Source: Pseudomonas fragi
GTDB taxonomy: Bacteria; Pseudomonadota; Gammaproteobacteria; Pseudomonadales; Pseudomonadaceae
Reading direction: 5' to 3'
Length of the DNA stretch: 64,000 nucleotides
NCBI RefSeq assembly: GCF_900105835.1
Contig: NZ_LT629783.1
Span: 2,046,001 to 2,110,000 of the forward strand
Part shown: in pieces, positions 1 to 64,000 of the stretch
Layout of the letters: each line of letters starts with the position of its first letter
Numbering within the stretch: the first letter of the stretch is position 1
The notes under the pieces: model-generated
What the model was told of the DNA's origin: nothing
The model's input: the letters and a program-made list of their open reading frames with translations, nothing else
Databases searched by the model: none
Program-made: the position numbers and the translations under genes

Positions 1-134
1 CGAGCAACGACATGCGTTTCTGGGTGGTGATGTTGCTGGTGCAATCGCTGCCGTACCTGGCGGCGCTGATCATGGCCTTTATGTCTTCGCTGCCCAAACC
101 GGTAGAAGAAGCCCAAGAGCAACCGGCTGCATAA
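1..134 (+). CDS. C-terminal end of an unidentified membrane protein (partial)
   Basis: An open frame runs in from the left edge and ends at TAA 132-134. About 43 residues are visible. They contain one hydrophobic stretch (FWVVMLLVQSLPYLAALIMA) that could be a final transmembrane helix, followed by an acidic, proline-containing tail (KPVEEAQEQPAA). A hairpin terminator follows directly, so this is the end of a transcription unit and dapE starts a new one. Too little is present to name the family. Confidence 0.55.
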   Translation, partial: SNDMRFWVVMLLVQSLPYLAALIMAFMSSLPKPVEEAQEQPAA

Positions 135-150
135 ATTGACTGCAACCACT

Positions 151-178
151 AAACGGCGGCCTCTGGCCGCCGTTTTGC
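151..178 (+). terminator. Rho-independent terminator
   Basis: The stem CGGCGGCC-TCT-GGCCGCCG is followed by TTTTGCTTT. It lies 17 bases after the stop of the partial membrane protein gene and closes that unit before dapE. Confidence 0.85.
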
Positions 179-229
179 TTTAAGATAACCGCCCTTTTGT
201 GCCTTGTGTCCCGCTTCGGAGTCCCTACC

Positions 230-1381
230 ATGACGGCCCACGCCGACCTTTCGCCGACCCTGCAACTTGCCTGCGATCTGATCCGTCGCCCTTCCGTGAC
301 GCCGATCGATGCCGATTGCCAGAAGCTGATGATGCAGCGCCTGGGCGATGCCGGCTTCATGCTTGAGCCGATGCGCATCGAGGACGTCGACAACTTTTGG
401 GCCACCCACGGCAAACACGAAGGCCCGGTACTGTGCTTCGCCGGCCACACCGACGTGGTGCCCACCGGCCCGGTCCAGGCCTGGCAGAACGACCCGTTCG
501 ACGCACTGATCGATGAACACGGCATGCTTTGCGGCCGTGGTGCGGCCGACATGAAAGGCAGCCTGGCAGCCATGCTGGTGGCCGCCGAGCGCTTTGTCGC
601 CGACTACCCGGACCACAAGGGCAAGGTCGCGTTTCTGATCACCAGTGACGAAGAAGGCCCGGCCCATCACGGTACCAAGGCCGTGATCGAACGCTTCAAG
701 GCCCGTAACGAGCGCCTGGACTGGTGCATCGTCGGCGAACCGTCGAGTACCACCCTGGTCGGCGACGTGGTCAAAAACGGTCGTCGCGGCTCCCTGGGCG
801 CCAAGCTCACCGTGCGTGGCAAGCAAGGCCATGTTGCCTACCCGCACCTGGCCAAGAATCCGATTCATCTGGCCGCCCCAGCCCTTGCCGAACTGGCCGC
901 CGAGCACTGGGACAACGGCAACGCCTTCTTCCCGCCGACCAGCTTCCAGATTTCCAACCTCAACTCCGGCACGGGCGCAACCAACGTGATCCCCGGTGAC
1001 CTGGTGGCGGTGTTCAACTTCCGTTTCTCCACCGAGTCCACCGTTGAAGGCCTGCAAAAGCGCGTGGCCGACATCCTCGACAAGCATGGCCTGGACTGGC
1101 ACATCGACTGGGCATTGTCCGGCCTGCCCTTCCTGACCGAGCCGGGCGCTTTGCTTGACGCGGTTTCGTCGAGCATCAAGCAGGTGACGGGGCGTGAGAC
1201 CAAGGCCTCGACCAGCGGTGGTACGTCCGACGGGCGCTTTATCGCCACCCTGGGCACCCAAGTGGTAGAACTGGGGCCGGTCAACGCGACCATCCACCAG
1301 GTCAACGAACGGGTTCTGGCCAGCGATCTGGATGTGCTGACCGAAATCTACTACCAGACCCTGATCAAGTTGCTCGCCTGA
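230..1381 (+). CDS. dapE: Succinyl-diaminopimelate desuccinylase
   Basis: DapE is a zinc aminopeptidase-like (M20) enzyme that hydrolyses N-succinyl-LL-diaminopimelate in the cytoplasm, giving LL-diaminopimelate for lysine and peptidoglycan synthesis. The start ATG at 230 gives 383 residues, a usual length for the family, beginning [20 protein letters not shown]. An upstream in-frame ATG at 197 would add 11 residues with no family resemblance. Visible motifs are the metal-site segments [12 protein letters not shown] and [10 protein letters not shown], the EEGPA segment and the late [10 protein letters not shown] segment. The stop overlaps the rlmA start (TGATG), so the two genes are translationally coupled. 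Confidence 0.97.
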
Positions 1382-2190
1382 TGCTCGCCTGCCCAATCTG
1401 CTCCGAACCGCTCAATGCAGTGGACAATGGTGTCGTGTGCCCCGCCGGGCACCGTTTTGACCGTGCCCGCCAGGGCTATTTGAACCTGTTGCCGGTGCAA
1501 CACAAGAACAGCCGCGACCCTGGCGACAACCAGGCAATGGTTGAAGCCCGCCGCGACTTTCTCAACGCCGGGCACTACGCCCCCGTGGCCAAACGCCTGG
1601 CCGAGCTGGCCGCCGAACGCGCGCCGCAACGCTGGCTCGACATCGGCTGTGGCGAGGGTTATTACACCGCGCAAATCGCCCAGGCACTGCCCGACGCCGA
1701 TGGTTACGCCCTGGATATCTCCCGCGAGGCGGTCAAGCGCGCCTGCAAGCGCAACCCGCAACTGACCTGGTTGATCGCCAGCATGGCCCGCGTACCCTTG
1801 GCCGATGCCAGCTGCCAGTTTTTGGCCAGTGTATTCAGCCCGCTGGACTGGCTTGAAGCCAAGCGCCTGCTGACCCCGGGTGGTGGCCTGATGCGTGTAG
1901 GCCCAACACGCGGGCACTTGATGGAACTGCGCGAGCGGCTGTACGACGAAGTACGGGATTACGCTGACGACAAGCATTTGGCCCTGGTGCCCGAAGGCAT
2001 GGCGCTGCAACACAGCGAAACACTGGAGTTCACCCTCAGCCTGAGCGAACCCCAGGATCGCGCCAACCTGCTGGCCATGACCCCTCACGGCTGGCGTGCC
2101 AGTGCCGAGCGCCGCGCCGAGGTCATCGAGCACCCCGAGCCTTTAGTGGTGACGGTGTCGATGCGCTACGATTACTTCGTGCTTCAATAA
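1381..2190 (+). CDS. rlmA: 23S rRNA (guanine745-N1)-methyltransferase
   Basis: The 269-residue protein has an N-terminal zinc-binding segment (CPICSEPL, then VCPAGHRFD) followed by LNLLP, and a Rossmann SAM-binding motif WLDIGCGEGYYT near residue 85. This arrangement is typical of RlmA (RrmA), which methylates G745 of 23S rRNA. Its ATG overlaps the dapE stop by one base. The same dapE-rlmA-small ORF-cold shock order occurs in P. aeruginosa, as far as I recall, which supports the call. The exact target base is inferred from the family. Confidence 0.93.
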   Translation: MLACPICSEPLNAVDNGVVCPAGHRFDRARQGYLNLLPVQHKNSRDPGDNQAMVEARRDFLNAGHYAPVAKRLAELAAERAPQRWLDIGCGEGYYTAQIAQALPDADGYALDISREAVKRACKRNPQLTWLIASMARVPLADASCQFLASVFSPLDWLEAKRLLTPGGGLMRVGPTRGHLMELRERLYDEVRDYADDKHLALVPEGMALQHSETLEFTLSLSEPQDRANLLAMTPHGWRASAERRAEVIEHPEPLVVTVSMRYDYFVLQ

Positions 2191-2270
2191 CCAACTTTAC
2201 GGCCAGGGGCACATGCCTCTGGCCCGATTAATCCGCGAGTGGATTTTTCAGACCCGCAGTGAGGACATCC

Positions 2271-2648
2271 ATGCGCCAACCCGATATCGAGATTTACCTG
2301 AAAGAAGCCGTCACTTACAAAGACGTCGAAGCCTGGCTGGCAAACGTGCTGGGGCCGTGCACGGAATGGAAAAAGAAAGGCGAAACCTGGAAGTGCACCG
2401 CAGGCGAAGTGCCGGTGACCTGGATGCCAAAGGCCGTGGGCAAATGGAACAGCCTGTACCTGGACAGTGATAAAACCCCGTGGGAAGACGATATTGCCTG
2501 CGCCAAGGCCGCTTTTGAGGCCCTGCACATCGAAGTGCGTTGCGCACCGGGCAGCTGGGTTGAAGAACAGGGCGAGGCAGACGCCGACCGCTGGATCCGC
2601 ATCAGCGAAGACGGCCAGGAAGAAATCACCTGGAAAACCGGTTCCTGA
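2271..2648 (+). CDS. Conserved small cytosolic protein of unknown function
   Basis: The 125-residue protein begins MRQPDIEIYLKEAVTYKDVE. The ATG at 2271 is preferred over a GTG at 2259 because GAGGA lies six bases upstream of it. The protein has no signal peptide or membrane segment, is rich in Trp and acidic residues, and has two cysteines (GPCTEW, KCTAG) plus CAKAAF and VRCAPG. It follows rlmA closely and likely belongs to the same unit. It appears to be a Pseudomonas conserved hypothetical in this synteny block. I recognise no functional domain. Confidence 0.8.
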   Translation: MRQPDIEIYLKEAVTYKDVEAWLANVLGPCTEWKKKGETWKCTAGEVPVTWMPKAVGKWNSLYLDSDKTPWEDDIACAKAAFEALHIEVRCAPGSWVEEQGEADADRWIRISEDGQEEITWKTGS

Positions 2649-2670
2649 GTAAAACCCGCTACAAATCCCT

Positions 2671-2757
2671 TGTGGGAGCGGGCTTGCTCGCGATGGTATC
2701 GCTGCGGTCAGCCAAATGCACCGCGCCGCCCATATCGCGAGCAAGCCCGCTCCCACA
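2671..2757. repeat. REP inverted pair (87 bp), copy 1
   Basis: The arm TGTGGGAGCGGGCTTGCTCG and its inverted copy CGAGCAAGCCCGCTCCCACA flank a variable core of about 40 bases. The element lies between the small hypothetical gene and the convergent cold-shock gene. The whole element is 87 bp, like the five other copies in this window. Confidence 0.95.
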
Positions 2758-2775
2758 GGGAGGGGCCGCAGAGCC

Positions 2776-2985
2776 TTACAACCCCACTACATCCTCGGCC
2801 TGCAGGCCCTTGGCGCCTGTGACCTGGGTGTATTCGACCTGCTGGCCTTCGGCCAGGCTGCGATGGCCTTCACCGCGAATGGCGCGGTAGTGCACAAACA
2901 CATCGGCCCCGTTCTCGCACTGGATAAAGCCGTAGCCCTTGGCATCGTTGAACCACTTCACATTGCCTGTTACACGTGTCGTCAT
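2776..2985 (-). CDS. CspA-family cold-shock domain protein
   Basis: A 69-residue single cold-shock domain with the nucleic-acid binding motifs RNP1 (KGYGFI) and RNP2 (DVFVHYRAI) and the conserved start GNVKWFNDAKGYGF. Such proteins bind single-stranded RNA or DNA and act as RNA chaperones. The gene is divergent from plsB, and the roughly 240 bases between them are AT-rich and would hold both promoters and a long 5' leader. The family has many paralogues, so I do not assign a csp letter. Whether it is cold-induced cannot be read from the sequence. Confidence 0.93.
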   Translation of the reverse strand: MTTRVTGNVKWFNDAKGYGFIQCENGADVFVHYRAIRGEGHRSLAEGQQVEYTQVTGAKGLQAEDVVGL

Positions 2986-3223
2986 GGAACCTTCCCCCCT
3001 TTTTATTATTGAGCGGGCTCGTTATTGGCCCTTTAAGAGTTTTCGCTTGAACTAGACTTCCACCGATTGCGTCTTACACAAGACAGCGAAAGACCTCGAG
3101 TATAAGTCAGGCAAAAAAACACTCAATCAATATTAGTTCGCCGCTTTTTTGCCGATTTTGCGCTGATACTGCAAACTACCCGACCGAGTAAACGCTCGTT
3201 TAATTCACTAACGCAGAAGCCGT

Positions 3224-5734
3224 ATGACCCCCTCCCCATTCCGCCGCCTTGTATTTGGCGCCCTGCGTCGCTTGCTGTACCTGTGGGTGCGCTCGGAGAC
3301 CATCAATCAGTCTTCGCTGACCCTGAACCTGGATCGCAGCCGCCCGGTGTTCTATGTACTGCAATCGCCCTCGCTGACCGAACTGGCCGTGGTCGACGCC
3401 GAATGCTCCAAGGCCGGCCTGCCGCGCCCGGTGCTGCCGGTTGCCGTGGGCGAGATGATCGAGCCCGCCGCCTTCTTCTACCTGACCCCCGAGCCCGACT
3501 GGCTGGGCCGCCAGGACAAGCGTGGGGCGCCGCCGGTATTGACCCGTCTGGTCGACAGCCTGAGCCAGCACCCGGGCGAAGATGCGCAAATCATTCCGGT
3601 CAGCGTGTTCTGGGGCCAGTCTCCCGACAGCGAGTCCAGCCCCTGGAAACTGCTGTTTGCCGATAGCTGGGCCGTGACCGGACGCTTGCGGCGTCTGCTG
3701 CGGATCCTGATTCTGGGCCGCAAAACCCGCGTGCAATTCTCGGCCCCTATCCATATGCGCGAGCTGGTCGACCTCAACAAGGGCCACGAACGCACCGTGC
3801 GCATGGCCCAGCGCATTTTGCGGGTGCACTTTCGCAACCTGAAAATTTCGACCATTGGCCCCGATCTGTCGCACCGACGCACACTGGTCAAAGGGCTGGT
3901 CAACGAGCCTGCCGTGCGTCAGGCGATCCTCGATGAAGCCGGGCGCGAAAATATTTCGCCAGACAAGGCCCGTGCCCTGGCGCTGCGCTACGCCAACGAA
4001 ATCGCCTCAGACTACACCTACACCGCGATCCGTTTTTTTGAAGTATTGCTGAGCTGGTTCTGGAACAAGATCTACGACGGGGTCAAGGTCAACCAGATCG
4101 AGAGCGTGCAAAAGGTCGCCCAGGGCCACGAGATCATTTATGTACCGTGCCACCGCAGCCATATCGACTACCTGTTGCTGTCCTATCTGCTGTTTCGCAA
4201 CGGCCTGACCCCGCCGCATATTGCCGCCGGGATCAACCTCAACATGCCGGTGCTGGGCCCGCTGCTGCGGCGTGGCGGGGCGTTTTTCATGCGCCGCACC
4301 TTCAAGGGCAACCCGTTGTACACCTCGGTGTTCAACGAATACATGCACACCCTGTTTACCAAGGGTTTCCCGGTGGAGTACTTCGTCGAAGGCGGCCGCT
4401 CGCGCACCGGACGCATGCTGCAACCAAAAACCGGGATGCTGGCCATCACCGTGCGCAGTTTCTTGCGCTCATCACGTACGCCTATCGTCTTTGTACCGGT
4501 GTACATCGGTTACGAGCGCGTACTAGAAGGCCGTACCTACCTTGGCGAACTGCGCGGTGCGAGCAAGAAAAAAGAATCGATTTTCGATATTTTCAAAGTG
4601 ATCGGCGCCCTTAAAAAGCAGAAGTTCGGTCAGGTCGCGGTCAACTTCGGCGAGCCGATCAAGCTTGCCGAGTTTCTCGAGCAGGAGCAGCCGGGCTGGC
4701 GCCAGCAGGAGCTTGCGCCGGCCTACCGGCCTGAATGGCTGAGCCAGACCACCAACCGTCTGGGGGAAAAAGTTGCCCGGCACCTGAATGAGGCTGCGGC
4801 CATCAATCCGGTCAACCTGGTGGCCCTGGCCCTGCTGTCCACTACCCGCCTGGCCCTGGATGAACAGGCTATGGCCCGGGTGCTGGACCTGTATCTGGCC
4901 CTGCTGCGCCGGGTTCCCTACTCGCCGTACACCACCTTGCCCGAGGGTGACGGGCCGGCACTGATCCAGCATGTCAAAGACATGAATCTGCTGGCCGAGC
5001 AAAGCGATGCGCTGGGCAAGATCCTCTATCTGGATGAGCAGAACGCGGTTCTGATGACCTATTACCGCAACAACGTGATGCATATCTTTGCCTTGCCATC
5101 GTTGCTGGCCAGCTTCTTCCAGAGCACCTCGCGCATGAGCCGCGAACAGATCCTGCGCTACACCCATGCGCTGTACCCGTATCTGCAATCGGAACTGTTT
5201 ATCCGCTGGTCCGCAGAGGAACTCGACGGTGTAGTCGACCAATGGCTTGAAGCCTTTGTCGAGCAAGGCTTGCTGCGCTTCGAAAAAGACGTGTACCTGC
5301 GCCCTGCGCCCAGTTCGCGACACTTTGTATTGCTGACGCTGCTGTCCAAAAGCATTGCGCAAACCCTGCAACGCTTTTACATGGCCATCTCCTTGCTGCT
5401 CAATAGCGGCCAGAACACCTTGAGCGCCGAAGAGCTGGAAGACCTGTGCACCATGATGGCCCAGCGCCTGTCGATCCTGCATGGGCTCAATGCCCCTGAG
5501 TTCTTCGACAAGAGCCTGTTCCGCCACTTTATCCAGACCTTGCTCGAAGAAGACGTATTGCGCCGCGATGCCAACGGCAAATTGAGCTACCACGAACTGC
5601 TCGGTGAACTGGCCGAAGGGGCTGCCAAGCGCGTCTTGCCTGCCGAAATCCGCCTGTCTATCCGCCAGGTGGCCTTGCACCGCACTGAAGACACCCCTGA
5701 GCAGCCGCCACTTTCGCTGGAAAAAACATCTTGA
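3224..5734 (+). CDS. plsB: Glycerol-3-phosphate 1-O-acyltransferase
   Basis: PlsB is the inner-membrane acyltransferase that puts the first acyl chain on sn-glycerol-3-phosphate, starting phospholipid synthesis. The 836-residue length fits the long proteobacterial PlsB. The catalytic HX4D motif is seen as HRSHID with His310 and Asp315. Further acyltransferase motifs are [19 protein letters not shown], and [15 protein letters not shown]. The start [16 protein letters not shown] has the usual basic amphipathic N-terminus. A lipoprotein gene follows 12 bases later and is likely co-transcribed. Confidence 0.97.
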
Positions 5735-5746
5735 ATGGAGACTTAC

Positions 5747-6145
5747 ATGAAAAAAATCCTTTTACTCAGCCTCACAGCCCTGCTTGGAGCCTGTAGTTCC
5801 ATGACCCCTACCCAGCATGCCAGCCTCGATGGCGAAGTGTTTTACCTGCAACGCATTGCCTTGCCGCCGACGGCGACACTGGAAGTGAGCCTGCAGGACG
5901 TTTCGCTGGCCGACGCACCAGCGGTAACGCTTGCCAAGCAAAGCGGCCAGATCAAGGGCCAGGTGCCACTGCCTTTCCACCTGACCTACGACCCGGCGCA
6001 GATCAAGCCCGGCCACACCTACGCTATCAGCGCGCGGATTGAAGAAAACGGCCAGTTGCTGTTTATCAACACCGAGCGCAATAGCGTCGACCTGACGGCC
6101 AAGACCCAGCAGCCGATCCGTGTGCGCGTGGATCAGATTCGCTAA
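5747..6145 (+). CDS. YbaY-like outer-membrane lipoprotein
   Basis: The 132-residue protein starts MKKILLLSLTALLGACSS, a signal peptide with lipobox LGAC. Start ATG 5747 is chosen because GGAG lies six bases before it; an ATG at 5735 overlaps that site. The mature part resembles YbaY/YscW-type beta-sandwich lipoproteins, with LPPTATLEVSLQDVSLADAP and the IKPGHTYAISARI segment. It follows plsB by 12 bases and is probably in its operon. Function is unknown; envelope localisation is predicted from the lipobox. Confidence 0.88.
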   Translation: MKKILLLSLTALLGACSSMTPTQHASLDGEVFYLQRIALPPTATLEVSLQDVSLADAPAVTLAKQSGQIKGQVPLPFHLTYDPAQIKPGHTYAISARIEENGQLLFINTERNSVDLTAKTQQPIRVRVDQIR

Positions 6146-6157
6146 TTCGCAGGCTTA

Positions 6158-6299
6158 CCCTCACCCCAACCCTCTCCCGGAGGGAGAGGGGGCTGATTGG
6201 GGAATAACGGAGAATCTCGGCAGCCGAAAGTATTGAGCTGAATCCCGCAGCAACGCGGTCAAGTCCCCTCTCCCTCCGGGAGAGGGTTAGGGTGAGGGG
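6158..6299. repeat. Inverted repeat of a separate REP-like family (142 bp)
   Basis: The left arm contains CCTCACCCCAACCCTCTCCC and GGAGGGAGAGGGG. The right arm is its inverted counterpart, with CCCCTCTCCCTCCGGGAGAG and GGTTAGGGTGAGGGG. It lies between two convergent genes and may fold into a bidirectional stem at the ends of both transcripts. It is unrelated in sequence to the GTGGGAGCGGGC copies. Confidence 0.88.
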
Positions 6300-6307
6300 C
6301 TTTTGAA

Positions 6308-9300
6308 CTAGACCTTCCTGACCTTGAACCACGCCGCATACAGCGCCGGCAAGAACAGCAGCGTCAGCACAGTTGCCACGATCAGCCCGCCCATAATGGC
6401 CACCGCCATCGGCCCGAAGAACACGCTGCGTGACAGCGGAATCATCGCCAGCACCGCCGCCAGCGCGGTCAGCACAATCGGCCGAAAACGCCGCACTGTC
6501 GCTTCAATCACCGCCCGCCACGGGTCCAGCCCCGCCGCCTTGTCCTGCTCGATCTGATCCACCAGGATCACCGAGTTGCGCATGATCATCCCCGACAATG
6601 CGATGGTGCCCAGCATTGCCACAAAACCAAACGGCTTGCCAAACAACAGCAGGAACAATGTCACCCCGATCAGACCCAAAGGCGCCGTCAGGAATACCAT
6701 GACCATGCGCGAGAAACTGCGCAGCTGCACCATCAGCAATGTCAGCACCACCACGATAAACAGCGGCACACCGGCTTTCACCGAGTCCTGGCCACGGGTG
6801 GAGTCTTCGACGGTGCCGCCCACTTCCAGCAAATAGCCATCCGGCAGTTCGGCACGCACGCCCTCCAGGGTCGGCAGGATCTGCTGCACCAGGGTCGCCG
6901 GTTGCTCCTTGCCGTAGATATCCGCCCGCACGGTCACGGTCGGCAGGCGATTGCGGTGCCAGATAATGCCTTCTTCAAAGCCATATTCCAGGGTCGCGAT
7001 CTGCGACAGGGCAACGCTCTGGCCATTGTCGGTGGGCACCGCCAGACTCGGCAGCAGAGCAAGTTCAGTGCGTTCCTGCGGTGTGCCGCGTAGGAGAATT
7101 TCGATCAACTCGTTGTCTTCGCGGTACTGGCTGACCGTCGAGCCCAGCAGGGTGCTTTGCAAGAAGCGCGACAGGTTGGCCGTGCTGACTCCCAGGGCAC
7201 GCGCGCGGTCCTGATCGATATTGAGGTTGACCACCTTGCTCGGCTCTTCCCAGTCCAGGTGCACGTTGACCACATGGGGGTTGCCCCGCACTTGGGCCGC
7301 AACCTTGCGCGCCAGCGCCCGTACCTCTTCGATATGCTCGCCGGTCACCCGGAACTGCACCGGATAGCCCACAGGCGGGCCGTTTTCCAGGCGCGTCACC
7401 CGCGAACGGATGGTCGGGAACTGCTCATTAAGGGTGTCGATCAACCAGGTGCGCAGGCTTTCCCGGTCTTCGATGGTTTTGGCCAATACCACGAACTGGG
7501 CAAAGCTTGCCGCTGGCAGTTGCTGGTCCAGAGGCAGGTAATAGCGTGGCGAACCGGTGCCCGCGTAAGCCACATAGTTCTCGATGCCCGGGTGATCCTT
7601 GAGCAGTGCTTCGAGCTGCTTGACCTGATCGGTGGTGTTGCTCAACGAAGCGCCTTCGGCCAGCTTCATGTCGACCATCAGCTCCAGCCGGCTGGACGCC
7701 GGGAAGAACTGCTGCGGTACAAACTTGAACAGCACCACCGAGCCCACAAACACCAGCGCGGTCAGGGCAATCACGGTTTTGCGCCGGGTGACGCACCACT
7801 CCACCAACCGCCGTACGCGCTGGTAAAACGGCGTCGCGTAGGGGTCAGGCACGCCAGCCCCGGTGCCGTGTTTGGCCGCATGAATCTTCGCCAGGTCCGG
7901 CAACAACAGCGCGCCCAGATAGGGCACAAACACCACTGCAGCCACCCATGACGCCAGCAGGGCAATGGTTACCACCTGGAAAATCGAGCGGGTGTATTCG
8001 CCGGTGCTCGACTGCGCCATCGCAATTGGCAAAAAGCCCGCAGCTGTAATCAACGTACCGGTAAGCATCGGGAACGCCGTGCTGGTCCAGGCAAAACTTG
8101 CGGCCTTGAGCCTGTCGTAGCCCTGCTCCATTTTGATCGCCATCATTTCCACAGCGATGATCGCGTCATCGACCAGCAGGCCCAGCGCCAGTACCAGCGC
8201 CCCCAGCGAGATCTTGTGCAGGCCGATGCCGAAGTAATGCATGGCGGCAAAGGTCATGGCCAGCACCAGCGGAATGGTCAGCGCCACCACCATGCCGGTA
8301 CGCACGCCCAATGAGAAAAAACTCACCAGCAGAACGATGACCAGCGCTTCGACCAGCACCTGCACGAACTCGCCAACGCTGGTTTTCACCGCCGCGGGTT
8401 GATCAGACACCTTGCCCAGTTGCATACCCGCCGGCAGGTTTTTCTGGATGCGTTCAAACTCGGCATCCAGTGCCTTGCCCAGCACCAGAATATCGCCGCC
8501 GTCCTTCATTGCCACGGCCAGACCAATTGCGTCCTGACCCATAAAGCGCATGCGCGGCGCCGGCGGATCATTGAATCCGCGACGCACATCAGCCACATCG
8601 CTGATGCGTAAAGTGCGCTCGCCGACGCGAATGGGGAAACGCTCGATCTCTTCGACCGTTTTGAAATTACCGCTCACGCGCAGTTGCACGCGCTCGGTGG
8701 GCGTTTCAAAAAAACCTGCCGTCGATACCGCGTTCTGCTCTTCAAGGGCTTTTTGCACGGCCGCCAGCGGCAAACCAAGGGTCGCCAGCTTGAGGTTGGA
8801 CAGCTCGATCCAGATTTTTTCGTCCTGTAGGCCCAGCAACTCGACCTTGCCCACATCCTTGACCCGCTGCAGCTGGATCTGGATACGGTCGGCGTAGTCC
8901 TTGAGCACTGCGTAGTCGTAACCTTCCCCGCTCAGGCTGTAGATATTGCCGAAAGTGGTGCCGAATTCATCGTTGTAAAACGGCCCCTGAGCATCCGGCG
9001 GCAACGTGTGACGTATATCACTGATCTTTTTGCGAACCTGATACCACAGCTCGGGTATCTGATCGGAATGCATCGAATCGCGGGCCATAAAGGTCACTTG
9101 CGATTCGCCGGGGCGCGAGAACGAGACAATGCGCTCGTACTCGCCGGTTTCCATCAGTTTCTTCTCGATTCGTTCGGTGACCTGACGCGAGACTTCTTCA
9201 GCCGTGGCGCCCGGCCACAGGGTACGGATCACCATCGCCTTGAAGGTAAACGGCGGATCTTCGCTCTGCCCCAGTTTTGTGTAGGAAAGCCCGCCGACAA

Positions 9301-9373
9301 TTGCCAGCAACAGCATCAGGAACAGGACGATCTGGCGATTGCGCAACGCCCATGCGGAAAGGTTGAAACCCAT
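6308..9373 (-). CDS. mexK: RND efflux pump inner-membrane permease (MexK-like)
   Basis: A 1021-residue resistance-nodulation-division transporter that would use the proton gradient to export drugs through a tripartite complex. It has an N-terminal helix after MGFNLSAWALRNRQ, two large periplasmic loops, and two blocks of transmembrane helices. The proton-relay region GLLVDDAIIAVEMM in helix 4 has the expected paired aspartates. The adaptor gene starts the operon five bases upstream. The position next to plsB, the adaptor-permease order without an outer-membrane channel gene, and the divergent TetR gene match mexJK-mexL of P. aeruginosa. The symbol is by synteny and family and could be a close relative. 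Confidence 0.88.
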   Translation of the reverse strand: MGFNLSAWALRNRQIVLFLMLLLAIVGGLSYTKLGQSEDPPFTFKAMVIRTLWPGATAEEVSRQVTERIEKKLMETGEYERIVSFSRPGESQVTFMARDSMHSDQIPELWYQVRKKISDIRHTLPPDAQGPFYNDEFGTTFGNIYSLSGEGYDYAVLKDYADRIQIQLQRVKDVGKVELLGLQDEKIWIELSNLKLATLGLPLAAVQKALEEQNAVSTAGFFETPTERVQLRVSGNFKTVEEIERFPIRVGERTLRISDVADVRRGFNDPPAPRMRFMGQDAIGLAVAMKDGGDILVLGKALDAEFERIQKNLPAGMQLGKVSDQPAAVKTSVGEFVQVLVEALVIVLLVSFFSLGVRTGMVVALTIPLVLAMTFAAMHYFGIGLHKISLGALVLALGLLVDDAIIAVEMMAIKMEQGYDRLKAASFAWTSTAFPMLTGTLITAAGFLPIAMAQSSTGEYTRSIFQVVTIALLASWVAAVVFVPYLGALLLPDLAKIHAAKHGTGAGVPDPYATPFYQRVRRLVEWCVTRRKTVIALTALVFVGSVVLFKFVPQQFFPASSRLELMVDMKLAEGASLSNTTDQVKQLEALLKDHPGIENYVAYAGTGSPRYYLPLDQQLPAASFAQFVVLAKTIEDRESLRTWLIDTLNEQFPTIRSRVTRLENGPPVGYPVQFRVTGEHIEEVRALARKVAAQVRGNPHVVNVHLDWEEPSKVVNLNIDQDRARALGVSTANLSRFLQSTLLGSTVSQYREDNELIEILLRGTPQERTELALLPSLAVPTDNGQSVALSQIATLEYGFEEGIIWHRNRLPTVTVRADIYGKEQPATLVQQILPTLEGVRAELPDGYLLEVGGTVEDSTRGQDSVKAGVPLFIVVVLTLLMVQLRSFSRMVMVFLTAPLGLIGVTLFLLLFGKPFGFVAMLGTIALSGMIMRNSVILVDQIEQDKAAGLDPWRAVIEATVRRFRPIVLTALAAVLAMIPLSRSVFFGPMAVAIMGGLIVATVLTLLFLPALYAAWFKVRKV

Positions 9374-9378
9374 GGGGA

Positions 9379-10479
9379 TTACTCCTTCGCCGCAACATTG
9401 ATCGCCCGGTTGGAGCGATCAATCGGCCGCACCTCCTGGCCTGGATGCAACACATGCACACCAGCGGCGACGATCCAGTCATCGGCCTTGAGACCTTCAA
9501 GCACCGGCACACTGTTTTCGCCAAACGGCCCTACCCGCACGGGTACTTGTTCAAGCTTGTTATCCTGGCCCACGCGCCACACATAAGCCGCACCGTTTTC
9601 GGCGGTCAGTGCAGACAGCGGCACGGACAGAGAGCTGGCGCCTTCGCTCTGGATGAACACACGGGCACTTTGGCCAAGCTCTGCAGGTACTTTGCCTGCA
9701 GTGAAAGCGATACGGGCAGCAAAGGTGCGCGATTTAGGATCGGCTGAAGGCGACAGTTCGCGGATGCGACCGCTGAAGCGCTGGCCGGGTTGCGACCACA
9801 ACTCGACGGCCACCGGCAGACCGATCTTGAAGCGGCCAAAATCCTGTTCCGGCAAGCTGATCAGCACTTCGCGCTCGCCATCGGCAGCCAGGGTGAACAC
9901 CGTTTGCCCGGCACTGACCACTTGCCCCACCTCGACCTGACGCTGAGCAATCACGCCATCTTGTGGAGCACGCAATACCGCATAGCTCGCCTGATTGCTG
10001 GCCACGTCCTGCTCGGCCTTGAGCTGTTGCAGCTTGGCTTCGCCTGAGCGATAAAGGTTTTCGGCATTATCAAACTGCGAGCGGCTGACCATCTGCCGGT
10101 CCAGCAGGGTCTTGTAGCGGTCGCGCTCGGCACGCACCAGGTTCAGGTTGGCCTGCCCGGCGGCGACCTGGGCGCGGGTTGCGTCCAATTGCAGGCGCAC
10201 ATCTTGCGGGTCCAGTTCGGCCAGCGGCTGGTTGGCCTTGACCCGCTCGCCCTCATCCACCAGACGCCGGGTTACCTTGCCGCCAATGCGAAACGCCAGT
10301 TGCGGGTCAAACCGCGCCCGCACTTCGCCCGGGTAGCTCTGGCTGGCCAGTGCCGAAGGCTGCGGTTGCACCACCATCGCCGGGCTGATGCTGATTTTTG
10401 CGGGCTCCTGCTGCCCACACCCAGACAATAAAAACAGCAGACACACAGGCACAGCGCGGGGCAAGGCATGGCGCAACAT
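9379..10479 (-). CDS. mexJ: RND efflux periplasmic adaptor lipoprotein (MexJ-like)
   Basis: The 366-residue membrane fusion protein has a lipoprotein signal ending in LLSGC near residue 21, a lipoyl/barrel-sandwich half (GGKVTRRLVDEGERVKANQP), a coiled-coil hairpin at about residues 95-165, and the return half motif VLRAPQDGVIAQRQVEVGQV. It links the permease to an outer-membrane channel, which must be encoded elsewhere (OprM or TolC-like). It is the first gene of the adaptor-permease operon and is divergent from the TetR gene, whose product probably represses it. Confidence 0.9.
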   Translation of the reverse strand: MLRHALPRAVPVCLLFLLSGCGQQEPAKISISPAMVVQPQPSALASQSYPGEVRARFDPQLAFRIGGKVTRRLVDEGERVKANQPLAELDPQDVRLQLDATRAQVAAGQANLNLVRAERDRYKTLLDRQMVSRSQFDNAENLYRSGEAKLQQLKAEQDVASNQASYAVLRAPQDGVIAQRQVEVGQVVSAGQTVFTLAADGEREVLISLPEQDFGRFKIGLPVAVELWSQPGQRFSGRIRELSPSADPKSRTFAARIAFTAGKVPAELGQSARVFIQSEGASSLSVPLSALTAENGAAYVWRVGQDNKLEQVPVRVGPFGENSVPVLEGLKADDWIVAAGVHVLHPGQEVRPIDRSNRAINVAAKE

Positions 10480-10536
10480 GGTGATGACCTTTCGCTAATG
10501 GGGCTTGGAATATTTATACTGGCCGCATGTTATTAA

Positions 10537-10558
10537 TACTAAACTCACCAGTCCAGTA
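10537..10558. promoter_or_regulatory. Probable TetR operator between mexJ and mexL
   Basis: Within the 89-base divergent region lies a 22-bp dyad, TACT-AA-ACT-CACC-AGT-CC-AGTA, whose half-sites TACTnnACT and AGTnnAGTA are exact inverses. It ends 11 bases before the repressor ATG and lies 58 bases from the mexJ start. It is well placed to block both promoters. The assignment is inference from position and symmetry. Confidence 0.6.
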
Positions 10559-10568
10559 ATAAACGGAT

Positions 10569-11207
10569 ATGTCTGACAATCCTTTACCCCCCAATGCCCT
10601 CGGGCGCCCCAAGGACCTGGCAAAACGCCAGTCGATCCTCGACGCCGCCAAAAGCCTGTTTTTGACCAAGGGCTATGCCAACACCAGCATGGATGCGGTT
10701 GCGGGCCTGGCCGGTGTGTCAAAACTGACGGTCTACAGCCACTTTACGGACAAGGAGACGCTGTTTTCCTCGGCCATCATGTCCAAATGCACCGAGCAGT
10801 TGCCGCTGCTGTTTTTTGAATTGCCTGCAGGCAAGCCGATCAAGGATGTGTTGCTGAACATTGCGCGTGGCTTTCAGGTGCTGATCAACAGCGAGGAGTC
10901 GCTGAACCTGCATCGCCTGATGGTCGCCCTGGGCAGCCAGGACCCGAAACTGTCGCAGATCTTCCTGGAGGCCGGGCCTGAGCGGGTGGTCCACGAGATG
11001 GAGGGCTTGCTGCGCAAGATGGATCAAAGCGGCGCGCTGCGCATCGACAACCCCCATTATGCGGCGGAGCACTTCTTCTGCATGCTCAAGGGCGCGCCGA
11101 ACTTTCGCCTGCTGTTTGCCGGCGGTGAGCCGCCGGGGCCTGAGGACAGCGAGGCCCATGTGCAGGAAGTGGTGGGGATATTTATGCGGGCTTATCAGCC
11201 AGTTTGA
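10569..11207 (+). CDS. mexL: TetR-family repressor of the efflux operon (MexL-like)
   Basis: The 212-residue protein has a TetR helix-turn-helix at about residues 15-60 (GYANTSMDAVAGLAGVSKLT, then VYSHFTDKETLF) and a divergent C-terminal ligand domain. It is transcribed away from mexJ with a shared intergenic dyad. In P. aeruginosa the equivalent gene represses mexJK. The C-terminal half carries LLFFELPAGKPIKDVLLNIA and the later segment LLFAGGEPPGPEDSEAHVQE. The ligand is unknown. Confidence 0.85.
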   Translation: MSDNPLPPNALGRPKDLAKRQSILDAAKSLFLTKGYANTSMDAVAGLAGVSKLTVYSHFTDKETLFSSAIMSKCTEQLPLLFFELPAGKPIKDVLLNIARGFQVLINSEESLNLHRLMVALGSQDPKLSQIFLEAGPERVVHEMEGLLRKMDQSGALRIDNPHYAAEHFFCMLKGAPNFRLLFAGGEPPGPEDSEAHVQEVVGIFMRAYQPV

Positions 11208-11213
11208 AGCAAC

Positions 11214-11300
11214 TGTGGGAGCGGGCTTGCTCGCGATGGCTTCACCGCGTTTTGCCTGACAGACCGCGGCGCCTGCATCGCGAGCAAGCCCGCTCCCACA
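11214..11300. repeat. REP inverted pair (87 bp), copy 2
   Basis: TGTGGGAGCGGGCTTGCTCG and its inverted copy bracket a variable core. The element starts six bases after the mexL stop, between mexL and the convergent rsmJ, and may serve as a transcript end for both. Confidence 0.95.
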
Positions 11301-11319
11301 GAAGGTGAGGGTGTAGTGT

Positions 11320-12102
11320 TTAAGGCTTCAACGCCTTCTTCGGATAAATATCGTACCGGCTCGATTTACCATCCAGCGCATGGCTCGGCTTGGGCCCGGC
11401 AATACACGGCGCCTTGCGCGGGCGCTTGACCACCACCCGGTGGCTGGCCAATGCCAACGCCGCCTCAAGCAACGCCGGGGCATCGTTGTCGTCGCCCACC
11501 AATGGCCGGAACAGGCGCATTTCCTTTTTCACCAGGGCGGTTTTCTCGCGATGGGGGAACATCGGGTCCAGGTAGATCACCTGCGGCGGTTCGCCTTCCC
11601 AATTGCGCATCACTTCGATCGAATTGCCCTTGAGCAGGTGCATGCGCGACACGATCGGCGCCACCTCAAAATCATCCAGGCCACGGGCCAGCCCGTCTTC
11701 CAGCAAGGCGCCAATCAGCGGCTGGCGCTCGATCAGACTCATTTCGCAGCCCAGGCTCGCAAGCACGAACGCATCTTTGCCCAACCCTGCCGTGGCATCC
11801 AGCACTCGCGGGCGCACGCCCTGCTGGATGCCCACGGCCTTGGCGATCATCTGCCCCGTACCGCCGCCAAACAAACGGCGATGGGCCGCGCCGCCTTCGA
11901 CAAAATCGACCCGCACCGGGCCGGGCGCATCCAGGCCCAACTGCTGCAACTGCAAACCCTGGGCGCTCAACTGCAAGGCGAACTCGGCGTCCGGTTCGTC
12001 CAGGGGCAACCCCAGGCGCTCGGCCCATTGTTCGGCCAGGGCCTGATAGGCCTCGTCCAGGGCCTCGACTTTAATACGACAGCCCGCTGCTTGCTCAGTC
12101 AT
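11320..12102 (-). CDS. rsmJ: 16S rRNA (guanine1516-N2)-methyltransferase
   Basis: The 260-residue protein carries the SAM-binding motif [19 protein letters not shown] near residue 95, followed by IERQPL, and the catalytic-type motif [20 protein letters not shown] near residue 178. These are characteristic of RsmJ (YhiQ), which modifies G1516 of 16S rRNA. The C-terminus ends with a basic segment ([11 protein letters not shown]). It is a single gene convergent with mexL. Substrate is inferred from the family. Confidence 0.93.
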
Positions 12103-12195
12103 CTAAAAACACGCTCAAAAATTTAATGATCGGCAAAGGCTGCCGATAAATGAAATATCCGACATTTTGCCAGAGCTGGGCGTCAACCGAGAGCC

Positions 12196-12816
12196 ATGTC
12201 AGACATTCATTCCGCATCTATCGGCTTTATTGCGCCCATTGGCGACTTTGGCCGACACAATTCGCAGATCACAGGCAGCGTCAATCACCTGTGGAAGGAC
12301 TTCTATGCCCAGGCGTTGGCAGAACAGTCCGGTGCTGACGATTTTGCGGCGCTCGATATCGCACCCGCTGCCAAGGATGAAAAGACCGAGCCTCGCGGTG
12401 GTAGCGAGGTGCTGGGCACTATCGTCACCCAGCGCCATTGCGAAGTTCAGGACACCGAGCTGCGCCCGCCGCAAGCCCTGTTTCTGCCTATTGCCGAATT
12501 CGAACTGGACTTGCTGCCGCCGCCAGCAGTGCCCTACCCGCCGGAAGTCATTGCCGAGCAACAGCACCAGCAGGATTTCAACAGTACATGGGTACGTCCG
12601 ATCGTCATGGATCAGGGCCATCCGCTGCCTGATCCGGGACCAGGACCTGAGCCACGCCCTCTGCATTTGCCGATTGCCGAGTTCGAACTGGACCTGCTGC
12701 CACCGCCCGCCGAGCCCTTCGACGCCATGACCCTGATCGAGCAACAACGGGCGATGGACTTCGACCTGGGCTGGGCGCGACCGTTGGTGGTCAATAACCT
12801 GCGCCTGGCAGCCTAA
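12196..12816 (+). CDS. Unrecognised protein with a duplicated proline-rich motif
   Basis: The 206-residue protein beginning MSDIHSASIGFIAPIGDFGR has no signal peptide or membrane helix. It contains the same block twice: LPIAEFELDLLPPPA at about residues 97-111 and again at about 156-170, each followed by a short segment ending in EQQ and then a W-[VA]-RP motif (TWVRPIV, GWARPLV). Between the copies is a GP-rich linker. The duplication suggests a linear interaction motif. Its stop overlaps that of the convergent DUF72 gene by a few bases. I do not recognise the family. Confidence 0.75.
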   Translation: MSDIHSASIGFIAPIGDFGRHNSQITGSVNHLWKDFYAQALAEQSGADDFAALDIAPAAKDEKTEPRGGSEVLGTIVTQRHCEVQDTELRPPQALFLPIAEFELDLLPPPAVPYPPEVIAEQQHQQDFNSTWVRPIVMDQGHPLPDPGPGPEPRPLHLPIAEFELDLLPPPAEPFDAMTLIEQQRAMDFDLGWARPLVVNNLRLAA

Positions 12817-13676
12817 AGCAGGCCCAGTTGTTCGCGGCTCTGCGGCGGATGCAGCTCGGGCAGTGCCGGCAGCCCCGGTAACCTTTCACTCAATTGTTGA
12901 TGAAAGCGCCGCGCCAGTTCCGGTGCGCGGTGATTGTCCGGCGTGTGTAAAAACACATACGGCGTGCGCCCTTCCTCGATCCAGCCCGCGACTTTTTCAA
13001 CCCAGGGCAACAAGTAAGGGTCGTTGGCTTCAAGCTCCGGGCGGCCAATAAAACGCACCTGCGGCCACTGTGTGAAGGCCGCCGGTCGTGGTGGCACTCG
13101 CGGTTTTTTCGATTGGGCGTGGCGCACCGCAGGGTCGCTCGAATCGCAACTGAACAGTGCCCGCGGATCAAGACAGATACGCTCGACCCCGCGATCCATC
13201 AGCAAGCGGTTGAGCAAGCGCTCGGCATCGCCTTTGGCAAAGAACTCCGGGTGACGCACTTCAACCGCCAGCGGCCGCTGCAGGGCGTCCATAAAGCTCA
13301 CCAGCTCAGCCAGGCGCTGTGGCCCGAAGCTGGCCGGCAGTTGTAGCCAAAACGGCGCCACACGCATGCCAAGGGGCTGCAACAGTTGCAGGAAGTCTTC
13401 GGCTGCGTGCAATTGCCCACGCAAATCACCGCCGTGGCTGATATCCCGCGGGAACTTGGCTGTCAGGCGAAAGTGTTCGGGCAGGCTGTGCGCCCAGCGC
13501 TGCACCGTGGTTGGCGCCGGGCGGGCATAGAAAGTGGTATTGCCTTCCACGGCATTGAAGACCTGCGCATACAGGCTCAGAAAATCCGCCGGGCGGGCGT
13601 TTTGCGGATACAGGCCTTCGCGCCAGGCGTTTTCACTCCAGGACGGGCAACCGAGGTAGTAAGGAAGCTCAATCAT
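12813..13676 (-). CDS. DUF72 (YecE-like) TIM-barrel protein
   Basis: The ATG at 13676 gives 287 residues starting MIELPYYLGCPSW; a longer frame from 13727 adds 17 unlikely residues. DUF72 hallmarks are the LGCPSWSENAWREGLYP opening, NAVEGNTTFYARP, KFPRDISHGG, LAVEVRHPEF and YVFLHTPDNHRAPE near the end. The family is widespread, with a TIM-barrel fold and no settled reaction. The upstream gene ends four bases before its start, so they are probably co-transcribed. Confidence 0.9.
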   Translation of the reverse strand: MIELPYYLGCPSWSENAWREGLYPQNARPADFLSLYAQVFNAVEGNTTFYARPAPTTVQRWAHSLPEHFRLTAKFPRDISHGGDLRGQLHAAEDFLQLLQPLGMRVAPFWLQLPASFGPQRLAELVSFMDALQRPLAVEVRHPEFFAKGDAERLLNRLLMDRGVERICLDPRALFSCDSSDPAVRHAQSKKPRVPPRPAAFTQWPQVRFIGRPELEANDPYLLPWVEKVAGWIEEGRTPYVFLHTPDNHRAPELARRFHQQLSERLPGLPALPELHPPQSREQLGLL

Positions 13677-13680
13677 GGGC

Positions 13681-13965
13681 TCAGATATACAGATCCAGCC
13701 CCAGCACTTCCTGCTCCCAGTCAACAAAGCCTGCGGTGCTCAGGTAGCTGGCAAGGGCACTGGCCGCGCTTTTGCTCATGGCTCGCTGGAAGATCATGTC
13801 TTGCGAACGCACCGGCAACTGGCTGATGCGCTCGCCGGAAGATGTACGGGGGGTGTGCTCGGGCGCGGCTTGCGTGTCTTCAACCGACTCATCAACCACC
13901 GCCTGACCTTTACGCGGTTTGCGCTTGATGGGGTAGGACTGGGAAGAAAAGCCGTCAATGCGCAT
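13681..13965 (-). CDS. Small conserved hypothetical protein
   Basis: A 94-residue soluble protein starting MRIDGFSSQSYPIKRKPRKG, with a basic N-terminus, an acidic and disordered-looking middle, and a more structured C-terminus (SKSAASALASYLSTAGFVDW). It lies directly upstream of the DUF72 gene. No domain is recognised. Its conserved place in the rsmJ-tsaB interval and the tight spacing argue that it is a real gene. Confidence 0.7.
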   Translation of the reverse strand: MRIDGFSSQSYPIKRKPRKGQAVVDESVEDTQAAPEHTPRTSSGERISQLPVRSQDMIFQRAMSKSAASALASYLSTAGFVDWEQEVLGLDLYI

Positions 13966-14037
13966 GGCTGCATGCTCAGGGGGGATAGTTACAATTTAGC
14001 GGCGCAGGCCAGACTAAGCAAATAGGCCGGTTATTTT

Positions 14038-14184
14038 GTAGCCGCTGCCGAAGGAACGAGGCTGCGTTCGGCGGCGAAGCCGTCGCGAAATCAGGCACTG
14101 CGGTGTGCCAGTCGAAACCCGTTATCAGGGTTTACGACGGCTTCGCCGCCGAACGCAACCTCGCTCCGCTCGTCAGCGGCTACA
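14038..14184. repeat. Long inverted repeat of the GTAGC(C/A)GCTG family, 147 bp
   Basis: It begins GTAGCCGCTGCCGAAGGAAC and ends with the inverse, CGCTCGTCAGCGGCTAC, with inner arms GGCGGCGAAGCCGTCG and CGACGGCTTCGCCGCC. It sits just after the tsaB stop, between tsaB and the upstream end of the small hypothetical gene. Four related elements occur in the window. Confidence 0.85.
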
Positions 14185-14192
14185 AAAGCGGA

Positions 14193-14876
14193 TCAGACGC
14201 CACGTTCGGCTTTTGTTGCCGCAACCTTGTCACGCAGGTACACCGGCTGGGCGTCATCGGCGCGGATGGCTTCGCCACGGTCCCAGGCAAAGCGGGCCAG
14301 GGTCAGCAGGTCTTCGGCGTGGGGCAACATCCCCGCATCCATCGCGTAAGGCTTGACGTTCAAGCGCTCGGCATAACCCCAGCCCGTGCCCGCGCCATAC
14401 CAGTCGCCTGTGGCGCCATCGGGCAAGGCCGCAGCTTCAGGCGCCAATACCGCTTCGGCGCCTTGCAGACGCATCTCACCGGCCTCTTCGCGATAGCAAC
14501 CCCAGTACACCTCGTCCATGCGCGCATCAATGGCCGCTACCACCTGGGTGGCGCCGTGCTCGCGATGGGCGCGCTGGGCCAGGACCGCCAGGTTGGAAAT
14601 CGGCAACACCGGGCGCTCCAGCGCAAAGGCCAGGCCCTGCACCACGCCGATGGCGATACGCACACCGGTAAAGGCACCCGGCCCGCGACCGAAGGCAATG
14701 GCCTCGACCGCCGACAGCTCGACACCGGCCGCCGCCAGCAGGTCCTTGATCATCGGTAACAGCTTTTGCGCATGCAGGCGCGGGATCACCTCGTAGTGGC
14801 TCGTAACCTTGCCATCGTGCAACAAGGCAACTGAGCAAGCTTCAGTCGCGGTATCCAGGGCCAGCAAGGTGGTCAT
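14193..14876 (-). CDS. tsaB: tRNA threonylcarbamoyladenosine biosynthesis protein TsaB
   Basis: Starting at ATG 14876 the protein is 227 residues long: MTTLLALDTATEACSVALLH, the ASKHA-fold opening of TsaB. Further landmarks are HAQKLLPMIKDLLA and FGRGPGAFTGVRIAIGVVQG. TsaB partners TsaD and TsaE in making the universal t6A base at position 37 of ANN-decoding tRNAs. The longer frame to 14954 overlaps the adk terminator and is rejected. adk lies upstream on the same strand but is separated by that hairpin. Confidence 0.96.
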   Translation of the reverse strand: MTTLLALDTATEACSVALLHDGKVTSHYEVIPRLHAQKLLPMIKDLLAAAGVELSAVEAIAFGRGPGAFTGVRIAIGVVQGLAFALERPVLPISNLAVLAQRAHREHGATQVVAAIDARMDEVYWGCYREEAGEMRLQGAEAVLAPEAAALPDGATGDWYGAGTGWGYAERLNVKPYAMDAGMLPHAEDLLTLARFAWDRGEAIRADDAQPVYLRDKVAATKAERGV

Positions 14877-14925
14877 CGGTGTTCCCGTCAGAATCAGAAT
14901 TGAAAAAAGTCCAGCAGTATAAACA

Positions 14926-14951
14926 ACAACAGCCCGCAAGCGGGCTGTTGT
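14926..14951 (-). terminator. Rho-independent terminator of adk
   Basis: On the minus strand the stem ACAACAGCCCGC-TTGC-type loop-GGGCTGTTGT is followed by TGTTT. It begins 21 bases after the adk stop and separates adk from tsaB. Confidence 0.8.
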
Positions 14952-14971
14952 CATGAGGCAAAATCGACTTC

Positions 14972-15643
<672 letters not shown>

Positions 15644-15905
15644 TTAAATGACAACAGATTCGCCTCTTTGGGCCAATCTCAAAATCGGGTTCTGGCCATC
15701 AAAACGGCCAAGGGCTGATCAAGATACACAGCAGGCCCGGCCCACACAAGCCGCCCAAAGTAGGAAAAATTACAGCCAAACGGGCCTGTGCGGCCGGGTG
15801 TCACAGGTCGCAACCCCACAATAAAGTGTCGCGCCCACACAGGGGTCGGCACCAGGCCTGCCCTGTGCCTGCCTGCTCTGGCGCGACATTTGCCGCCGTT
15901 TTGCC

Positions 15906-18536
15906 CTAGCCGGTGTTGCGCAAGCCGGCCGCGATCCCGGCCACAGTCACCAGCAACGCTTGTTCCAGAGGGCTGTCCTGCGCCGCTTGCTGGCGTCGCG
16001 ACCGCGCCAGCAGCTCGGCCTGCAATAGATGAAGAGGGTCCAGGTAAGTGTTGCGCAAACGGATGAACTCAAGCGTCTCCGGGCTATGTGCCATCAACTG
16101 CGCCTGGCCGGTCAAACCCAGCACCACCGAACACGCCTGCGACAATAAGTCGCGTAAGTGCGCACCCAATGGCAGCAGTTCCGGGCTCACCAGACGCTCG
16201 TCGTAGAGCCGGGCGATATCGGCATCGGCCTTGGCCAGCACCATCTCCAGCATGTCGATGCGGGTGCGGAAAAACGGCCACTGCTCGCGCATTTGTGCCA
16301 ACTGCTCCCCTTCGCCCCGTGCCAGTGCCTGGCTCAGGGCGGTCTCCCAGCCCAGCCAGGCGGGTAGCATCAGGCGGGTCTGGGTCCAGCCGAAAATCCA
16401 CGGGATGGCCCGCAGGCTTTCAATCCCCCCTGCCCGGCGCTTGGCCGGCCGGCTGCCCAGAGGCAAGCGGCCCAGTTCCTGCTCCGGGGTGGACTGGCGG
16501 AAATACTCGACGAACTGCGGATTGTCCCGAACCACGCCACGGTAGGCAGCGACGCCATCCGCCGCCAGCTCATCCATCAACACCCGCCAGCCCGGCTCCG
16601 GCAAGGGCGGCGGCAGCAAAGTGGCTTCCAGTACTGCGGCCAGATACAGATTGAGATTTTGTTCGGCAATGTCCGGCAGGCCGAATTTAAAGCGAATCAT
16701 TTCGCCTTGTTCAGTGGTGCGGAAACGCCCCGCCACCGAGCCCGGCGGCTGTGACAGGATCGCCGCGTGAGCCGGGCCACCGCCGCGCCCCACGGTACCG
16801 CCGCGACCATGAAACAACAGCAGCTCGACACCTTGCTCACGGCAGATATTGACCAGGGCTTCCTGCGCCCGGTATTGCGCCCAAGCGGCTGCCGTGGTGC
16901 CAGCATCCTTGGCCGAGTCGGAATAACCGATCATCACTTCCTGCGGCCCCTGCAGATGGGCACGATAGCCCGGCAGCAACAGCAGGCGCTCGACCACCGG
17001 CCCGGCATTGTCCAGGTCAGCCAGGGTTTCAAACAGCGGTACAACCCGCATCGGCCGCACCAGCCCGGCCTCCTTGAGTAACAGTTGCACCGCCAGTACA
17101 TCGGAAGCGGCACCTGCCATCGAAATCACATAGGAACCCAGCGAGGCGCCAGGCGCGGCAGCCACTTCGCGGCAGGTCGCCAGCACTTCGGCGGTGTCGG
17201 CACCCGGCTTGAAATAACCGGGCAACAGCGGCCGACGGTTGTTCAATTCACGCATCAGAAAGATCAGGCGCGCATCTTCGTCCCAGTCTTCATAGCGACC
17301 CAGGCCCAGGTAATCGGTGATTTCGGTCATGGCCGAGGCATGGCGGGCGGCGTCCTGGCGCACATCGAGGCGCACCAGGAACAGGCCGAAGGTCACCGCC
17401 CGGCGCAGAAAGTCCAACAACGGGCCATCGGCAATCACGCCCATGCCACAGGCATGCAAGGACTGATAGCAAAGCTGCAACGGCGCCAGCAGCTCGCGGT
17501 TGTCCTGCAGCACTTCGGGCGGTGGCGCCTGGGTGCTGTGCAAGGCGCTATGAGCCCAGCTGCGCGTCGCACGCAGGCGTTCGCGCAGTTGCTTGAGCAC
17601 GGCCCGATACGGTTCGGCACTGTCGCCTGCTGCGGCCAGCAGCTCGGCGCTGGCGTGTTGCATCGACAGATCGGCTGCCAGTTTGTCGAGATCGCGCAGG
17701 TACAGATCCGCGGCCATCCAGCGCGCCAGCAGCAGTACTTCACGGGTCACGCTGGCAGTGACATTGGGGTTGCCGTCACGGTCGCCGCCCATCCAGGATG
17801 CAAAGCGGATCGGCGCCGCTTCCAGAGGCAAATGCAGGCCAGTGGCCGCATGCAGGGCCTTGTCGGCCTTGCGCAACATATGCGGCACGGCGTGCCACAA
17901 CGAATGCTCGATAACCGCAAAACCCCACTTGGCCTCATCGACAGGCGTGGGCCGGGTGCGGCGGATTTCTTCGGTATGCCAGGCCTCGGCAATCAGGCGC
18001 TGCAAGCGCTGCTGGATCTCGGATTTTTCCGCCAGGGTCAGCTCACGGTGGTCCTGGGCCGCCAGCTGTTCGGCGATTGCATCGTACTTTTGAATCAGCG
18101 TACGGCGGGTCACCTCAGTAGGGTGCGCGGTGAGCACCAGTTCGATTTCAAGGCGGCTGACCTGACGCGCCAGCGACTCCGGGTCATGTCCTTCGGCCAG
18201 CAGACGTTCCAGCAGTTGCGGCAACACTAACGCTTCGAAGGGTTGGGGCTGGCCTTCTTCACGCCGGTGGATCAATTCGTACTGCTCGGCAATGTTGGCC
18301 AGGTTCAAAAACTGGTTAAAGGCCCGCGCCACGGGCAGCACTTCGTCATCGCCCAGGGCATCCAGAATCGCACTCAATTCCTCGCCCGTAGTGCCGCGCC
18401 GGTCGGCCTTTGCCCCCTTGCGAATCAGCTCGATCTTGGCGAGAAAAGCGTCGCCGTATTGGTCACGAATCGTATTACCCAACAGCTCACCCAGCAGGTG
18501 AACATCATCGCGCAAGCGTGCATCAATATCGGTCAT
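15906..18536 (-). CDS. ppc: Phosphoenolpyruvate carboxylase
   Basis: The 876-residue enzyme carboxylates phosphoenolpyruvate to oxaloacetate, refilling the TCA cycle. ATG 18536 begins [20 protein letters not shown]; the frame extends 24 codons further upstream without family similarity. Signature motifs are [14 protein letters not shown] near residue 136 and [20 protein letters not shown] near residue 575. Further conserved segments are [10 protein letters not shown] and [13 protein letters not shown]. The extreme C-terminus ends GLRNTG, the expected conserved ending. Several long antisense frames here are shadows. Confidence 0.97.
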
Positions 18537-18807
18537 CAGCAGTTTCTCCAGCAGGATCCGGGGACAGCTCGTACCCCAAGAGTGCGTTGCAATCGCTGCC
18601 TGTGGCAAGCCACGGGGCTCGCAGATTTAAAAAAATGTGCTGACCAATCGGTCAAAAAATCTTTTAGGCCAAATGCCATCTTTTATTGAACTATTCAAAA
18701 AACGCTTCGGTCACAGCCATTAACCATCACCGCTGGAACTCGTGTTCCAACACTCCGGGTGACCTTACCAGTCGTGATGGAATTTGCTGTTTTTAAGGAG
18801 CTTCCCA

Positions 18808-19221
18808 ATGGAGTTGAAGACCATGATGACCCGCACTGTCAAAACCACCTCACCTCGCCTGCGCGGGCTAAAACTGGCTGCGCTGGCAATCGGCACCAGC
18901 TTCGTTCTGGCCGGTTGCGCTGGCAATCCACCTTCAGAGCAGTACGCCGTGACTCAATCGGCGGTGAATAACGCCGTGAGCGCAGGCGCTACTGAATATG
19001 CACCGGTGGAAATGAAATCGGCCCAGGACAAACTCAAGCAGGCCGAGCTGGCCATGCATGACAAAAAATACGACGAAGCCCGTCGTCTGTCCGAACAAGC
19101 GGAGTGGGATGCTCGCGTAGCAGAGCGCAAGGCCCAGGCGGCGAAGGCCGAGAAGGCTGTTCAGGATGCTCAGAATGCCGTTCAGCAATTGCGTCAGGAA
19201 GGCATGCGCAGCGTTAAGTAA
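18808..19221 (+). CDS. DUF4398 lipoprotein
   Basis: The 137-residue protein starts at ATG 18808, with AAGGAG seven bases upstream; the frame runs eight codons further without a ribosome site. A long signal region ends with the lipobox LAGC (residues about 33-36). The mature part is an alanine/lysine/glutamate-rich helix with the DUF4398 pattern MKSAQDKLKQAELAMHDKKY. It lies 66 bases before the OmpA-like lipoprotein gene. The pair matches PA3691-PA3692 (lptF) as I recall it. The helical mature domain suggests a periplasmic coiled coil. Confidence 0.9.
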   Translation: MELKTMMTRTVKTTSPRLRGLKLAALAIGTSFVLAGCAGNPPSEQYAVTQSAVNNAVSAGATEYAPVEMKSAQDKLKQAELAMHDKKYDEARRLSEQAEWDARVAERKAQAAKAEKAVQDAQNAVQQLRQEGMRSVK

Positions 19222-19287
19222 ACGCGGCCCTTTTTTGACTGCATCTGGCGACACAGCATTCCAAATCGATAGAAAGGACTAAATATC

Positions 19288-20067
19288 ATGCGCAATACAG
19301 TACTGATCCCTGCCCTGTTGGCCCTGAGCGTTGGCCTGGCGGCGTGCTCGCACCAGCCGAACGTCAACCTGGAAAACGCCAAGACCAACTTCTCGGCCCT
19401 GCAGACCAACCCTGAAGCGACCAAGGTGGCAGCCCTGGAAACCAAGGACGCCAGCGAATGGCTGGACAAGGCTGAGAAGGCTTACCTGAACAAGGAAGAC
19501 GAATCCAAGGTTGACCAACTGGCCTACCTGACCAACCAGCGTGTTGAAGTAGCCAAGCAGACCATCGCGCTGCGTACCGCTGAAAACAACCTGAAAAACG
19601 CCGGTGCCGCGCGTAACCAGGCGTTGCTCGATGCGCGTGATGCGCAAATCCAGCAACTCAAGGGCATGAACGCCAAGCAGACCGAGCGCGGCACGCTGGT
19701 GACCTTTGGTGATGTGCTGTTCCAGTTCGGCAAGGCTGACCTGCAACCCAACGGCATGCGCAATATCAACACCCTGGCCGAGTACCTGCTGCAGAACCCG
19801 GATCGCAAGGTGATTGTCGAGGGTTACACCGACAGCGTCGGCTCGGCGGCTTTCAACCAGACCCTGTCTGAGCGCCGTGCCGAATCGGTGCGTAATGCAC
19901 TGGTGCGCAAAGGCGTAGACCCGACCCGCATCGTGGCCCAGGGCTATGGCAAGGAATACCCGGTGGCCAGCAACAACAGCGACTCGGGCCGTGCCCAGAA
20001 CCGCCGCGTTGAAGTGACCATCTCCAACGACAACCAGCCGGTAGCACCGCGTACCTCAATGCGCTAA
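19288..20067 (+). CDS. OmpA-family outer-membrane lipoprotein (LptF-like)
   Basis: The 259-residue protein has a lipoprotein signal (MRNTVLIPALLALSVGLAAC), a helical DUF4398-like middle with ALQTNPEATKVAALETKDAS, and a C-terminal OmpA peptidoglycan-binding domain (about residues 140-245). Diagnostic residues are in VIVEGYTDSVGSAAFNQTLS, ERRAESVRNAL and NRRVEVTI. It should tether the outer membrane to peptidoglycan. By synteny it corresponds to P. aeruginosa LptF, which is linked to AlgU-dependent mucoid strains. A strong terminator follows. Confidence 0.92.
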   Translation: MRNTVLIPALLALSVGLAACSHQPNVNLENAKTNFSALQTNPEATKVAALETKDASEWLDKAEKAYLNKEDESKVDQLAYLTNQRVEVAKQTIALRTAENNLKNAGAARNQALLDARDAQIQQLKGMNAKQTERGTLVTFGDVLFQFGKADLQPNGMRNINTLAEYLLQNPDRKVIVEGYTDSVGSAAFNQTLSERRAESVRNALVRKGVDPTRIVAQGYGKEYPVASNNSDSGRAQNRRVEVTISNDNQPVAPRTSMR

Positions 20068-20080
20068 GTGGTCATGAAAA

Positions 20081-20116
20081 AGCCCCGCCTGAGTGATCAG
20101 GCGGGGCTTTTTTTTG
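20081..20116 (+). terminator. Rho-independent terminator
   Basis: AGCCCCGCCTGA-GTGA-TCAGGCGGGGCT forms a 12-base stem followed by a run of eight T. It closes the two-gene lipoprotein unit. Confidence 0.95.
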
Positions 20117-20135
20117 GCGCAAATATATCCACAAC

Positions 20136-20222
20136 TGTGGGAGCGGGCTTGCTCGCGATGCAGACAGCACGGTTCGTCAGGCAAACCTAAGCGATTCCAT
20201 CGCGAGCAAGCCCGCTCCCACA
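20136..20222. repeat. REP inverted pair (87 bp), copy 3
   Basis: Standard arms TGTGGGAGCGGGCTTGCTCG and inverse around a variable core, immediately after the lptF-like terminator and before the convergent membrane protein gene. Confidence 0.95.
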
Positions 20223-20230
20223 ACAGAACG

Positions 20231-20557
20231 TTACTGCTCCAGCTTCGGCGTTTCCTGGCCCAGGCAGCGTACCGCCTGTTTCTTGTTGTTGACCAATACC
20301 CCGGTCAGGCCTTTTTGTTCGGTGTCGAACAAGACGATGATGCCGTCGATGCACTGCGCCACCTGGTTGGCCGGCGTGAGCGAAACCTTATAGTCCTCCC
20401 CCGGGATAGTCTTGAGCATGGTGAAGTCGCTGAGGAGCAAGGCGTCTTCGGGTTTGGCAAAATGCAGGTAACCGTAGTACCACAGGGCGCCCACGGTGCC
20501 GATGATGCTGCAGATACCGGTGATGATCAGGGGAATGGCGTTGCGTTCTTCACTCAT
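20231..20557 (-). CDS. Small inner-membrane protein of unknown function
   Basis: The 108-residue protein has one N-terminal transmembrane helix (IPLIITGICSIIGTVGALWY) after a short cytosolic start, then a roughly 75-residue domain outside the membrane with two cysteines (AQCIDG, RCLGQE) that could form a disulfide. Its ATG overlaps the stop of the upstream hydrolase gene (ATGA), so the two are translationally coupled. Family not recognised; probably a Pseudomonas conserved hypothetical. Confidence 0.8.
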   Translation of the reverse strand: MSEERNAIPLIITGICSIIGTVGALWYYGYLHFAKPEDALLLSDFTMLKTIPGEDYKVSLTPANQVAQCIDGIIVLFDTEQKGLTGVLVNNKKQAVRCLGQETPKLEQ

Positions 20558-21465
20558 TGTTGGCTCTCGGGTTCAAGTTCGGTGTTCGTTGAGGCGGGGT
20601 AGTTGGCGATTTCGCCCAGGCGCCGCACGCCATTGAAGTGTTGCGGGTCATCCAGGTATCGCAGCATTACCTGGCGCCAGGTCGGGTCGGCAAACGTCTG
20701 TACATGGCCGCCACGGGTCAGTTGCAGCACCTTGGGCGGTGGCGCAGCCTGGTACAGGCGCAGACCATTGGAAAGCGGCACGACGGGATCATCCAGACTG
20801 TGGAAGATCAGCATCGGCGTGTCGCCCATGTTCGGCATCGCGTAAATGGCACTGTCGGCATCCGGCACCAGCCAGGACAGCGGCACTTGCAACGGCCAGG
20901 TCAGCCAGGAGGTGCTCAGGGCAAATTGCCCCACTTCGCGGTAACTGGCCGGCACGCCATCGAGCACCAGGGCCGTGATGCGCTCCCGCTGCTGCGGGTG
21001 CTCACTCAAATAATGAATACCCATCGCGCCGCCCAGGCTTTGCCCCAGCACAATCAGCGGCAATCCCTGGGCTTGCGGCTCATGCTGCAACCAGTCAAAA
21101 GCGGCATCGATGTCCTGGTACACCTCCGGCAACCCCGGCGCCCCTTGGGACAGGCCATAACCGCGATAGTCGAGCATCAGCACTTGATAGCCCTGCTCCG
21201 GCAACCAGGCCGTGGCGCCCAGGTGGTAAGCCAGGTTGCCGCCATTGCCGTGCAAATGCAGCACCGTGCCCTTGAGTGGCACGCCTTTTTTGGCCGGCAG
21301 CCACCAACCGTGCAGGCGGGTGCCATCGGCGGCTGTCAGGGTGACATCACGGTAGTCCAGGCCCGCGGCCGTCGGGGTGATCGGCTGGCCGGGCTCGGGA
21401 TAGAACAGCAGGGAGCTGCATCCGCTGAGGGTCAGCAGCAGGCAGAGTGCAGCCAGGGTTTTCAT
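20554..21465 (-). CDS. Alpha/beta hydrolase lipoprotein
   Basis: The protein is 303 residues from ATG 21465 (MKTLAALCLLLTLSGCSSLL), a lipoprotein signal with lipobox LSGC; ATG 21474 would add three residues and cannot be excluded. The fold is the esterase/hydrolase type with HGNGG (oxyanion), the nucleophile elbow GQSLGGAMG, and late acid/His motifs HSLDDPVVP and GGHVQTF. It resembles the YfhR/ABHD13-like group. The natural substrate is unknown. It is coupled to the next gene by an ATGA overlap. Confidence 0.88.
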   Translation of the reverse strand: MKTLAALCLLLTLSGCSSLLFYPEPGQPITPTAAGLDYRDVTLTAADGTRLHGWWLPAKKGVPLKGTVLHLHGNGGNLAYHLGATAWLPEQGYQVLMLDYRGYGLSQGAPGLPEVYQDIDAAFDWLQHEPQAQGLPLIVLGQSLGGAMGIHYLSEHPQQRERITALVLDGVPASYREVGQFALSTSWLTWPLQVPLSWLVPDADSAIYAMPNMGDTPMLIFHSLDDPVVPLSNGLRLYQAAPPPKVLQLTRGGHVQTFADPTWRQVMLRYLDDPQHFNGVRRLGEIANYPASTNTELEPESQQ

Positions 21466-21491
21466 CAGAACCATTCGCCTGAACGGGTGAG

Positions 21492-21578
21492 TGTGGGAGC
21501 GGGCTTGCTCGCGATGACATCGGCGCGGTTCAAATGAAACACCGCAGCGCCTGCATCGCGAGCAAGCCCGCTCCCACA
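21492..21578. repeat. REP inverted pair (87 bp), copy 4
   Basis: Same arms and total length as the other copies; it lies in the short gap between the hydrolase gene and the DUF1704 gene stop, both on the minus strand. Confidence 0.95.
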
Positions 21579-21582
21579 GGGT

Positions 21583-22860
21583 TCACAAAATGTTGGAGTA
21601 ATCCGCTTCGATACGGTCAAGGCTCAAATGGTTGAGGAAGTTGCTGAAGCACATCCAGGCCGAGAGCGCATTCATGTCGCGGAACTGGTCCGGCAGGTAC
21701 TTGGGCGCTACCACCAGGCCTTCATCCACCAACTGGCGCAGGGTTCGCATGTCTTCCAGGGTGGTCTTGCCACAGAACAACAACGGCACCTGTTCCAGCT
21801 TGCCTTTACGCACGGCCAACTGAATGTAGTTGTAAACCATGATGAAGCCCTTGAGGTAGGACAAGTCTTTGGTGAATGGCAGGCCATTAGGCACCGATCC
21901 ACGGAAAACCCGACTCGCGTTGCCGTAGCTTTCTGGCATCTCGAAGCCTTGCTCACGGAAGAATTCGTACACCTGCATAAAGTCCGCGCCCTCCTCCACC
22001 ATGTGGATGGCCCGGGTACGGTTGGTCAGTTTGCGCAGGCGACTTGGGTAGGAGGCAAAGGTGATGATCTCCATCAAGATCGCCAGGCCTTCCTGGGTCA
22101 CGGTGGACGATGGCGGCCCCTTGGACAGGAAGGTGCAGATCGGCTGGTTCAGGCCATTGAGCGTGGTGCCCACATGCACCAGCCCTTCGTGGACCTCCAG
22201 CGCACGCACATCACGTTCGTTGAACATCGCATCGCTACGGATCTTGATGTAGTCGGCGCCCGCCGCCGCATCCGCAACAATACCGTCGGACTCGAACACG
22301 CGGATGGTTTCTTCGGCCTCGCCAAACACCTTGTTCAAACGACTTTGCAGCAGATGCACGGCATCCTTGGCGGTGAGGGTCTTGGCTTCGTCCTTGAGCG
22401 CGCCGCGCCCGTCGATGTTATCCAGGTAGTCGGACATCATCAGGCCCAGGTCGGCCAGGGTCGGGTCACCGGCATGGAACGCATCGGAAGCGGCGCCATA
22501 CAGTTCCTGAGAAATCAGCCCGAAGTCTTCGGTGCCGCGGGCTTCGAGCATGCGCACGACCATGCGGTATTCCTTGCACATGCGCCGCATGATCTGCCCG
22601 ACCGGGTTGAACTGCCCCAGTTGGCGGGTGATATCCCGCTCGATACTCTGGAATTCGGACTTCACCGCCGCTGAATCGAAGGTCAGCGGCCGGCCCAGGT
22701 AATAGTCGCGGTCGACCGCCGGCATGGCCTTGCCCTTGGCCTTTAAAAAGCCCTGGCGGATGCTGTCGTCCCACTTCACCGCATCCAGCACGCGGATCGG
22801 GGTTTGTGCCAGCACGATGCGGTCAGACAAGGTGCGTATCGTGCGCTGGTAGTCGTCCAC
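21583..22860 (-). CDS. DUF1704 / QEGLA-motif putative metallopeptidase
   Basis: The 425-residue protein starts at GTG 22860, with AAGGA about nine bases upstream. It has the motif VHEGLVHVG, an HExxxH pattern with His224, Glu225 and His229, and VTQEGLAILME with Glu257 as a likely third metal ligand. Databases call this family flavohemoglobin expression-modulating QEGLA motif protein. The eukaryotic DUF1704 member MATCAP is a tyrosine carboxypeptidase that uses the same kind of motif, so a zinc peptidase role is plausible. No signal peptide is present, implying a cytosolic enzyme. A lipoprotein gene lies 25 bases upstream. The substrate is unknown. Confidence 0.88.
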   Translation of the reverse strand: MDDYQRTIRTLSDRIVLAQTPIRVLDAVKWDDSIRQGFLKAKGKAMPAVDRDYYLGRPLTFDSAAVKSEFQSIERDITRQLGQFNPVGQIMRRMCKEYRMVVRMLEARGTEDFGLISQELYGAASDAFHAGDPTLADLGLMMSDYLDNIDGRGALKDEAKTLTAKDAVHLLQSRLNKVFGEAEETIRVFESDGIVADAAAGADYIKIRSDAMFNERDVRALEVHEGLVHVGTTLNGLNQPICTFLSKGPPSSTVTQEGLAILMEIITFASYPSRLRKLTNRTRAIHMVEEGADFMQVYEFFREQGFEMPESYGNASRVFRGSVPNGLPFTKDLSYLKGFIMVYNYIQLAVRKGKLEQVPLLFCGKTTLEDMRTLRQLVDEGLVVAPKYLPDQFRDMNALSAWMCFSNFLNHLSLDRIEADYSNIL

Positions 22861-22885
22861 CGGCAGCTTCCTTTAATTAAGAGCG

Positions 22886-23434
22886 TTACTTGGCCACACG
22901 TTTATAGCGGGCCGCTTCGACAAATACGTCGGAATTGGCCGGGTCGTCCAGGTAGGCAAAGACCTCAGCCGACGGGCTTTTGATCAGGGTACCGGTGCCT
23001 TCGGCGGTTTCCACCGGCTCCCCCCTCAACACGGACTGGCCGACAGCCTGCTTGACCTGGTCAAGATCCAGATCATAGATCACCAGTTCACCGTTGTCGG
23101 TCAGCTCAAAACCGCTGAGGGTATGGTTGCCGCCCAGTTTGGCCGGTATCGCAGCCGAGGCATACCAGCGACTGCCGTGGCGGGCAACGATAAAGATATA
23201 ACGTTCACGCGCCTTGGGTTCGCCCTTGGGATAGACGACGGCCTGATAACGGGTTTTGTCGATGGCACTGATTTCAAGATTGCGCGCCTGCCCCCAGGCA
23301 TCCTTGCTGATCCATTTGCCCAGCAACTGTTTGGGCGCCGGCTGCGCCTCGATCGGTGCCTGGCTAAAGGTCACCAGACAGCCATTCAACATCAAAAATG
23401 ACACTGCCAAAAGCATCACGCGCCAAGCTTTCAT
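22886..23434 (-). CDS. Lipoprotein of unknown function
   Basis: The 182-residue protein has a signal peptide MKAWRVMLLAVSFLMLNGC with a lipobox ending in Cys19. The mature part looks like a small beta-rich domain (LLGKWISKDAWGQARNLEIS, then YIFIVARHGSRWY), as in lipocalin-like or META-type lipoproteins, but I cannot place it in a named family. It precedes the DUF1704 gene by 25 bases and follows a TetR gene by 12, so these three form a probable operon. Confidence 0.85.
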   Translation of the reverse strand: MKAWRVMLLAVSFLMLNGCLVTFSQAPIEAQPAPKQLLGKWISKDAWGQARNLEISAIDKTRYQAVVYPKGEPKARERYIFIVARHGSRWYASAAIPAKLGGNHTLSGFELTDNGELVIYDLDLDQVKQAVGQSVLRGEPVETAEGTGTLIKSPSAEVFAYLDDPANSDVFVEAARYKRVAK

Positions 23435-23446
23435 GCCTGCATCCTT

Positions 23447-24163
23447 CTATAGAGCGGCCAACACCAAGTGCATGTAACGCGTAAGAATAGCCAGCCGGTC
23501 GTCATCCGCCTCGGGCTGCGCGCCATCAAGTAGGGCCTGATATTCCATCCGACCGATAATCGCCGTCAAGACTTTGGCATCCTGCTGAGGTTGTGTGGAG
23601 CCTAGCACTTCGAAGATCTGCCCGGCCCCCTGCAGGAATATCTGTTGATGGGCACGCACCAGCACCGCCAGCCGGGGGTTGATCAGTGCAGCCTGATGAA
23701 AGGCTTGCTCGGCCATCAACTGGTCGCGACGGGTGAGCATTTGATGCTGAAGATAATCGGCGGTCATCCTGGCAATGTCATCGGCAAGCACCGCTCGCGC
23801 CTGCGCACTGCCATCCCCTTGCGCCATCATTTCACGCAACTTGCCTTCGGTGCCCTGCCATAATTTGGCCATAAAGGCCGCACTGTGCTCCACATACTGG
23901 GCGAAGGTGTCGTTGATCAGGTCATCGATATCCTTGAAGTAGTAAGTGGTTGCCGACAGCGGCACCCCCGCTTCGGCAGCCACCGCCCGATGGCGCACAC
24001 CGCGCACGCCATCGCGGATGACGATGCGCATGGCAGCATCGAGGATCAGCTGGCGACGCTGCTCGCTGCCATGACGGCTGGCCTTGCGGCCCTGGTACTC
24101 AACACTTTGCGCAAGCGCGACCGCGACATTGGCTGCACCTTGGGAAGACCTGACGAGGCTCAC
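23447..24163 (-). CDS. TetR-family transcriptional regulator
   Basis: The 238-residue protein has an extended N-terminus, then a TetR helix-turn-helix at about residues 37-85 (QLILDAAMRIVIRDGVRGVR, HRAVAAEAGVPLSATTYYF). The C-terminal domain resembles regulators with helical dimer interfaces. It is first in a probable operon with the lipoprotein and DUF1704 genes and may regulate them. No clear operator dyad was identified upstream, where a long inverted repeat occupies 24196-24326. Confidence 0.88.
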   Translation of the reverse strand: MSLVRSSQGAANVAVALAQSVEYQGRKASRHGSEQRRQLILDAAMRIVIRDGVRGVRHRAVAAEAGVPLSATTYYFKDIDDLINDTFAQYVEHSAAFMAKLWQGTEGKLREMMAQGDGSAQARAVLADDIARMTADYLQHQMLTRRDQLMAEQAFHQAALINPRLAVLVRAHQQIFLQGAGQIFEVLGSTQPQQDAKVLTAIIGRMEYQALLDGAQPEADDDRLAILTRYMHLVLAAL

Positions 24164-24195
24164 GGAAAAATCCTTTTAATGTTGATAGTGATCTT

Positions 24196-24326
24196 GTAGC
24201 AGCTGCCGCAGGCTGCGTCCGGCTGCGCAGCAGTCGTAAAACAGCAATGCACGGTTTACCTGATGCACCGCGCAACCTGTATTTGCGATGGCTTCGCCAT
24301 CGAACGCAGCCTTCGGCAGCTGCTAC
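24196..24326. repeat. Long inverted repeat of the GTAGC(C/A)GCTG family, 131 bp
   Basis: It begins GTAGCAGCTGCCGCAGGCTG and ends CCTTCGGCAGCTGCTAC. It includes the internal GCTGCGCAGCAGTCGTAAA segment also found at 60303 and, in variant form, at 33441. Confidence 0.85.
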
Positions 24327-24341
24327 GCACGGGCATGCCAG

Positions 24342-24372
24342 GCAATAAAAAGCCGCCTGACAAGGCGGCTTC
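24342..24372 (-). terminator. Rho-independent terminator of lysS
   Basis: On the minus strand AGCCGCC-TTGTCA-GGCGGCT is followed by TTTTATT, beginning about 16 bases after the lysS stop. Confidence 0.9.
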
Positions 24373-24385
24373 TTATTTTGCATCG

Positions 24386-25888
24386 TTACGCTTGTGGGCG
24401 CATGTGCGGGAACAGGATCACGTCGCGAATCGACGGTGAGTTGGTCAACAACATCACCAGACGGTCGATACCGATACCTTCACCGGCAGTCGGCGGCATG
24501 CCGTATTCCAGGGCACGCACGAAGTCTGCGTCATAGTGCATCGCTTCGTCGTCACCTGCGTCCTTGTCAGCAACCTGCGCCATAAAGCGCTCGGCCTGGT
24601 CTTCGGCATCGTTAAGCTCGGAGTAGGCGTTGGCGATTTCACGGCCACCGATAAACAGCTCAAAACGGTCAGTTACGTTCGGGTTCTCGTCGTTGCGACG
24701 GGCCAGCGGCGACACTTCGAACGGGTACTGGGTAATGAAGTGCGGCTGTTCCAGCTTGTGCTCGACCAGCTCTTCGAAAATCATCACCTGCAGCTTGCCC
24801 AGACCTTCGAAGCCCAGCACCTTGGCGCCGGCTTTCTTGGCGATGGCGCGAGCCTTGTCGATGTCGTTGAGGTCGTCAGCGGTCAGCTCGGGGTTGTACT
24901 TGAGGATCGAGTCGAATACCGACAGGCGCACAAACGGTTCGCCAAAGTGGAACACCTTGTCGCCATACGGTACGTCGGTCGTGCCCAGAACCAGCTGCGC
25001 CAGCTCACGGAACAGTTCTTCGGTCAGGTCCATGTTGTCTTCGTAGTCGGCGTAAGCCTGGTAGAACTCCAACATGGTGAATTCAGGGTTGTGACGAGTC
25101 GAAACGCCTTCATTACGGAAGTTGCGGTTGATCTCGAACACTTTTTCAAAACCACCTACTACCAGGCGCTTGAGAAACAATTCCGGCGCGATGCGCAGGT
25201 ACATGTCCATGTCCAGGGCATTGTGGTGTGTTTCAAAAGGCTTGGCCGCAGCGCCGCCCGGGATGGTTTGCAACATCGGCGTTTCAACTTCAAGGAAGTC
25301 GCGGGCCATCAGGAAGCTGCGGATGTGCGCAATCACTTGCGAACGCACACGGAAGGTGTGGCGCACGTCTTCGTTGACGATCAGGTCAACGTAACGCTGG
25401 CGGTAGCGCTGCTCGGTGTCGGTCAGGCCGTGGTGCTTGTCCGGCAGCGGGCGCAGGGATTTGGTCAGCAGGCGCACGCTGGTCATTTCAACGTACAGGT
25501 CGCCCTTGCCGGAACGGGCCAGGGTGCCTTCGGCGGCAATGATGTCGCCCAGGTCCCAGGTTTTCACGGCGGCCAGGGTTTCTTCCGGCAGGGTCTTGCG
25601 GTTGACGTAGACCTGGATGCGACCGGTCATGTCCTGGATCACCATGAACGAGCCACGGTTAAGCATGATGCGACCAGCAACCTTGACCGGGATGGCGGCT
25701 TCAGCCAGCTCTTCCTTGGTCGCTTGCGCGTACTTCTTCTGCAGGTCGGCGCAGAGGCTGTCACGGCGGAAGTCATTCGGGAAGGCATTGCCCTTGGCGC
25801 GCTCGGCTGCAAGTTTTTCCTTGCGCAGGGCGATCAGGGCGTTTTCTTCCTGTTGCAGGTCTTGCGGGTCGAGTTGTTGGTCGCTCAT
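24386..25888 (-). CDS. lysS: Lysyl-tRNA synthetase, class II
   Basis: The 500-residue enzyme charges tRNA-Lys. ATG 25888 starts [20 protein letters not shown]; the frame extends 32 codons upstream without similarity. It has an N-terminal OB-fold anticodon domain ([20 protein letters not shown]) and class II catalytic motifs: [10 protein letters not shown] (motif 1), [20 protein letters not shown] (motif 2), and [20 protein letters not shown] (motif 3). prfB lies upstream on the same strand, the usual prfB-lysS arrangement. Confidence 0.98.
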
Positions 25889-26000
25889 GTCTTTAAAAAT
25901 TCCATCACAGGTTCGTTGCCCCCGCCTTGCGGCAGGGGGAAGCGGGCTTTGGCGCGCCCTTTGGGCATCGCTGCGGCTTCGCACACGTTTTGTTGCCGAC

Positions 26001-27096
26001 TTACAGCCCTTGTTTCAGGCTGGCTACCAGGTATTCGTCGATATCGCCGTCGAGCACCTTGTCGCAGTCGCTGCGCTCGATGTTGGTACGCAAATCCTTG
26101 ATCCGCGAGGCGTCGAGAACGTACGAGCGGATCTGATGACCCCAGCCGATGTCCGACTTGGTGTCTTCCAGGGCCTGGGAAGCGGCATTGCGCTTCTGGA
26201 TTTCCTGCTCGTAAAGACGTGCCCGCAGCATTTTCATCGCGGTGTCTTTGTTCGCATGCTGGGAACGTTCGTTCTGGCAGCTCACCACGGTGTTGGTCGG
26301 AACGTGCGTGATACGAACGGCCGAGTCAGTGGTGTTTACGTGCTGACCACCGGCACCGGAAGAGCGATAGGTATCGATCCGCAGGTCCGACGGGTTGATG
26401 TCGATTTCGATGTTGTCGTCGATTTCCGGCGAAACGAATACAGCCGAGAACGAGGTATGACGACGGTTGCCCGAGTCGTACGGGCTTTTGCGAACCAGAC
26501 GATGGACGCCAATCTCGGTGCGCAACCAGCCAAATGCGTATTCGCCCTTGATATGCACGGTTGCGCCCTTGATACCGGCAACTTCACCGGCGGACAGTTC
26601 CATGATGGTGGCATCGAAGCCGCGCTTGTCGGCCCAGCGCAAATACATCCGCAACAGGATATTGGCCCAGTCTTGCGCTTCGGTGCCACCGGAGCCGGCC
26701 TGGATGTCCAGGTAAGCGTTGTTGGCATCCATCTCACCGCTGAACATGCGGCGGAATTCGAGTTTTTCAAGAGCTTCGCGCAGGCGTTCGACTTCAGCGG
26801 CCACGTCATCGACGGCGCCCTGGTCTTCTTCCTCGGCGGCCATCAACAGCAGGTCCTTGGCATCAGCCAGGCCTGTGTGCATCTCATCGAGGGTTTCAAC
26901 GATCTGCGCCAGCAGGGAGCGCTCGCGCCCCAGCTCCTGGGCGTACGAAGGGTTGTTCCAGACACTCGGATCTTCAAGCTCGCGATTGACTTCGGTCAGA
27001 CGCTCATGCTTTTGATCGTAGTCAAAGATACCTCCGAATGGTTTCGGAGCGCTCTGACAGGTCCTTGATGCTGTTAAGGATCGGGTTGATTTCCAT
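26001..27096 (-). CDS. prfB: Peptide chain release factor 2, with programmed +1 frameshift
   Basis: RF2 ends translation at UGA and UAA. The gene begins [20 protein letters not shown] at ATG 27096 and reaches an in-frame TGA at 27024-27022. Translation resumes in the +1 frame as [17 protein letters not shown] and continues to TAA 26003-26001. The full product is 364 residues. It carries the SPF stop-codon recognition region and the catalytic GGQ motif in [20 protein letters not shown]. The internal TGA makes RF2 level self-regulating. The lysS gene follows 112 bases downstream. Confidence 0.98.
27021..27036 (-). promoter_or_regulatory. prfB programmed frameshift site
   Basis: On the minus strand the site reads CGGAGGTATCTTTGAC: a Shine-Dalgarno-like GGAGG, then TAT CTT and the in-frame TGA followed by C. 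This is the classic RF2 +1 slip site. When RF2 is scarce the ribosome slips from CTT to TTT and reads GAC. Confidence 0.97.
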
Positions 27097-27447
27097 GGCT
27101 GGCGGCACTCGTAGGCGATTTTTACAAAGCCGGGGAGTATACCGTAAACGAAGCGTATCAGCAGCCCGCCTGGCGGGGTTATGTCGCCTGTGACGACAGG
27201 CCGCGTGCACTCGGCCTGACAGGCAATTGGCCCTTCCCGACAAGAAGAACAGGGTGAACTTAAAGTCTGACCGCAAACGATGTGTGACAAACGAATATAT
27301 TGCGTAGGAAAAGTTACTAACTTTAAAAGAAATAGACTACGAGCCAATTAATTGCACTTGAAAACAGACAACGCTATACCTCAATACGCCTAAGCAAACA
27401 CCTACTGCTTGATACCCATATGCCATATTCCAATAACCCATTATTCA
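27097..27447. other. Intergenic region between prfB and the six-gene cluster
   Basis: This divergent region of 351 bases is AT-rich from about 27250 on. It should hold the prfB promoter on its left side and the cluster promoter on its right side. It contains one perfect 15-bp dyad (annotated separately). I found no FMN riboswitch motif, tRNA or small reading frame that I can support. Confidence 0.5.
27310..27324. promoter_or_regulatory. Perfect 15-bp dyad upstream of the cluster, possible operator
   Basis: AAAGTTA-C-TAACTTT is an exact palindrome, 124 bases before the chosen start of the first cluster gene and about 210 bases from the prfB start. It has no T-run and so is not a terminator. 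A role as a regulator site is inference. Confidence 0.45.
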
Positions 27448-28968
27448 ATGGCAGCCACCATGTCCAACTTAGCCAGCGGTCATGTATTCGGTATTGCGAC
27501 GCCCCACTTCAAGTCATCCATGATGGGCATGCAAGACTATCTGTTAACAGGCGCAGGGCCGAGCGCCGCCATAAGCGCGGCACTCTCATTGACCTATAAC
27601 CTCCCGCACCTGTGCGGCCTGGGAGGGGATGCCATCATCATGCAGGCAAGCCCCGGCAACCTGGAGGTATTCAACGGCACGGGCGTAACAGGCACGCACC
27701 AGCACCACGACAACTATTTATATAAAGGCCTTGAATCAATCCCGCGACGAGGCATTTACAGCACCATGGTGTATGGCTGCCCCAGTGCCTATGAGCGGTA
27801 TACACAGTTGCACGACATTGATTTGAACAGGGTATTTAAACATCTGCACGAACATGATTTAAAACATGGACTGATAACAACTGAAAGTTTATTGCAGGCA
27901 TTCTACAGCAGCACCAAAGAACCCCAGATACACACCCGTTTTACTCAATGGACGCATTGTTTCACTCAACGAAAAGACCCTGAACCCTTCTATCGCCACA
28001 CCCTGGCAACTTTGGCACGGGAGGGCTTTTCGTCGATGTACCAGGGGTTGCTGGCCGAGCAGGTGTTCGACCTGTTGTCCAGATGCGACCCGCACCTTTA
28101 TACGGCTGGTGACTTTGCCGATTTTGTGCCCAATCCCTCGCAGGTCAGAAGCACGCGCTTCATGCACGCCACGGTGACGGCACATGGCAGCAACAGCCCG
28201 TGGAAAGAGCTGTTCCTGCTGCTGAAAATCTATCAATTGAGTGCCCAGGACACCACCTTGCTGACGCCCGCTCAGCTTTGTACCGCCGCCGGACTGATCG
28301 ACACCTGGCTGGCCTCACAGCCTGCTTCAGATACAGGCAATGAGCGCACCCTCGACCAACAGGCAGCACTGATCCATCAGCAGCTCAAACAGGACAACCC
28401 TGAACCTGTGCCCCAATCGTGCAAAACCTCGCACACCATCTTTATGGCGTGCGCCGCGGCTGACGGCACCCTGACCGGCATCACCAACTCGATCTTCACC
28501 CCCCTGGGCTCACTATTCGAAATCGATAACAGCGGCATTATCCTGAGCAACCGGGCCTTCTCATTCAATGGCCCCCATGCGTGCTCGACCTTCAAGGGCA
28601 GGACCGCCGCCAGCCACACCACCAACTGCGTCCATGTCAGCACCGACCACCTGGAGTTTATCCTGGGCACATCGGGGGGGCCGGTGCAGTCGCAAACCCT
28701 GGCGTTCATCATCTACAAGATTGTCGCGCAGAACTGCCCGATCCAGACCGCCCTCGCCAGCCCGCGCTGTGCCAATCTGGGCCGTCACCCCAAGACCGGC
28801 GGCATCACTTATTTAAGTGAGGCGCCACAGGCAGACCCGGTCTTTACCTGGACCAACGGCCTGTCCGACAAACTGGGGGTGGTGCAACTGGCCGGCATCA
28901 ACACCCTCAACGGCCAGGTGTTCGCTGCAGCCGACCCCCGCGGTAGTGGCGTGGCTCTGGCGGTATGA
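27448..28968 (+). CDS. Gamma-glutamyltranspeptidase-fold protein, divergent, cytosolic
   Basis: The 506-residue protein (ATG 27448; starts at 27409 TTG or 27460 are possible, none has a clear ribosome site) resembles gamma-glutamyltransferases, N-terminal nucleophile hydrolases that self-cleave at a threonine. The candidate nucleophile is Thr327 in CKTSHTIFMACAAADG, and the later GG loop is LGTSGGPVQSQTLAF. There is no signal peptide, whereas classical Pseudomonas GGTs are periplasmic and longer. The arginine of the usual NGREKAP segment is absent (here VFNGTGVTG), and the usual DDF motif reads LSNRAFSFN, so glutamate binding may be lost. It is first in the cluster, with its stop overlapping the exporter start. 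It may act as an acyl- or aminoacyl-transferase, cyclase or hydrolase. Confidence 0.75.
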   Translation: MAATMSNLASGHVFGIATPHFKSSMMGMQDYLLTGAGPSAAISAALSLTYNLPHLCGLGGDAIIMQASPGNLEVFNGTGVTGTHQHHDNYLYKGLESIPRRGIYSTMVYGCPSAYERYTQLHDIDLNRVFKHLHEHDLKHGLITTESLLQAFYSSTKEPQIHTRFTQWTHCFTQRKDPEPFYRHTLATLAREGFSSMYQGLLAEQVFDLLSRCDPHLYTAGDFADFVPNPSQVRSTRFMHATVTAHGSNSPWKELFLLLKIYQLSAQDTTLLTPAQLCTAAGLIDTWLASQPASDTGNERTLDQQAALIHQQLKQDNPEPVPQSCKTSHTIFMACAAADGTLTGITNSIFTPLGSLFEIDNSGIILSNRAFSFNGPHACSTFKGRTAASHTTNCVHVSTDHLEFILGTSGGPVQSQTLAFIIYKIVAQNCPIQTALASPRCANLGRHPKTGGITYLSEAPQADPVFTWTNGLSDKLGVVQLAGINTLNGQVFAAADPRGSGVALAV

Positions 28969-30464
28969 ACATTCACGGCAGCGGCTCGCACCATGCCGCC
29001 CTCCTGACCGTCGCCAGCGCTTTTTTTCTGGAGGTGCTGGATGCGACCATCATGATCGTAGCCATTATCCCCCTGGCCAACGATCTGGGCGCGAGTATCA
29101 GTGGCGTCACCCTGGCATTGGCCGCTTACCTGCTGGCCCTGGTGGTGTTCACCCCTGCGAGCGGGCATCTGTTCAAAACGCTCGGGCTTGCGCAACGCTT
29201 CCAGTGCGGCCTGCTGATTCTTTGCCTGGCATCACTGGCCTGCGCCAGTAGCCAAAACCTTTACATGCTGTGCATTGCCCGTCTGGCCCAAGGCTTTGGC
29301 AGTGCGCTGATCGTGCCCGCCGGACGCACCCTGATCCTGGCCAATACCGACAAAAACCAAATCCCCAGGATCATGGCCTGGCTGATTGCCCCTGCGCTGG
29401 TCGCCCCGATTGTGGCCCCGTCCATCGCCAACGTACTGCTGAGCCTGGGCAACTGGCGGCTGATCTTTGGTTTTATCGCATTCTGCGCGGCAGGGCTGAT
29501 TGCCATATGCCGGGCGACGCTGTTCGCACTGCCTGCCCCCGCAGCCCGCCAGCATCCCTTGGACGTTTATGCCTACGGGTTGTGGGCGCTGTCTTCGTCG
29601 GCGTTGTTCACGATGTTCGTTGCCGGCTCGAACAGTCGCCCCCTCTATACCCTGTTGGCCGCCATCGTGATGCTGTATGCCGGCGTGCGGTTGTACCAAC
29701 GACTATGCCAGGCCACTGATAAACAACTGTTCGACCTGTCGTTGCTCAACAACCCGTTGTTCAAGTTCAACATCGTTTCAGGCAGCTTTTTCCGTATCAG
29801 CATTTATGCCTTTCCAACCGTGCTGATCATCCACCTGCTGAAAACATCGGATTACCCGCCCAGTTCAATTGGCCACTGCCTGTTGTTTATCTTTGCCGGC
29901 AATCTTCTTGCAAAACCCGTGGCGGCCAGGATATTGGCGAACAGCCACTCGATAAAACGCTACATCTTGTACTCGGCGCTGGCAACGTCCATCACATTGA
30001 GCGTGTTCTTTTATCCGCGCCTGTCTGACCCACTTCCTGTGCTGTGGCTGGCCTGCGCCCTGCACGGCTGCGCGCGCTCTTTTCAATTTCTCGGCTACTC
30101 CTCCAGCAGCCTGCGCGATATCCAACCGTCGCGCATGCATCACGCCAACATTCTTCTCGGCGCGGTCATGCAACACAACGCACTGATCGCACAGGCGGTG
30201 CCCGCCCTGCTGGCAGCGTTCCTGATCCCCTCCCGCCTGCCCGGCGAATCCAGCGACGGGTTCTTCAACCTGGGCATGGCCACCGTAACCGCCCTGTCAT
30301 TGATGGCCGTGCTGAGCGCGCTGCGCATGCCCAATTCGAGCAAACAAGGATCCCCCCCGAGCACTGCAAGCCCCACAAACGTAAAAGCTGGAAATCACAC
30401 GCACTCAAGCGTTGTTACGCAAGGAGCTGAAGATGAAAGCCGTGAAGCTGAAAACCACCGTTGA
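28965..30464 (+). CDS. MFS exporter, DHA2 (EmrB/QacA-like) type
   Basis: The 499-residue membrane protein has the DHA2 signature LEVLDATIMIVAIIPLANDL in helix 1 and many hydrophobic segments, consistent with 12-14 helices. The FKTLGLAQRF loop is at the motif A position, between helices 2 and 3, and LAQGFGSALIVPAGRTLIL follows. Its ATG overlaps the upstream stop (ATGA). The 3' end overlaps the next gene by 32 bases, and the last 50 residues look like an unstructured hydrophilic tail. It probably exports the cluster's product and may confer self-resistance. Confidence 0.85.
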   Translation: MNIHGSGSHHAALLTVASAFFLEVLDATIMIVAIIPLANDLGASISGVTLALAAYLLALVVFTPASGHLFKTLGLAQRFQCGLLILCLASLACASSQNLYMLCIARLAQGFGSALIVPAGRTLILANTDKNQIPRIMAWLIAPALVAPIVAPSIANVLLSLGNWRLIFGFIAFCAAGLIAICRATLFALPAPAARQHPLDVYAYGLWALSSSALFTMFVAGSNSRPLYTLLAAIVMLYAGVRLYQRLCQATDKQLFDLSLLNNPLFKFNIVSGSFFRISIYAFPTVLIIHLLKTSDYPPSSIGHCLLFIFAGNLLAKPVAARILANSHSIKRYILYSALATSITLSVFFYPRLSDPLPVLWLACALHGCARSFQFLGYSSSSLRDIQPSRMHHANILLGAVMQHNALIAQAVPALLAAFLIPSRLPGESSDGFFNLGMATVTALSLMAVLSALRMPNSSKQGSPPSTASPTNVKAGNHTHSSVVTQGAEDESREAENHR

Positions 30465-31035
30465 AATCCCCATAGAGGGCATCCCCCTGCACACTCGATT
30501 TGTGTCATTTGAAGGTGTAGACAAAGAACACTTCGCGTTGCTGATTGGCGACTGCCACACCCTGCCCGTGCTGACCCGTATTCATTCCGAATGCCTGACC
30601 GGCGATGTATTCGGGTCCAGACGCTGTGATTGCGGCGCCCAGTTGAAAGAAGCGCTGTCCCACATGTCCGAACGCGGTGGTGGTGTATTGATTTATCTGC
30701 GCCAGGAAGGTCGCGGTATTGGCCTGTACTCCAAGTTCGATGCCTATGTGTTGCAAACCCAGGGCATTGATACCTTCACCGCCAATGAGATGCTCGGCTA
30801 TACCGATGATTCAAGAGAGTTTGAAAGCGCGGGCGCCATGCTCAAGGCCCTGGACATTCGCCATATAGACCTTATTACCAATAACCCGGCAAAAGTCCTG
30901 GCGCTGCAAGGTTGCAATATCACCATCAACAGAACCCTGCCATCCGGTGTGTTTTTAACCGTCGAAAACGAGCGCTACCTGCGCAGCAAAATCAATAAAA
31001 AACAGCACACGATCAACTTGAATAAAAACAGGTGA
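30433..31035 (+). CDS. GTP cyclohydrolase II, stand-alone paralogue
   Basis: The 200-residue protein is a complete RibA-type enzyme. It opens the GTP imidazole ring to give 2,5-diamino-6-ribosylamino-4(3H)-pyrimidinone 5'-phosphate, with loss of formate and pyrophosphate. The zinc ligands are Cys54, Cys65 and Cys67, numbered as in E. coli RibA (HSECLTGD, then RRCDCGAQL). RQEGRGIGL and ITNNP are also present. ATG 30433 has AAGGAG six bases upstream and lies inside the exporter's 3' end. Housekeeping riboflavin genes are normally elsewhere in Pseudomonas, so this is probably a dedicated copy. Toxoflavin clusters use the same enzyme type (ToxB). Confidence 0.9.
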   Translation: MKAVKLKTTVEIPIEGIPLHTRFVSFEGVDKEHFALLIGDCHTLPVLTRIHSECLTGDVFGSRRCDCGAQLKEALSHMSERGGGVLIYLRQEGRGIGLYSKFDAYVLQTQGIDTFTANEMLGYTDDSREFESAGAMLKALDIRHIDLITNNPAKVLALQGCNITINRTLPSGVFLTVENERYLRSKINKKQHTINLNKNR

Positions 31036-31040
31036 TTGCC

Positions 31041-31937
31041 ATGAACGCTTATATCCTGAACTTTTGCCCCACCGGCATGGTGCCCACCAAGCACATGAAC
31101 CCGCATACGCCGGTGAGCACGTCGGAAATCATTGAAGATGTATTGATGGCCTCCGAACTGGGGGCCTCCATCGCCCACTTGCACGCCCGGGATCAAAAAA
31201 CCGGCGAACCCACAGGCGACCTCAATACCTTCGCCGCAATCATCGAAGGCATCCGCAAATACAACAAGCAACTGATCTTGTGCGTTTCGCTCAGCGGTCG
31301 CAATGTTTCCGATCCAGCACTCAGGGCCCTGCCCCTTTCGCTGGATGGCGAGGCCAAACCCGACATGGGTTCATTGACGTTATCGTCCATGAACTTTTCC
31401 ACTCAAGCGAGCATCAATGCCCCGGGCACGATCAACTACCTCGCCGGGCAAATGGCGCTCAAGGGCATCTCACCCGAAGTTGAGATATTCGACAGCGGCA
31501 TGTCGAGCTGCCTGAACAGCCTGATCAAAAAATCGTTAATGCCGCCCACTGTCTACGCCAATATTTTGCTGGGTAATTTGTTTGGTGCCCAACCAAGTTT
31601 CGCCCATATCGCCGCCATTACCAGTTCGTTGCCTGGCAATGTCGTGAGTTCCTTTGCCGGGCTGGGCAGTTATCAACTGCGCAGCAACGCCCTGGCCCTG
31701 GCCGCAGGTCACGGCATCCGCGTCGGCCTTGAGGACAATATCTGGTTCGACCACGAACGCACCACCCTGGCGAGCAACCGCAGTTTGCTGGAGCGCATCA
31801 CGTCCATTGCCAACCTTCAGCAATTGACCCCGGCCACCCCGACGCAGGTCCGGGAGCGCCTGGGCTTGCAGCCCGGGCAAGGTCGCTATGGCCTGGTCCC
31901 TGTTGCTGACCAATACAGGGAAGCCGCCCATGGATAA
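31041..31937 (+). CDS. Beta-keto acid cleavage enzyme family (BKACE, DUF849)
   Basis: The 298-residue protein belongs to the Kce/BKACE zinc enzymes, which condense a beta-keto acid with acetyl-CoA and cleave it to acetoacetate plus a new acyl-CoA. Zinc ligands are visible as His46 and His48 (IAHLHARD) and Glu231 (RVGLEDN). Other family segments are PEVEIFDSGM and AAGHGIRVGLEDNIWF. It starts five bases after the GTP cyclohydrolase stop; a GTG at 31032 in frame is less likely. The family accepts many side chains, so the substrate here is unknown. Such an enzyme is not part of ordinary riboflavin synthesis. Confidence 0.88.
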   Translation: MNAYILNFCPTGMVPTKHMNPHTPVSTSEIIEDVLMASELGASIAHLHARDQKTGEPTGDLNTFAAIIEGIRKYNKQLILCVSLSGRNVSDPALRALPLSLDGEAKPDMGSLTLSSMNFSTQASINAPGTINYLAGQMALKGISPEVEIFDSGMSSCLNSLIKKSLMPPTVYANILLGNLFGAQPSFAHIAAITSSLPGNVVSSFAGLGSYQLRSNALALAAGHGIRVGLEDNIWFDHERTTLASNRSLLERITSIANLQQLTPATPTQVRERLGLQPGQGRYGLVPVADQYREAAHG

Positions 31938-32718
31938 TGTCTGGTTTACGCCCGAGGGCTATCAACGCACGTCGCGGAACCTGCAAAGACGCTGTTTGCA
32001 GCTGCTGCTGTCCTTCGCCCCGCCCCGGGGCACCCTGCTGGATGTCGGCTGTGGAACCGGCAATACATTGCTGTTTGCGGACAAGGAACACATTGAACAG
32101 TATGTGGGCATTGATATTTCCCAGGACATGATTGCGTATGCCAACCGAGCCCACGCAGCCCCCCATGTCAGGTTTATGGTCAGTGACTTTCTCGATTACC
32201 CCCTTGAGCAATTACCGCTGTTTGATGCCGCCATTTGTGCCGCCTGTTTGCACTGGTTTATCCCCCACGAACAAACCGTTATCGACAAGTTGGCCGACGC
32301 CATAAAGCCGGGCGGTTATCTGTATTTGTCCTGCGCCTTTGACTTCGATTATGTCTTGGGCGAGCGCGCGATCCAGGAACAGGTGCTGATGGATATCCGC
32401 CGGCAATACCCCTGTATTGCCGACCCGGTGGTATTCGATGACTTTCGTTTCAACAGAAGCTCCCTGATCGACGCACTGCACGACTTTGAAATCATTCGCT
32501 CGCACCGTATCGAAGAACCTGTGCAGTTTGAGAACTTCGAAGACTTCAGAGATTGGCACCTGGGCAGCGGCTCGGTGATTTACGCTCAGTTCGATGAACG
32601 ATTCCGCGAACGGGCAATTACCGATTACTACCAGAAACTGTATGAACACTATTGTGCCGGCACTTATAAAACCGCGTATTCCACTGGCCTTATGCTGCTT
32701 GAAAGGAGGAAAGCCTGA
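31930..32718 (+). CDS. Class I SAM-dependent methyltransferase
   Basis: The 262-residue protein starts at ATG 31930 (MDNVWFTPEGYQRTSRNLQR), overlapping the DUF849 stop by eight bases; a longer frame from 31888 is unlikely. The SAM pocket is seen as LLDVGCGTGNTLLFADKEHI, then YVGIDISQDM and SDFLDYPLE, with KPGGYLYLSCAFD as motif III. This is the small-molecule methyltransferase type found in natural product clusters. It ends with a strong AGGAGG and a TGATG overlap into the riboflavin synthase gene. The acceptor atom is unknown. Confidence 0.87.
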   Translation: MDNVWFTPEGYQRTSRNLQRRCLQLLLSFAPPRGTLLDVGCGTGNTLLFADKEHIEQYVGIDISQDMIAYANRAHAAPHVRFMVSDFLDYPLEQLPLFDAAICAACLHWFIPHEQTVIDKLADAIKPGGYLYLSCAFDFDYVLGERAIQEQVLMDIRRQYPCIADPVVFDDFRFNRSSLIDALHDFEIIRSHRIEEPVQFENFEDFRDWHLGSGSVIYAQFDERFRERAITDYYQKLYEHYCAGTYKTAYSTGLMLLERRKA

Positions 32719-33359
32719 TGTATACCGGCATTGTGCAAGGCACTGCCCGCGTTCTCTCCCTGCACAAGGAGACAGGGCACCAGAGGGTGGTACTGGTCCA
32801 GAGTTCGCCCCTGTTCGATAACATTGATATTGGCGCCAGCGTGTCGGTCAACGGCACATGCCTGACAGTGACCGCTTACTCGTCTGACAGCGCCACCTTC
32901 GATATCTCCAATCGGACAGCGGAAATCACCACGCTTGAGCACCTGCGGGTGAATGACCGGGTCAATATCGAACGCTCCCACCGAGCAGGTGAAGAAAACG
33001 GCGGGCACGCGCTCTACGGCCACATTGAAAGCACCGCGCAGGTGGTGTCGTGGCAGCCACTGGGCGAAACCGTGAGCGCCGTTTTGCGGCTGGAACCGGC
33101 GACCTCGGCTTATGTGTTCGAGAAAGGGTTTATCGGCCTGCATGGCTGTAGCCTGACTGTTGACCGCCTGGATGAAGAGCGGCACACGGTCACGGTCAAC
33201 CTGATCCCGCAAACCCTGGCCCTGACGAACTTGAGCGGCTTGCAGGTGGGTGACCGGGTCAATGTTGAAATAGACCAGACTACGCGAACGTTGGTGGATA
33301 CCCTGCAACGAACGCTGGCTCGCCAGCGCGGCCGGCCAAGGGCTATTCGTAGCAGCTGA
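32718..33359 (+). CDS. Riboflavin synthase alpha-type (lumazine-binding) paralogue
   Basis: The 213-residue protein has the two lumazine-binding barrels of riboflavin synthase, which dismutates two 6,7-dimethyl-8-ribityllumazines. The residues important in E. coli are present: Cys48 (VNGTCLTVT), His102 (YGHIES), Ser145 and Thr147 (GCSLTVD), and Asp186 (VNVEID). Deviations are MYTGIV for the usual MFTGIV, YGH for SGH, and LIPQTL for LIPHTL. It may be an active second copy, a resistance copy, or a binding protein. Its end lies within a repeat, and the last few residues (RGRPRAIRSS) may have been altered by that element. Confidence 0.85.
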   Translation: MYTGIVQGTARVLSLHKETGHQRVVLVQSSPLFDNIDIGASVSVNGTCLTVTAYSSDSATFDISNRTAEITTLEHLRVNDRVNIERSHRAGEENGGHALYGHIESTAQVVSWQPLGETVSAVLRLEPATSAYVFEKGFIGLHGCSLTVDRLDEERHTVTVNLIPQTLALTNLSGLQVGDRVNVEIDQTTRTLVDTLQRTLARQRGRPRAIRSS

Positions 33360-33411
33360 CGAGCGCAGCGAGGCTGCGGGACGTAGCCTCGTTCTACTCG
33401 TCAACTGCTAC
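33349..33411. repeat. Short member of the GTAGC(C/A)GCTG inverted repeat family (63 bp)
   Basis: It begins GTAGCAGCTGACGAGCGCAG and ends GTCAACTGCTAC. It overlaps the last codons and stop of the riboflavin synthase paralogue. Confidence 0.8.
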
Positions 33412-33440
33412 AGGTGCAGCGTGATCCAGGTGTGAATTCT

Positions 33441-33587
33441 GTAGCCGCTGACGAGCTGCGCGAGGCTGCGCCCGACTGCGTAGCAGTCGTAAACACAGGC
33501 GACTCGCTCGTCCTGACACACCGCAATTGCCGGATTTGCGACCGCTCCGCGCTCGATCGCAGCCTCGCTGCGCTCCTCAGCGGCTAC
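33441..33587. repeat. Long inverted repeat of the GTAGC(C/A)GCTG family, 147 bp
   Basis: GTAGCCGCTGACGAGCTGCG at the left and GCTCCTCAGCGGCTAC at the right. It lies 29 bases after the preceding short element and 21 bases before the wspR stop, so two of these repeats mark the right edge of the inserted cluster. Confidence 0.85.
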
Positions 33588-33608
33588 AGGTTTTGTGTAG
33601 TGCGCCCC

Positions 33609-34610
33609 CTACTCGATCCCCACCTGGTTACGGCCGTTTTTCTTGGCCAGGTAAAGCCCCTTGTCCGCCGCCGAAATCAGCTCGCGGCAGTTACTGCCCT
33701 GCTGCGGGGTCATGGTCGACAGGCCAATGCTGATGGTCAGGCTGGAACCCGCTGTCGGCGAAATATGCGGGATCTTCATCGCTTCTACCGCCATGCGCAG
33801 CTTTTCTGCCACCAGCCGGGAGCCACCCTGAGAGGTATTGGGCAGCACGATGGCAAACTCCTCACCACCATAACGGGCCGGCAAGTCCGATGGCCGGCTG
33901 CTGGCATCCCGGATGGCTGCAGCCACCTTGCGCAACGCTTCATCACCGTCCAGATGACCGAAGGAGTCATTGTAGGATTTGAAGTAATCGACATCGATCA
34001 TCAACAACGACAACTGGGTCTGCTCACGCATGGCACGACGCCATTCCAGTTCGAGGTATTCATCGAAGTGACGACGATTGGATAGCCCGGTCAGGCCATC
34101 GGAGTTCATCAGCCGTTGCAGCACCAGATTGGTATCCAGCAACTGCTGCTGGCTGACCCGCAGCGCACGGTAGGCCGCATCACGCTGCAACAGCGTCATG
34201 TAGGAGCGCGAGTGATAGCGGATGCGCGCCACCAGTTCGATATTGTCCGGCAGTTTCACCAGGTAATCATTGGCCCCGGCCGAAAACGCCGCGCTTTTGA
34301 TCAGCGGGTCTTCTTTGGTGGACAACACAATAATCGGGATATTTTGCGTCGCCGGGTGGTTACGGTATTCACGGACCAGGCTCAAGCCATCCAGCCCCGG
34401 CATCACCAGGTCCTGCAAAATCACCGTCGGCTTGATGCGGATGGCCTGGGCAATGGCCTGGTGCGGGTCCGCACAAAAGTGAAAATCAATGTTCTGTTCA
34501 AGGGCCAACCCTCGGCGCACGGCTTCGCCGATCATTGCCTGATCGTCTACCAGCAACACCATGGCCGCGTTTTCATCAGTTTTAACGTCGTCCAACTGCA
34601 AGTCGCTCAT
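33609..34610 (-). CDS. wspR: Wsp response regulator with diguanylate cyclase output
   Basis: The 333-residue protein has a receiver domain (residues about 15-135, phosphorylated Asp67 in LQDLVMPG) and a GGDEF domain. The active site reads GGEEF, a functional variant also used in known WspR. The inhibitory I-site RxxD is present as RPSD, five residues before GGEEF, so product feedback is predicted. Phosphorylation by WspE activates c-di-GMP synthesis, favouring exopolysaccharide and biofilm. It is the last gene of the wsp operon and starts 52 bases after the wspF stop. Confidence 0.97.
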
Positions 34611-34662
34611 GCGCGTTCACCTGAATTACTGCCTTCAAGCCAGTCCTGCGGGGTTTTACCAG

Positions 34663-35673
34663 TCATTTGGCAAATTTCTCCAGCAAGCGTGGCGCAATCT
34701 TGTCCAACGGGCGGATCTCAACCGCAGCATCAATGGCGGCCGCCGCTTTGGGCATACCGTACACCGAGCTGCTCTGCTGGTCCTGGGCGATGGTTAGGAA
34801 ACCTTGTTCGCGCATGAGTTTAAGACCCTGGGCCCCGTCACGCCCCATGCCGGTCAACAGCACTCCCACCGCATCGCCACTCCAGTAGCGGGCAACACTT
34901 TCAAAAAAAACATCTATCGAAGGTCGATAAATTTCGTTAACCGGTTCCGCGGTGTATGCCAGCGTACCGTTTTTCAACAAGCGGATATGGTGGTTAGTGC
35001 CCGCCAGCAGCACGGTCCCCACCTGCGGCGCTTCACCGTCCCGGGCCAGACGCACGTCAAGCCCGCACGAACTGCTCAGCCATTCGGCCATGCCGGCGGC
35101 AAACACCTGATCAACATGCTGGACCAGCACGATGGCGGCCCCGAAGTTTCTCGGCAAGCCCTTGAGCAGGGTTTCCAGCGCTGCCGGGCCGCCAGCCGAT
35201 GAGCCGATGGCCACCAGGGCACCCCGACCGCCCTGCACCCGCGGCTGGGCCGCTACCTGCCTAACGCGCTTTTCAGTCTGGCCCATCAGCCAGCCGACAT
35301 TGAGGATCTTGCGCAACAAAGGCGCCGCTGCTTCCCTGGGGTTGCTGCCGCCCAGTACTGGGGTGTCCACCACATCCAGGGCACCAAAGCCCATCGCTTC
35401 GAATACGCGGTGTACGTTCTGCTCCCGATCGATGGTCACAATCACGATGGCGCACGGGCTTTCGGCCATGATCCGGCGCGTGGCTTCGACGCCATCCATG
35501 ACCGGCATGATCAGGTCCATCAGGATCAGGTCCGGGGTGTCCTCGGCGCACAGGCGCACTGCTTCCAGGCCGTCGCCGGCAACCCAGATCACCTGATGGG
35601 CGGGCTCGAATGCCAGCGCCCGGCGCAAGGCCTCAACCGCCAGGGGCATATCGTTGACGATGGCGATTCTCAT
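34663..35673 (-). CDS. wspF: CheB-like methylesterase of the Wsp system
   Basis: The 336-residue protein has an N-terminal receiver (Asp53 in LMDLIMPVMD) and a C-terminal methylesterase with Ser in AIGSSAGGPAALE, His in VLVQHVDQ and Asp in GMGRDGAQG, the expected triad. It demethylates WspA to reset the system. Loss of this gene in P. aeruginosa and in wrinkly spreaders of P. fluorescens gives constitutive WspR activity. The frame is intact here. The start codon overlaps the wspE stop by four bases. Confidence 0.97.
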   Translation of the reverse strand: MRIAIVNDMPLAVEALRRALAFEPAHQVIWVAGDGLEAVRLCAEDTPDLILMDLIMPVMDGVEATRRIMAESPCAIVIVTIDREQNVHRVFEAMGFGALDVVDTPVLGGSNPREAAAPLLRKILNVGWLMGQTEKRVRQVAAQPRVQGGRGALVAIGSSAGGPAALETLLKGLPRNFGAAIVLVQHVDQVFAAGMAEWLSSSCGLDVRLARDGEAPQVGTVLLAGTNHHIRLLKNGTLAYTAEPVNEIYRPSIDVFFESVARYWSGDAVGVLLTGMGRDGAQGLKLMREQGFLTIAQDQQSSSVYGMPKAAAAIDAAVEIRPLDKIAPRLLEKFAK

Positions 35674-37979
35674 GTCTGGGCTCCTCCAATGAGCTCAACC
35701 ACTGCATCGAGCAGGGCATCGTCATGGAAACTGGCTTTGGCTAGATAATAGTCGGCTCCTGCATCCAGGCCGCGCCGACGGTCTTCTTCGCGATCCTTGT
35801 ACGACACCACCATCACCGGCATCGATTGCAAGCGGTTATCGCGACGCAACAGGGTAACCAGTTCAATGCCATCCATGCGCGGCATATCGATGTCAGTAAT
35901 CAACAGATCGAAGTGTTCGGCCCGCAAGGCGTTCCAGCCGTCCATGCCGTCAACCGCCACGGCCACTTCATAACCGCGGTTGAGCAGCAGTTTGCGCTGC
36001 AGTTCACGCACCGTCAGTGAGTCATCCACCACCAGAATACGTTTGCGGGTCAGTTCGGCGGTATGCCGGTTACGCCGGTCGATACGCTCTAGCCGCCCGG
36101 TATTGAGCAGCTTGTCGACCGAGCGCAGCATATCTTCAACATCCACGATCAGCACCGGCGAGCCATCATCCAGCAAAGCCCCGGCAGAAATATCCTGGAC
36201 CTTGCCCAGGCGCGGATCCAGGGGCAGTACCACCAGGGTGCGCTCGCCGATAAAACGCTCCACGGCCACGCCATACACCGCATCGCGCTCGCGAATCACC
36301 ACCACCTTGAGGGTTTCGTCATCGCTCTGACCGGGCTGGCGTTGCAGCAGCTGGCTGGCGGCAACCAGGCCCACATGCCGGCCTTCGTGCCAGAAGTGCT
36401 GACGGCCTTCAAGCTGCACGATGTCTTCGGGCTGCAGGTCGCGCATGCGCTCGATATGGGCCAGCGGGAAGGCATACGCCTCGTCTGCCACTTCAACCAC
36501 CAGGCTGCGCACCACGGACAGAGTCAACGGCACCTCAAGGTGGAAGCGGCTGCCATGCTGCGGGGTGTGCTCCAGCACAATGGCACCGCGCAACAGGCGC
36601 ACCATATGCTGTACGGCATCCAGCCCCACACCGCGCCCCGAGACTTCGGTCACGGTGTCGCGCAGGCTGAAGCCGGGTAGAAACAGGAAGGTCAGCAGTT
36701 CTTCTTCGCTCAGTTGCGCCACTGTCTCCTCGGTGGACAGCTGACGCTCGACGATCGTGCGGCGCAAACGCTCCAGATCGACTCCGGCACCGTCATCGCT
36801 CAATTCCAGCACCAGCAACCCGGCCTGGTGGGAGATACGCAGGCGGATCAGCCCTTCGGCCGGCTTGCCCGCCAGCAAGCGCTGCTCCGGAGTTTCGATA
36901 CCGTGATCGACGGCATTGCGCAGCAAATGGATCAAGGGCGCTTCGAGCTTTTCCAGCACGTCGCGGTCAACCTGGGTTTTTTCGCCTTCGATTTCCAGGC
37001 GGATCTGCTTGCCCAGGGCACGGCCCAGATCACGCACCATGCGCTCCTGCCCCACCAGGACATCGGCGAAAGGCCGCATGCGACAAGCCAGGGCAGTGTC
37101 GTAGAGCAATTGCGCGCGCTGGCCTGCCTGCCAGCAAAACTCGTCGAGTTCGGCGGTCTGTTCGCCGAGCAGGTGCTGGGACTCGGCCAGCATCTGCCGG
37201 GCATCGACCAGGGCCTGCTCGGCTTCATGGCTGATACCCGCGACCTTGAGGTGCTCATTGAGCGTATCCATAGCCCGCAAGTTGGTGCTTTGCATGCGTT
37301 TAAGGCGTTGCAAGGTCACCAGAAAGGGCTTGAGGCGCTGGGTTTCGACCAGGGATTTACTCGACAGGTCGAGCAGGCTGTTCAGGCGCTGGGCCGTGAC
37401 CCGCAAGACCCGCTCGCCGCTTTCGGTCAGGCGCTGGGGACGCCGCGCAGGCTCCGCTGCTGCCTCGACAGGGGCCTCGACCTGTGGCTCAACCACCGGC
37501 TCAGGGGCCCGCTCGGGCACAGCTGGCGCGGGCATCAGCAGCAGCTGCGACACATCAAACTCGGGCGGCGCCACCCGCGCACTGGGCGCAGACGGGTCCA
37601 GCAGCTCATTCATGTGTGCCACATAGCCGTCAATGTCCTGAGGCGTGACGGTATTGCCGGGGGTGGCGATGCGCATCAACAGATCGGTGCCCTGCAACAG
37701 CGCGTCAATATGCTCGCGTTGCAGGTACAGGCGGCCTTCCTGGGCACTGACCAGGCAGTCTTCCATGACATGGGACACGCTCACGCCGGCATCCACGCCG
37801 ACAATCCGCGCCGCCCCCTTCAGGGAATGGGCCGCACGCATGCAGGCTTCCAGCTGGTCGGCCTGGGTCGGGTTGCGCTCCAGCGCCAGCAGGCCTTCGT
37901 TGAGCACCTGGGTCTGGGCCTCGGCCTCCAGGCTGAACAACTCAAGCAGCGAGGCGTCGCGCATTTGCTCGGGGGTCAT
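35670..37979 (-). CDS. wspE: CheA-like hybrid histidine kinase of the Wsp system
   Basis: The 769-residue protein has, in order: an HPt domain with His51 (AAHSLKGAARIVGV), a proline/acid linker, a dimerisation helix pair, a GHKL ATPase (LRNAVDHGIETPEQR, LSDDGAGVDLERL), a CheW-like domain, and a C-terminal receiver (ITDIDMPRMDGIELV). It receives the WspA signal through WspB and WspD and phosphorylates WspR and WspF. The genes on either side overlap by four bases each. Confidence 0.97.
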   Translation of the reverse strand: MTPEQMRDASLLELFSLEAEAQTQVLNEGLLALERNPTQADQLEACMRAAHSLKGAARIVGVDAGVSVSHVMEDCLVSAQEGRLYLQREHIDALLQGTDLLMRIATPGNTVTPQDIDGYVAHMNELLDPSAPSARVAPPEFDVSQLLLMPAPAVPERAPEPVVEPQVEAPVEAAAEPARRPQRLTESGERVLRVTAQRLNSLLDLSSKSLVETQRLKPFLVTLQRLKRMQSTNLRAMDTLNEHLKVAGISHEAEQALVDARQMLAESQHLLGEQTAELDEFCWQAGQRAQLLYDTALACRMRPFADVLVGQERMVRDLGRALGKQIRLEIEGEKTQVDRDVLEKLEAPLIHLLRNAVDHGIETPEQRLLAGKPAEGLIRLRISHQAGLLVLELSDDGAGVDLERLRRTIVERQLSTEETVAQLSEEELLTFLFLPGFSLRDTVTEVSGRGVGLDAVQHMVRLLRGAIVLEHTPQHGSRFHLEVPLTLSVVRSLVVEVADEAYAFPLAHIERMRDLQPEDIVQLEGRQHFWHEGRHVGLVAASQLLQRQPGQSDDETLKVVVIRERDAVYGVAVERFIGERTLVVLPLDPRLGKVQDISAGALLDDGSPVLIVDVEDMLRSVDKLLNTGRLERIDRRNRHTAELTRKRILVVDDSLTVRELQRKLLLNRGYEVAVAVDGMDGWNALRAEHFDLLITDIDMPRMDGIELVTLLRRDNRLQSMPVMVVSYKDREEDRRRGLDAGADYYLAKASFHDDALLDAVVELIGGAQT

Positions 37980-38662
37980 GTCAGGCTCCGGGTGATTGCG
38001 CTCAGCAGTTGCTCTTCATCCAGTAAACGCAGGCTGCGGGTTTTCCACTGCAGCACACCCCGGGTGTATTTGGCGCTGGCATGCTCGCCAGACAGCGACG
38101 CGGCATTGAGGTCGCCCTCGGCGATATTATGAATGCCATCCACTTCATCCACCGGCAGTACCACTGCCCCGCCGTGGGCCGCCACAATCAGCATGCGCGG
38201 CATCACCCGCAACGATGAGGCACCCGGCTCGGCAGGGTCGAGGCCCAGCAGTTCAACCAGCGACAGGCACGGCACCAAAGTGCCGCGCACATTGGCCACA
38301 CCGCGCAAGGCCCGGGAACGCTGGTGCGGCAGAGAATGAATGGTCTGTATCGGCGCCACTTCATCCAGGCAGCGGGTGGGCAGCCCCAGCCACTCTTCAC
38401 CCAGGCGGAAAACCACCAGTGAGCAGGTAGCCACCTTTTGTTCATGGGCCTGCGGGGCATACAGCTCCTGGCCCTGCTGCTCAAACGAATAACGGTCCAG
38501 CAAACGGGTCGCGGCGGCGGCGTAGGTGCCACAGTTGCGGCAATGGATATGCTGGGGCAGCAACGGGCAGCTTTTGTCACCGTAAATGCCGATACGGTTC
38601 CAGCAGTCATCAATGGCCTGCGCTTCGGAGTGAATCAAGCTCTGTGCTGCTAAAGCGCTCAT
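37976..38662 (-). CDS. wspD: CheW-like coupling protein of the Wsp system
   Basis: The 228-residue protein has a CheW domain in its second half (VFRLGEEWLGLPTRCLDEVA, LRGVANVRGTLVPCLSLVEL). The N-terminal extension is cysteine- and histidine-containing (SCPLLPQHIHCRNCGTY) and might bind metal. It joins the WspA receptor to WspE. Two CheW-like proteins, WspB and WspD, are normal for this system. Overlaps of four bases with wspE and wspC indicate tight coupling. Confidence 0.95.
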   Translation of the reverse strand: MSALAAQSLIHSEAQAIDDCWNRIGIYGDKSCPLLPQHIHCRNCGTYAAAATRLLDRYSFEQQGQELYAPQAHEQKVATCSLVVFRLGEEWLGLPTRCLDEVAPIQTIHSLPHQRSRALRGVANVRGTLVPCLSLVELLGLDPAEPGASSLRVMPRMLIVAAHGGAVVLPVDEVDGIHNIAEGDLNAASLSGEHASAKYTRGVLQWKTRSLRLLDEEQLLSAITRSLT

Positions 38663-39936
38663 TGTTTACGCTCACTTTGGGTGGAACGCCCGTTCCGGGC
38701 TGCGCGCTCGTGCAGGCGCCGTGCGCCTGCTTCATCGCCTTGTGAAGCCAGCAGCGCCGCCAGATGGGCCAGTGCTTCTGAATGCTGGGGTTGCAGGTAC
38801 AACGCCTTGCGATAGAAACCCTGGGCCTGCGCGGTCTGACCCTGCACATCACTGAGCAGGCCCAGCCAGTAGAAGACCTCGGCCTGCGGGTCGTGCCGCT
38901 GCAGGAACTGCTCGCACGCTGCCTGCGCCTCGCGGCTTTTGCCCTCATTGGCCAAGGTGGCAATCTGCTCAAGCAGCATGCCCGGCGCGTCGGCTGACGA
39001 TGCGGTTGTTGCCGCCGGGGCGTGTGAACGCGGGGCAAAAGGCCGGCTGGCCAGTGGCGCTACAGGCATGGGCGCTGGCGCTTTGGGCCGGGCCAGTGGC
39101 TTGGGTTCGGCAGGCGCCTGGCGCGCCGCAGGCACTGGCTCATGACTGTGGCAAAAAGCGAATGACTGCGGGGCACCGATCGAGCGCATGCCCAGTCGGC
39201 TGAGCAAGCTGCCTTCGGCCGGGCCGATAAATAAAACCCCGTCATCACGGGTCAGGCGCTTGAGCACATCCAGCGCCTGCTGCTGGGTTTTAAGATCAAA
39301 GTAAATCAACAGGTTGCGGCAAAACACAAAGTCATACGGTTCGTGGCTGGCGAGCAGGATCGGGTCCAACAGGTTGCCGACGGTGAAGCTGACCTGCCCG
39401 CAGACGCGCTCCGACAATTGATAACCGTCGTTGTCGATACTGAAGTAGCGCTCACGAAAATCCGTGGGCTGGCCACGAAAAGAGTTTTTGCCATACAACG
39501 CGTTTTGCGCGCGTTGCACCGACAGCGGGCTGACATCCAGGGCCTCGACCTTGAATTGATGCGCAGCAAAACCGGCATCAAAAAGCGCCATCGCAATCGA
39601 ATACGGCTCTTCACCGGTCGAGCACGGCAGGCTGAGGATGCGCAATGTGCGACGGCTGCCGATTTCTGCCAGGCGCTGCCTGGCCAGGCGGCCCAGCGTG
39701 GCAAAGGATTCGGGGTAACGGAAAAACCAGGTCTCGGGCACGATCACCGATTCGATCAGCGCTTGCTGTTCGTCCTGGGAGCTGAGCAAACGCTGCCAGT
39801 AGCGATCGTTGTCGGGCATGTCCAATGCCATGCAGCGCTGGCGAACGGCACGCTCGATAATCGCCGGGCCGACTGAAGCCACATCCAGGCCGATGCGTTG
39901 CTTCAAATAATCGAAAAACCGTTGGTCAAGGCTCAT
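38659..39936 (-). CDS. wspC: CheR-like methyltransferase with TPR tail
   Basis: The 425-residue protein has an N-terminal CheR domain (IVPETWFFRYPESFATLGRL, LSLPCSTGEEPYSIAMALFD) that methylates WspA glutamates, a proline/alanine-rich linker at about residues 265-315, and a C-terminal tetratricopeptide region (EVFYWLGLLSDVQGQTAQAQ). Unlike chemotaxis CheR, WspC is TPR-tethered. Start ATG 39936 overlaps the wspB stop by four bases. Confidence 0.96.
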   Translation of the reverse strand: MSLDQRFFDYLKQRIGLDVASVGPAIIERAVRQRCMALDMPDNDRYWQRLLSSQDEQQALIESVIVPETWFFRYPESFATLGRLARQRLAEIGSRRTLRILSLPCSTGEEPYSIAMALFDAGFAAHQFKVEALDVSPLSVQRAQNALYGKNSFRGQPTDFRERYFSIDNDGYQLSERVCGQVSFTVGNLLDPILLASHEPYDFVFCRNLLIYFDLKTQQQALDVLKRLTRDDGVLFIGPAEGSLLSRLGMRSIGAPQSFAFCHSHEPVPAARQAPAEPKPLARPKAPAPMPVAPLASRPFAPRSHAPAATTASSADAPGMLLEQIATLANEGKSREAQAACEQFLQRHDPQAEVFYWLGLLSDVQGQTAQAQGFYRKALYLQPQHSEALAHLAALLASQGDEAGARRLHERAARNGRSTQSERKQ

Positions 39937-40448
39937 GGCGCCACCTGGGCACAGGTGTCTTCTTCACCCTCGGCAAACAACAGTGCAGACACTGCCGGGC
40001 TGAGCAGGTCATCGACACTCAACCATTGCAACAGCCCGGCCTCGTCCTTGCGCACCGGCCCCAGATACGGCGCATCACGGTTATCAACGCCATAGGGTTG
40101 AAAGTCCGCCGGATCACAGCGCAACGTGTCACTGGCCTGCTCAAGCAGCAGGCCGAGCAATCTTGCGCGGTAGTTGACCAGCACCAGCCGGGTGCTGGTG
40201 CGGGCCACGGCGGGGCTGCCAAAGGTCATGGCGCTGATATCGATCACCGGCACCATGTGCTCGCGATGGGCAAACACCCCCGCGACCCACGCCGGAGCAT
40301 GGGCGATCGGTTTGAGCGGCAAGCGCGGCAACACCTCGACCACATCCGTGGCGGCCAGGGCATAGCGCTCATTGTCGATAAAAAACACCAGGAACAGGCG
40401 CCTTGACGACACCTTTGCGCCCGCCTGTTTGGTTGCAAGCTCGTTCAT
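39933..40448 (-). CDS. wspB: CheW-like coupling protein of the Wsp system
   Basis: A 171-residue single CheW domain (LFLVFFIDNERYALAATDVV, AGVFAHREHMVPVIDISAM). It links WspA to WspE. Its ATG overlaps the wspA stop by one base (TGATG). Confidence 0.95.
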   Translation of the reverse strand: MNELATKQAGAKVSSRRLFLVFFIDNERYALAATDVVEVLPRLPLKPIAHAPAWVAGVFAHREHMVPVIDISAMTFGSPAVARTSTRLVLVNYRARLLGLLLEQASDTLRCDPADFQPYGVDNRDAPYLGPVRKDEAGLLQWLSVDDLLSPAVSALLFAEGEEDTCAQVAP

Positions 40449-42070
40449 CAGACTTTGAAACGCGAAACGCCGCTGCGCAGCCCAACGGCAACCTGACTCA
40501 ATTCGTCGATCGCGAAGCTGGCCTGACGCAGGGACTCGACGGTCTGGCTGCTGGCATCGCCCAGCTGCACCAGCGCAAGGTTGATCTGCTCGGCACCCGT
40601 GGCCTGAGCCTGCATGCCCTCATTGACCATCAGCACACGCGGCGCCAGGGCCTGGACCTGATGGATGATCTGCGACAGTTGCTCGCCCACTTGCTGCACC
40701 TCGGACATGCCGCGGCGCACCTCTTCGGAGAACTTGTCCATGCCCATCACGCCCGCGGAAACCGCCGACTGAATCTCGCGCACCATCTGCTCGATATCGT
40801 AGGTGGCCACGGCAGTCTGGTCGGCCAAACGGCGTACTTCAGTGGCCACCACGGCAAAACCGCGACCGTATTCACCGGCTTTTTCAGCTTCGATAGCAGC
40901 GTTAAGCGACAGCAAATTGGTCTGATCGGCCACTTTGACGATGGTCACCACCACCTGATTGATGTTGCCGGCTTTCTCATTGAGGATCGCCAGCTTGGCG
41001 TTGACCAGATCGGCCGCGCCCATCACCGAATGCATGGTTTCTTCCATGCGCGCCAGGCCTTGCTGCCCGGAACCGGCCAGGATCGAAGCCTGATCGGCAG
41101 CCGAGGTCACTTCGGTCATGGTGCGCACCAGATCACGGGACGTGGCGGCGATTTCCCGGGACGTAGCGCCGATTTCTGTGGTGGTGGCTGCGGTTTCAGT
41201 GGCGGTAGCCTGTTGTTGCTTGGAGGTGGCGGCAATTTCTGTAACCGAGGTGGTGACCTGCACCGAAGAGCGCTGAGCCTGGGAAACCAGCGTCGTCAGC
41301 TCGGCCATCATGTCGTTGAAGCCGGTTTCCACGGCGCCAAACTCGTCCTTGCGTTCCAGGTTCAAGCGCGAGCTCAGGTCACCGGAACGCATCACTTCCA
41401 GAATCGATACGATGCGCTGCATCGGCGACATGATTGCCCGCAGCAGCAGGAAGCCGCAAAGCGCGGCGGCAAGTACGGCAATCACCAGCGAAATGATCAT
41501 GCTGACCTTCGCGGTAACGACGGCCTGGGCAATCGTGTCACTTGCCTGGGCTGCAGACTGACGGTTGGTATCGATCAGGAAGTTGAGTTGTTTACGCCCG
41601 GCCATCCAGGCCGGGGCCAACTCCTCGCTGACCAGACGCTGGGCCTGGTCGAACTGCTTGCTTTCGTACAGCGCAATCACCTTGGCCAAGTCTTCGGAAT
41701 ACTGCTTGTGCAGCACCTCGAATTCATCGAAATTGGCGCGGTCATCACCGTCGAAAATAGTCCCGCGGTAGTGCTCCAGCTCTTGATTGAGACGGTCCTC
41801 ATAGCTGGCGTAAAGTTTGCGGTCTTCGTTGGTCAGGTCACGGCGGTTGTCTGCGCCGATCAATTGCAGGGTCAGGACATAACTGTCCACCCAGGCACTG
41901 CGGATCATCGAACTGTAATAGACCCCGGGAATCGCATCGGTGCGCACTGTTTCTTCGCTGCTTTCAATCGACAGCAGGCGCGAGTAAGACGCAACAACCA
42001 TCAGCAGCATAATGGCGATGATTACAGCAAAGCTCGCCAAGATGCGTTGGCGTAACGTCCAGTTCTTCAC
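40448..42070 (-). CDS. wspA: Methyl-accepting surface-sensing receptor of the Wsp system
   Basis: The 540-residue receptor has a first transmembrane helix (ILASFAVIIAIMLLMVVASY), a roughly 155-residue periplasmic four-helix region, a second helix (IISLVIAVLAAALCGFLLLR), a HAMP domain, and a long cytoplasmic coiled coil. The hairpin tip includes ATEVRRLADQTAVATYDIEQ and a nearby segment NLLSLNAAIEAEKAGEYGRG. No C-terminal CheR/CheB-tethering pentapeptide is seen. It senses surface contact or envelope stress and starts the wsp operon. Its promoter should lie in 42071-42196. Confidence 0.97.
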   Translation of the reverse strand: MKNWTLRQRILASFAVIIAIMLLMVVASYSRLLSIESSEETVRTDAIPGVYYSSMIRSAWVDSYVLTLQLIGADNRRDLTNEDRKLYASYEDRLNQELEHYRGTIFDGDDRANFDEFEVLHKQYSEDLAKVIALYESKQFDQAQRLVSEELAPAWMAGRKQLNFLIDTNRQSAAQASDTIAQAVVTAKVSMIISLVIAVLAAALCGFLLLRAIMSPMQRIVSILEVMRSGDLSSRLNLERKDEFGAVETGFNDMMAELTTLVSQAQRSSVQVTTSVTEIAATSKQQQATATETAATTTEIGATSREIAATSRDLVRTMTEVTSAADQASILAGSGQQGLARMEETMHSVMGAADLVNAKLAILNEKAGNINQVVVTIVKVADQTNLLSLNAAIEAEKAGEYGRGFAVVATEVRRLADQTAVATYDIEQMVREIQSAVSAGVMGMDKFSEEVRRGMSEVQQVGEQLSQIIHQVQALAPRVLMVNEGMQAQATGAEQINLALVQLGDASSQTVESLRQASFAIDELSQVAVGLRSGVSRFKV

Positions 42071-42196
42071 AGTCGATCCTCGGGGGTGCCATTAAAATGA
42101 TGGTGAGTATAGCCGAGGGCGCGCAATGATTCGTACAGGCGTTGAGACAGATCTCACAGCAATAGACAAATATTCCTACATATAAAACTTCAATCC

Positions 42197-42283
42197 TGTG
42201 GGAGCGGGCTTGCTCGCGATGCAGGCGCCGCGGTCTGCCGGGCTGACCGTGTCGAAGCCATCGCGAGCAAGCCCGCTTCCACA
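42197..42283. repeat. REP inverted pair (87 bp), copy 5
   Basis: TGTGGGAGCGGGCTTGCTCG and an inverse arm carrying one change (GCTTCCACA for GCTCCCACA), between wspA and the phosphoesterase gene stop. Confidence 0.93.
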
Positions 42284-42298
42284 AAAGGTGGCCGGTTA

Positions 42299-43975
42299 TC
42301 AGAACATCAGTGCATTGCTCAGGTCGCCCATCGGCACCTGCCCGCGCGCCTTCATGGCGTCGTCGCGCTGCTTGAGGCCATCCAGCACTTCCAACTGATG
42401 CACCCGGGTAATCAGGCGCAGGATCGAGGCAGTGTCATACACCGTGTGATCCACCGTGCCCTTGCGGGCGAAAGGTGACACCACCAGTGCCGGAATCCGT
42501 GTACCGGGCCCCCAGCGATCGCCCTTGGGCGGTGCAACGTGGTCCCACCAACCGCCGTTTTCATCGACAGTGAGCACGATCACCATGTTCTGCCACTGCG
42601 GGCTGTTGCGCAGCACCTTGAGCACGCGATCAAGGTGACGGTCACCGGCAGCCACATCGGCATACCCGGCGTGCAGGTTGAGGTTGCCCTGGGGCTTGTA
42701 GAAGCTCACGGCCGGCAACTTGCCAGCCTCGGCGTCAGCCAGGAAACGGTTGGTAGCGGCTTCGTCGCCCAGCCCACCATCACGCAGGCGCTTGCTGCGC
42801 TCCTGCGGGTTCTCTGGGCCTTGTCGCACAAAGTAATTGAACGGCTGGTGGTGGTACTGGAAGTTGGGGATCTTGGGGATGCCGTCCGAGCCCTTGTACT
42901 GCTCCAGCGTGGCCTGCCAGGCGCCCGCGTACCAGGCCCAGTCGATGTTCTTTTTGCTCAGTTTGTCGCCAATATGCTCATGGCTTTGTGGCACCAGTAC
43001 GCTCGGCAGGTCGGGTTTGGCGTAGTCCGGGCGCTCGGGGTCGCGGATCCAGGTCGGCCAGTACGGTGGGGCCATTGTGTTAACGGCAAAACCGTCGGGT
43101 GTGAGCGCGCTGGGGCCGAACTGCGGGGCGCCGGTCATGGCGCTGGCCGGGGACTTGGCCAGGGGCTTGAGGCGCGTACCGGTGGGGTCGTCCCCTTGCA
43201 GCACGGCAATCTGCCCCTCCGCCACGGAGGTGCCCGCATTCGGATAAAACGGCACCGTCGCGCTGACCAGGTACTGGTGGTTAAGGAACGAACCGCCGAA
43301 AGCGCCCTGGAAGAAGTTGTCACACAACACGAATTCCCGGGCCACGTCCCACAGGCGCAGCGAGTACTGCGACTGGCCGTAGTAACCCATCGGCAGGCCA
43401 CCCGAGTCACCCCAGGCGACGAACTGGTCATTTTTGCCATCGTTGATCTGCATCTGGTTCTGATAGAACACATGCCACAGGTCGCGGGTTACCAGGTTCA
43501 GCGGCAAGTCTTCCTGATTGGGCCCTTTGAGGGCAAAGGGGGCGTTGGGCAGGTTCTGCTGGTACTGCTCGCCCGGGGCATAGGTCACCCCATCGACTGT
43601 CTGAGGCCCGACTTGCACGACCCCGCCCCAGGCGGGTGGCAAGGTTTGTAACAAGCTGCCATCACGGTCGCGCTGCTGATAATCGGCAGGTTTGAGGGCT
43701 GACAAGGGTTTTTCGACGCCGGGAAAGTTGGCAAACAGATTATTGAAGCTGCGGTTCTCGGCATAGATCACCACGATGGTCTTGACCTGCTCGTGGAGTT
43801 TTTTGTCCAGATCAGCAGGTGTCAACGGCTGCGACTGGACAGGCCGGCCCTGCTCGCTGGCACCGCAAGCACTCAGGGTAGCGGCCCCGACGCCCAGTGC
43901 GGCAGCACCGGCGAGGAAGCGACGGCGGCTGCTGTCAGCCGGGAGTTGGGTGTCCGGGTCTTTCTTGTCGCTCAT
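42299..43975 (-). CDS. Tat-exported phosphoesterase (acid phosphatase AcpA/phospholipase C family)
   Basis: The 558-residue protein has a twin-arginine signal (SSRRRFLAGAAALGVGAATL, then SAC). The catalytic domain of the phosphoesterase superfamily shows IVVIYAENRSFNNLFANFPG at the start and VIVLTVDENGGWWDHVAPPK, then GTRIPALVVSPFARKG and VDHTVYDTASILRLI. These are typical of AcpA-like acid phosphatases and of bacterial phospholipases C. The substrate cannot be told from the sequence. The gene appears monocistronic, preceded by a DUF533 gene with its own terminator. Confidence 0.88.
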   Translation of the reverse strand: MSDKKDPDTQLPADSSRRRFLAGAAALGVGAATLSACGASEQGRPVQSQPLTPADLDKKLHEQVKTIVVIYAENRSFNNLFANFPGVEKPLSALKPADYQQRDRDGSLLQTLPPAWGGVVQVGPQTVDGVTYAPGEQYQQNLPNAPFALKGPNQEDLPLNLVTRDLWHVFYQNQMQINDGKNDQFVAWGDSGGLPMGYYGQSQYSLRLWDVAREFVLCDNFFQGAFGGSFLNHQYLVSATVPFYPNAGTSVAEGQIAVLQGDDPTGTRLKPLAKSPASAMTGAPQFGPSALTPDGFAVNTMAPPYWPTWIRDPERPDYAKPDLPSVLVPQSHEHIGDKLSKKNIDWAWYAGAWQATLEQYKGSDGIPKIPNFQYHHQPFNYFVRQGPENPQERSKRLRDGGLGDEAATNRFLADAEAGKLPAVSFYKPQGNLNLHAGYADVAAGDRHLDRVLKVLRNSPQWQNMVIVLTVDENGGWWDHVAPPKGDRWGPGTRIPALVVSPFARKGTVDHTVYDTASILRLITRVHQLEVLDGLKQRDDAMKARGQVPMGDLSNALMF

Positions 43976-44072
43976 TGCAAATCCCTGTTGAGGCGTAACA
44001 AATTATTTCTGGCGGGCAGACTAGCAGGGGATTATGACGGGGAAGTTGCAGTAGATCGAAGCCGGGGAGCAT

Positions 44073-44108
44073 AAAAAACGCCCCGGACCGTAGCGGTTCG
44101 GGGCGTCT
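44073..44108 (-). terminator. Rho-independent terminator of the DUF533 gene
   Basis: On the minus strand GACGCCCCGAACCG-CTA-CGGTCCGGGGCGT is followed by a run of T, 39 bases after the gene's stop. Confidence 0.93.
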
Positions 44109-44146
44109 AAAACAGCTATATCGCGGAACATCGCCCGCAGAGTGGG

Positions 44147-44854
44147 TTAGCCGTGTGCCTGTTTTACCTGCGCCTCCAGCTCGGTCTTCAGGCCCGGGTC
44201 GAGCTTGAGCTGTTTGGCCAGCTCTTCCAGATAGGCGCGCTCCATAAAATGCTCTTCGTCCACCAGAACAAGGCTGGCGATATACATTTCGGCCGCGATT
44301 TCCGGGGTAGTGGCAGCACGGGCGACTTCGGCGGGGTCCAGCGGTTTGTTCAGCTCCGCTTGCAGCCATTGGCGCAGCGCAGGGTCACCATTGAGCTTGT
44401 TCAGTTCGCCATCGATCAATTGGCGCTCGCGCTCATCCACATGGCCATCAGCCTTGGCGGCAGCCACCAGCGCCTTGAGGATTGCCTGGCTGTGTTGCTC
44501 CACTTGCGGTGCCGGGACGCGGTCAATGGTCTGCGGTTCGGTCTGCGGTGCCGTGCCCTGATTGGCCTGCCAGTTGCCGTAGGCTTTATAGGCCAGCACG
44601 CCCAAGGCCGCCAGGCCACCATAGGTCAGCGCCTGGCCACCATATTTTCGCGCACTCTTGTTGCCCAGCAGCAGGCCCAGGGCACTGGCTGCCAGGGCAC
44701 CGCCGCCCGCACCGGAAAGCATGCCGCCCAGCCCCCCGGAGCCAAGCAGGTCTCCCAGGCCACCTTTGCCACCAGTGGAGGCGCCGCCTTGGGTACCGGT
44801 TTTTTTCTCCAGCATCTGTTGGCCGGATTTAAGCAGTTGGTCGAGCAAACTCAT
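44147..44854 (-). CDS. DUF533 (YebE/TerB-like) protein
   Basis: The 235-residue protein starts at ATG 44854 (MSLLDQLLKSGQQMLEKKTG) because GAGAGG lies six bases upstream; an ATG two codons earlier overlaps that site. The first half is glycine-rich with a hydrophobic segment (GGGALAASALGLLLGNKSAR) and a second (YGGLAALGVLAYKAYGNW). The second half is a TerB-like helical domain (LKALVAAAKADGHVDERERQ, EMYIASLVLVDEEHFMERAY). Members are predicted inner-membrane proteins; function is unknown, although some are stress-linked. Confidence 0.88.
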   Translation of the reverse strand: MSLLDQLLKSGQQMLEKKTGTQGGASTGGKGGLGDLLGSGGLGGMLSGAGGGALAASALGLLLGNKSARKYGGQALTYGGLAALGVLAYKAYGNWQANQGTAPQTEPQTIDRVPAPQVEQHSQAILKALVAAAKADGHVDERERQLIDGELNKLNGDPALRQWLQAELNKPLDPAEVARAATTPEIAAEMYIASLVLVDEEHFMERAYLEELAKQLKLDPGLKTELEAQVKQAHG

Positions 44855-44889
44855 AAGCATCCTCTCGTAACAGGGTCAGGGGGAGCCAG

Positions 44890-44913
44890 AAAGCCCGCCA
44901 GCAGGCGGGCTTA
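44890..44913 (-). terminator. Rho-independent terminator of the Old Yellow Enzyme gene
   Basis: On the minus strand AAGCCCGCC-TGCT-GGCGGGCTTTCTGG forms a strong stem, starting 18 bases after the gene's stop. Confidence 0.88.
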
Positions 44914-44931
44914 TCGTAAAGAGCAAGGGGA

Positions 44932-46038
44932 TCAGTCGCGCAGGTCGGACTCATGAATCGGTTGGTCGCGATGGGTTGCACGCTGATACTGGGCTGGCCA
45001 GGTCGCCTTTTTGCCGCCCAGGTCATCGTCTGCGTGCAGCGGCCAATACGGGTCACGCAACAGCTCGCGGGCCAGCAGAATCAGGTTGGCCTGCCCGGTG
45101 CGCAGGATATGCTCGGCCTGTGCGGGTTCGGTGATCATGCCCACTGTACCGGTGGCGATGCAGGCCTCCTTGCGCACGCGCTCGGCAAAGCGGGTCTGGT
45201 AACCCGGCCCGACCGGGATCTCGGCATTGGCTGCAGTACCGCCCGAAGACACGTCGATCAAGTCCACCCCCAATGCCTTGAGACGGCGCGCCAGCTCGAC
45301 GGTTTCGTCAGGGTTCCAGCCGTCTTCCACCCAATCGGTGGCCGACACCCGCACAAACAGCGGCAGCTCCTGCGGCCATACCCCGCGCACGGCCTCGGTC
45401 ACCTCCAGGACCAGACGAATTCGATTCTCGAACGAACCACCGTATTGGTCACGTCGCTGGTTGCTCAACGGCGAAAGAAATTGATGCAGCAAGTAACCGT
45501 GAGCGGCGTGAACCTCGACCACCGAGAACCCGGCTTCCAGTGCCCGCCTGGCAGCCGCCACGAAAGCCTGGACAACGTCCTTGATCTGGCTTTCGTCCAG
45601 TTGCGCGGGCGGTGTGTGTTGCGGGTCGAAGGCTATCGGTGACGGCCCGACCGGCACCCAGCCGCCCTCCTCCACCTTGACGCTGCCATGCTTGCCCAGC
45701 CAGGGGCGGTGGGTGCTGGCCTTGCGCCCGGCATGGGCCAGCTGGATGCCGGCCACAGCGCCCTGGGCGCGGATAAAGCGGGTGATGCGTTGCAGGGGTT
45801 CAATCTGTTCGTCGTTCCACAGGCCCAGATCCTGGGCAGTAATCCGGCCTTCGGGGGTGACAGCAGTAGCTTCGGTAAAAATCAGCCCGGCACCGCCAAC
45901 GGCACGGCTGCCAAGGTGGACCAGGTGCCAGTCATTAGCCAGCCCGTCGACGCTGGAGTACTGGCACATTGGCGAGACCGCAATACGGTTAAGAAGGGTC
46001 AGTTGGCGCAGGGTATAGGGTTCGAGCAGCAGACTCAT
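44932..46038 (-). CDS. Old Yellow Enzyme, NADPH-dependent (YqjM/XenA-like)
   Basis: The 368-residue flavoenzyme reduces activated alkenes and nitro compounds using FMN. The opening LTLLNRIAVSPMCQYSSVDG has the Cys characteristic of the class III (YqjM/XenA) group. Other features are IQLAHAGRKAS, EVHAAHGYLLHQFLSPLSNQ with the His pair and the catalytic region, and YGGSFENRIR. Start ATG 46038 has GAGGTGA upstream. It is close to XenA of P. putida; the exact orthologue is not asserted. Confidence 0.93.
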   Translation of the reverse strand: MSLLLEPYTLRQLTLLNRIAVSPMCQYSSVDGLANDWHLVHLGSRAVGGAGLIFTEATAVTPEGRITAQDLGLWNDEQIEPLQRITRFIRAQGAVAGIQLAHAGRKASTHRPWLGKHGSVKVEEGGWVPVGPSPIAFDPQHTPPAQLDESQIKDVVQAFVAAARRALEAGFSVVEVHAAHGYLLHQFLSPLSNQRRDQYGGSFENRIRLVLEVTEAVRGVWPQELPLFVRVSATDWVEDGWNPDETVELARRLKALGVDLIDVSSGGTAANAEIPVGPGYQTRFAERVRKEACIATGTVGMITEPAQAEHILRTGQANLILLARELLRDPYWPLHADDDLGGKKATWPAQYQRATHRDQPIHESDLRD

Positions 46039-46143
46039 GGGTCACCTCTAATTCCAGTGGGCAGGCTCCAAGTACTTCTGAAGAGCCTAGTCGACAACAC
46101 TGGATGAGGGAGGGTTCAAATCGCACCGGGTCGTGGTGGTTTT

Positions 46144-46230
46144 GGTGGGAGCGGGCTTGCTCGCGATGGGGTCAGTGCGGTCTGTCAGGCCAACCGCGGT
46201 GATCCCGTCGCGGGCAAGCCCGCTCCCACA
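46144..46230. repeat. REP inverted pair (87 bp), copy 6
   Basis: GTGGGAGCGGGCTTGCTCGC and an inverse arm with one change (CGCGGGCAAGCCCGCTCCCA), between the Old Yellow Enzyme gene and the recJ stop. Confidence 0.93.
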
Positions 46231-46243
46231 GTGGCTTGGCGGA

Positions 46244-47953
46244 TCATCGCGGTTCGATATGGGCAATCATCAACTGTACGGTTTCGTTGCCGCGAAACTC
46301 GTTGAGGTCGAGTTTGTAGGCCAGTTCAACCCAGCGAATGGTCGGGTTCGGCCACACTTCGCGGTCGATCCCGAAAGCAATGCCATCGAGTTTGACGCTG
46401 CCACATTCGGTCTTGAGCACCACTTTCAAATGCCGCTCGCCCACGATGCGCTGCTCCACCAGCTGGAACACCCCGTGAAACAACGGCTCGGGAAAGTGCT
46501 GGCCCCAAGGCCCGGCATTGCGCAGGGCCCGCGCCAGCTCCAGATGAAACTCTTCAACCGCCAGGCTGCCATCCGACAGCATGCGCCCGGTCAGGTCTTC
46601 TTCACGCAATTGACGTCGCACTTCGGCATCAAAAGCCTCACAGAACAGCGGAAAGTTGGCCTCGGGCAACGTCAGGCCAGCCGCCATCGCATGGCCACCG
46701 TATTTGCTGATCAAGTCCGGATGTTGTGCCGCCACCACACTCAGCGCATCACGAATATGAAAGCCCGGCACCGAGCGCCCGGAGCCCTTGAGCATGCCAT
46801 CACCGGCATCGGCAAAGGCAAAAGTCGGGCGGAAGTAACGTTCCTTGAGCCGCGAAGCCAGAATTCCGATCACCCCCTGGTGCCACTCGGGATCGAACAG
46901 GCACAGGCCAAACGGCATGCTGTCGATCGTCAGGTCCTTGAGCTGGGCCAGCGCTTCACGTTGCATGCCCTGCTCGATGGATTTGCGGTCCTGGTTCATC
47001 TCGTCCAGTTGCGCAGCCATTTCCCGCGCCGCGTTGGCGTCATCGGTAAGCAGGCATTCGATGCCCAGGCTCATGTCGTCCAGGCGCCCGGCAGCGTTCA
47101 GGCGCGGCCCGAGGATAAAACCCAGGTCGGTGGAGGTGATTTTCGAGTGGTCACGCTTGGCCACCTCCAGAATTGCCTTGAGCCCCGGCCGCGCACGCCC
47201 GGCACGAATGCGCTCAAGCCCTTGATGAACGAGGATGCGGTTGTTGGCATCCAGCGGCACCACGTCCGCCACGCTGCCCAGGGCCACCAGGTCCAGCAGC
47301 TCGGCGATATTTGGCGCCTTGCTGTTCTGGTACCAGCCCAGGCTGTTCAAGCGCGCCCGCAAGGCGATCAGCACATAGAAAATCACCCCGACCCCCGCCA
47401 GCGCCTTGCTCGGGAACTCGCAGCCGGGCTGGTTGGGGTTGACGATGGCATCTGCGGCCGGCAACTCGCTGCCCGGCAAGTGGTGGTCGGTAACCAGCAC
47501 GCTCAGACCGGCCTTTTTGGCCGCGGCCACGCCTTCGATACTGGAAATTCCGTTATCGACCGTGATCAACAGCTGCGGCGTGCGGGTCAGCGCGACTTCG
47601 ACGATTTCCGGGGTCAGGCCGTAGCCATATTCGAAGCGGTTAGGTACCAGGTAATCGACATGGGCCGCCCCCAGCAGGCGCAGCCCCAGCATGCCCACGG
47701 CGCTGGCCGTGGCGCCGTCGGCGTCAAAGTCGCCGACGATCAGGATGCGCTGGCGCTGCTCAAGCGCGACCACCAGCAAGTCCACTGCAGCATCGATGCC
47801 CTTGAGCTGCTGATACGGAATCAGCCGCGCCAGGCTCTTGTCCAGTTCAGCTTGGGACTGCACACCGCGTGCGGCGTACAGGCGGGTCAGCAGGGTTGGC
47901 ATTTCGCCCAGAAAAGGCAGGGTTTCAGGCAATGGACGAGGTTCGATGCGCAT
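46244..47953 (-). CDS. recJ: Single-stranded-DNA-specific exonuclease RecJ
   Basis: The 569-residue protein degrades single-stranded DNA 5' to 3' in recombination and mismatch repair. It shows the DHH phosphoesterase motifs LIVGDFDADGATASA (motif I) and LLITVDNGISSIEGVAAAKK, then VLVTDHHLPGSELPAADAIV (motif III), LGSVADVVPLD (motif IV), and the DHHA1 domain with GILASRLKERYFRPTFAFAD and SKYGGHAMAAGLTL. The length is as expected. It lies 42 bases downstream of the yaeQ-like gene on the same strand. Confidence 0.97.
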   Translation of the reverse strand: MRIEPRPLPETLPFLGEMPTLLTRLYAARGVQSQAELDKSLARLIPYQQLKGIDAAVDLLVVALEQRQRILIVGDFDADGATASAVGMLGLRLLGAAHVDYLVPNRFEYGYGLTPEIVEVALTRTPQLLITVDNGISSIEGVAAAKKAGLSVLVTDHHLPGSELPAADAIVNPNQPGCEFPSKALAGVGVIFYVLIALRARLNSLGWYQNSKAPNIAELLDLVALGSVADVVPLDANNRILVHQGLERIRAGRARPGLKAILEVAKRDHSKITSTDLGFILGPRLNAAGRLDDMSLGIECLLTDDANAAREMAAQLDEMNQDRKSIEQGMQREALAQLKDLTIDSMPFGLCLFDPEWHQGVIGILASRLKERYFRPTFAFADAGDGMLKGSGRSVPGFHIRDALSVVAAQHPDLISKYGGHAMAAGLTLPEANFPLFCEAFDAEVRRQLREEDLTGRMLSDGSLAVEEFHLELARALRNAGPWGQHFPEPLFHGVFQLVEQRIVGERHLKVVLKTECGSVKLDGIAFGIDREVWPNPTIRWVELAYKLDLNEFRGNETVQLMIAHIEPR

Positions 47954-47995
47954 AAGCAGGTGGAGAGTCTCTGAGCGTAGAAAAAAAGTTGTAAC

Positions 47996-48538
47996 TTAGC
48001 CGCGTTCGCCTTGCAGCCACTGCAGTTGCACTTCGTGCTGGCCGCGGTCGTCAGTCACGAAAATCGTGCCTTCGCTGATCATTACGTCCCACTTGATAAC
48101 CCGGGGCATGTCTTTGGCCAGGACTTCAAGAATCTCTTGTGGCACGGCAGCAATGTTGACGTTCTTCAGGTTCTTGATCGCCGGAATGACCTTGCCTTCC
48201 CACACGCGCAAGCTGCCATAGGCCAGCAGGCTGGTGCGTTCGGTACGGCGCGAGCACCACGTCAGGCGGTCGGCATCGGGCTGGCCAACTTCGATCCAGT
48301 GCAGGACACGGTCGTCCAGGCTTTTTTCCCACAGGGCTGGTTCGTCTACATCAGACAGACCACGACCAAAAGACAGCTGCTCGTTGTACCAAAAGGCGTA
48401 GGCCAGAAGGCGCACGGTCATGCGTTCTTCAGTTTCCGAAGGGTGACGGGCGATGGTCTGCTTGACGCTTTCATAGACCCCGCGATCGAGATCGGTAAGG
48501 TTGAGTTCAAACTTGTAGGTCGTGGACGGCTGTGCCAT
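47996..48538 (-). CDS. YaeQ family protein
   Basis: The 180-residue protein starts at ATG 48538 (MAQPSTTYKFELNLTDLDRG); the frame extends 16 codons further without support. YaeQ proteins have a PD-(D/E)xK nuclease-like fold; visible are the family segments SFGRGLSDVDEPALWEKSLD, LHWIEVGQPDADRL and the later EVQLQWLQ. The role is unclear, but it was studied as an RfaH-complementing protein. It precedes recJ on the same strand, with 42 bases between. Confidence 0.9.
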   Translation of the reverse strand: MAQPSTTYKFELNLTDLDRGVYESVKQTIARHPSETEERMTVRLLAYAFWYNEQLSFGRGLSDVDEPALWEKSLDDRVLHWIEVGQPDADRLTWCSRRTERTSLLAYGSLRVWEGKVIPAIKNLKNVNIAAVPQEILEVLAKDMPRVIKWDVMISEGTIFVTDDRGQHEVQLQWLQGERG

Positions 48539-48673
48539 GAACGGGCTTCTTGATACGGAGAAAGGCGGCAAGTCTAACCGATACACCGTGATTGAACGAA
48601 TCGGCCAGCTTCTTGCCAGCCGCCAGCTATGTTAAAAGGCTGTACTCGCTCGCCCCCTGGACAAGGATTCCAC

Positions 48674-49873
48674 ATGCCGCTCGCCACCAAACCCCTTTCG
48701 GGCCTTAAAGTCGTCGAATTGGGCACCCTGATCGCCGGGCCTTTTGCATCGCGGATTTGCGCCGAGTTCGGCGCCCAGGTGATCAAGGTCGAATCCCCGG
48801 ACGGCGGCGACCCGCTGCGAAAATGGCGCAAGCTGTATGAGGGCACGTCGCTGTGGTGGTTTGTCCAGGCACGCAACAAGAAATCCCTGACCCTGAACCT
48901 CAAGCACCCGGATGGCCTGGGCATCCTCAAGGCGCTGCTGGCAGACGCCGATATCCTCATCGAAAACTTTCGCCCCGGCGTACTCGAAAAGCTCGGCCTG
49001 GGCTGGGAGGTGCTGCATGCGCTGAACCCCAAACTGGTGATGGTGCGCCTGTCCGGCTTTGGCCAGACCGGGCCGATGAAAGACCAGCCGGGGTTTGGCG
49101 CGGTCGGCGAATCCATGGGCGGGCTGCGTTATATCACCGGTTTTGAGGACCGCCCGCCGGTGCGCACGGGCATTTCGATCGGCGACTCGATTGCCGCGCT
49201 GTGGGGCGTGATTGGCGCACTGATGGCCTTGCGTCATCGCGAGGTCAACGGCGGCCAGGGCCAGGTGGTAGACGTGGCGCTGTACGAGGCCATTTTTGCC
49301 ATGATGGAAAGCATGGTGCCGGAGTTCGATGTATTCGGTTTTATCCGTGAGCGTACCGGCAATATCATGCCGGGTATTACCCCCTCCTCGATCCACACCA
49401 GCCAGGACGGCAAGCATGTGCAGATCGGCGCCAACGGTGACGCCATCTTCAAGCGCTTTATGCAGATTATCGGCCGTGACGACCTGGCCAATGACCCGGC
49501 GCTGGCGAGCAACGATGGCCGCGACGCGCGACGCGACGAGCTGTATGGCGTGATTGACCGCTGGGTCGGTTCACTGCCGCTGGCAACGGTGCTTGAACAA
49601 CTGGCTGCGGCACAGGTGCCGGCCAGCCGTATTTTTTCGGCAGAAGATATGTTCAGCGACCCGCAATTTCTGGCCCGAGAGATGTTTCTGCAGGCCAAAC
49701 TGCCGGACGGCAAGGACTTCAAGATGCCGGGTATCGTGCCCAGGCTGTCCGATACCCCGGGCTCGGCGGATTGGGTCGGCCCGCAGCTGGGCGAGCACAA
49801 TCACGAGGTATTGAGCGGCCTGGGTTACGACGCCGCGGCAATTGCCAGCCTCAAGCAGTCAGGCGCCATCTAG
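48674..49873 (+). CDS. CaiB/BaiF family (class III) CoA-transferase
   Basis: The 399-residue protein starts at ATG 48674 (MPLATKPLSGLKVVELGTLI) with AAGGA upstream; an earlier ATG at 48629 adds 15 unlikely residues. Typical features are GLKVVELGTLIAGPFASRIC, ADILIENFRPGVLEKLGLGW, and VMVRLSGFGQTGP. The aspartate nucleophile region is GFGAVGESMGGLRYITGFED. Such enzymes move CoA between carboxylic acids; the acid here is not known. It stands apart from recJ, divergent from the yaeQ-like gene. Confidence 0.93.
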   Translation: MPLATKPLSGLKVVELGTLIAGPFASRICAEFGAQVIKVESPDGGDPLRKWRKLYEGTSLWWFVQARNKKSLTLNLKHPDGLGILKALLADADILIENFRPGVLEKLGLGWEVLHALNPKLVMVRLSGFGQTGPMKDQPGFGAVGESMGGLRYITGFEDRPPVRTGISIGDSIAALWGVIGALMALRHREVNGGQGQVVDVALYEAIFAMMESMVPEFDVFGFIRERTGNIMPGITPSSIHTSQDGKHVQIGANGDAIFKRFMQIIGRDDLANDPALASNDGRDARRDELYGVIDRWVGSLPLATVLEQLAAAQVPASRIFSAEDMFSDPQFLAREMFLQAKLPDGKDFKMPGIVPRLSDTPGSADWVGPQLGEHNHEVLSGLGYDAAAIASLKQSGAI

Positions 49874-49916
49874 GCGTGCTGGCCATTTTTGCTGGCAAGC
49901 GAAGGAGATCAGCACG

Positions 49917-50729
49917 ATGACTTGTCCCTCGACGCGGCGAAGCCTTTGGGCTGGCCTGATCGCCTCGCTGATGCTGGGTTGGGTTCCTGCAAGCCAGGCG
50001 GCGCCAACGCTGATCTGGCTGCTGCGCGACCTGCCGCCCTTGACCGTGTTTCATGGCCCGCAAAAGGGTCAGGGGGTGATCGACAAAATGATGCCCGACC
50101 TGATCGCCAACATGCCGCAGTACCAGCACATTGTGATGCAGGTAAACCGCGCACGGGCCCTGCAGATGCTTGAAGAGCAATCGCTGGCCTGCGACCCGGC
50201 ATTGGTCTGGAACCCGGCTCGCGCCCTATCGATTGTCTATTCCGACCCCGTTACCGAGCTGCACAGCAATGGCATGGCGATTCTGCGTGAGGACCGGCAA
50301 CGGCTGCAGCCCTTTATTCATGACGACAAGGTCGACCTGCAAGGCCTGCTCAAGGCACAAACCCTCAAGCTTGGGGTCATTGCCAAACGCAGTTACGGGG
50401 TATGGATTGATAACCAGCTGGCGCGAGGCCCGGCGAGCCAGATTGTCATGCATTACGGCAGCGATCCGCTGGCCAGCCTGTTGCAGATGCAGCAAGCCGG
50501 CCGCATGCCGGCACTGCTGGGCTATTGGCCGGAAATCCAGGCCAAGGCCAGCCAGCAAGGCTTGTCGCCCGACGCGCTGATGTTTTACCCGATCCAGGGC
50601 GCGCCCGAGTTTCAGCCCATCTACGTTGGCTGCACGGACACGCCTGAAGGCCGCGAGGTGATCAGCCACGTCAATTCGATTCTGCTCAAACTGGGCCCAG
50701 CGCCCCCGTCCAGCCTGGATGTGCATTGA
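49917..50729 (+). CDS. TIGR02285-type periplasmic binding-like protein
   Basis: The 270-residue protein starts at ATG 49917 with GAAGGAG about nine bases upstream. A signal peptide ends about ASQAAP near residue 30. The mature domain resembles substrate-binding proteins (LIWLLRDLPPLTVFHGPQKG, then VIDKMMPDLI) of the TIGR02285 conserved group. No ABC transporter genes are adjacent. It follows the CoA-transferase gene by 43 bases and is next to a BvgS-like sensor with similar periplasmic domains. Ligand unknown. Confidence 0.83.
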   Translation: MTCPSTRRSLWAGLIASLMLGWVPASQAAPTLIWLLRDLPPLTVFHGPQKGQGVIDKMMPDLIANMPQYQHIVMQVNRARALQMLEEQSLACDPALVWNPARALSIVYSDPVTELHSNGMAILREDRQRLQPFIHDDKVDLQGLLKAQTLKLGVIAKRSYGVWIDNQLARGPASQIVMHYGSDPLASLLQMQQAGRMPALLGYWPEIQAKASQQGLSPDALMFYPIQGAPEFQPIYVGCTDTPEGREVISHVNSILLKLGPAPPSSLDVH

Positions 50730-50743
50730 CAAAAAAAAGCCAT

Positions 50744-50778
50744 AAAAAAACCCCGAACAGTGGGGAGGCTGCCCGGGG
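50744..50778 (-). terminator. Strong Rho-independent terminator
   Basis: On the minus strand CCCCGGGCAG-CCTCCCCA-CTGTTCGGGG, a 10-pair stem with two G-U pairs, is followed by TTTTTTTATGG. Confidence 0.93.
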
Positions 50779-50847
50779 TCTAACAAGGTCATGATGACCT
50801 GCTCAACAGGCTACAAGCATCGGAGCAATAAACTTGCCCCTGTTGAT
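50744..50847 (-). ncRNA. Candidate small RNA, about 104 nt
   Basis: On the minus strand, a promoter-like GAACTT-N17-TCAGA at 50881-50854 precedes a structured stretch that ends at a strong terminator. Internal hairpins are CCTGTTGAGCAGG and AGGTCA-TCA-TGACCT. The start near 50847 is estimated from the -10 element. The transcript does not overlap the receiver gene, whose stop is at 50896. It could instead be the 3' end of that mRNA. The loop CCUCCCCA of the terminator is C-rich, as seen in some Hfq-linked sRNAs. I did not assign a family; RgsA/P16 and ErsA-like RNAs are comparisons to make. Confidence 0.5.
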
Positions 50848-50853
50848 AGTAAA

Positions 50854-50881
50854 TCTGACATGCCTAGGCTGGCGGAAGTTC
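50854..50881 (-). promoter_or_regulatory. AlgU (sigma-22)-like promoter of the candidate small RNA
   Basis: GAACTT, 17 bases, then TCAGA. The AlgU/RpoE consensus is GAACTT with 16-17 spacing and TCTGA, so one base differs. The pattern is a sequence match only; activity is inferred. Confidence 0.45.
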
Positions 50882-50895
50882 CCCCGTGCGGGCAA

Positions 50896-51315
50896 TTAAT
50901 TTGTGCCGCTCTCCCCTGTACACCGGTGTGACTGTCGATAAAGATCCAGCAACTGCCCCAACCCGGCCACTGTCACCGGTTTGGGCAGGCACCCCAGCAC
51001 CTCAAGCCCGTGCCGACGGGCCATGCGGGCCGCCATTTCGATCACATGGGGCGCAGCCGCACTCGAGATGATCAACGCCGTGGCATCACGCTTGAGCGCC
51101 AGCTCGCGGATAAGCTGCAGCCCTGAAGGCCCCTCCATGTACAGATCGCAAATAGCCACATCAATAGCCCCGCGATTGAGCAGCGAATGGCGGGCAGAAT
51201 CCACGCTTTCGGCGGTCAACACGTCAAAAATACGGAATGCATTCAACATTTGATGCAACACCATCAATTGAAATGGGTTGTCTTCAAGAATCAATACTTT
51301 CAACGGTCGCATCAT
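50896..51315 (-). CDS. Stand-alone receiver-domain protein (RocR-like receiver)
   Basis: The 139-residue protein is a single receiver domain with no output domain. Phosphorylation Asp lies in AICDLYMEGPSGLQLI near residue 57; acidic residues are in VLILEDNPFQ; the switch Ser is in LIISSAAAP, and the conserved Lys is in LGCLPKPVTV. Its sequence resembles the receiver of the EAL protein RocR, but no EAL region follows. It lies about 100 bases downstream of the sensor gene and probably belongs to its operon. Confidence 0.85.
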   Translation of the reverse strand: MMRPLKVLILEDNPFQLMVLHQMLNAFRIFDVLTAESVDSARHSLLNRGAIDVAICDLYMEGPSGLQLIRELALKRDATALIISSAAAPHVIEMAARMARRHGLEVLGCLPKPVTVAGLGQLLDLYRQSHRCTGESGTN

Positions 51316-51416
51316 GGGCCTTCAGGGCATAAACCTGATGTTACAGAGGTGGTAAACCTTAGTAGGCTCAACAGCCGCATAACATAGGACAATTCCGCAA
51401 TTGGCGTGGGAATGCG

Positions 51417-53543
51417 CTACAAGCGATTTTCACCGCCTAAAATGCCCCGTGACTCCCATTTCCTGGCTTCTGACTTGTCAAACCAGCCCCCTACCAGCCC
51501 CTCCATACGGCCGGTTTCCGAGTAGAACGGCGCGGCCCACTGATAGATTTCCATCCCGCCGGTTTTAAACTCCACCCAACGCTTTTGGTAGCACGGTTTA
51601 CGGCTTTGAATCATGTTCAAGATTTCGCGCTGAAATTTTTCGGCCAGCTCCTGGGAAAACAAATCCACTTCTGTCACCTTCAACCCGCAAATTTGCCCCA
51701 GGCGGACCGACAAGCGTTCCTCATAGCTTTGATTACAGGTAATCAACTGGCCCTCCAGGCCAACCACAAAAATCGGGCTGGGGATGCCATCCAGAAAGCG
51801 GTGGCTGAGCTTCAATTGTTCTATGAGGCTCAGCTCGTACTCGCGCCCGGCCCCCAGTTGCCTGCGCAAAAAACCGTTGTAGAAAAGTGACATAAGCCCG
51901 ACCGAGCACAAGCCCGCAATCGCCCACCACAGCCCCGGCGAGTGGTACAGGCCACCCTCGATAATCAGCGGCTGGCCAGCCCCACCCAGCCATGTGGTGC
52001 GCAGCGCGCGGATATCGGCCACTGGGATGGCCTCCAGGGCCTTGTTCATGATGCTGAACAGCTCCGGGTAGCGGGCTGGTACCGAAAAAGTGGCGGCCGC
52101 CCATTGCCCTTCAACACTGCGCCCGACTTTCAACCGCCCCGGCGGATACAGATAGGCCTGCGTTTCGGTCTGGATCGTCGCATCCGCATCGCCATTGGCC
52201 ACCGCGTGACGGGCCTGGGCATAGGTCTCAACCAGACGCAGGGTGACTGCGGGGTATTCACGCCGAATGTAGTCTTCAAGGGCATGCCTGGCCGGCAGCA
52301 CCAGGACCTTGCCGGCAAGCTGGCTCAGCGAGCCCAGCCGGGAATCATTGACGCGCACTACAAACACCCAGGGTGCCCCGCCGTATGAGTGGGTGAAGTT
52401 CAGGAAGGCCTTGCGCTCACGGCTTCTGGAGAGGCTTGAGTTCATTTGCGCCTCGCCGCTTTTGAGCATGTCGAGGATTTGCACGGTTGAAAACGCCTCT
52501 TTATGAACAAATTGCAGGCCGGTCATGCGAGAAATGCGCGCCAGAATGTCAATGCTCAGGCCCGCCCAGCGGCCGTCGCCGGTCCTGAAGCCGTAAAGGG
52601 GAAACTGCTGGGTGGCCAGGGTCACAACCGGATTGCGCTGGATCCACTCCCGTTCGGTGGGCAGCAGATCGATGCGCTGCTGCGCAATGCTGCCTTCCAG
52701 CCCGCTGGTCCAGCGCGAAAGCACCATGCGCGTTGCACGCTCATCGAGGCTTTCAAGTGCGCGATCGATCAGTGACGCCAGCCTGGAGCTGGAATGACGC
52801 GTGGCAAAAGCAAAGCCGAATGCGGGCAAGGCACTGTCACCGACAATGCGCAGCCCCGAGTGCGGACGAAAGCTTTTGAATGACTGCACGATCAGTTCAT
52901 TGCCGATAAAGGCATCGATATCGCCCTCGGTCAGCGCGTCCATTGCATTGTGCAGATCGGCAATGATGACGATCTCACTGCTCGGGTAAAACGCCTGGGC
53001 TGTATGAAAATCGACGTATCCGGCCATAAAGCCGATTTTTTTGCCGACCCAGTTGCCGACCGGCCCTTCATCATCGGTACGGCAAACCACAACCAGGCGG
53101 TCGGCCATGTACTCCTGGGACAGAACAACGCCTTCGATACCACGCTCGAATCCGCTGGCGCTGGTCAGGATATCGACTTCGCCGGCCAGTAGCCGGGCAA
53201 CCGCCTGCTCCCGCGTCCTGTAGCCCAGGACCTCAACGGGCACCCCCAGCTTGTCGCGCAGGATGCTCAAGTAATCGGCACTCAGGCCTTGGTAGTTGTT
53301 GCGGTCGGTGATGATGTCGACAGGTTCGTAATCAACGGTGGCGATACCGATCCGCAAGGTGCCCTGGCTGGCCAGCCATTGCCGGTCGGCGGCGTCCAGC
53401 TGCATTGGCACGGGCTCGACAGCGCTGCTCGAAAGCCTGAAGGGTATGCCCGGTTCGCCGATGACCGGCTGGGCAAGACTGAACATGCCCATAGCCAGCA
53501 CTATGCGCATCCATGTTTGAAATGCCTGGTGAATACATGACAT
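51417..53543 (-). CDS. BvgS-like sensor without kinase domain
   Basis: The 708-residue protein (ATG 53543, AAGGA upstream; the frame extends 21 codons further) has a signal peptide, two tandem periplasmic binding-type domains (about residues 55-290, with LRIGIATVDYEPVD, and 310-545, with VTLATQQFPLYGFRTGDGRW), a transmembrane helix (GLWWAIAGLCSVGLMSLFY) and a PAS domain (FLDGIPSPIFVVGLEGQLIT). In BvgS/EvgS and RocS relatives a histidine kinase follows, but here the frame ends at GGWFDKSEARKWESR and a few more residues. No kinase residue pattern appears downstream. It might signal through a partner kinase or be a decayed gene. Confidence 0.85.
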   Translation of the reverse strand: MSCIHQAFQTWMRIVLAMGMFSLAQPVIGEPGIPFRLSSSAVEPVPMQLDAADRQWLASQGTLRIGIATVDYEPVDIITDRNNYQGLSADYLSILRDKLGVPVEVLGYRTREQAVARLLAGEVDILTSASGFERGIEGVVLSQEYMADRLVVVCRTDDEGPVGNWVGKKIGFMAGYVDFHTAQAFYPSSEIVIIADLHNAMDALTEGDIDAFIGNELIVQSFKSFRPHSGLRIVGDSALPAFGFAFATRHSSSRLASLIDRALESLDERATRMVLSRWTSGLEGSIAQQRIDLLPTEREWIQRNPVVTLATQQFPLYGFRTGDGRWAGLSIDILARISRMTGLQFVHKEAFSTVQILDMLKSGEAQMNSSLSRSRERKAFLNFTHSYGGAPWVFVVRVNDSRLGSLSQLAGKVLVLPARHALEDYIRREYPAVTLRLVETYAQARHAVANGDADATIQTETQAYLYPPGRLKVGRSVEGQWAAATFSVPARYPELFSIMNKALEAIPVADIRALRTTWLGGAGQPLIIEGGLYHSPGLWWAIAGLCSVGLMSLFYNGFLRRQLGAGREYELSLIEQLKLSHRFLDGIPSPIFVVGLEGQLITCNQSYEERLSVRLGQICGLKVTEVDLFSQELAEKFQREILNMIQSRKPCYQKRWVEFKTGGMEIYQWAAPFYSETGRMEGLVGGWFDKSEARKWESRGILGGENRL

Positions 53544-53611
53544 GACAGCATCCTTGACCGGGTATTCGCCAGCATACGAGGGGCGAAAACCAGGCGAGTT
53601 TGCCATGCACC

Positions 53612-53641
53612 AATAAAAAAGCCCGTCAGATGACGGGCTTC
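53612..53641 (-). terminator. Rho-independent terminator of thrC
   Basis: On the minus strand AAGCCCGTCA-TC-TGACGGGCTT is followed by TTTTATTG, 22 bases after the thrC stop. Confidence 0.92.
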
Positions 53642-53663
53642 AAAACGCGTAAGACAAATGCCT

Positions 53664-55073
53664 TCAGAGCGGCTTGCCACGGTTGCCATGCTGGCTGACA
53701 AAGGCTTGTACAGCCTTGAGGTCATTGGCCAACACGGTGTAGCGCTCTTCTCGCTCAAACAAGTCAGAAAGGTGTGACGGCAGCTCCAGCGCTTTACCTA
53801 CGCCAGCTTTTTCAACCGCATCCGGGAACTTCACCGGGTGCGCCGTGCCCAGGATCACCATCGGAATATCCAGGCTGCGACGGCATTCACGCGCTGCATG
53901 CACACCGATGGCCGTGTGCGGATCGAGGACTTCGCCGGTTTCAGCAAACACCTGAGCGATGGTTTCGCAGGTTTGTTCGTCATCCACTGCCAGCGAGTCA
54001 AACAGACGGCGTGCTTCGGTCCAGCGGTCTTCTTCAACGCTGAAGTTGCCGGTTTGCTTGAAGGCATCCATCAGGCCCGCAACAGCGGCGCCATTGCGAC
54101 CGTGCAGGTCGAACAGCAGGCGTTCAAAGTTGGACGACACCATGATGTCCATCGACGGCGACAGGGTCGCGTGCAGGGTGTCCTTGGCATACTGGTTGCC
54201 GCTCATGAAGCGGTGCAGGATGTCATTGCGGTTGGTGGCCACGATCAGTTGATTGATCGGCAGGCCCATGTTGCGCGCCAGGTAACCGGCGAAGATATCG
54301 CCGAAGTTGCCGGTAGGCACCGAGAACGACACGGAACGGTGCGGCCCGCCCAGTTGCAGGGAGGCGTGGAAGTAGTAAACGATCTGAGCCATGATCCGCG
54401 CCCAGTTGATCGAGTTCACGGCCACCAGGCGGGTGCCCTTGAGGAAACCCTGGTCAGCGAAGCTGGCCTTGACCATTTCCTGGCAGTCATCGAAGTTGCC
54501 TTCGATGGCGATGTTATGGATGTTGTCACCGAACAGCGTGGTCATCTGCCGACGCTGTACTTCCGACACCCGGTTGTTGGGGTGCAGGATGAAAATATCG
54601 ACGTTTTCGCAGTGCTTGCAACCTTCGATCGCCGCCGAACCAGTATCCCCGGAGGTGGCGCCGACGATCACTACACGCTCGCCGCGTTTTGCCAGTACAT
54701 AGTCGAGCAAGCGGCCGAGCAGTTGCAGGGCAAAGTCCTTGAACGCCAGGGTCGGGCCGTGGAACAGCTCCAGCACCCACTCGTTGCCGTTGAGCTGACG
54801 CAGCGGCGCTACAGCGGCGTGGGAAAACGCGCCGTAGGTTTCTTCGAGAATCTTTTTGAAGTCGGCATCCGGAATGCTGCCGGTCACGAACGGACGCATC
54901 ACCCGGAAGGCCAGCTCGTGGTAAGGCAAACCGGCCCAGGAAGCGATTTCTTCCTGGGTAAAGCGCGGCAGGTTTTCCGGCACATACAAACCGCCATCAC
55001 TGGCCAGACCGGCCAGCAACACATCTTCAAAATTCAGGGCCGGTGCCTGGCCACGGGTACTGATATAGCGCAT
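53664..55073 (-). CDS. thrC: Threonine synthase
   Basis: The 469-residue PLP enzyme converts O-phosphohomoserine to threonine. The PLP lysine lies in FHGPTLAFKDFALQLLGRLL near residue 110, and the phosphate/glycine loop is GATSGDTGSAAIEG. The start MRYISTRGQAPALNFEDVLL is typical of the long type of ThrC. hom lies 106 bases upstream on the same strand (with an inverted repeat in between), so hom-thrC is likely one operon. Confidence 0.98.
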   Translation of the reverse strand: MRYISTRGQAPALNFEDVLLAGLASDGGLYVPENLPRFTQEEIASWAGLPYHELAFRVMRPFVTGSIPDADFKKILEETYGAFSHAAVAPLRQLNGNEWVLELFHGPTLAFKDFALQLLGRLLDYVLAKRGERVVIVGATSGDTGSAAIEGCKHCENVDIFILHPNNRVSEVQRRQMTTLFGDNIHNIAIEGNFDDCQEMVKASFADQGFLKGTRLVAVNSINWARIMAQIVYYFHASLQLGGPHRSVSFSVPTGNFGDIFAGYLARNMGLPINQLIVATNRNDILHRFMSGNQYAKDTLHATLSPSMDIMVSSNFERLLFDLHGRNGAAVAGLMDAFKQTGNFSVEEDRWTEARRLFDSLAVDDEQTCETIAQVFAETGEVLDPHTAIGVHAARECRRSLDIPMVILGTAHPVKFPDAVEKAGVGKALELPSHLSDLFEREERYTVLANDLKAVQAFVSQHGNRGKPL

Positions 55074-55093
55074 GGGTTCAAACCTTCGGTTCG

Positions 55094-55174
55094 AGCGGCA
55101 AGCGGTTTAGCTACAGCGGCAAGAAAAATGCAATCTGGCTCTTGCTTGCCGCTTGTAGCTTGTAGCTTGCAGCT
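55094..55174. repeat. Imperfect inverted repeat between hom and thrC
   Basis: The left arm of 30 bases at 55094 begins AGCGGCAAGCGGTTTAGCTA and the right arm at 55145-55174 begins CTTGCCGCTTGTAGCTTGTA, which inverts it imperfectly. It is a third or fourth repeat type in the window, likely of the AGCTGCAAGCTACAAG kind seen in pseudomonads. It could form a stem within the hom-thrC mRNA. Confidence 0.7.
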
Positions 55175-55179
55175 CTTGA

Positions 55180-56484
55180 TTAATTAAGATGCTCAACGCG
55201 GATGCGAACAACCGGGCCCACAACGCCTTGCAGCGCTTCAAGCGCAGCGATGGCATCGTTGATGTGCTGCTCGATCACGCGGTGGGTCAGCAGGATCATC
55301 GGCACCAGGCCGTCATGCTCCTCGACTTCTTTCTGCATGATCGATTCGATGTTGATGCCGCGCTCGGACAGGATGCTCGCCACTTGTGCCAGCACGCCCG
55401 GGTGGTCCTTGGCCTGGATACGCAGGTAGTAGGCACTTTCGCACGCTTCGATCGGCAGGATAGGGTGATCGGACAGCAGATCCGGCTGGAAAGCCAGGTG
55501 CGGTACGCGGTTTTCCGGGTCGCTGGTCATGGCACGCACCACGTCCACCAGGTCGGCAACCACTGACGAAGCCGTTGGCTCCATGCCGGCGCCGGCGCCG
55601 TAGAACAGGGTCGAACCGGCAGCATCGCCGTTGACCATCACGGCGTTCATCACGCCATTGACGTTGGCAATCAGGCGGTCAGCCGGGATCAGCGTCGGGT
55701 GGACCCGTAGCTCGATGCCGTTGGCCGTGCTGCGTGCAACACCCAGATGCTTGATGCGATAGCCCAGCGCTTCTGCGTAATTCACATCAGCGGTTGTCAG
55801 CTTGGTGATGCCTTCGGTGTAGGCCTTGTCGAATTGCAGCGGGATACCGAAGGCAATCGACGCCAGAATGGTCAGTTTGTGCGCCGCATCAATGCCTTCG
55901 ACGTCGAAGGTCGGGTCGGCTTCGGCATAACCCAGCGCTTGCGCTTCAGCCAGCACGTCTTCGAACGTGCGGCCTTTTTCGCGCATTTCGGTGAGGATGA
56001 AGTTACCGGTGCCGTTGATAATACCCGCCACCCAGTTGATGCGGTTGGCCGAGAGGCCTTCACGGATCGCTTTGATCACCGGGATGCCGCCTGCAACGGC
56101 CGCTTCGAACGCAACGATCACGCCCTTTTCCTGGGCCTTGGCGAAGATTTCGTTACCGTGAACGGCAATCAGTGCCTTGTTCGCGGTCACGACGTGCTTG
56201 CCGTTTTCGATGGCTTTGAGCACCAGCTCGCGGGCGATGGTGTAACCGCCGATCAGCTCGATAACGATGTCGATTTCAGGGTTGGTCGCAACAGCGAATA
56301 CATCGTTGGTAATGGGGGTACCGGTAATGTCGCACTGAGGGTTTGGCGTACGCATTGCAATTTGCGCAACCTGGATACCACGCCCTGCACGGCGGGCAAT
56401 TTCCTCGGCGTTACGCTTTAGTACGTTAAAGGTGCCGCCACCGACGGTCCCGAGCCCACAGATACCTACTTTGACCGGATTCAC
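55180..56484 (-). CDS. hom: Homoserine dehydrogenase
   Basis: The 434-residue enzyme reduces aspartate semialdehyde to homoserine. A GTG start at 56484 has GGGAG six bases upstream and gives VNPVKVGICGLGTVGGGTFN; the frame extends 21 codons further without support. The NAD(P)-binding GLGTVGGG, AGIINGTGNFILTEM and YAEADPTFDVEGIDAAHKL segments are diagnostic. A C-terminal ACT domain (SAYYLRIQAKDHPGVLAQVA) suggests feedback control by threonine. Confidence 0.98.
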   Translation of the reverse strand: MNPVKVGICGLGTVGGGTFNVLKRNAEEIARRAGRGIQVAQIAMRTPNPQCDITGTPITNDVFAVATNPEIDIVIELIGGYTIARELVLKAIENGKHVVTANKALIAVHGNEIFAKAQEKGVIVAFEAAVAGGIPVIKAIREGLSANRINWVAGIINGTGNFILTEMREKGRTFEDVLAEAQALGYAEADPTFDVEGIDAAHKLTILASIAFGIPLQFDKAYTEGITKLTTADVNYAEALGYRIKHLGVARSTANGIELRVHPTLIPADRLIANVNGVMNAVMVNGDAAGSTLFYGAGAGMEPTASSVVADLVDVVRAMTSDPENRVPHLAFQPDLLSDHPILPIEACESAYYLRIQAKDHPGVLAQVASILSERGINIESIMQKEVEEHDGLVPMILLTHRVIEQHINDAIAALEALQGVVGPVVRIRVEHLN

Positions 56485-56621
56485 GCTGAACTCCCCATAA
56501 AACGGCCGACTCAAGGTCGGCCGTGGAAAACAACCGTGGATTGCCACGGTTCTCTAATGAATGGCCGGGCAGCTGAAGCGCCCCGCCATGATCGTCACAG
56601 GCTTAGCGTGACGACGCTGGA

Positions 56622-57353
56622 TTATTTAACACTCAGTGCCAGCTTGCCAACCTGCGCAGCAGGCTGATAACCCGGAATCACCTGACCGTCAGCCAAAACG
56701 ATGGCTGGCGTGCCATTGACGCCGATGGACTGGCCCATGGCGAACTGCTTGGCAACCGGGTTGGCGCATTTTGGCGCCTCGACCGTTTTGCCATCAGTCA
56801 TCTTGTCCATCGCCGCTTTTTTGTCCTTAGAGCACCACACCGCCTGCAACTGCTGGTCACCCGGCGAACCGAGGCCCTGACGCGGGAACGCTACATAGCG
56901 CACTTCAATGCCCATTTTGTTCAGTTGCGGGACTTCGGCGTGCAGCTTGTGGCAATACGGGCACGTTGTATCGGTAAAGACCGTGATATGCGACTTGGTT
57001 TCGCCGATGGCAGGGTAAACGACGGTTTCTGCCACCGGGATACCATTGATCAACTTGGCCACACCAACGCGCTCGGCCTGCTCGGTCAGGTTGACCGGCT
57101 TGCCGTCCTTGAGCTGGAACATATAGCCCTGGACGATGAACTGGCCATCGGCGCTGGCATACAGCACGCGGCTGCCCTTGAGCTTGACTTCATACAGGCC
57201 GGCCAACGGGCTGGCACTGATGCTCTCGACCGGCACATCCAGCTGCAGGGTTTCGAGGCTCTTGCGGATGGCTTGTTCGGCGCCGGTATCGGCGAACGAG
57301 AAGGTGCTGACCAACGCAATGGCTGCGGCGGCAAAAATCTGGATCACACGCAT
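56622..57353 (-). CDS. dsbC: Thiol:disulfide interchange protein DsbC
   Basis: The 243-residue periplasmic disulfide isomerase has a signal peptide (MRVIQIFAAAAIALVSTFSF) and an N-terminal dimerisation domain followed by a thioredoxin domain with the CXXC site in FTDTTCPYCHKLH and the cis-Pro region in VNGTPAIVLADGQVIPGY. A second cysteine pair (AVWCSKDK, APKCANP) is as in E. coli DsbC. It lies between xerD and hom, the usual xerD-dsbC order, and 136 bases after the xerD stop. Confidence 0.97.
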   Translation of the reverse strand: MRVIQIFAAAAIALVSTFSFADTGAEQAIRKSLETLQLDVPVESISASPLAGLYEVKLKGSRVLYASADGQFIVQGYMFQLKDGKPVNLTEQAERVGVAKLINGIPVAETVVYPAIGETKSHITVFTDTTCPYCHKLHAEVPQLNKMGIEVRYVAFPRQGLGSPGDQQLQAVWCSKDKKAAMDKMTDGKTVEAPKCANPVAKQFAMGQSIGVNGTPAIVLADGQVIPGYQPAAQVGKLALSVK

Positions 57354-57489
57354 GGGAACTCCTGAAGACGGGCAAAGCGGCCAACCCCGATACCCGTCCT
57401 GAAACAGCGGGTTTGGGCGGCGCGCTTTCTAAACCGGCAAAGCCTACCACAGATGGCCTGCATGGCCGACCCTGACTGACGCAAGACAC

Positions 57490-58386
57490 CTAGCCACGCG
57501 GGTGATGGAGGGCATGCAGGTCCTGCAGGCGGGCACGGGCAACGTGGGTGTAAATCTGCGTCGTCGACAGGTCGCTGTGGCCCAGCAGCATTTGCACCAC
57601 ACGCAAATCGGCGCCGTGGTTGAGCAAATGGGTGGCGAAGGCATGGCGCAGGGTGTGTGGCGACAGCGACTTGTCGATCCCGGCCACCCTGGCCTGATGC
57701 TTGATGCGGTGCCAGAAGGTCTGGCGGGTCATTTGCTCCCCGCGCAGGCTGGGGAACAGCACATCACTGGGGCGACCGCCGAGCAACTCGTGACGGGCAT
57801 CGCGCATGTAGCGTTCAACCCGCACGATGGCCTCCTCCCCCATCGGCACCAGACGCTCCTTGCTGCCCTTGCCCATCACCCGCAAAACGCCCTGGCGCAG
57901 GTTGACCTGTTCCAGGGTCAGACTGATCAGCTCGGTTACCCGCAGGCCGCAGGCATACAGCACTTCGAGCATGGCCCGATCACGCTGGCCGATGGCCTCA
58001 CTCAAGTCGGGGGCAGCGAGCAATGCCTCAACGTCCGCTTCCGACAGGGACTTAGGCAATGGCCTGCCCAACTGCGGCATATCGACCTGCAAGGTAGGGT
58101 CGATGGCAATCAGCTTTTCTCGCAGCAGATAGCGGTAGAAGCCACGCGCACCTGAGAGAAAACGCGCCGTTGAGCGTGGCTTGTAGCCCTGCTCCAGCCG
58201 CCAGGCCAGATGATCGAGGATCAACTCGCGCCCGGCACTGGCCAGGGCGATATCGCGCTCCTGCAACCAGCCATTGAACAAGGCCAGGTCACTGCGATAC
58301 GCGTTGCGGGTGTTGTCCGACAGGCCCTTTTCCAGCCACAGGGCATCCAGGAAACGGTCGATAAGTGGGTCGTCTATAGCGGGCAT
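57490..58386 (-). CDS. xerD: Site-specific tyrosine recombinase XerD
   Basis: The 298-residue recombinase acts with XerC at dif to resolve chromosome dimers. Catalytic residues are visible: Arg in YACGLRVTELISLTLEQVNL, Lys in GKGSKERLVPMGE, His-Arg in LSPHTLRHAFATHLL, His in LLGHSDLSTTQIYTHV, and the Tyr in the same motif. The N-terminal SAM-like domain begins IDRFLDALWLEKGLSDNTRN. The gene is divergent from the antiporter gene. Confidence 0.97.
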   Translation of the reverse strand: MPAIDDPLIDRFLDALWLEKGLSDNTRNAYRSDLALFNGWLQERDIALASAGRELILDHLAWRLEQGYKPRSTARFLSGARGFYRYLLREKLIAIDPTLQVDMPQLGRPLPKSLSEADVEALLAAPDLSEAIGQRDRAMLEVLYACGLRVTELISLTLEQVNLRQGVLRVMGKGSKERLVPMGEEAIVRVERYMRDARHELLGGRPSDVLFPSLRGEQMTRQTFWHRIKHQARVAGIDKSLSPHTLRHAFATHLLNHGADLRVVQMLLGHSDLSTTQIYTHVARARLQDLHALHHPRG

Positions 58387-58506
58387 TGGCTCTCGAAACG
58401 CACAGGCCGAAGGCTGCGCACAAATAAAAAGTGAACTGCAAAAGTGAGCGCTAGTCTTTCATGGCTGGCGGATGCCATAAACCCCAAGTTTTCACAGGAT
58501 GACCTT

Positions 58507-60306
58507 ATGACCGAACAACAGATTCTGCTGTCTTTCGGCGGCATCGGCATCGCAGCCCTGGGTTCCCAATGGCTGGCCTGGCGCCTGAAGCTGCCGGCCA
58601 TCCTGTTTTTGCTGTTGAGCGGGATCCTGGTCGGCCCCGTGCTGGGCTGGCTGGACCCGCAGGAGCTGTTCGGCCCCCTGCTGATGCCGCTGGTTTCCCT
58701 GGCGGTGGCATTGATTCTGTTTGAAGGCAGCCTGACCCTGCACCTGTCGGAGTGGCGCGAAATCGGCACTGTGGTGCATCGCCTGGTGACCATCGGCGCG
58801 CTCTCGACCTGGGCGGTGATCACCCTCGCCACCCATTGGCTGCTGGGTTTTGACTGGCTGCTGGCGCTGCTGTTCGGCACCCTGACCCTGGTCACCGGGC
58901 CTACGGTGATTGTACCGATGCTGCGCGTGGTGCGGCCCAAGGCGTCGATTGCCAATATCCTGCGCTGGGAAGGCATCGTGATCGACCCGATTGGTGCGCT
59001 GCTCGCGGTGGTGGTCTACAGCTTTATTATCGCCAGCGCCACTGGCGAGGGCCTGAGCCACAGCCTGCTGACCTTCGCCGGGGTGATTGTATGCGGCAGC
59101 CTGTTTGGCATCGTGGGCGGCTGGATCATGGGGCAGATCGTACGCCACCAGTGGCTGCCAGAGTACCTGCACAGCCTGGCCACGCTGGCGGCGGTGCTGG
59201 CCGTGTTTATCGGCGCCAATACGGTGATGCATGAGTCCGGCCTGCTGGCGGTCACGCTGATGGGCATGTGGATGGCCAATATGAAAGGCGTGGATGTGCG
59301 CAACATCCTGCACTTCAAGGAAAACCTGAGCATCTTCCTGATCTCGGGGCTGTTTATCCTCCTCGCAGCGCGCCTGGACTTGAACGCGATGATCGGCCTG
59401 GGCCCCGTGGTGCTGGTGTTGCTGCTGGTCATTCAGTTCATTGCCCGGCCGCTGAACGTGGTGCTCTCGACCTTTGGCTCGAAACTGAACTGGCGCGAGC
59501 GGGCCTTGCTGGCCTGGATTGCCCCGCGCGGGATCGTCGCGGCAGCCGTTTCAGCAATTTTCGCGATCCGCCTGGATGAAGCAGGCCATCAGGGCGCCCT
59601 GCTGCTGGTACCCCTGACCTTTGCGGTGATCATTGGCACCGTGGTGTTGCAAAGCGCTACGGCACGCCCCCTGGCACGCTTGCTCAAGGTGGCAGAGCCC
59701 GCGCCCAGCGGCTTTTTGATCGTCGGCGCCAATGGCCCTGCCCGGCTCATTGGCAAAGCCCTGCAACAACTCGGTAGCCGCGTGCTGCTGACCGACTCCA
59801 ACTGGGAGAATATTCGCGCAGCGCGTATGGAAAACCTGCCCACTTACTTTGGCAATCCGGCCTCGGAGCACGCCGAAAGCCATCTTGATCTGGTGGGCCT
59901 GGGGTACTTGCTCGCGCTGTCACCTTCTGGCGAGCTGAACACCCTGGCGGCGGCACGCTTTCATCATGAGTTCGGGCCACAGCGCCTGTTTGCCTTGACC
60001 AATGGCCAGGAGATCCGCCGCACCGACAAGCACCGTGCCAGCCATGAATACCGCGGGCAGGCACTGGGCAATCCGGCGCTGACTTACGGCCAGCTGGCCA
60101 GTGAATTGAGCCAGGGAGCCGAGCTGTACAGCACCAACCTGACCGACAACTTCACCTGGGAAGACTACCTGGCCCTGCACGGCAAGCGTCTCACCCTGCT
60201 GTTCGCCCGCGACAACAGTGGCTGGGTGCATGTGGTGACACCTGACAGCGATTTGAAACCAGGCAGCGGGTGGACGTTGCTGGCGTTGATCAGACAAACC
60301 CCGTAG
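58507..60306 (+). CDS. Monovalent cation:proton antiporter, CPA1 type with TrkA-N-like domain
   Basis: The 599-residue protein starts at ATG 58507 (MTEQQILLSFGGIGIAALGS) with AGGA six bases upstream; a frame from 58444 adds 21 residues. It has about 12 hydrophobic helices and the CPA1 pattern TLTLVTGPTVIVPMLRVVRP and GIVIDPIGALLAVVVYSFII. The helix-10 acidic/basic region is LLAWIAPRGIVAAAVSAIFA. A C-terminal nucleotide-binding domain begins FLIVGANGPARLIGKALQQL. It exchanges Na+ or K+ for protons. The exact cation is unknown. Confidence 0.9.
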   Translation: MTEQQILLSFGGIGIAALGSQWLAWRLKLPAILFLLLSGILVGPVLGWLDPQELFGPLLMPLVSLAVALILFEGSLTLHLSEWREIGTVVHRLVTIGALSTWAVITLATHWLLGFDWLLALLFGTLTLVTGPTVIVPMLRVVRPKASIANILRWEGIVIDPIGALLAVVVYSFIIASATGEGLSHSLLTFAGVIVCGSLFGIVGGWIMGQIVRHQWLPEYLHSLATLAAVLAVFIGANTVMHESGLLAVTLMGMWMANMKGVDVRNILHFKENLSIFLISGLFILLAARLDLNAMIGLGPVVLVLLLVIQFIARPLNVVLSTFGSKLNWRERALLAWIAPRGIVAAAVSAIFAIRLDEAGHQGALLLVPLTFAVIIGTVVLQSATARPLARLLKVAEPAPSGFLIVGANGPARLIGKALQQLGSRVLLTDSNWENIRAARMENLPTYFGNPASEHAESHLDLVGLGYLLALSPSGELNTLAAARFHHEFGPQRLFALTNGQEIRRTDKHRASHEYRGQALGNPALTYGQLASELSQGAELYSTNLTDNFTWEDYLALHGKRLTLLFARDNSGWVHVVTPDSDLKPGSGWTLLALIRQTP

Positions 60307-60448
60307 CAGCTGCCGAAGGAACGAGGCTGCGTTCGACTGCGCAGCAGTCGTAAACCCTGAGTTTTCGTGTTTGACTGACACACCGCAGTGTTTGATTTCA
60401 CGGCGGCTGCGCCGCCGAACGCAGCCTCGTTCCTTCGGCAGCTGCTAC
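60303..60448. repeat. Long inverted repeat of the GTAGC(C/A)GCTG family, 146 bp
   Basis: The left arm GTAGCAGCTGCCGAAGGAAC and right arm GTTCCTTCGGCAGCTGCTAC are perfect 20-base inverses. The left arm overlaps the antiporter stop codon. It sits between the convergent antiporter and thioesterase genes. Confidence 0.93.
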
Positions 60449-60463
60449 AAGGTTCTCGGGTAA

Positions 60464-60877
60464 TTACGGGGCAAAGCCCGGCAACACCGGCACCGGGCGC
60501 TTGTCTTCGTCGATGGCAACAAAACTGAACACGCCCTGGATCGCCAGCTCACGGCTGTCGCAACTCATGCTTTCGACATACACCTCAACTTCAACCTTGA
60601 GGCTGGTGTTGCCAACTTTAACCACACGCCCCACCAGTTCAACAATGCAGCCAGCGGCAATCGGGTGGTTGAAATCAATACGGTCCGTGGACACCGTCAC
60701 CAACGGCAGACGGCAAAAACGCGTTGCGGCAATAAACGACACTTCGTCCATCCACGCCAGCGCAGTACCGCCAAACAGGGTGTTGTGGTGATTGGTGGTC
60801 GAAGGAAATACCGCTTTGGTGATGCGTGTAACGGACAGGTCTGTACGGCGTTGAATCTCTTGCTCACGCGAATTCAT
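60464..60877 (-). CDS. Acyl-CoA thioesterase, hotdog fold (YciA-like)
   Basis: The 137-residue protein hydrolyses acyl-CoA thioesters. The hotdog signature is seen as HNTLFGGTALAWMDEVSFIA with the Asp in the MDE segment, and the later segments VTVSTDRIDFNHPIAAGCIV and VEVEVYVESM. The start is MNSREQEIQRRTDLSVTRIT. It resembles YciA and cytosolic long-chain acyl-CoA thioesterases; chain-length preference is unknown. Confidence 0.92.
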   Translation of the reverse strand: MNSREQEIQRRTDLSVTRITKAVFPSTTNHHNTLFGGTALAWMDEVSFIAATRFCRLPLVTVSTDRIDFNHPIAAGCIVELVGRVVKVGNTSLKVEVEVYVESMSCDSRELAIQGVFSFVAIDEDKRPVPVLPGFAP

Positions 60878-60927
60878 GCTTACTAACTACCTACAACTGG
60901 ACAAAGGTCTGACAAATCTCAGGCAAC

Positions 60928-60955
60928 AAAAAAGCAGCCCGAAGGCTGCTTTTTT
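60928..60955 (-). terminator. Rho-independent terminator after rplS
   Basis: AAAAAAGCAGCC-TTCG-GGCTGCTTTTTT on the minus strand, a stable tetraloop stem flanked by T-runs in both directions. It lies 20 bases after the rplS stop and ends the rpsP-rimM-trmD-rplS operon. Confidence 0.96.
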
Positions 60956-60974
60956 CTGCATCGGGAAGCTGGAC

Positions 60975-61325
60975 TTAAGCCAGTTTTTCCTTGATGCGAG
61001 CTGCTTTACCCGACAGGTCGCGCAGGTAGTACAGCTTGGCTTTACGCACGTCACCGCGACGCTTAACAGCCATGCTGTCGATTTGCGGGCTGTAGGTCTG
61101 GAAAGTACGCTCTACGCCAACACCGTTGGAGATTTTACGAACAGTGAAAGCACTGTTCACGCCACGGTTACGCTTGGCAATCACTACACCTTCGAAAGCT
61201 TGCAGACGCGAACGATCGCCTTCCTTCACTTTCACCTGAACGACAATGGTGTCGCCCGGGGCAAAAGGAGGGATCTCTTTAGTCATCTGCTCTGCTTCGA
61301 GTGCAAGGATGATTTTGTTAGTCAT
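60975..61325 (-). CDS. rplS: 50S ribosomal protein L19
   Basis: The 116-residue protein is typical of bL19: [20 protein letters not shown], then [20 protein letters not shown] and [20 protein letters not shown], with [17 protein letters not shown] at the end. It lies at the 30S-50S interface. It is the last gene of the operon after trmD. Confidence 0.98.
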
Positions 61326-61370
61326 GCTGTGCTCCTAAGGTAGATCAACTGATCTACCATCGATACGTTG

Positions 61371-62123
61371 TTAACTATCGTCCCGCTCGCGGATGTATTC
61401 CTCGAGCAGCTTCTTCTCTTCTCCAGAAAGCGAGCGGCTTTCCAGAAGATCGGCGCGTCGTTCAAAGGTCCGCCCAAGGGACTGCTGTAAACGCCAACGC
61501 CGGATGTGTGCATGATTGCCACTAAGCAATACGTCGGGAACACGCTGATCCGCATACACCTCCGGTCGGGTGTAGTGCGGGCAATCCAGCAAACCATCCG
61601 TGAAGGAATCTTCCTCCGCGGAGTCCGCATGCCCTAAAGCTCCAGGCAGCAGTCGTGTAACCGCATCAATCAGAACCATCGCCGGCAGCTCGCCACCAGA
61701 GAGTACATAGTCACCAATCGACCACTCTTCATCGACATAAGCGTCTATAAAACGCTCGTCAATGCCTTCATAACGACCTGCAATAAGGATTAATGCTTCC
61801 TCATTCGCCAGTTCGCGTACCGCCGACTGATTCAGTTGACGGCCTTGGGGCGACAGGTAAATCACCTTCGCCGCCTCTCCGGCTGCTTCCCTGGCCTGAA
61901 CCAGTGCATCTTCCAGAGGTTTGATCTTCATCACCATGCCCGGACCACCGCCAAATGGGCGATCATCCACAGTGTGATGTCGATCCGTTGTGTAGTCTCG
62001 CGGGTTCCAACAAGTCAGCTGCAAGAGCCCTTGTTTCACCGCACGACTAGTGATGCCGTAGTCGCTGATGGCGGAAAACATTTCGGGAAACAAACTGATC
62101 ACTTCTACGCGCAATTTAGCCAC
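61371..62123 (-). CDS. trmD: tRNA (guanine37-N1)-methyltransferase
   Basis: The 250-residue protein makes m1G37 in several tRNAs to prevent frameshifting. A GTG start at 62123, two bases after the rimM stop, gives [20 protein letters not shown]. The SPOUT-fold trefoil knot motifs are [24 protein letters not shown] (here [20 protein letters not shown]) and [20 protein letters not shown]. The longer frame to 62189 overlaps rimM and is rejected. Confidence 0.97.
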
Positions 62124-62125
62124 GC

Positions 62126-62665
62126 TTAGAAGTCCGCATCCCAATCCACCTTCATCTCGCCAGCGGCAAGGTCGACGCTCAACACGCATTGCTCTGTATA
62201 GGGCAACAAGCGATCGCGATCATCCAGGCTACCTGGGCAAGGTTTGACTTCCATGACATCGTTCGAGCCAGTTTCCATCAGGTCAACAATCTTGCCGAGC
62301 AATTGCCCTTCAAGGTTGGTCACTTTCAGTCCCTGCAGCTGGTACCAGTAGTACTCGCCGTCGGTCAGTTCAGGAAACAGGTTACGCGGCACGCAGATTT
62401 CGAATTCACGAAGAAGACCAGCTTCATCACGGTCATCGAGACCCTTGAGCTTTACAACCAGAAACTTGCCGTTATGAGAACGGCCACTGACCAGCTCTAC
62501 CTGTCGTACATCATTACCGCGCCGAAGCGTCAGTTTTTTGTAGTCCAACAGGTTATCAATTGGATCCGCAAAGGAATAAACCTTCACTTCGCCGCGCACG
62601 CCGTGAATTGAGTAGATTTTGCCGATAACGATCAAATCATCAGCAGTTTCAGGCGTCACGCTCAT
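62126..62665 (-). CDS. rimM: 16S rRNA processing protein RimM
   Basis: The 179-residue protein helps 30S maturation by binding S19 and the 16S head. It has an N-terminal barrel ([20 protein letters not shown]) and a C-terminal PRC-barrel domain with [20 protein letters not shown] and the [10 protein letters not shown] segment. The operon order rpsP-rimM-trmD-rplS is the classic one, with only five bases between rpsP and rimM. Confidence 0.97.
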
Positions 62666-62670
62666 ATTGC

Positions 62671-62928
62671 TCAGGCCGCAACCTTAGCTTTTTCGTTCTC
62701 TTTAACCAGCTGAGCAACACGCTCAGACAGTTGAGCACCAACGCTCAGCCAGTAGGCGAGGCGGTCTTCTTTAACGGAGAAACGGATTTCCTGACCACGG
62801 GCAACCGGATTGAAGAAACCAATTTGTTCCTTGTGGGAACCGTCACGTGGGTTACGGCTGTCGGTAACGGTCAAGTGGTAAAACGGGCGCTTTTTGGAGC
62901 CGCCAAGGGCAAGACGGATTGTTAGCAT
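62671..62928 (-). CDS. rpsP: 30S ribosomal protein S16
   Basis: The 85-residue protein shows the bS16 pattern [40 protein letters not shown], then [19 protein letters not shown]. It is first in the rpsP-rimM-trmD-rplS operon. Its promoter should be in the 249-base region to the ffh stop, which also holds four hairpins. Confidence 0.98.
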
Positions 62929-63075
62929 GTGAACATCGTTCCTGTAGTCGGTGCTGCAAATCTAAAGGCACAGCGGGCATAGGTGCCCGAAAGGCCGCAT
63001 ATTCTAAGGAATATCCGGACTTTTGCAAATGTCTTTTTCTGGCGCCTATCGGCATGCCGTACAGACTTGCAACTA

Positions 63076-63169
63076 GGTCACCACGAATGGTGACAGGTCA
63101 GCTCCCGCACAGTGCGGGTTTGCCGGGTGTCTCGCATTGCTGCGAGTTGCCCGCACGCAAGCGTGCGGG
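63076..63169. other. Cluster of four short hairpins between ffh and rpsP
   Basis: Four exact stems occur in 94 bases: GTCACCA-CGAA-TGGTGAC (63076-63093), CCCGC-ACAGT-GCGGG (63103-63117), CTCGCA-TTGC-TGCGAG (63131-63146), CCCGCACG-CAAG-CGTGCGGG (63150-63169). None has a T-run, so none is a standard terminator. They may terminate ffh in a factor-dependent way or lie in the rpsP leader. Confidence 0.7.
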
Positions 63170-63177
63170 CGGGTAAA

Positions 63178-64000
<823 letters not shown>

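Follow-up and report, generated by a model that had tools for sequence, protein, structure and literature searches.

A six-gene cluster of Pseudomonas fragi that possibly encodes an antimetabolite against riboflavin synthase, with its export and immunity

Results

The window analysed here is a stretch of 64,000 nucleotides from Pseudomonas fragi (NZ_LT629783.1, positions 2,046,001 to 2,110,000). Reading of its open reading frames gave six plus-strand genes within 27448-33359, whose order and strand agree with the first description (Table 1); a codon check showed that 6/6 of them open with ATG and close with a stop codon at the listed coordinates. The genes for the GGT-fold and MFS proteins overlap by the ATGA at 28965-28968, those for the MFS protein and the GTP cyclohydrolase II (GCHII) by 32 bases, and those for the BKACE enzyme and the methyltransferase by 8 bases; a gap of 5 bases separates the GCHII and BKACE genes, and the methyltransferase and riboflavin synthase (RibE) genes have one base in common, at 32718 (TGATG). 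Every one of the six assignments is backed by both Pfam and NCBIfam, so that the first-pass annotation was right about the identities of the products as well as about the tight packing of the genes as one unit. Promoter- and terminator-like sites were no more frequent than in shuffled sequences.

Table 1. The six genes of the cluster, in window coordinates.
Feature	Position	Strand	Evidence
GGT-fold (Ntn-hydrolase) protein, 506 aa	27448..28968	+	PF01019, E 3e-28
MFS exporter (predicted), 499 aa	28965..30464	+	PF07690 (MFS_1), E 6e-28
GTP cyclohydrolase II paralogue, 200 aa	30433..31035	+	GCHII Pfam, E 2e-51; PRK00393 above cut-off
BKACE/DUF849 enzyme, 298 aa	31041..31937	+	PF05853, E 5e-67
SAM-dependent methyltransferase, 262 aa, separate small family	31930..32718	+	Methyltransf_25, E 4e-18
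Riboflavin synthase paralogue with Tyr2, Asn94, Tyr100, His142	32718..33359	+	Lum_binding, E 1e-39

In the GGT-fold protein, Thr330, which alignment to 2i3o and 2nlz places as the presumed N-terminal nucleophile, and Gly410-Gly411 are present in 24/24 close relatives, the window's near-identical entry included (the search scored the 7996 candidates with most words in common). The protein scores 58.6 against the NCBIfam gamma-glutamyltransferase model, whose cut-off is 357.85, and in the alignment it has Val80 in place of the gamma-glutamyltransferase Arg that we take to bind the glutamyl alpha-carboxylate; the 24 relatives have Lys (20), Val (2), Arg (1) or Ile (1) there. The top NCBIfam model for the MFS protein is MdtD (DHA2-like), at 121 bits and under the cut-off of 426. 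The GCHII, which falls under the cut-off of TIGR00505, keeps the Cys motif and the active-site Tyr, Asp and Arg in an alignment to 2bz0, residues to which we assign their presumed roles in this enzyme family; the query sequences used for GCHII started at 30436, one codon late. Two more GCHII-type genes lie elsewhere in the same genome. The methyltransferase belongs to a family of 37 proteins that extends to E 1.6e-48, the next match being at 2e-8, and in an alignment of 29 of the 37 (alignment A1) most rows have their first residue where 31930 lies in the window, and not at 31888.

A search for the gene set in other genomes, a check proposed with the first-pass annotation, found it again in further Pseudomonas genomes and on a plasmid of Salmonella, at varied sites and in varied order. 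Pseudomonas G291 carries all six genes at a different chromosomal site; in P. fluorescens PS910 a variant reads RibE-GCHII-methyltransferase-GGT-MFS-ObcA type-deaminase, and on Salmonella plasmid pRSE21 the order is GGT-deaminase-GCHII-BKACE-methyltransferase-RibE-MFS, the MFS gene being split. Because the same genes co-occur elsewhere in other orders, the grouping is not due to chance. A scan of genome contigs contained, among the 80 loci listed, four (L004-L007) with at least 43% identity over most of the query, and a search of plasmid DNA returned 32 records, the 20 listed being mostly GCHII matches with one riboflavin synthase. The Salmonella cluster DNA (2.8 kb) had no match in the E. coli genomes searched, and no published cluster matching the six genes came up in searches of an open-access library.

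No RibD reductase, RibB or RibH was recognised among the six window proteins by ORF and Pfam reading. The earlier statement that the cluster has no RibD holds within the window but not for two relatives, pRSE21 and PS910, where a RibD-type deaminase lies inside the cluster; a search of the window genome with this deaminase gave a single match, of housekeeping RibD length.

The BKACE enzyme of the window retains its zinc ligands, HxH and the Glu of GLED, in alignments. The position of Kce Tyr145 is occupied by Phe in the window, fragi, G291 and pRSE21 proteins and also in 3chv, 3fa5 and 3no5, so Tyr is not universal. The enzyme in the corresponding slot of PS910 is an ObcA/Obc1 homologue (Obc1, E 3e-106; ObcA, 8e-102) with an ObcA_N domain, and is no close relative of the window enzyme, a plain BKACE without ObcA_N; no ObcB was recognised on reading the genes next to it. 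Obc1 converts oxaloacetate and acetyl-CoA to oxalate, acetoacetate and CoA, according to PMC5028181. The carbon-unit enzyme of the cluster is best read through this ObcA variant, with oxaloacetate as a candidate substrate, which changes the first-pass reading of a BKACE that handles an extension unit. The distance between the PS910 and window enzymes speaks against the oxaloacetate step. Compared with oxalate biosynthesis by ObcA/Obc1, then, the likeness resides in the PS910 homologue and its ObcA_N domain, whereas the window enzyme is a plain BKACE set in a biosynthetic cluster.

The RibE of the cluster passes the cut-off of three NCBIfam riboflavin synthase models and shares 28.6% identity over 192 residues with the housekeeping RibE of the same genome. 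In a midpoint-rooted FastTree tree, the cluster type forms a clade separate from 17 copies classed as housekeeping, from which it differs, among other positions, at Phe2 and at the Asp or Asn in the (D/N)GxSLT motif. The window protein has Tyr instead of Phe2, and among the best 120 of 1479 homologues Tyr is found in 117/120 (3 gaps), Ser41 in 118/120 (2 gaps) and His102 in 120/120, with Ser41, Cys48, Thr50, His97 and His102 invariant in all readable rows. PS910 has a distinct RibE lineage, likewise with Tyr2. Phe2 is described as critical for riboflavin synthase activity in PMC10012899; the change to Tyr could also mean a new biosynthetic function and not a resistant riboflavin synthase. His142 was considered as a sign of a dead enzyme and dropped, since Asn occurs there in 6/17 of the housekeeping-classed copies and the position is thus variable.

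In 5/392 Enterobacteriaceae genomes a cluster-type RibE stands without any other cluster gene in the 17 kb around it (for G1056, 6 kb), and all five carry a housekeeping-type RibE as well. A search of the five whole genomes with the methyltransferase profile alone found no family member; G1056 gave two weak partial matches of 43-44 bits. Ten pairs of lone copies had dN/dS values of 0.077-0.125, indicating purifying selection (dS >1.3 in four pairs, which involve G1056), and the values for housekeeping RibE in the same genomes were 0.036-0.080; that the lone copies are mostly higher argues against an immunity role. Four of the five sit between purEK and a gene that also borders a decayed cluster in Providencia, where two additional genes lie between the cluster site and purK; the contig of the fifth ends too early to show its setting. 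A sixth lone copy resides on Salmonella plasmid CP054717, which is absent from the plasmids with a methyltransferase match. A RibE query of the Enterobacterales sample gave seven further matches with 43-45% identity, which were classed as housekeeping, counted among the 17 such copies of the tree and left out of the lone count; six of them adjoin a MATE-like gene (read by eye), and the seventh (L145) lies at a different site and has the motif DGxSLT.

The sole surviving cluster gene of Pseudomonas G106 is the methyltransferase, in a genome without cluster-type RibE, and the RibE of the decayed Providencia cluster is itself frameshifted; both observations run against the immunity reading. Providencia alone matched the methyltransferase profile in the Enterobacterales order sample (1/394).

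Discussion

A lone intact RibE where the remaining cluster genes are gone points to self-resistance, and the cluster RibE may serve as an immunity gene, possibly with altered inhibitor binding. The first-pass reading changes in that, in view of the lone intact copies, the riboflavin synthase may not build the product. The gene content does bear out a single cluster that draws on the riboflavin pathway and has an exporter. We favour, at a probability of roughly 45%, an operon for the biosynthesis and export of, and immunity to, a GTP-derived pyrimidine or lumazine antimetabolite that inhibits riboflavin synthase. By homology, GCHII would open GTP to 2,5-diamino-6-ribosylaminopyrimidinone phosphate and a RibD-type deaminase, presumably the housekeeping RibD in the window genome, would lead to a 5,6-diaminouracil core. 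The BKACE/ObcA enzyme may draw a short acyl unit (oxalyl or acetoacetyl) from acetyl-CoA and a beta-keto acid, which would be oxaloacetate for the PS910 variant, the GGT-fold enzyme may form or trim an acyl amide, and the methyltransferase and the MFS protein could methylate and export the product, respectively. The product, possibly a 5-acylamino-6-ribosylaminouracil or a lumazine analogue, would inhibit riboflavin synthase, of which the cluster RibE would be a less sensitive duplicate; we infer both product and target. The riboflavin synthase inhibitors listed in PMC10366380 include oxalamic acid derivatives of 6-ribitylaminouracil and 6,7-dioxolumazines with alkyl phosphates. More tentatively, the cluster may make a widespread natural antibiotic against riboflavin synthase, an acylated (possibly oxalylated), methylated diaminouracil or dioxolumazine derived from GTP, with an insensitive RibE that pathway-less Photorhabdus-/Xenorhabdus-like genomes keep alone as the immunity gene.

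The main rival, rather doubtful in our judgement, casts RibE as a pathway enzyme, a changed riboflavin synthase that would transfer or condense carbon units and so turn a modified lumazine into an altered product of the flavin or lumazine type. RibE was found in all four full gene sets read besides the window's, and it occurs together with GCHII and, in two sets, the deaminase; the changed positions, Phe2 and the Asp/Asn of (D/N)GxSLT among them, and the Tyr2 shared by the separate PS910 lineage also suit this role. It is countered by the intact, selected lone copies in five genomes and on one plasmid, which have no visible pathway to serve, by the want of a lumazine synthase in the cluster, and by the retention of the five invariant residues among the best 120 of 1479 homologues. 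The genes could instead form a supply or backup module in which added GCHII and RibE boost or back up flavin flux and the others are incidental. PMC10012899 describes a functional second ribE in Aeromonas salmonicida and states that Shewanella oneidensis and Pseudomonas putida have one, and such known redundancy means that lone copies need not reflect immunity. A module of this kind is nevertheless very improbable here, given that RibB, RibH and the RibD reductase domain are missing and that the methyltransferase, GGT-fold, BKACE or ObcA-type and MFS genes are always alongside, in distant hosts.

Scarcely more probable is a toxoflavin/pseudoiodinine-type cluster (azapteridine or pyrazolotriazine) with swapped partners. 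Both share the logic of a GCHII, a RibD-type deaminase (present here in two relatives) and a SAM methyltransferase that work on a pyrimidine derived from GTP, pseudoiodinine (psd) biosynthesis employing PsdD (GCHII) and PsdG (RibD) according to PMC9911603; the present cluster differs from that system in having GGT-fold, BKACE and RibE genes instead of SUMF1-type, WD40 and VOC genes. SUMF1-type and WD40 genes are present in the psd, Pseudomonas G106 and Agrobacterium plasmid comparison clusters (L089 by annotation, L137 by our own ORF reading). Membership was rejected because these two partners are missing from 27448-33359, and the likeness to toxoflavin, whose cluster gene list we assumed for the comparison, is only partial, as had been said at the outset.

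If the favoured reading of an operon for a riboflavin synthase inhibitor is correct, the compound may block vitamin B2 synthesis in competing bacteria; one operon would offer a route to a natural inhibitor and, through its own altered riboflavin synthase, a resistance test, and BKACE/ObcA enzymes would gain a new use. PMC10366380 describes riboflavin biosynthesis as vital to the survival of bacteria and as lacking in humans, and its Table 1 lists analogues of pathway substrates, intermediates and products as inhibitors. The compound would be the second against vitamin B2 synthesis after flavophos, and chemically unrelated to it.

Flavophos is a BKACE-made lumazine synthase inhibitor from the bsf cluster of Burkholderia, where a copy of lumazine synthase confers immunity (PMC12871164). 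Both systems thus have a DUF849/BKACE enzyme, which makes an acyl product in flavophos and likewise has Phe at the Kce Tyr position, and a duplicate of a late riboflavin-pathway gene, which protects in flavophos. The duplicate is a lumazine synthase there and a riboflavin synthase here; flavophos arises by a phosphonate pathway, in which the excerpted text of PMC12871164 gives no GCHII or deaminase, and neither PepM nor 2-phosphonomethylmalate (2-Pmm) synthase is among the six window proteins. While the window holds both a BKACE and a late riboflavin-gene duplicate, the protective aspect resembling flavophos consists only in the retention of lone RibE. Roseoflavin (ros) biosynthesis follows an antimetabolite logic on the flavin pathway, with a first step on FMN and a flavodoxin-like RosB. 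The cluster here would share this logic; it differs in that no flavodoxin-like RosB is among the six window proteins and in that its first step would act on GTP, not FMN.

The six-gene cluster and its distribution

Searches with Pfam and NCBIfam confirmed the cluster and upheld all six assignments of the first-pass annotation: a GGT-fold protein, an MFS exporter, a GTP cyclohydrolase II (GCHII), a DUF849 enzyme (BKACE), a SAM-dependent methyltransferase (MT) and a riboflavin synthase (RibE). All six are plus-strand genes of a single 5.07 Mb contig, joined by overlaps or gaps of at most 5 bases, with prfB/lysS at one end of the cluster and wspR, wspF and wspE at the other (names by sequence reading). 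The GCHII query sequences used here began at 30436, one codon past the true start. Among the matches listed, the nearest named locus was that of Pseudomonas fragi F1801, with a 95% identical MT and the same neighbours.

A search for the same gene set in other genomes, suggested by that annotation, showed that it recurs with differing order and site. The cluster is rare: the MT was found at E ≤1e-30 in 3 of 298 Pseudomonas genomes (two of these being G106 and the genome of the window), and its profile matched 1/57 relatives (the window's own genome) and 1/394 Enterobacterales genomes (Providencia). The MT family comprises 37 proteins to E 1.6e-48, the next match being at 2e-8, under names that include Pseudomonas helleri, Xenorhabdus szentirmaii, Photorhabdus africana, Brenneria, Lonsdalea quercina, Agrobacterium vitis and a Salmonella plasmid; the GGT-fold protein has 24 close relatives to 3.6e-75, with the next at 1.6e-14 (7996 candidates scored). 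In Providencia, GGT and BKACE are each in two frames, MFS, GCHII and MT carry in-frame stops, and RibE is frameshifted. No published account of this gene set was recognized by title or abstract start in open-licence PMC, a scope outside which most subscription papers fall.

Loci carrying the gene set, parts of it, or comparison genes
Locus	Feature	Coordinates	Remarks
Window	Six-gene cluster	27448-33359	GCHII start codon 30433; likely MT start 31930
P. fragi F1801 (L004)	Full gene-type set		
Pseudomonas G291 (L090)	Full gene-type set		Neighbours unlike the window's
P. fluorescens PS910 (L006)	Full gene-type set	13801-15258 (BKACE slot)	Gene order unlike the window's
Salmonella plasmid pRSE21 (L003)	Full gene-type set		MFS gene split in two
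Brenneria	Partial set: part of BKACE, MT, RibE		Contig end
Providencia	Decayed set: matches to all six genes		Window's order, every gene broken
G106:C57:77000-95000 (L091)	Lone MT	8981-9775	Intact
Salmonella plasmid CP054717 (L088)	Lone cluster-type RibE; iron-containing redox enzyme family gene, DMT transporter (annotated)	3557-9219	Redox enzyme and transporter genes on opposite strand, ~3-5 kb from RibE
Acinetobacter plasmid pJNE5-64k (L138)	Truncated cluster-type RibE	6342-7103	
G106:C79:1-14000 (L137)	psd/tox-like cluster	2145-7504	
Agrobacterium plasmid pAt1D1460 (L089)	Pseudoiodinine-like genes	3635-11174	

Proposed pyrimidine core and acyl unit

The description of the locus as a riboflavin-linked biosynthetic cluster held, with a gene list that was incomplete on the deaminase: pRSE21 and PS910 encode stand-alone RibD-type deaminases whose 144 and 147 aa leave no room for a reductase domain. 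The deaminase query had two matches in PS910 and one each in the window genome, G291, the fragi genome and the Providencia genome, where the single matches are frames of 378-393 aa, a size that fits bifunctional RibD. The core is therefore most simply read as 5,6-diaminouracil ribosylamine; in the window, housekeeping RibD probably supplies the deaminase step.

The window BKACE retains the HxH and GLED zinc motifs and, by alignment, has Phe at the position of Tyr145 in Kce. In this it resembles BsfD, an enzyme of the pathway to the lumazine synthase inhibitor flavophos, which according to excerpts of its description has the same Phe and gives an acetylated product, not the usual cleavage (PMC12871164). 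The structural-genomics members 3chv, 3fa5 and 3no5 likewise have Phe, so that this residue alone is no proof of BsfD-like chemistry. The BKACE slot of PS910 is occupied by an ObcA/Obc1 homologue with an ObcA_N domain (E 3e-106 to Obc1, 8e-102 to ObcA), beside which no ObcB gene was recognized by inspection. From oxaloacetate and acetyl-CoA, Obc1 produces oxalate, acetoacetate and CoA, as stated in excerpts of PMC5028181. We infer that the cluster requires a short unit derived from a beta-keto acid, for which oxaloacetate is the best guess.

At 58.6 bits, the GGT-fold protein falls below the NCBIfam GGT cut-off, which is 357.85. All 24 relatives keep the presumed nucleophile, Thr330, and Gly-Gly 410-411, and the position aligned with an Arg of cephalosporin acylase 2nlz is Val in the window and Lys in 20 of the 24. 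The protein probably forms or cleaves amides rather than acting as a glutathione enzyme.

Divergence and lone copies of the cluster RibE

The cluster RibE and its genome's housekeeping RibE share 28.6% identity. In a midpoint-rooted FastTree phylogeny with 17 copies that we classed as housekeeping, 12 cluster-type RibE formed one group with 16 hand-picked proteins (including Xenorhabdus, Photorhabdus, Providencia, Lonsdalea and Acinetobacter), and PS910 RibE was placed outside it. Thirteen alignment columns, each with a single residue shared by 11 or more of the 12 and by no more than one of the 17, separate the two classes, among them Tyr2 for Phe, Asn94, Tyr100 for Ser (one Phe) and His142 for Asp/Asn. 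Across the best 120 of 1479 RibE homologues, Tyr2 occurs in 117 (3 gaps) and Tyr100 in all 120, position 142 is His (83), Asn (35) or Gln (2), and Ser41, Cys48, Thr50, His97 and His102 are invariant in all readable rows. Excerpts of PMC10012899 describe Phe2 as critical for riboflavin synthase activity and count Ser41 and His102 among the important residues. The RibE of P0153, P0162 and P0173 (Acinetobacter) and of P0174, all listed proteins, group with the cluster-type copies, those of P0162 and P0174 having Asn at position 142.

Cluster-type RibE was found at E ≤1e-54 in 6 of 392 Enterobacteriaceae genomes, Providencia and five others that, by tree place beside named proteins, look Photorhabdus-like (four) or Xenorhabdus-like (G1056). 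Around these five lone copies no other cluster gene was detected at E 1e-4 within 17 kb (6 kb in G1056). Genome-wide searching used the MT profile, GGT and BKACE being sought near RibE only; it gave no match at E 1e-10 in four genomes and, in G1056, two partial matches of 43-44 bits, far under MT family scores. Each of the five has a second RibE with a higher Lum_binding score than the lone copy. purE and purK adjoin the lone RibE in 5/5, and its other neighbour is the border gene of the Providencia cluster in four, the fifth ending at a contig end; Providencia has two further genes between RibE and purK. Purifying selection acts on the lone copies (dN/dS 0.077-0.125 over ten pairs; the four pairs that include G1056 approach saturation, with dS >1.3), and the housekeeping RibE of the same genomes gave 0.036-0.080.

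Plasmids also carry such genes. In the 18 kb read of CP054717, a cluster-type RibE is the sole gene of the cluster, and the only two Salmonella records with an MT match are other plasmids; the copy on pJNE5-64k lies directly behind a transposase-like frame (by reading).

Proposed product, target and self-resistance

The lone copies are most simply explained if the pathway was lost and its last gene kept, as would be predicted for an immunity gene. It speaks against this that a plain backup riboflavin synthase would likewise be retained, and that G106 keeps only the MT at the prfB/wspR site, with no cluster-type RibE in the genome and the rest of the cluster missing from the 18 kb read. The LHWF and GSGS motifs, conserved across most of the MT family, are altered in this lone MT; 293 contigs are listed for a similar protein, P0011.

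Homology supports a GCHII, a deaminase (in two relatives), a BKACE/ObcA, a methyltransferase, an exporter and a riboflavin synthase-type protein. The product would be a decorated diaminouracil or lumazine competing at riboflavin synthase. Known riboflavin/lumazine synthase inhibitors include, in excerpts of PMC10366380, oxalamic acid derivatives of 6-ribitylaminouracil and 6,7-dioxolumazines with alkyl phosphates, and, in the boldest reading, an oxalyl unit on a diaminouracil core would yield a compound of these types. We put the probability of the whole reading, a GTP-derived, acylated and methylated antibiotic against riboflavin synthase with an insensitive RibE as self-resistance, at about 0.35; the oxalyl detail, taken alone, is unlikely. 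That RibE instead takes part in product formation is a minority possibility, and if the first-pass annotation meant to assign it that role, it was probably mistaken.

Two comparison clusters were seen alongside. The psd/tox-like cluster of G106 comprises methyltransferase, SUMF1-type, GCHII, WD40 and RibD genes (by ORF reading), and the SUMF1, GCHII, WD40, VOC and MFS genes of pAt1D1460 adjoin acyl-homoserine-lactone signalling genes.
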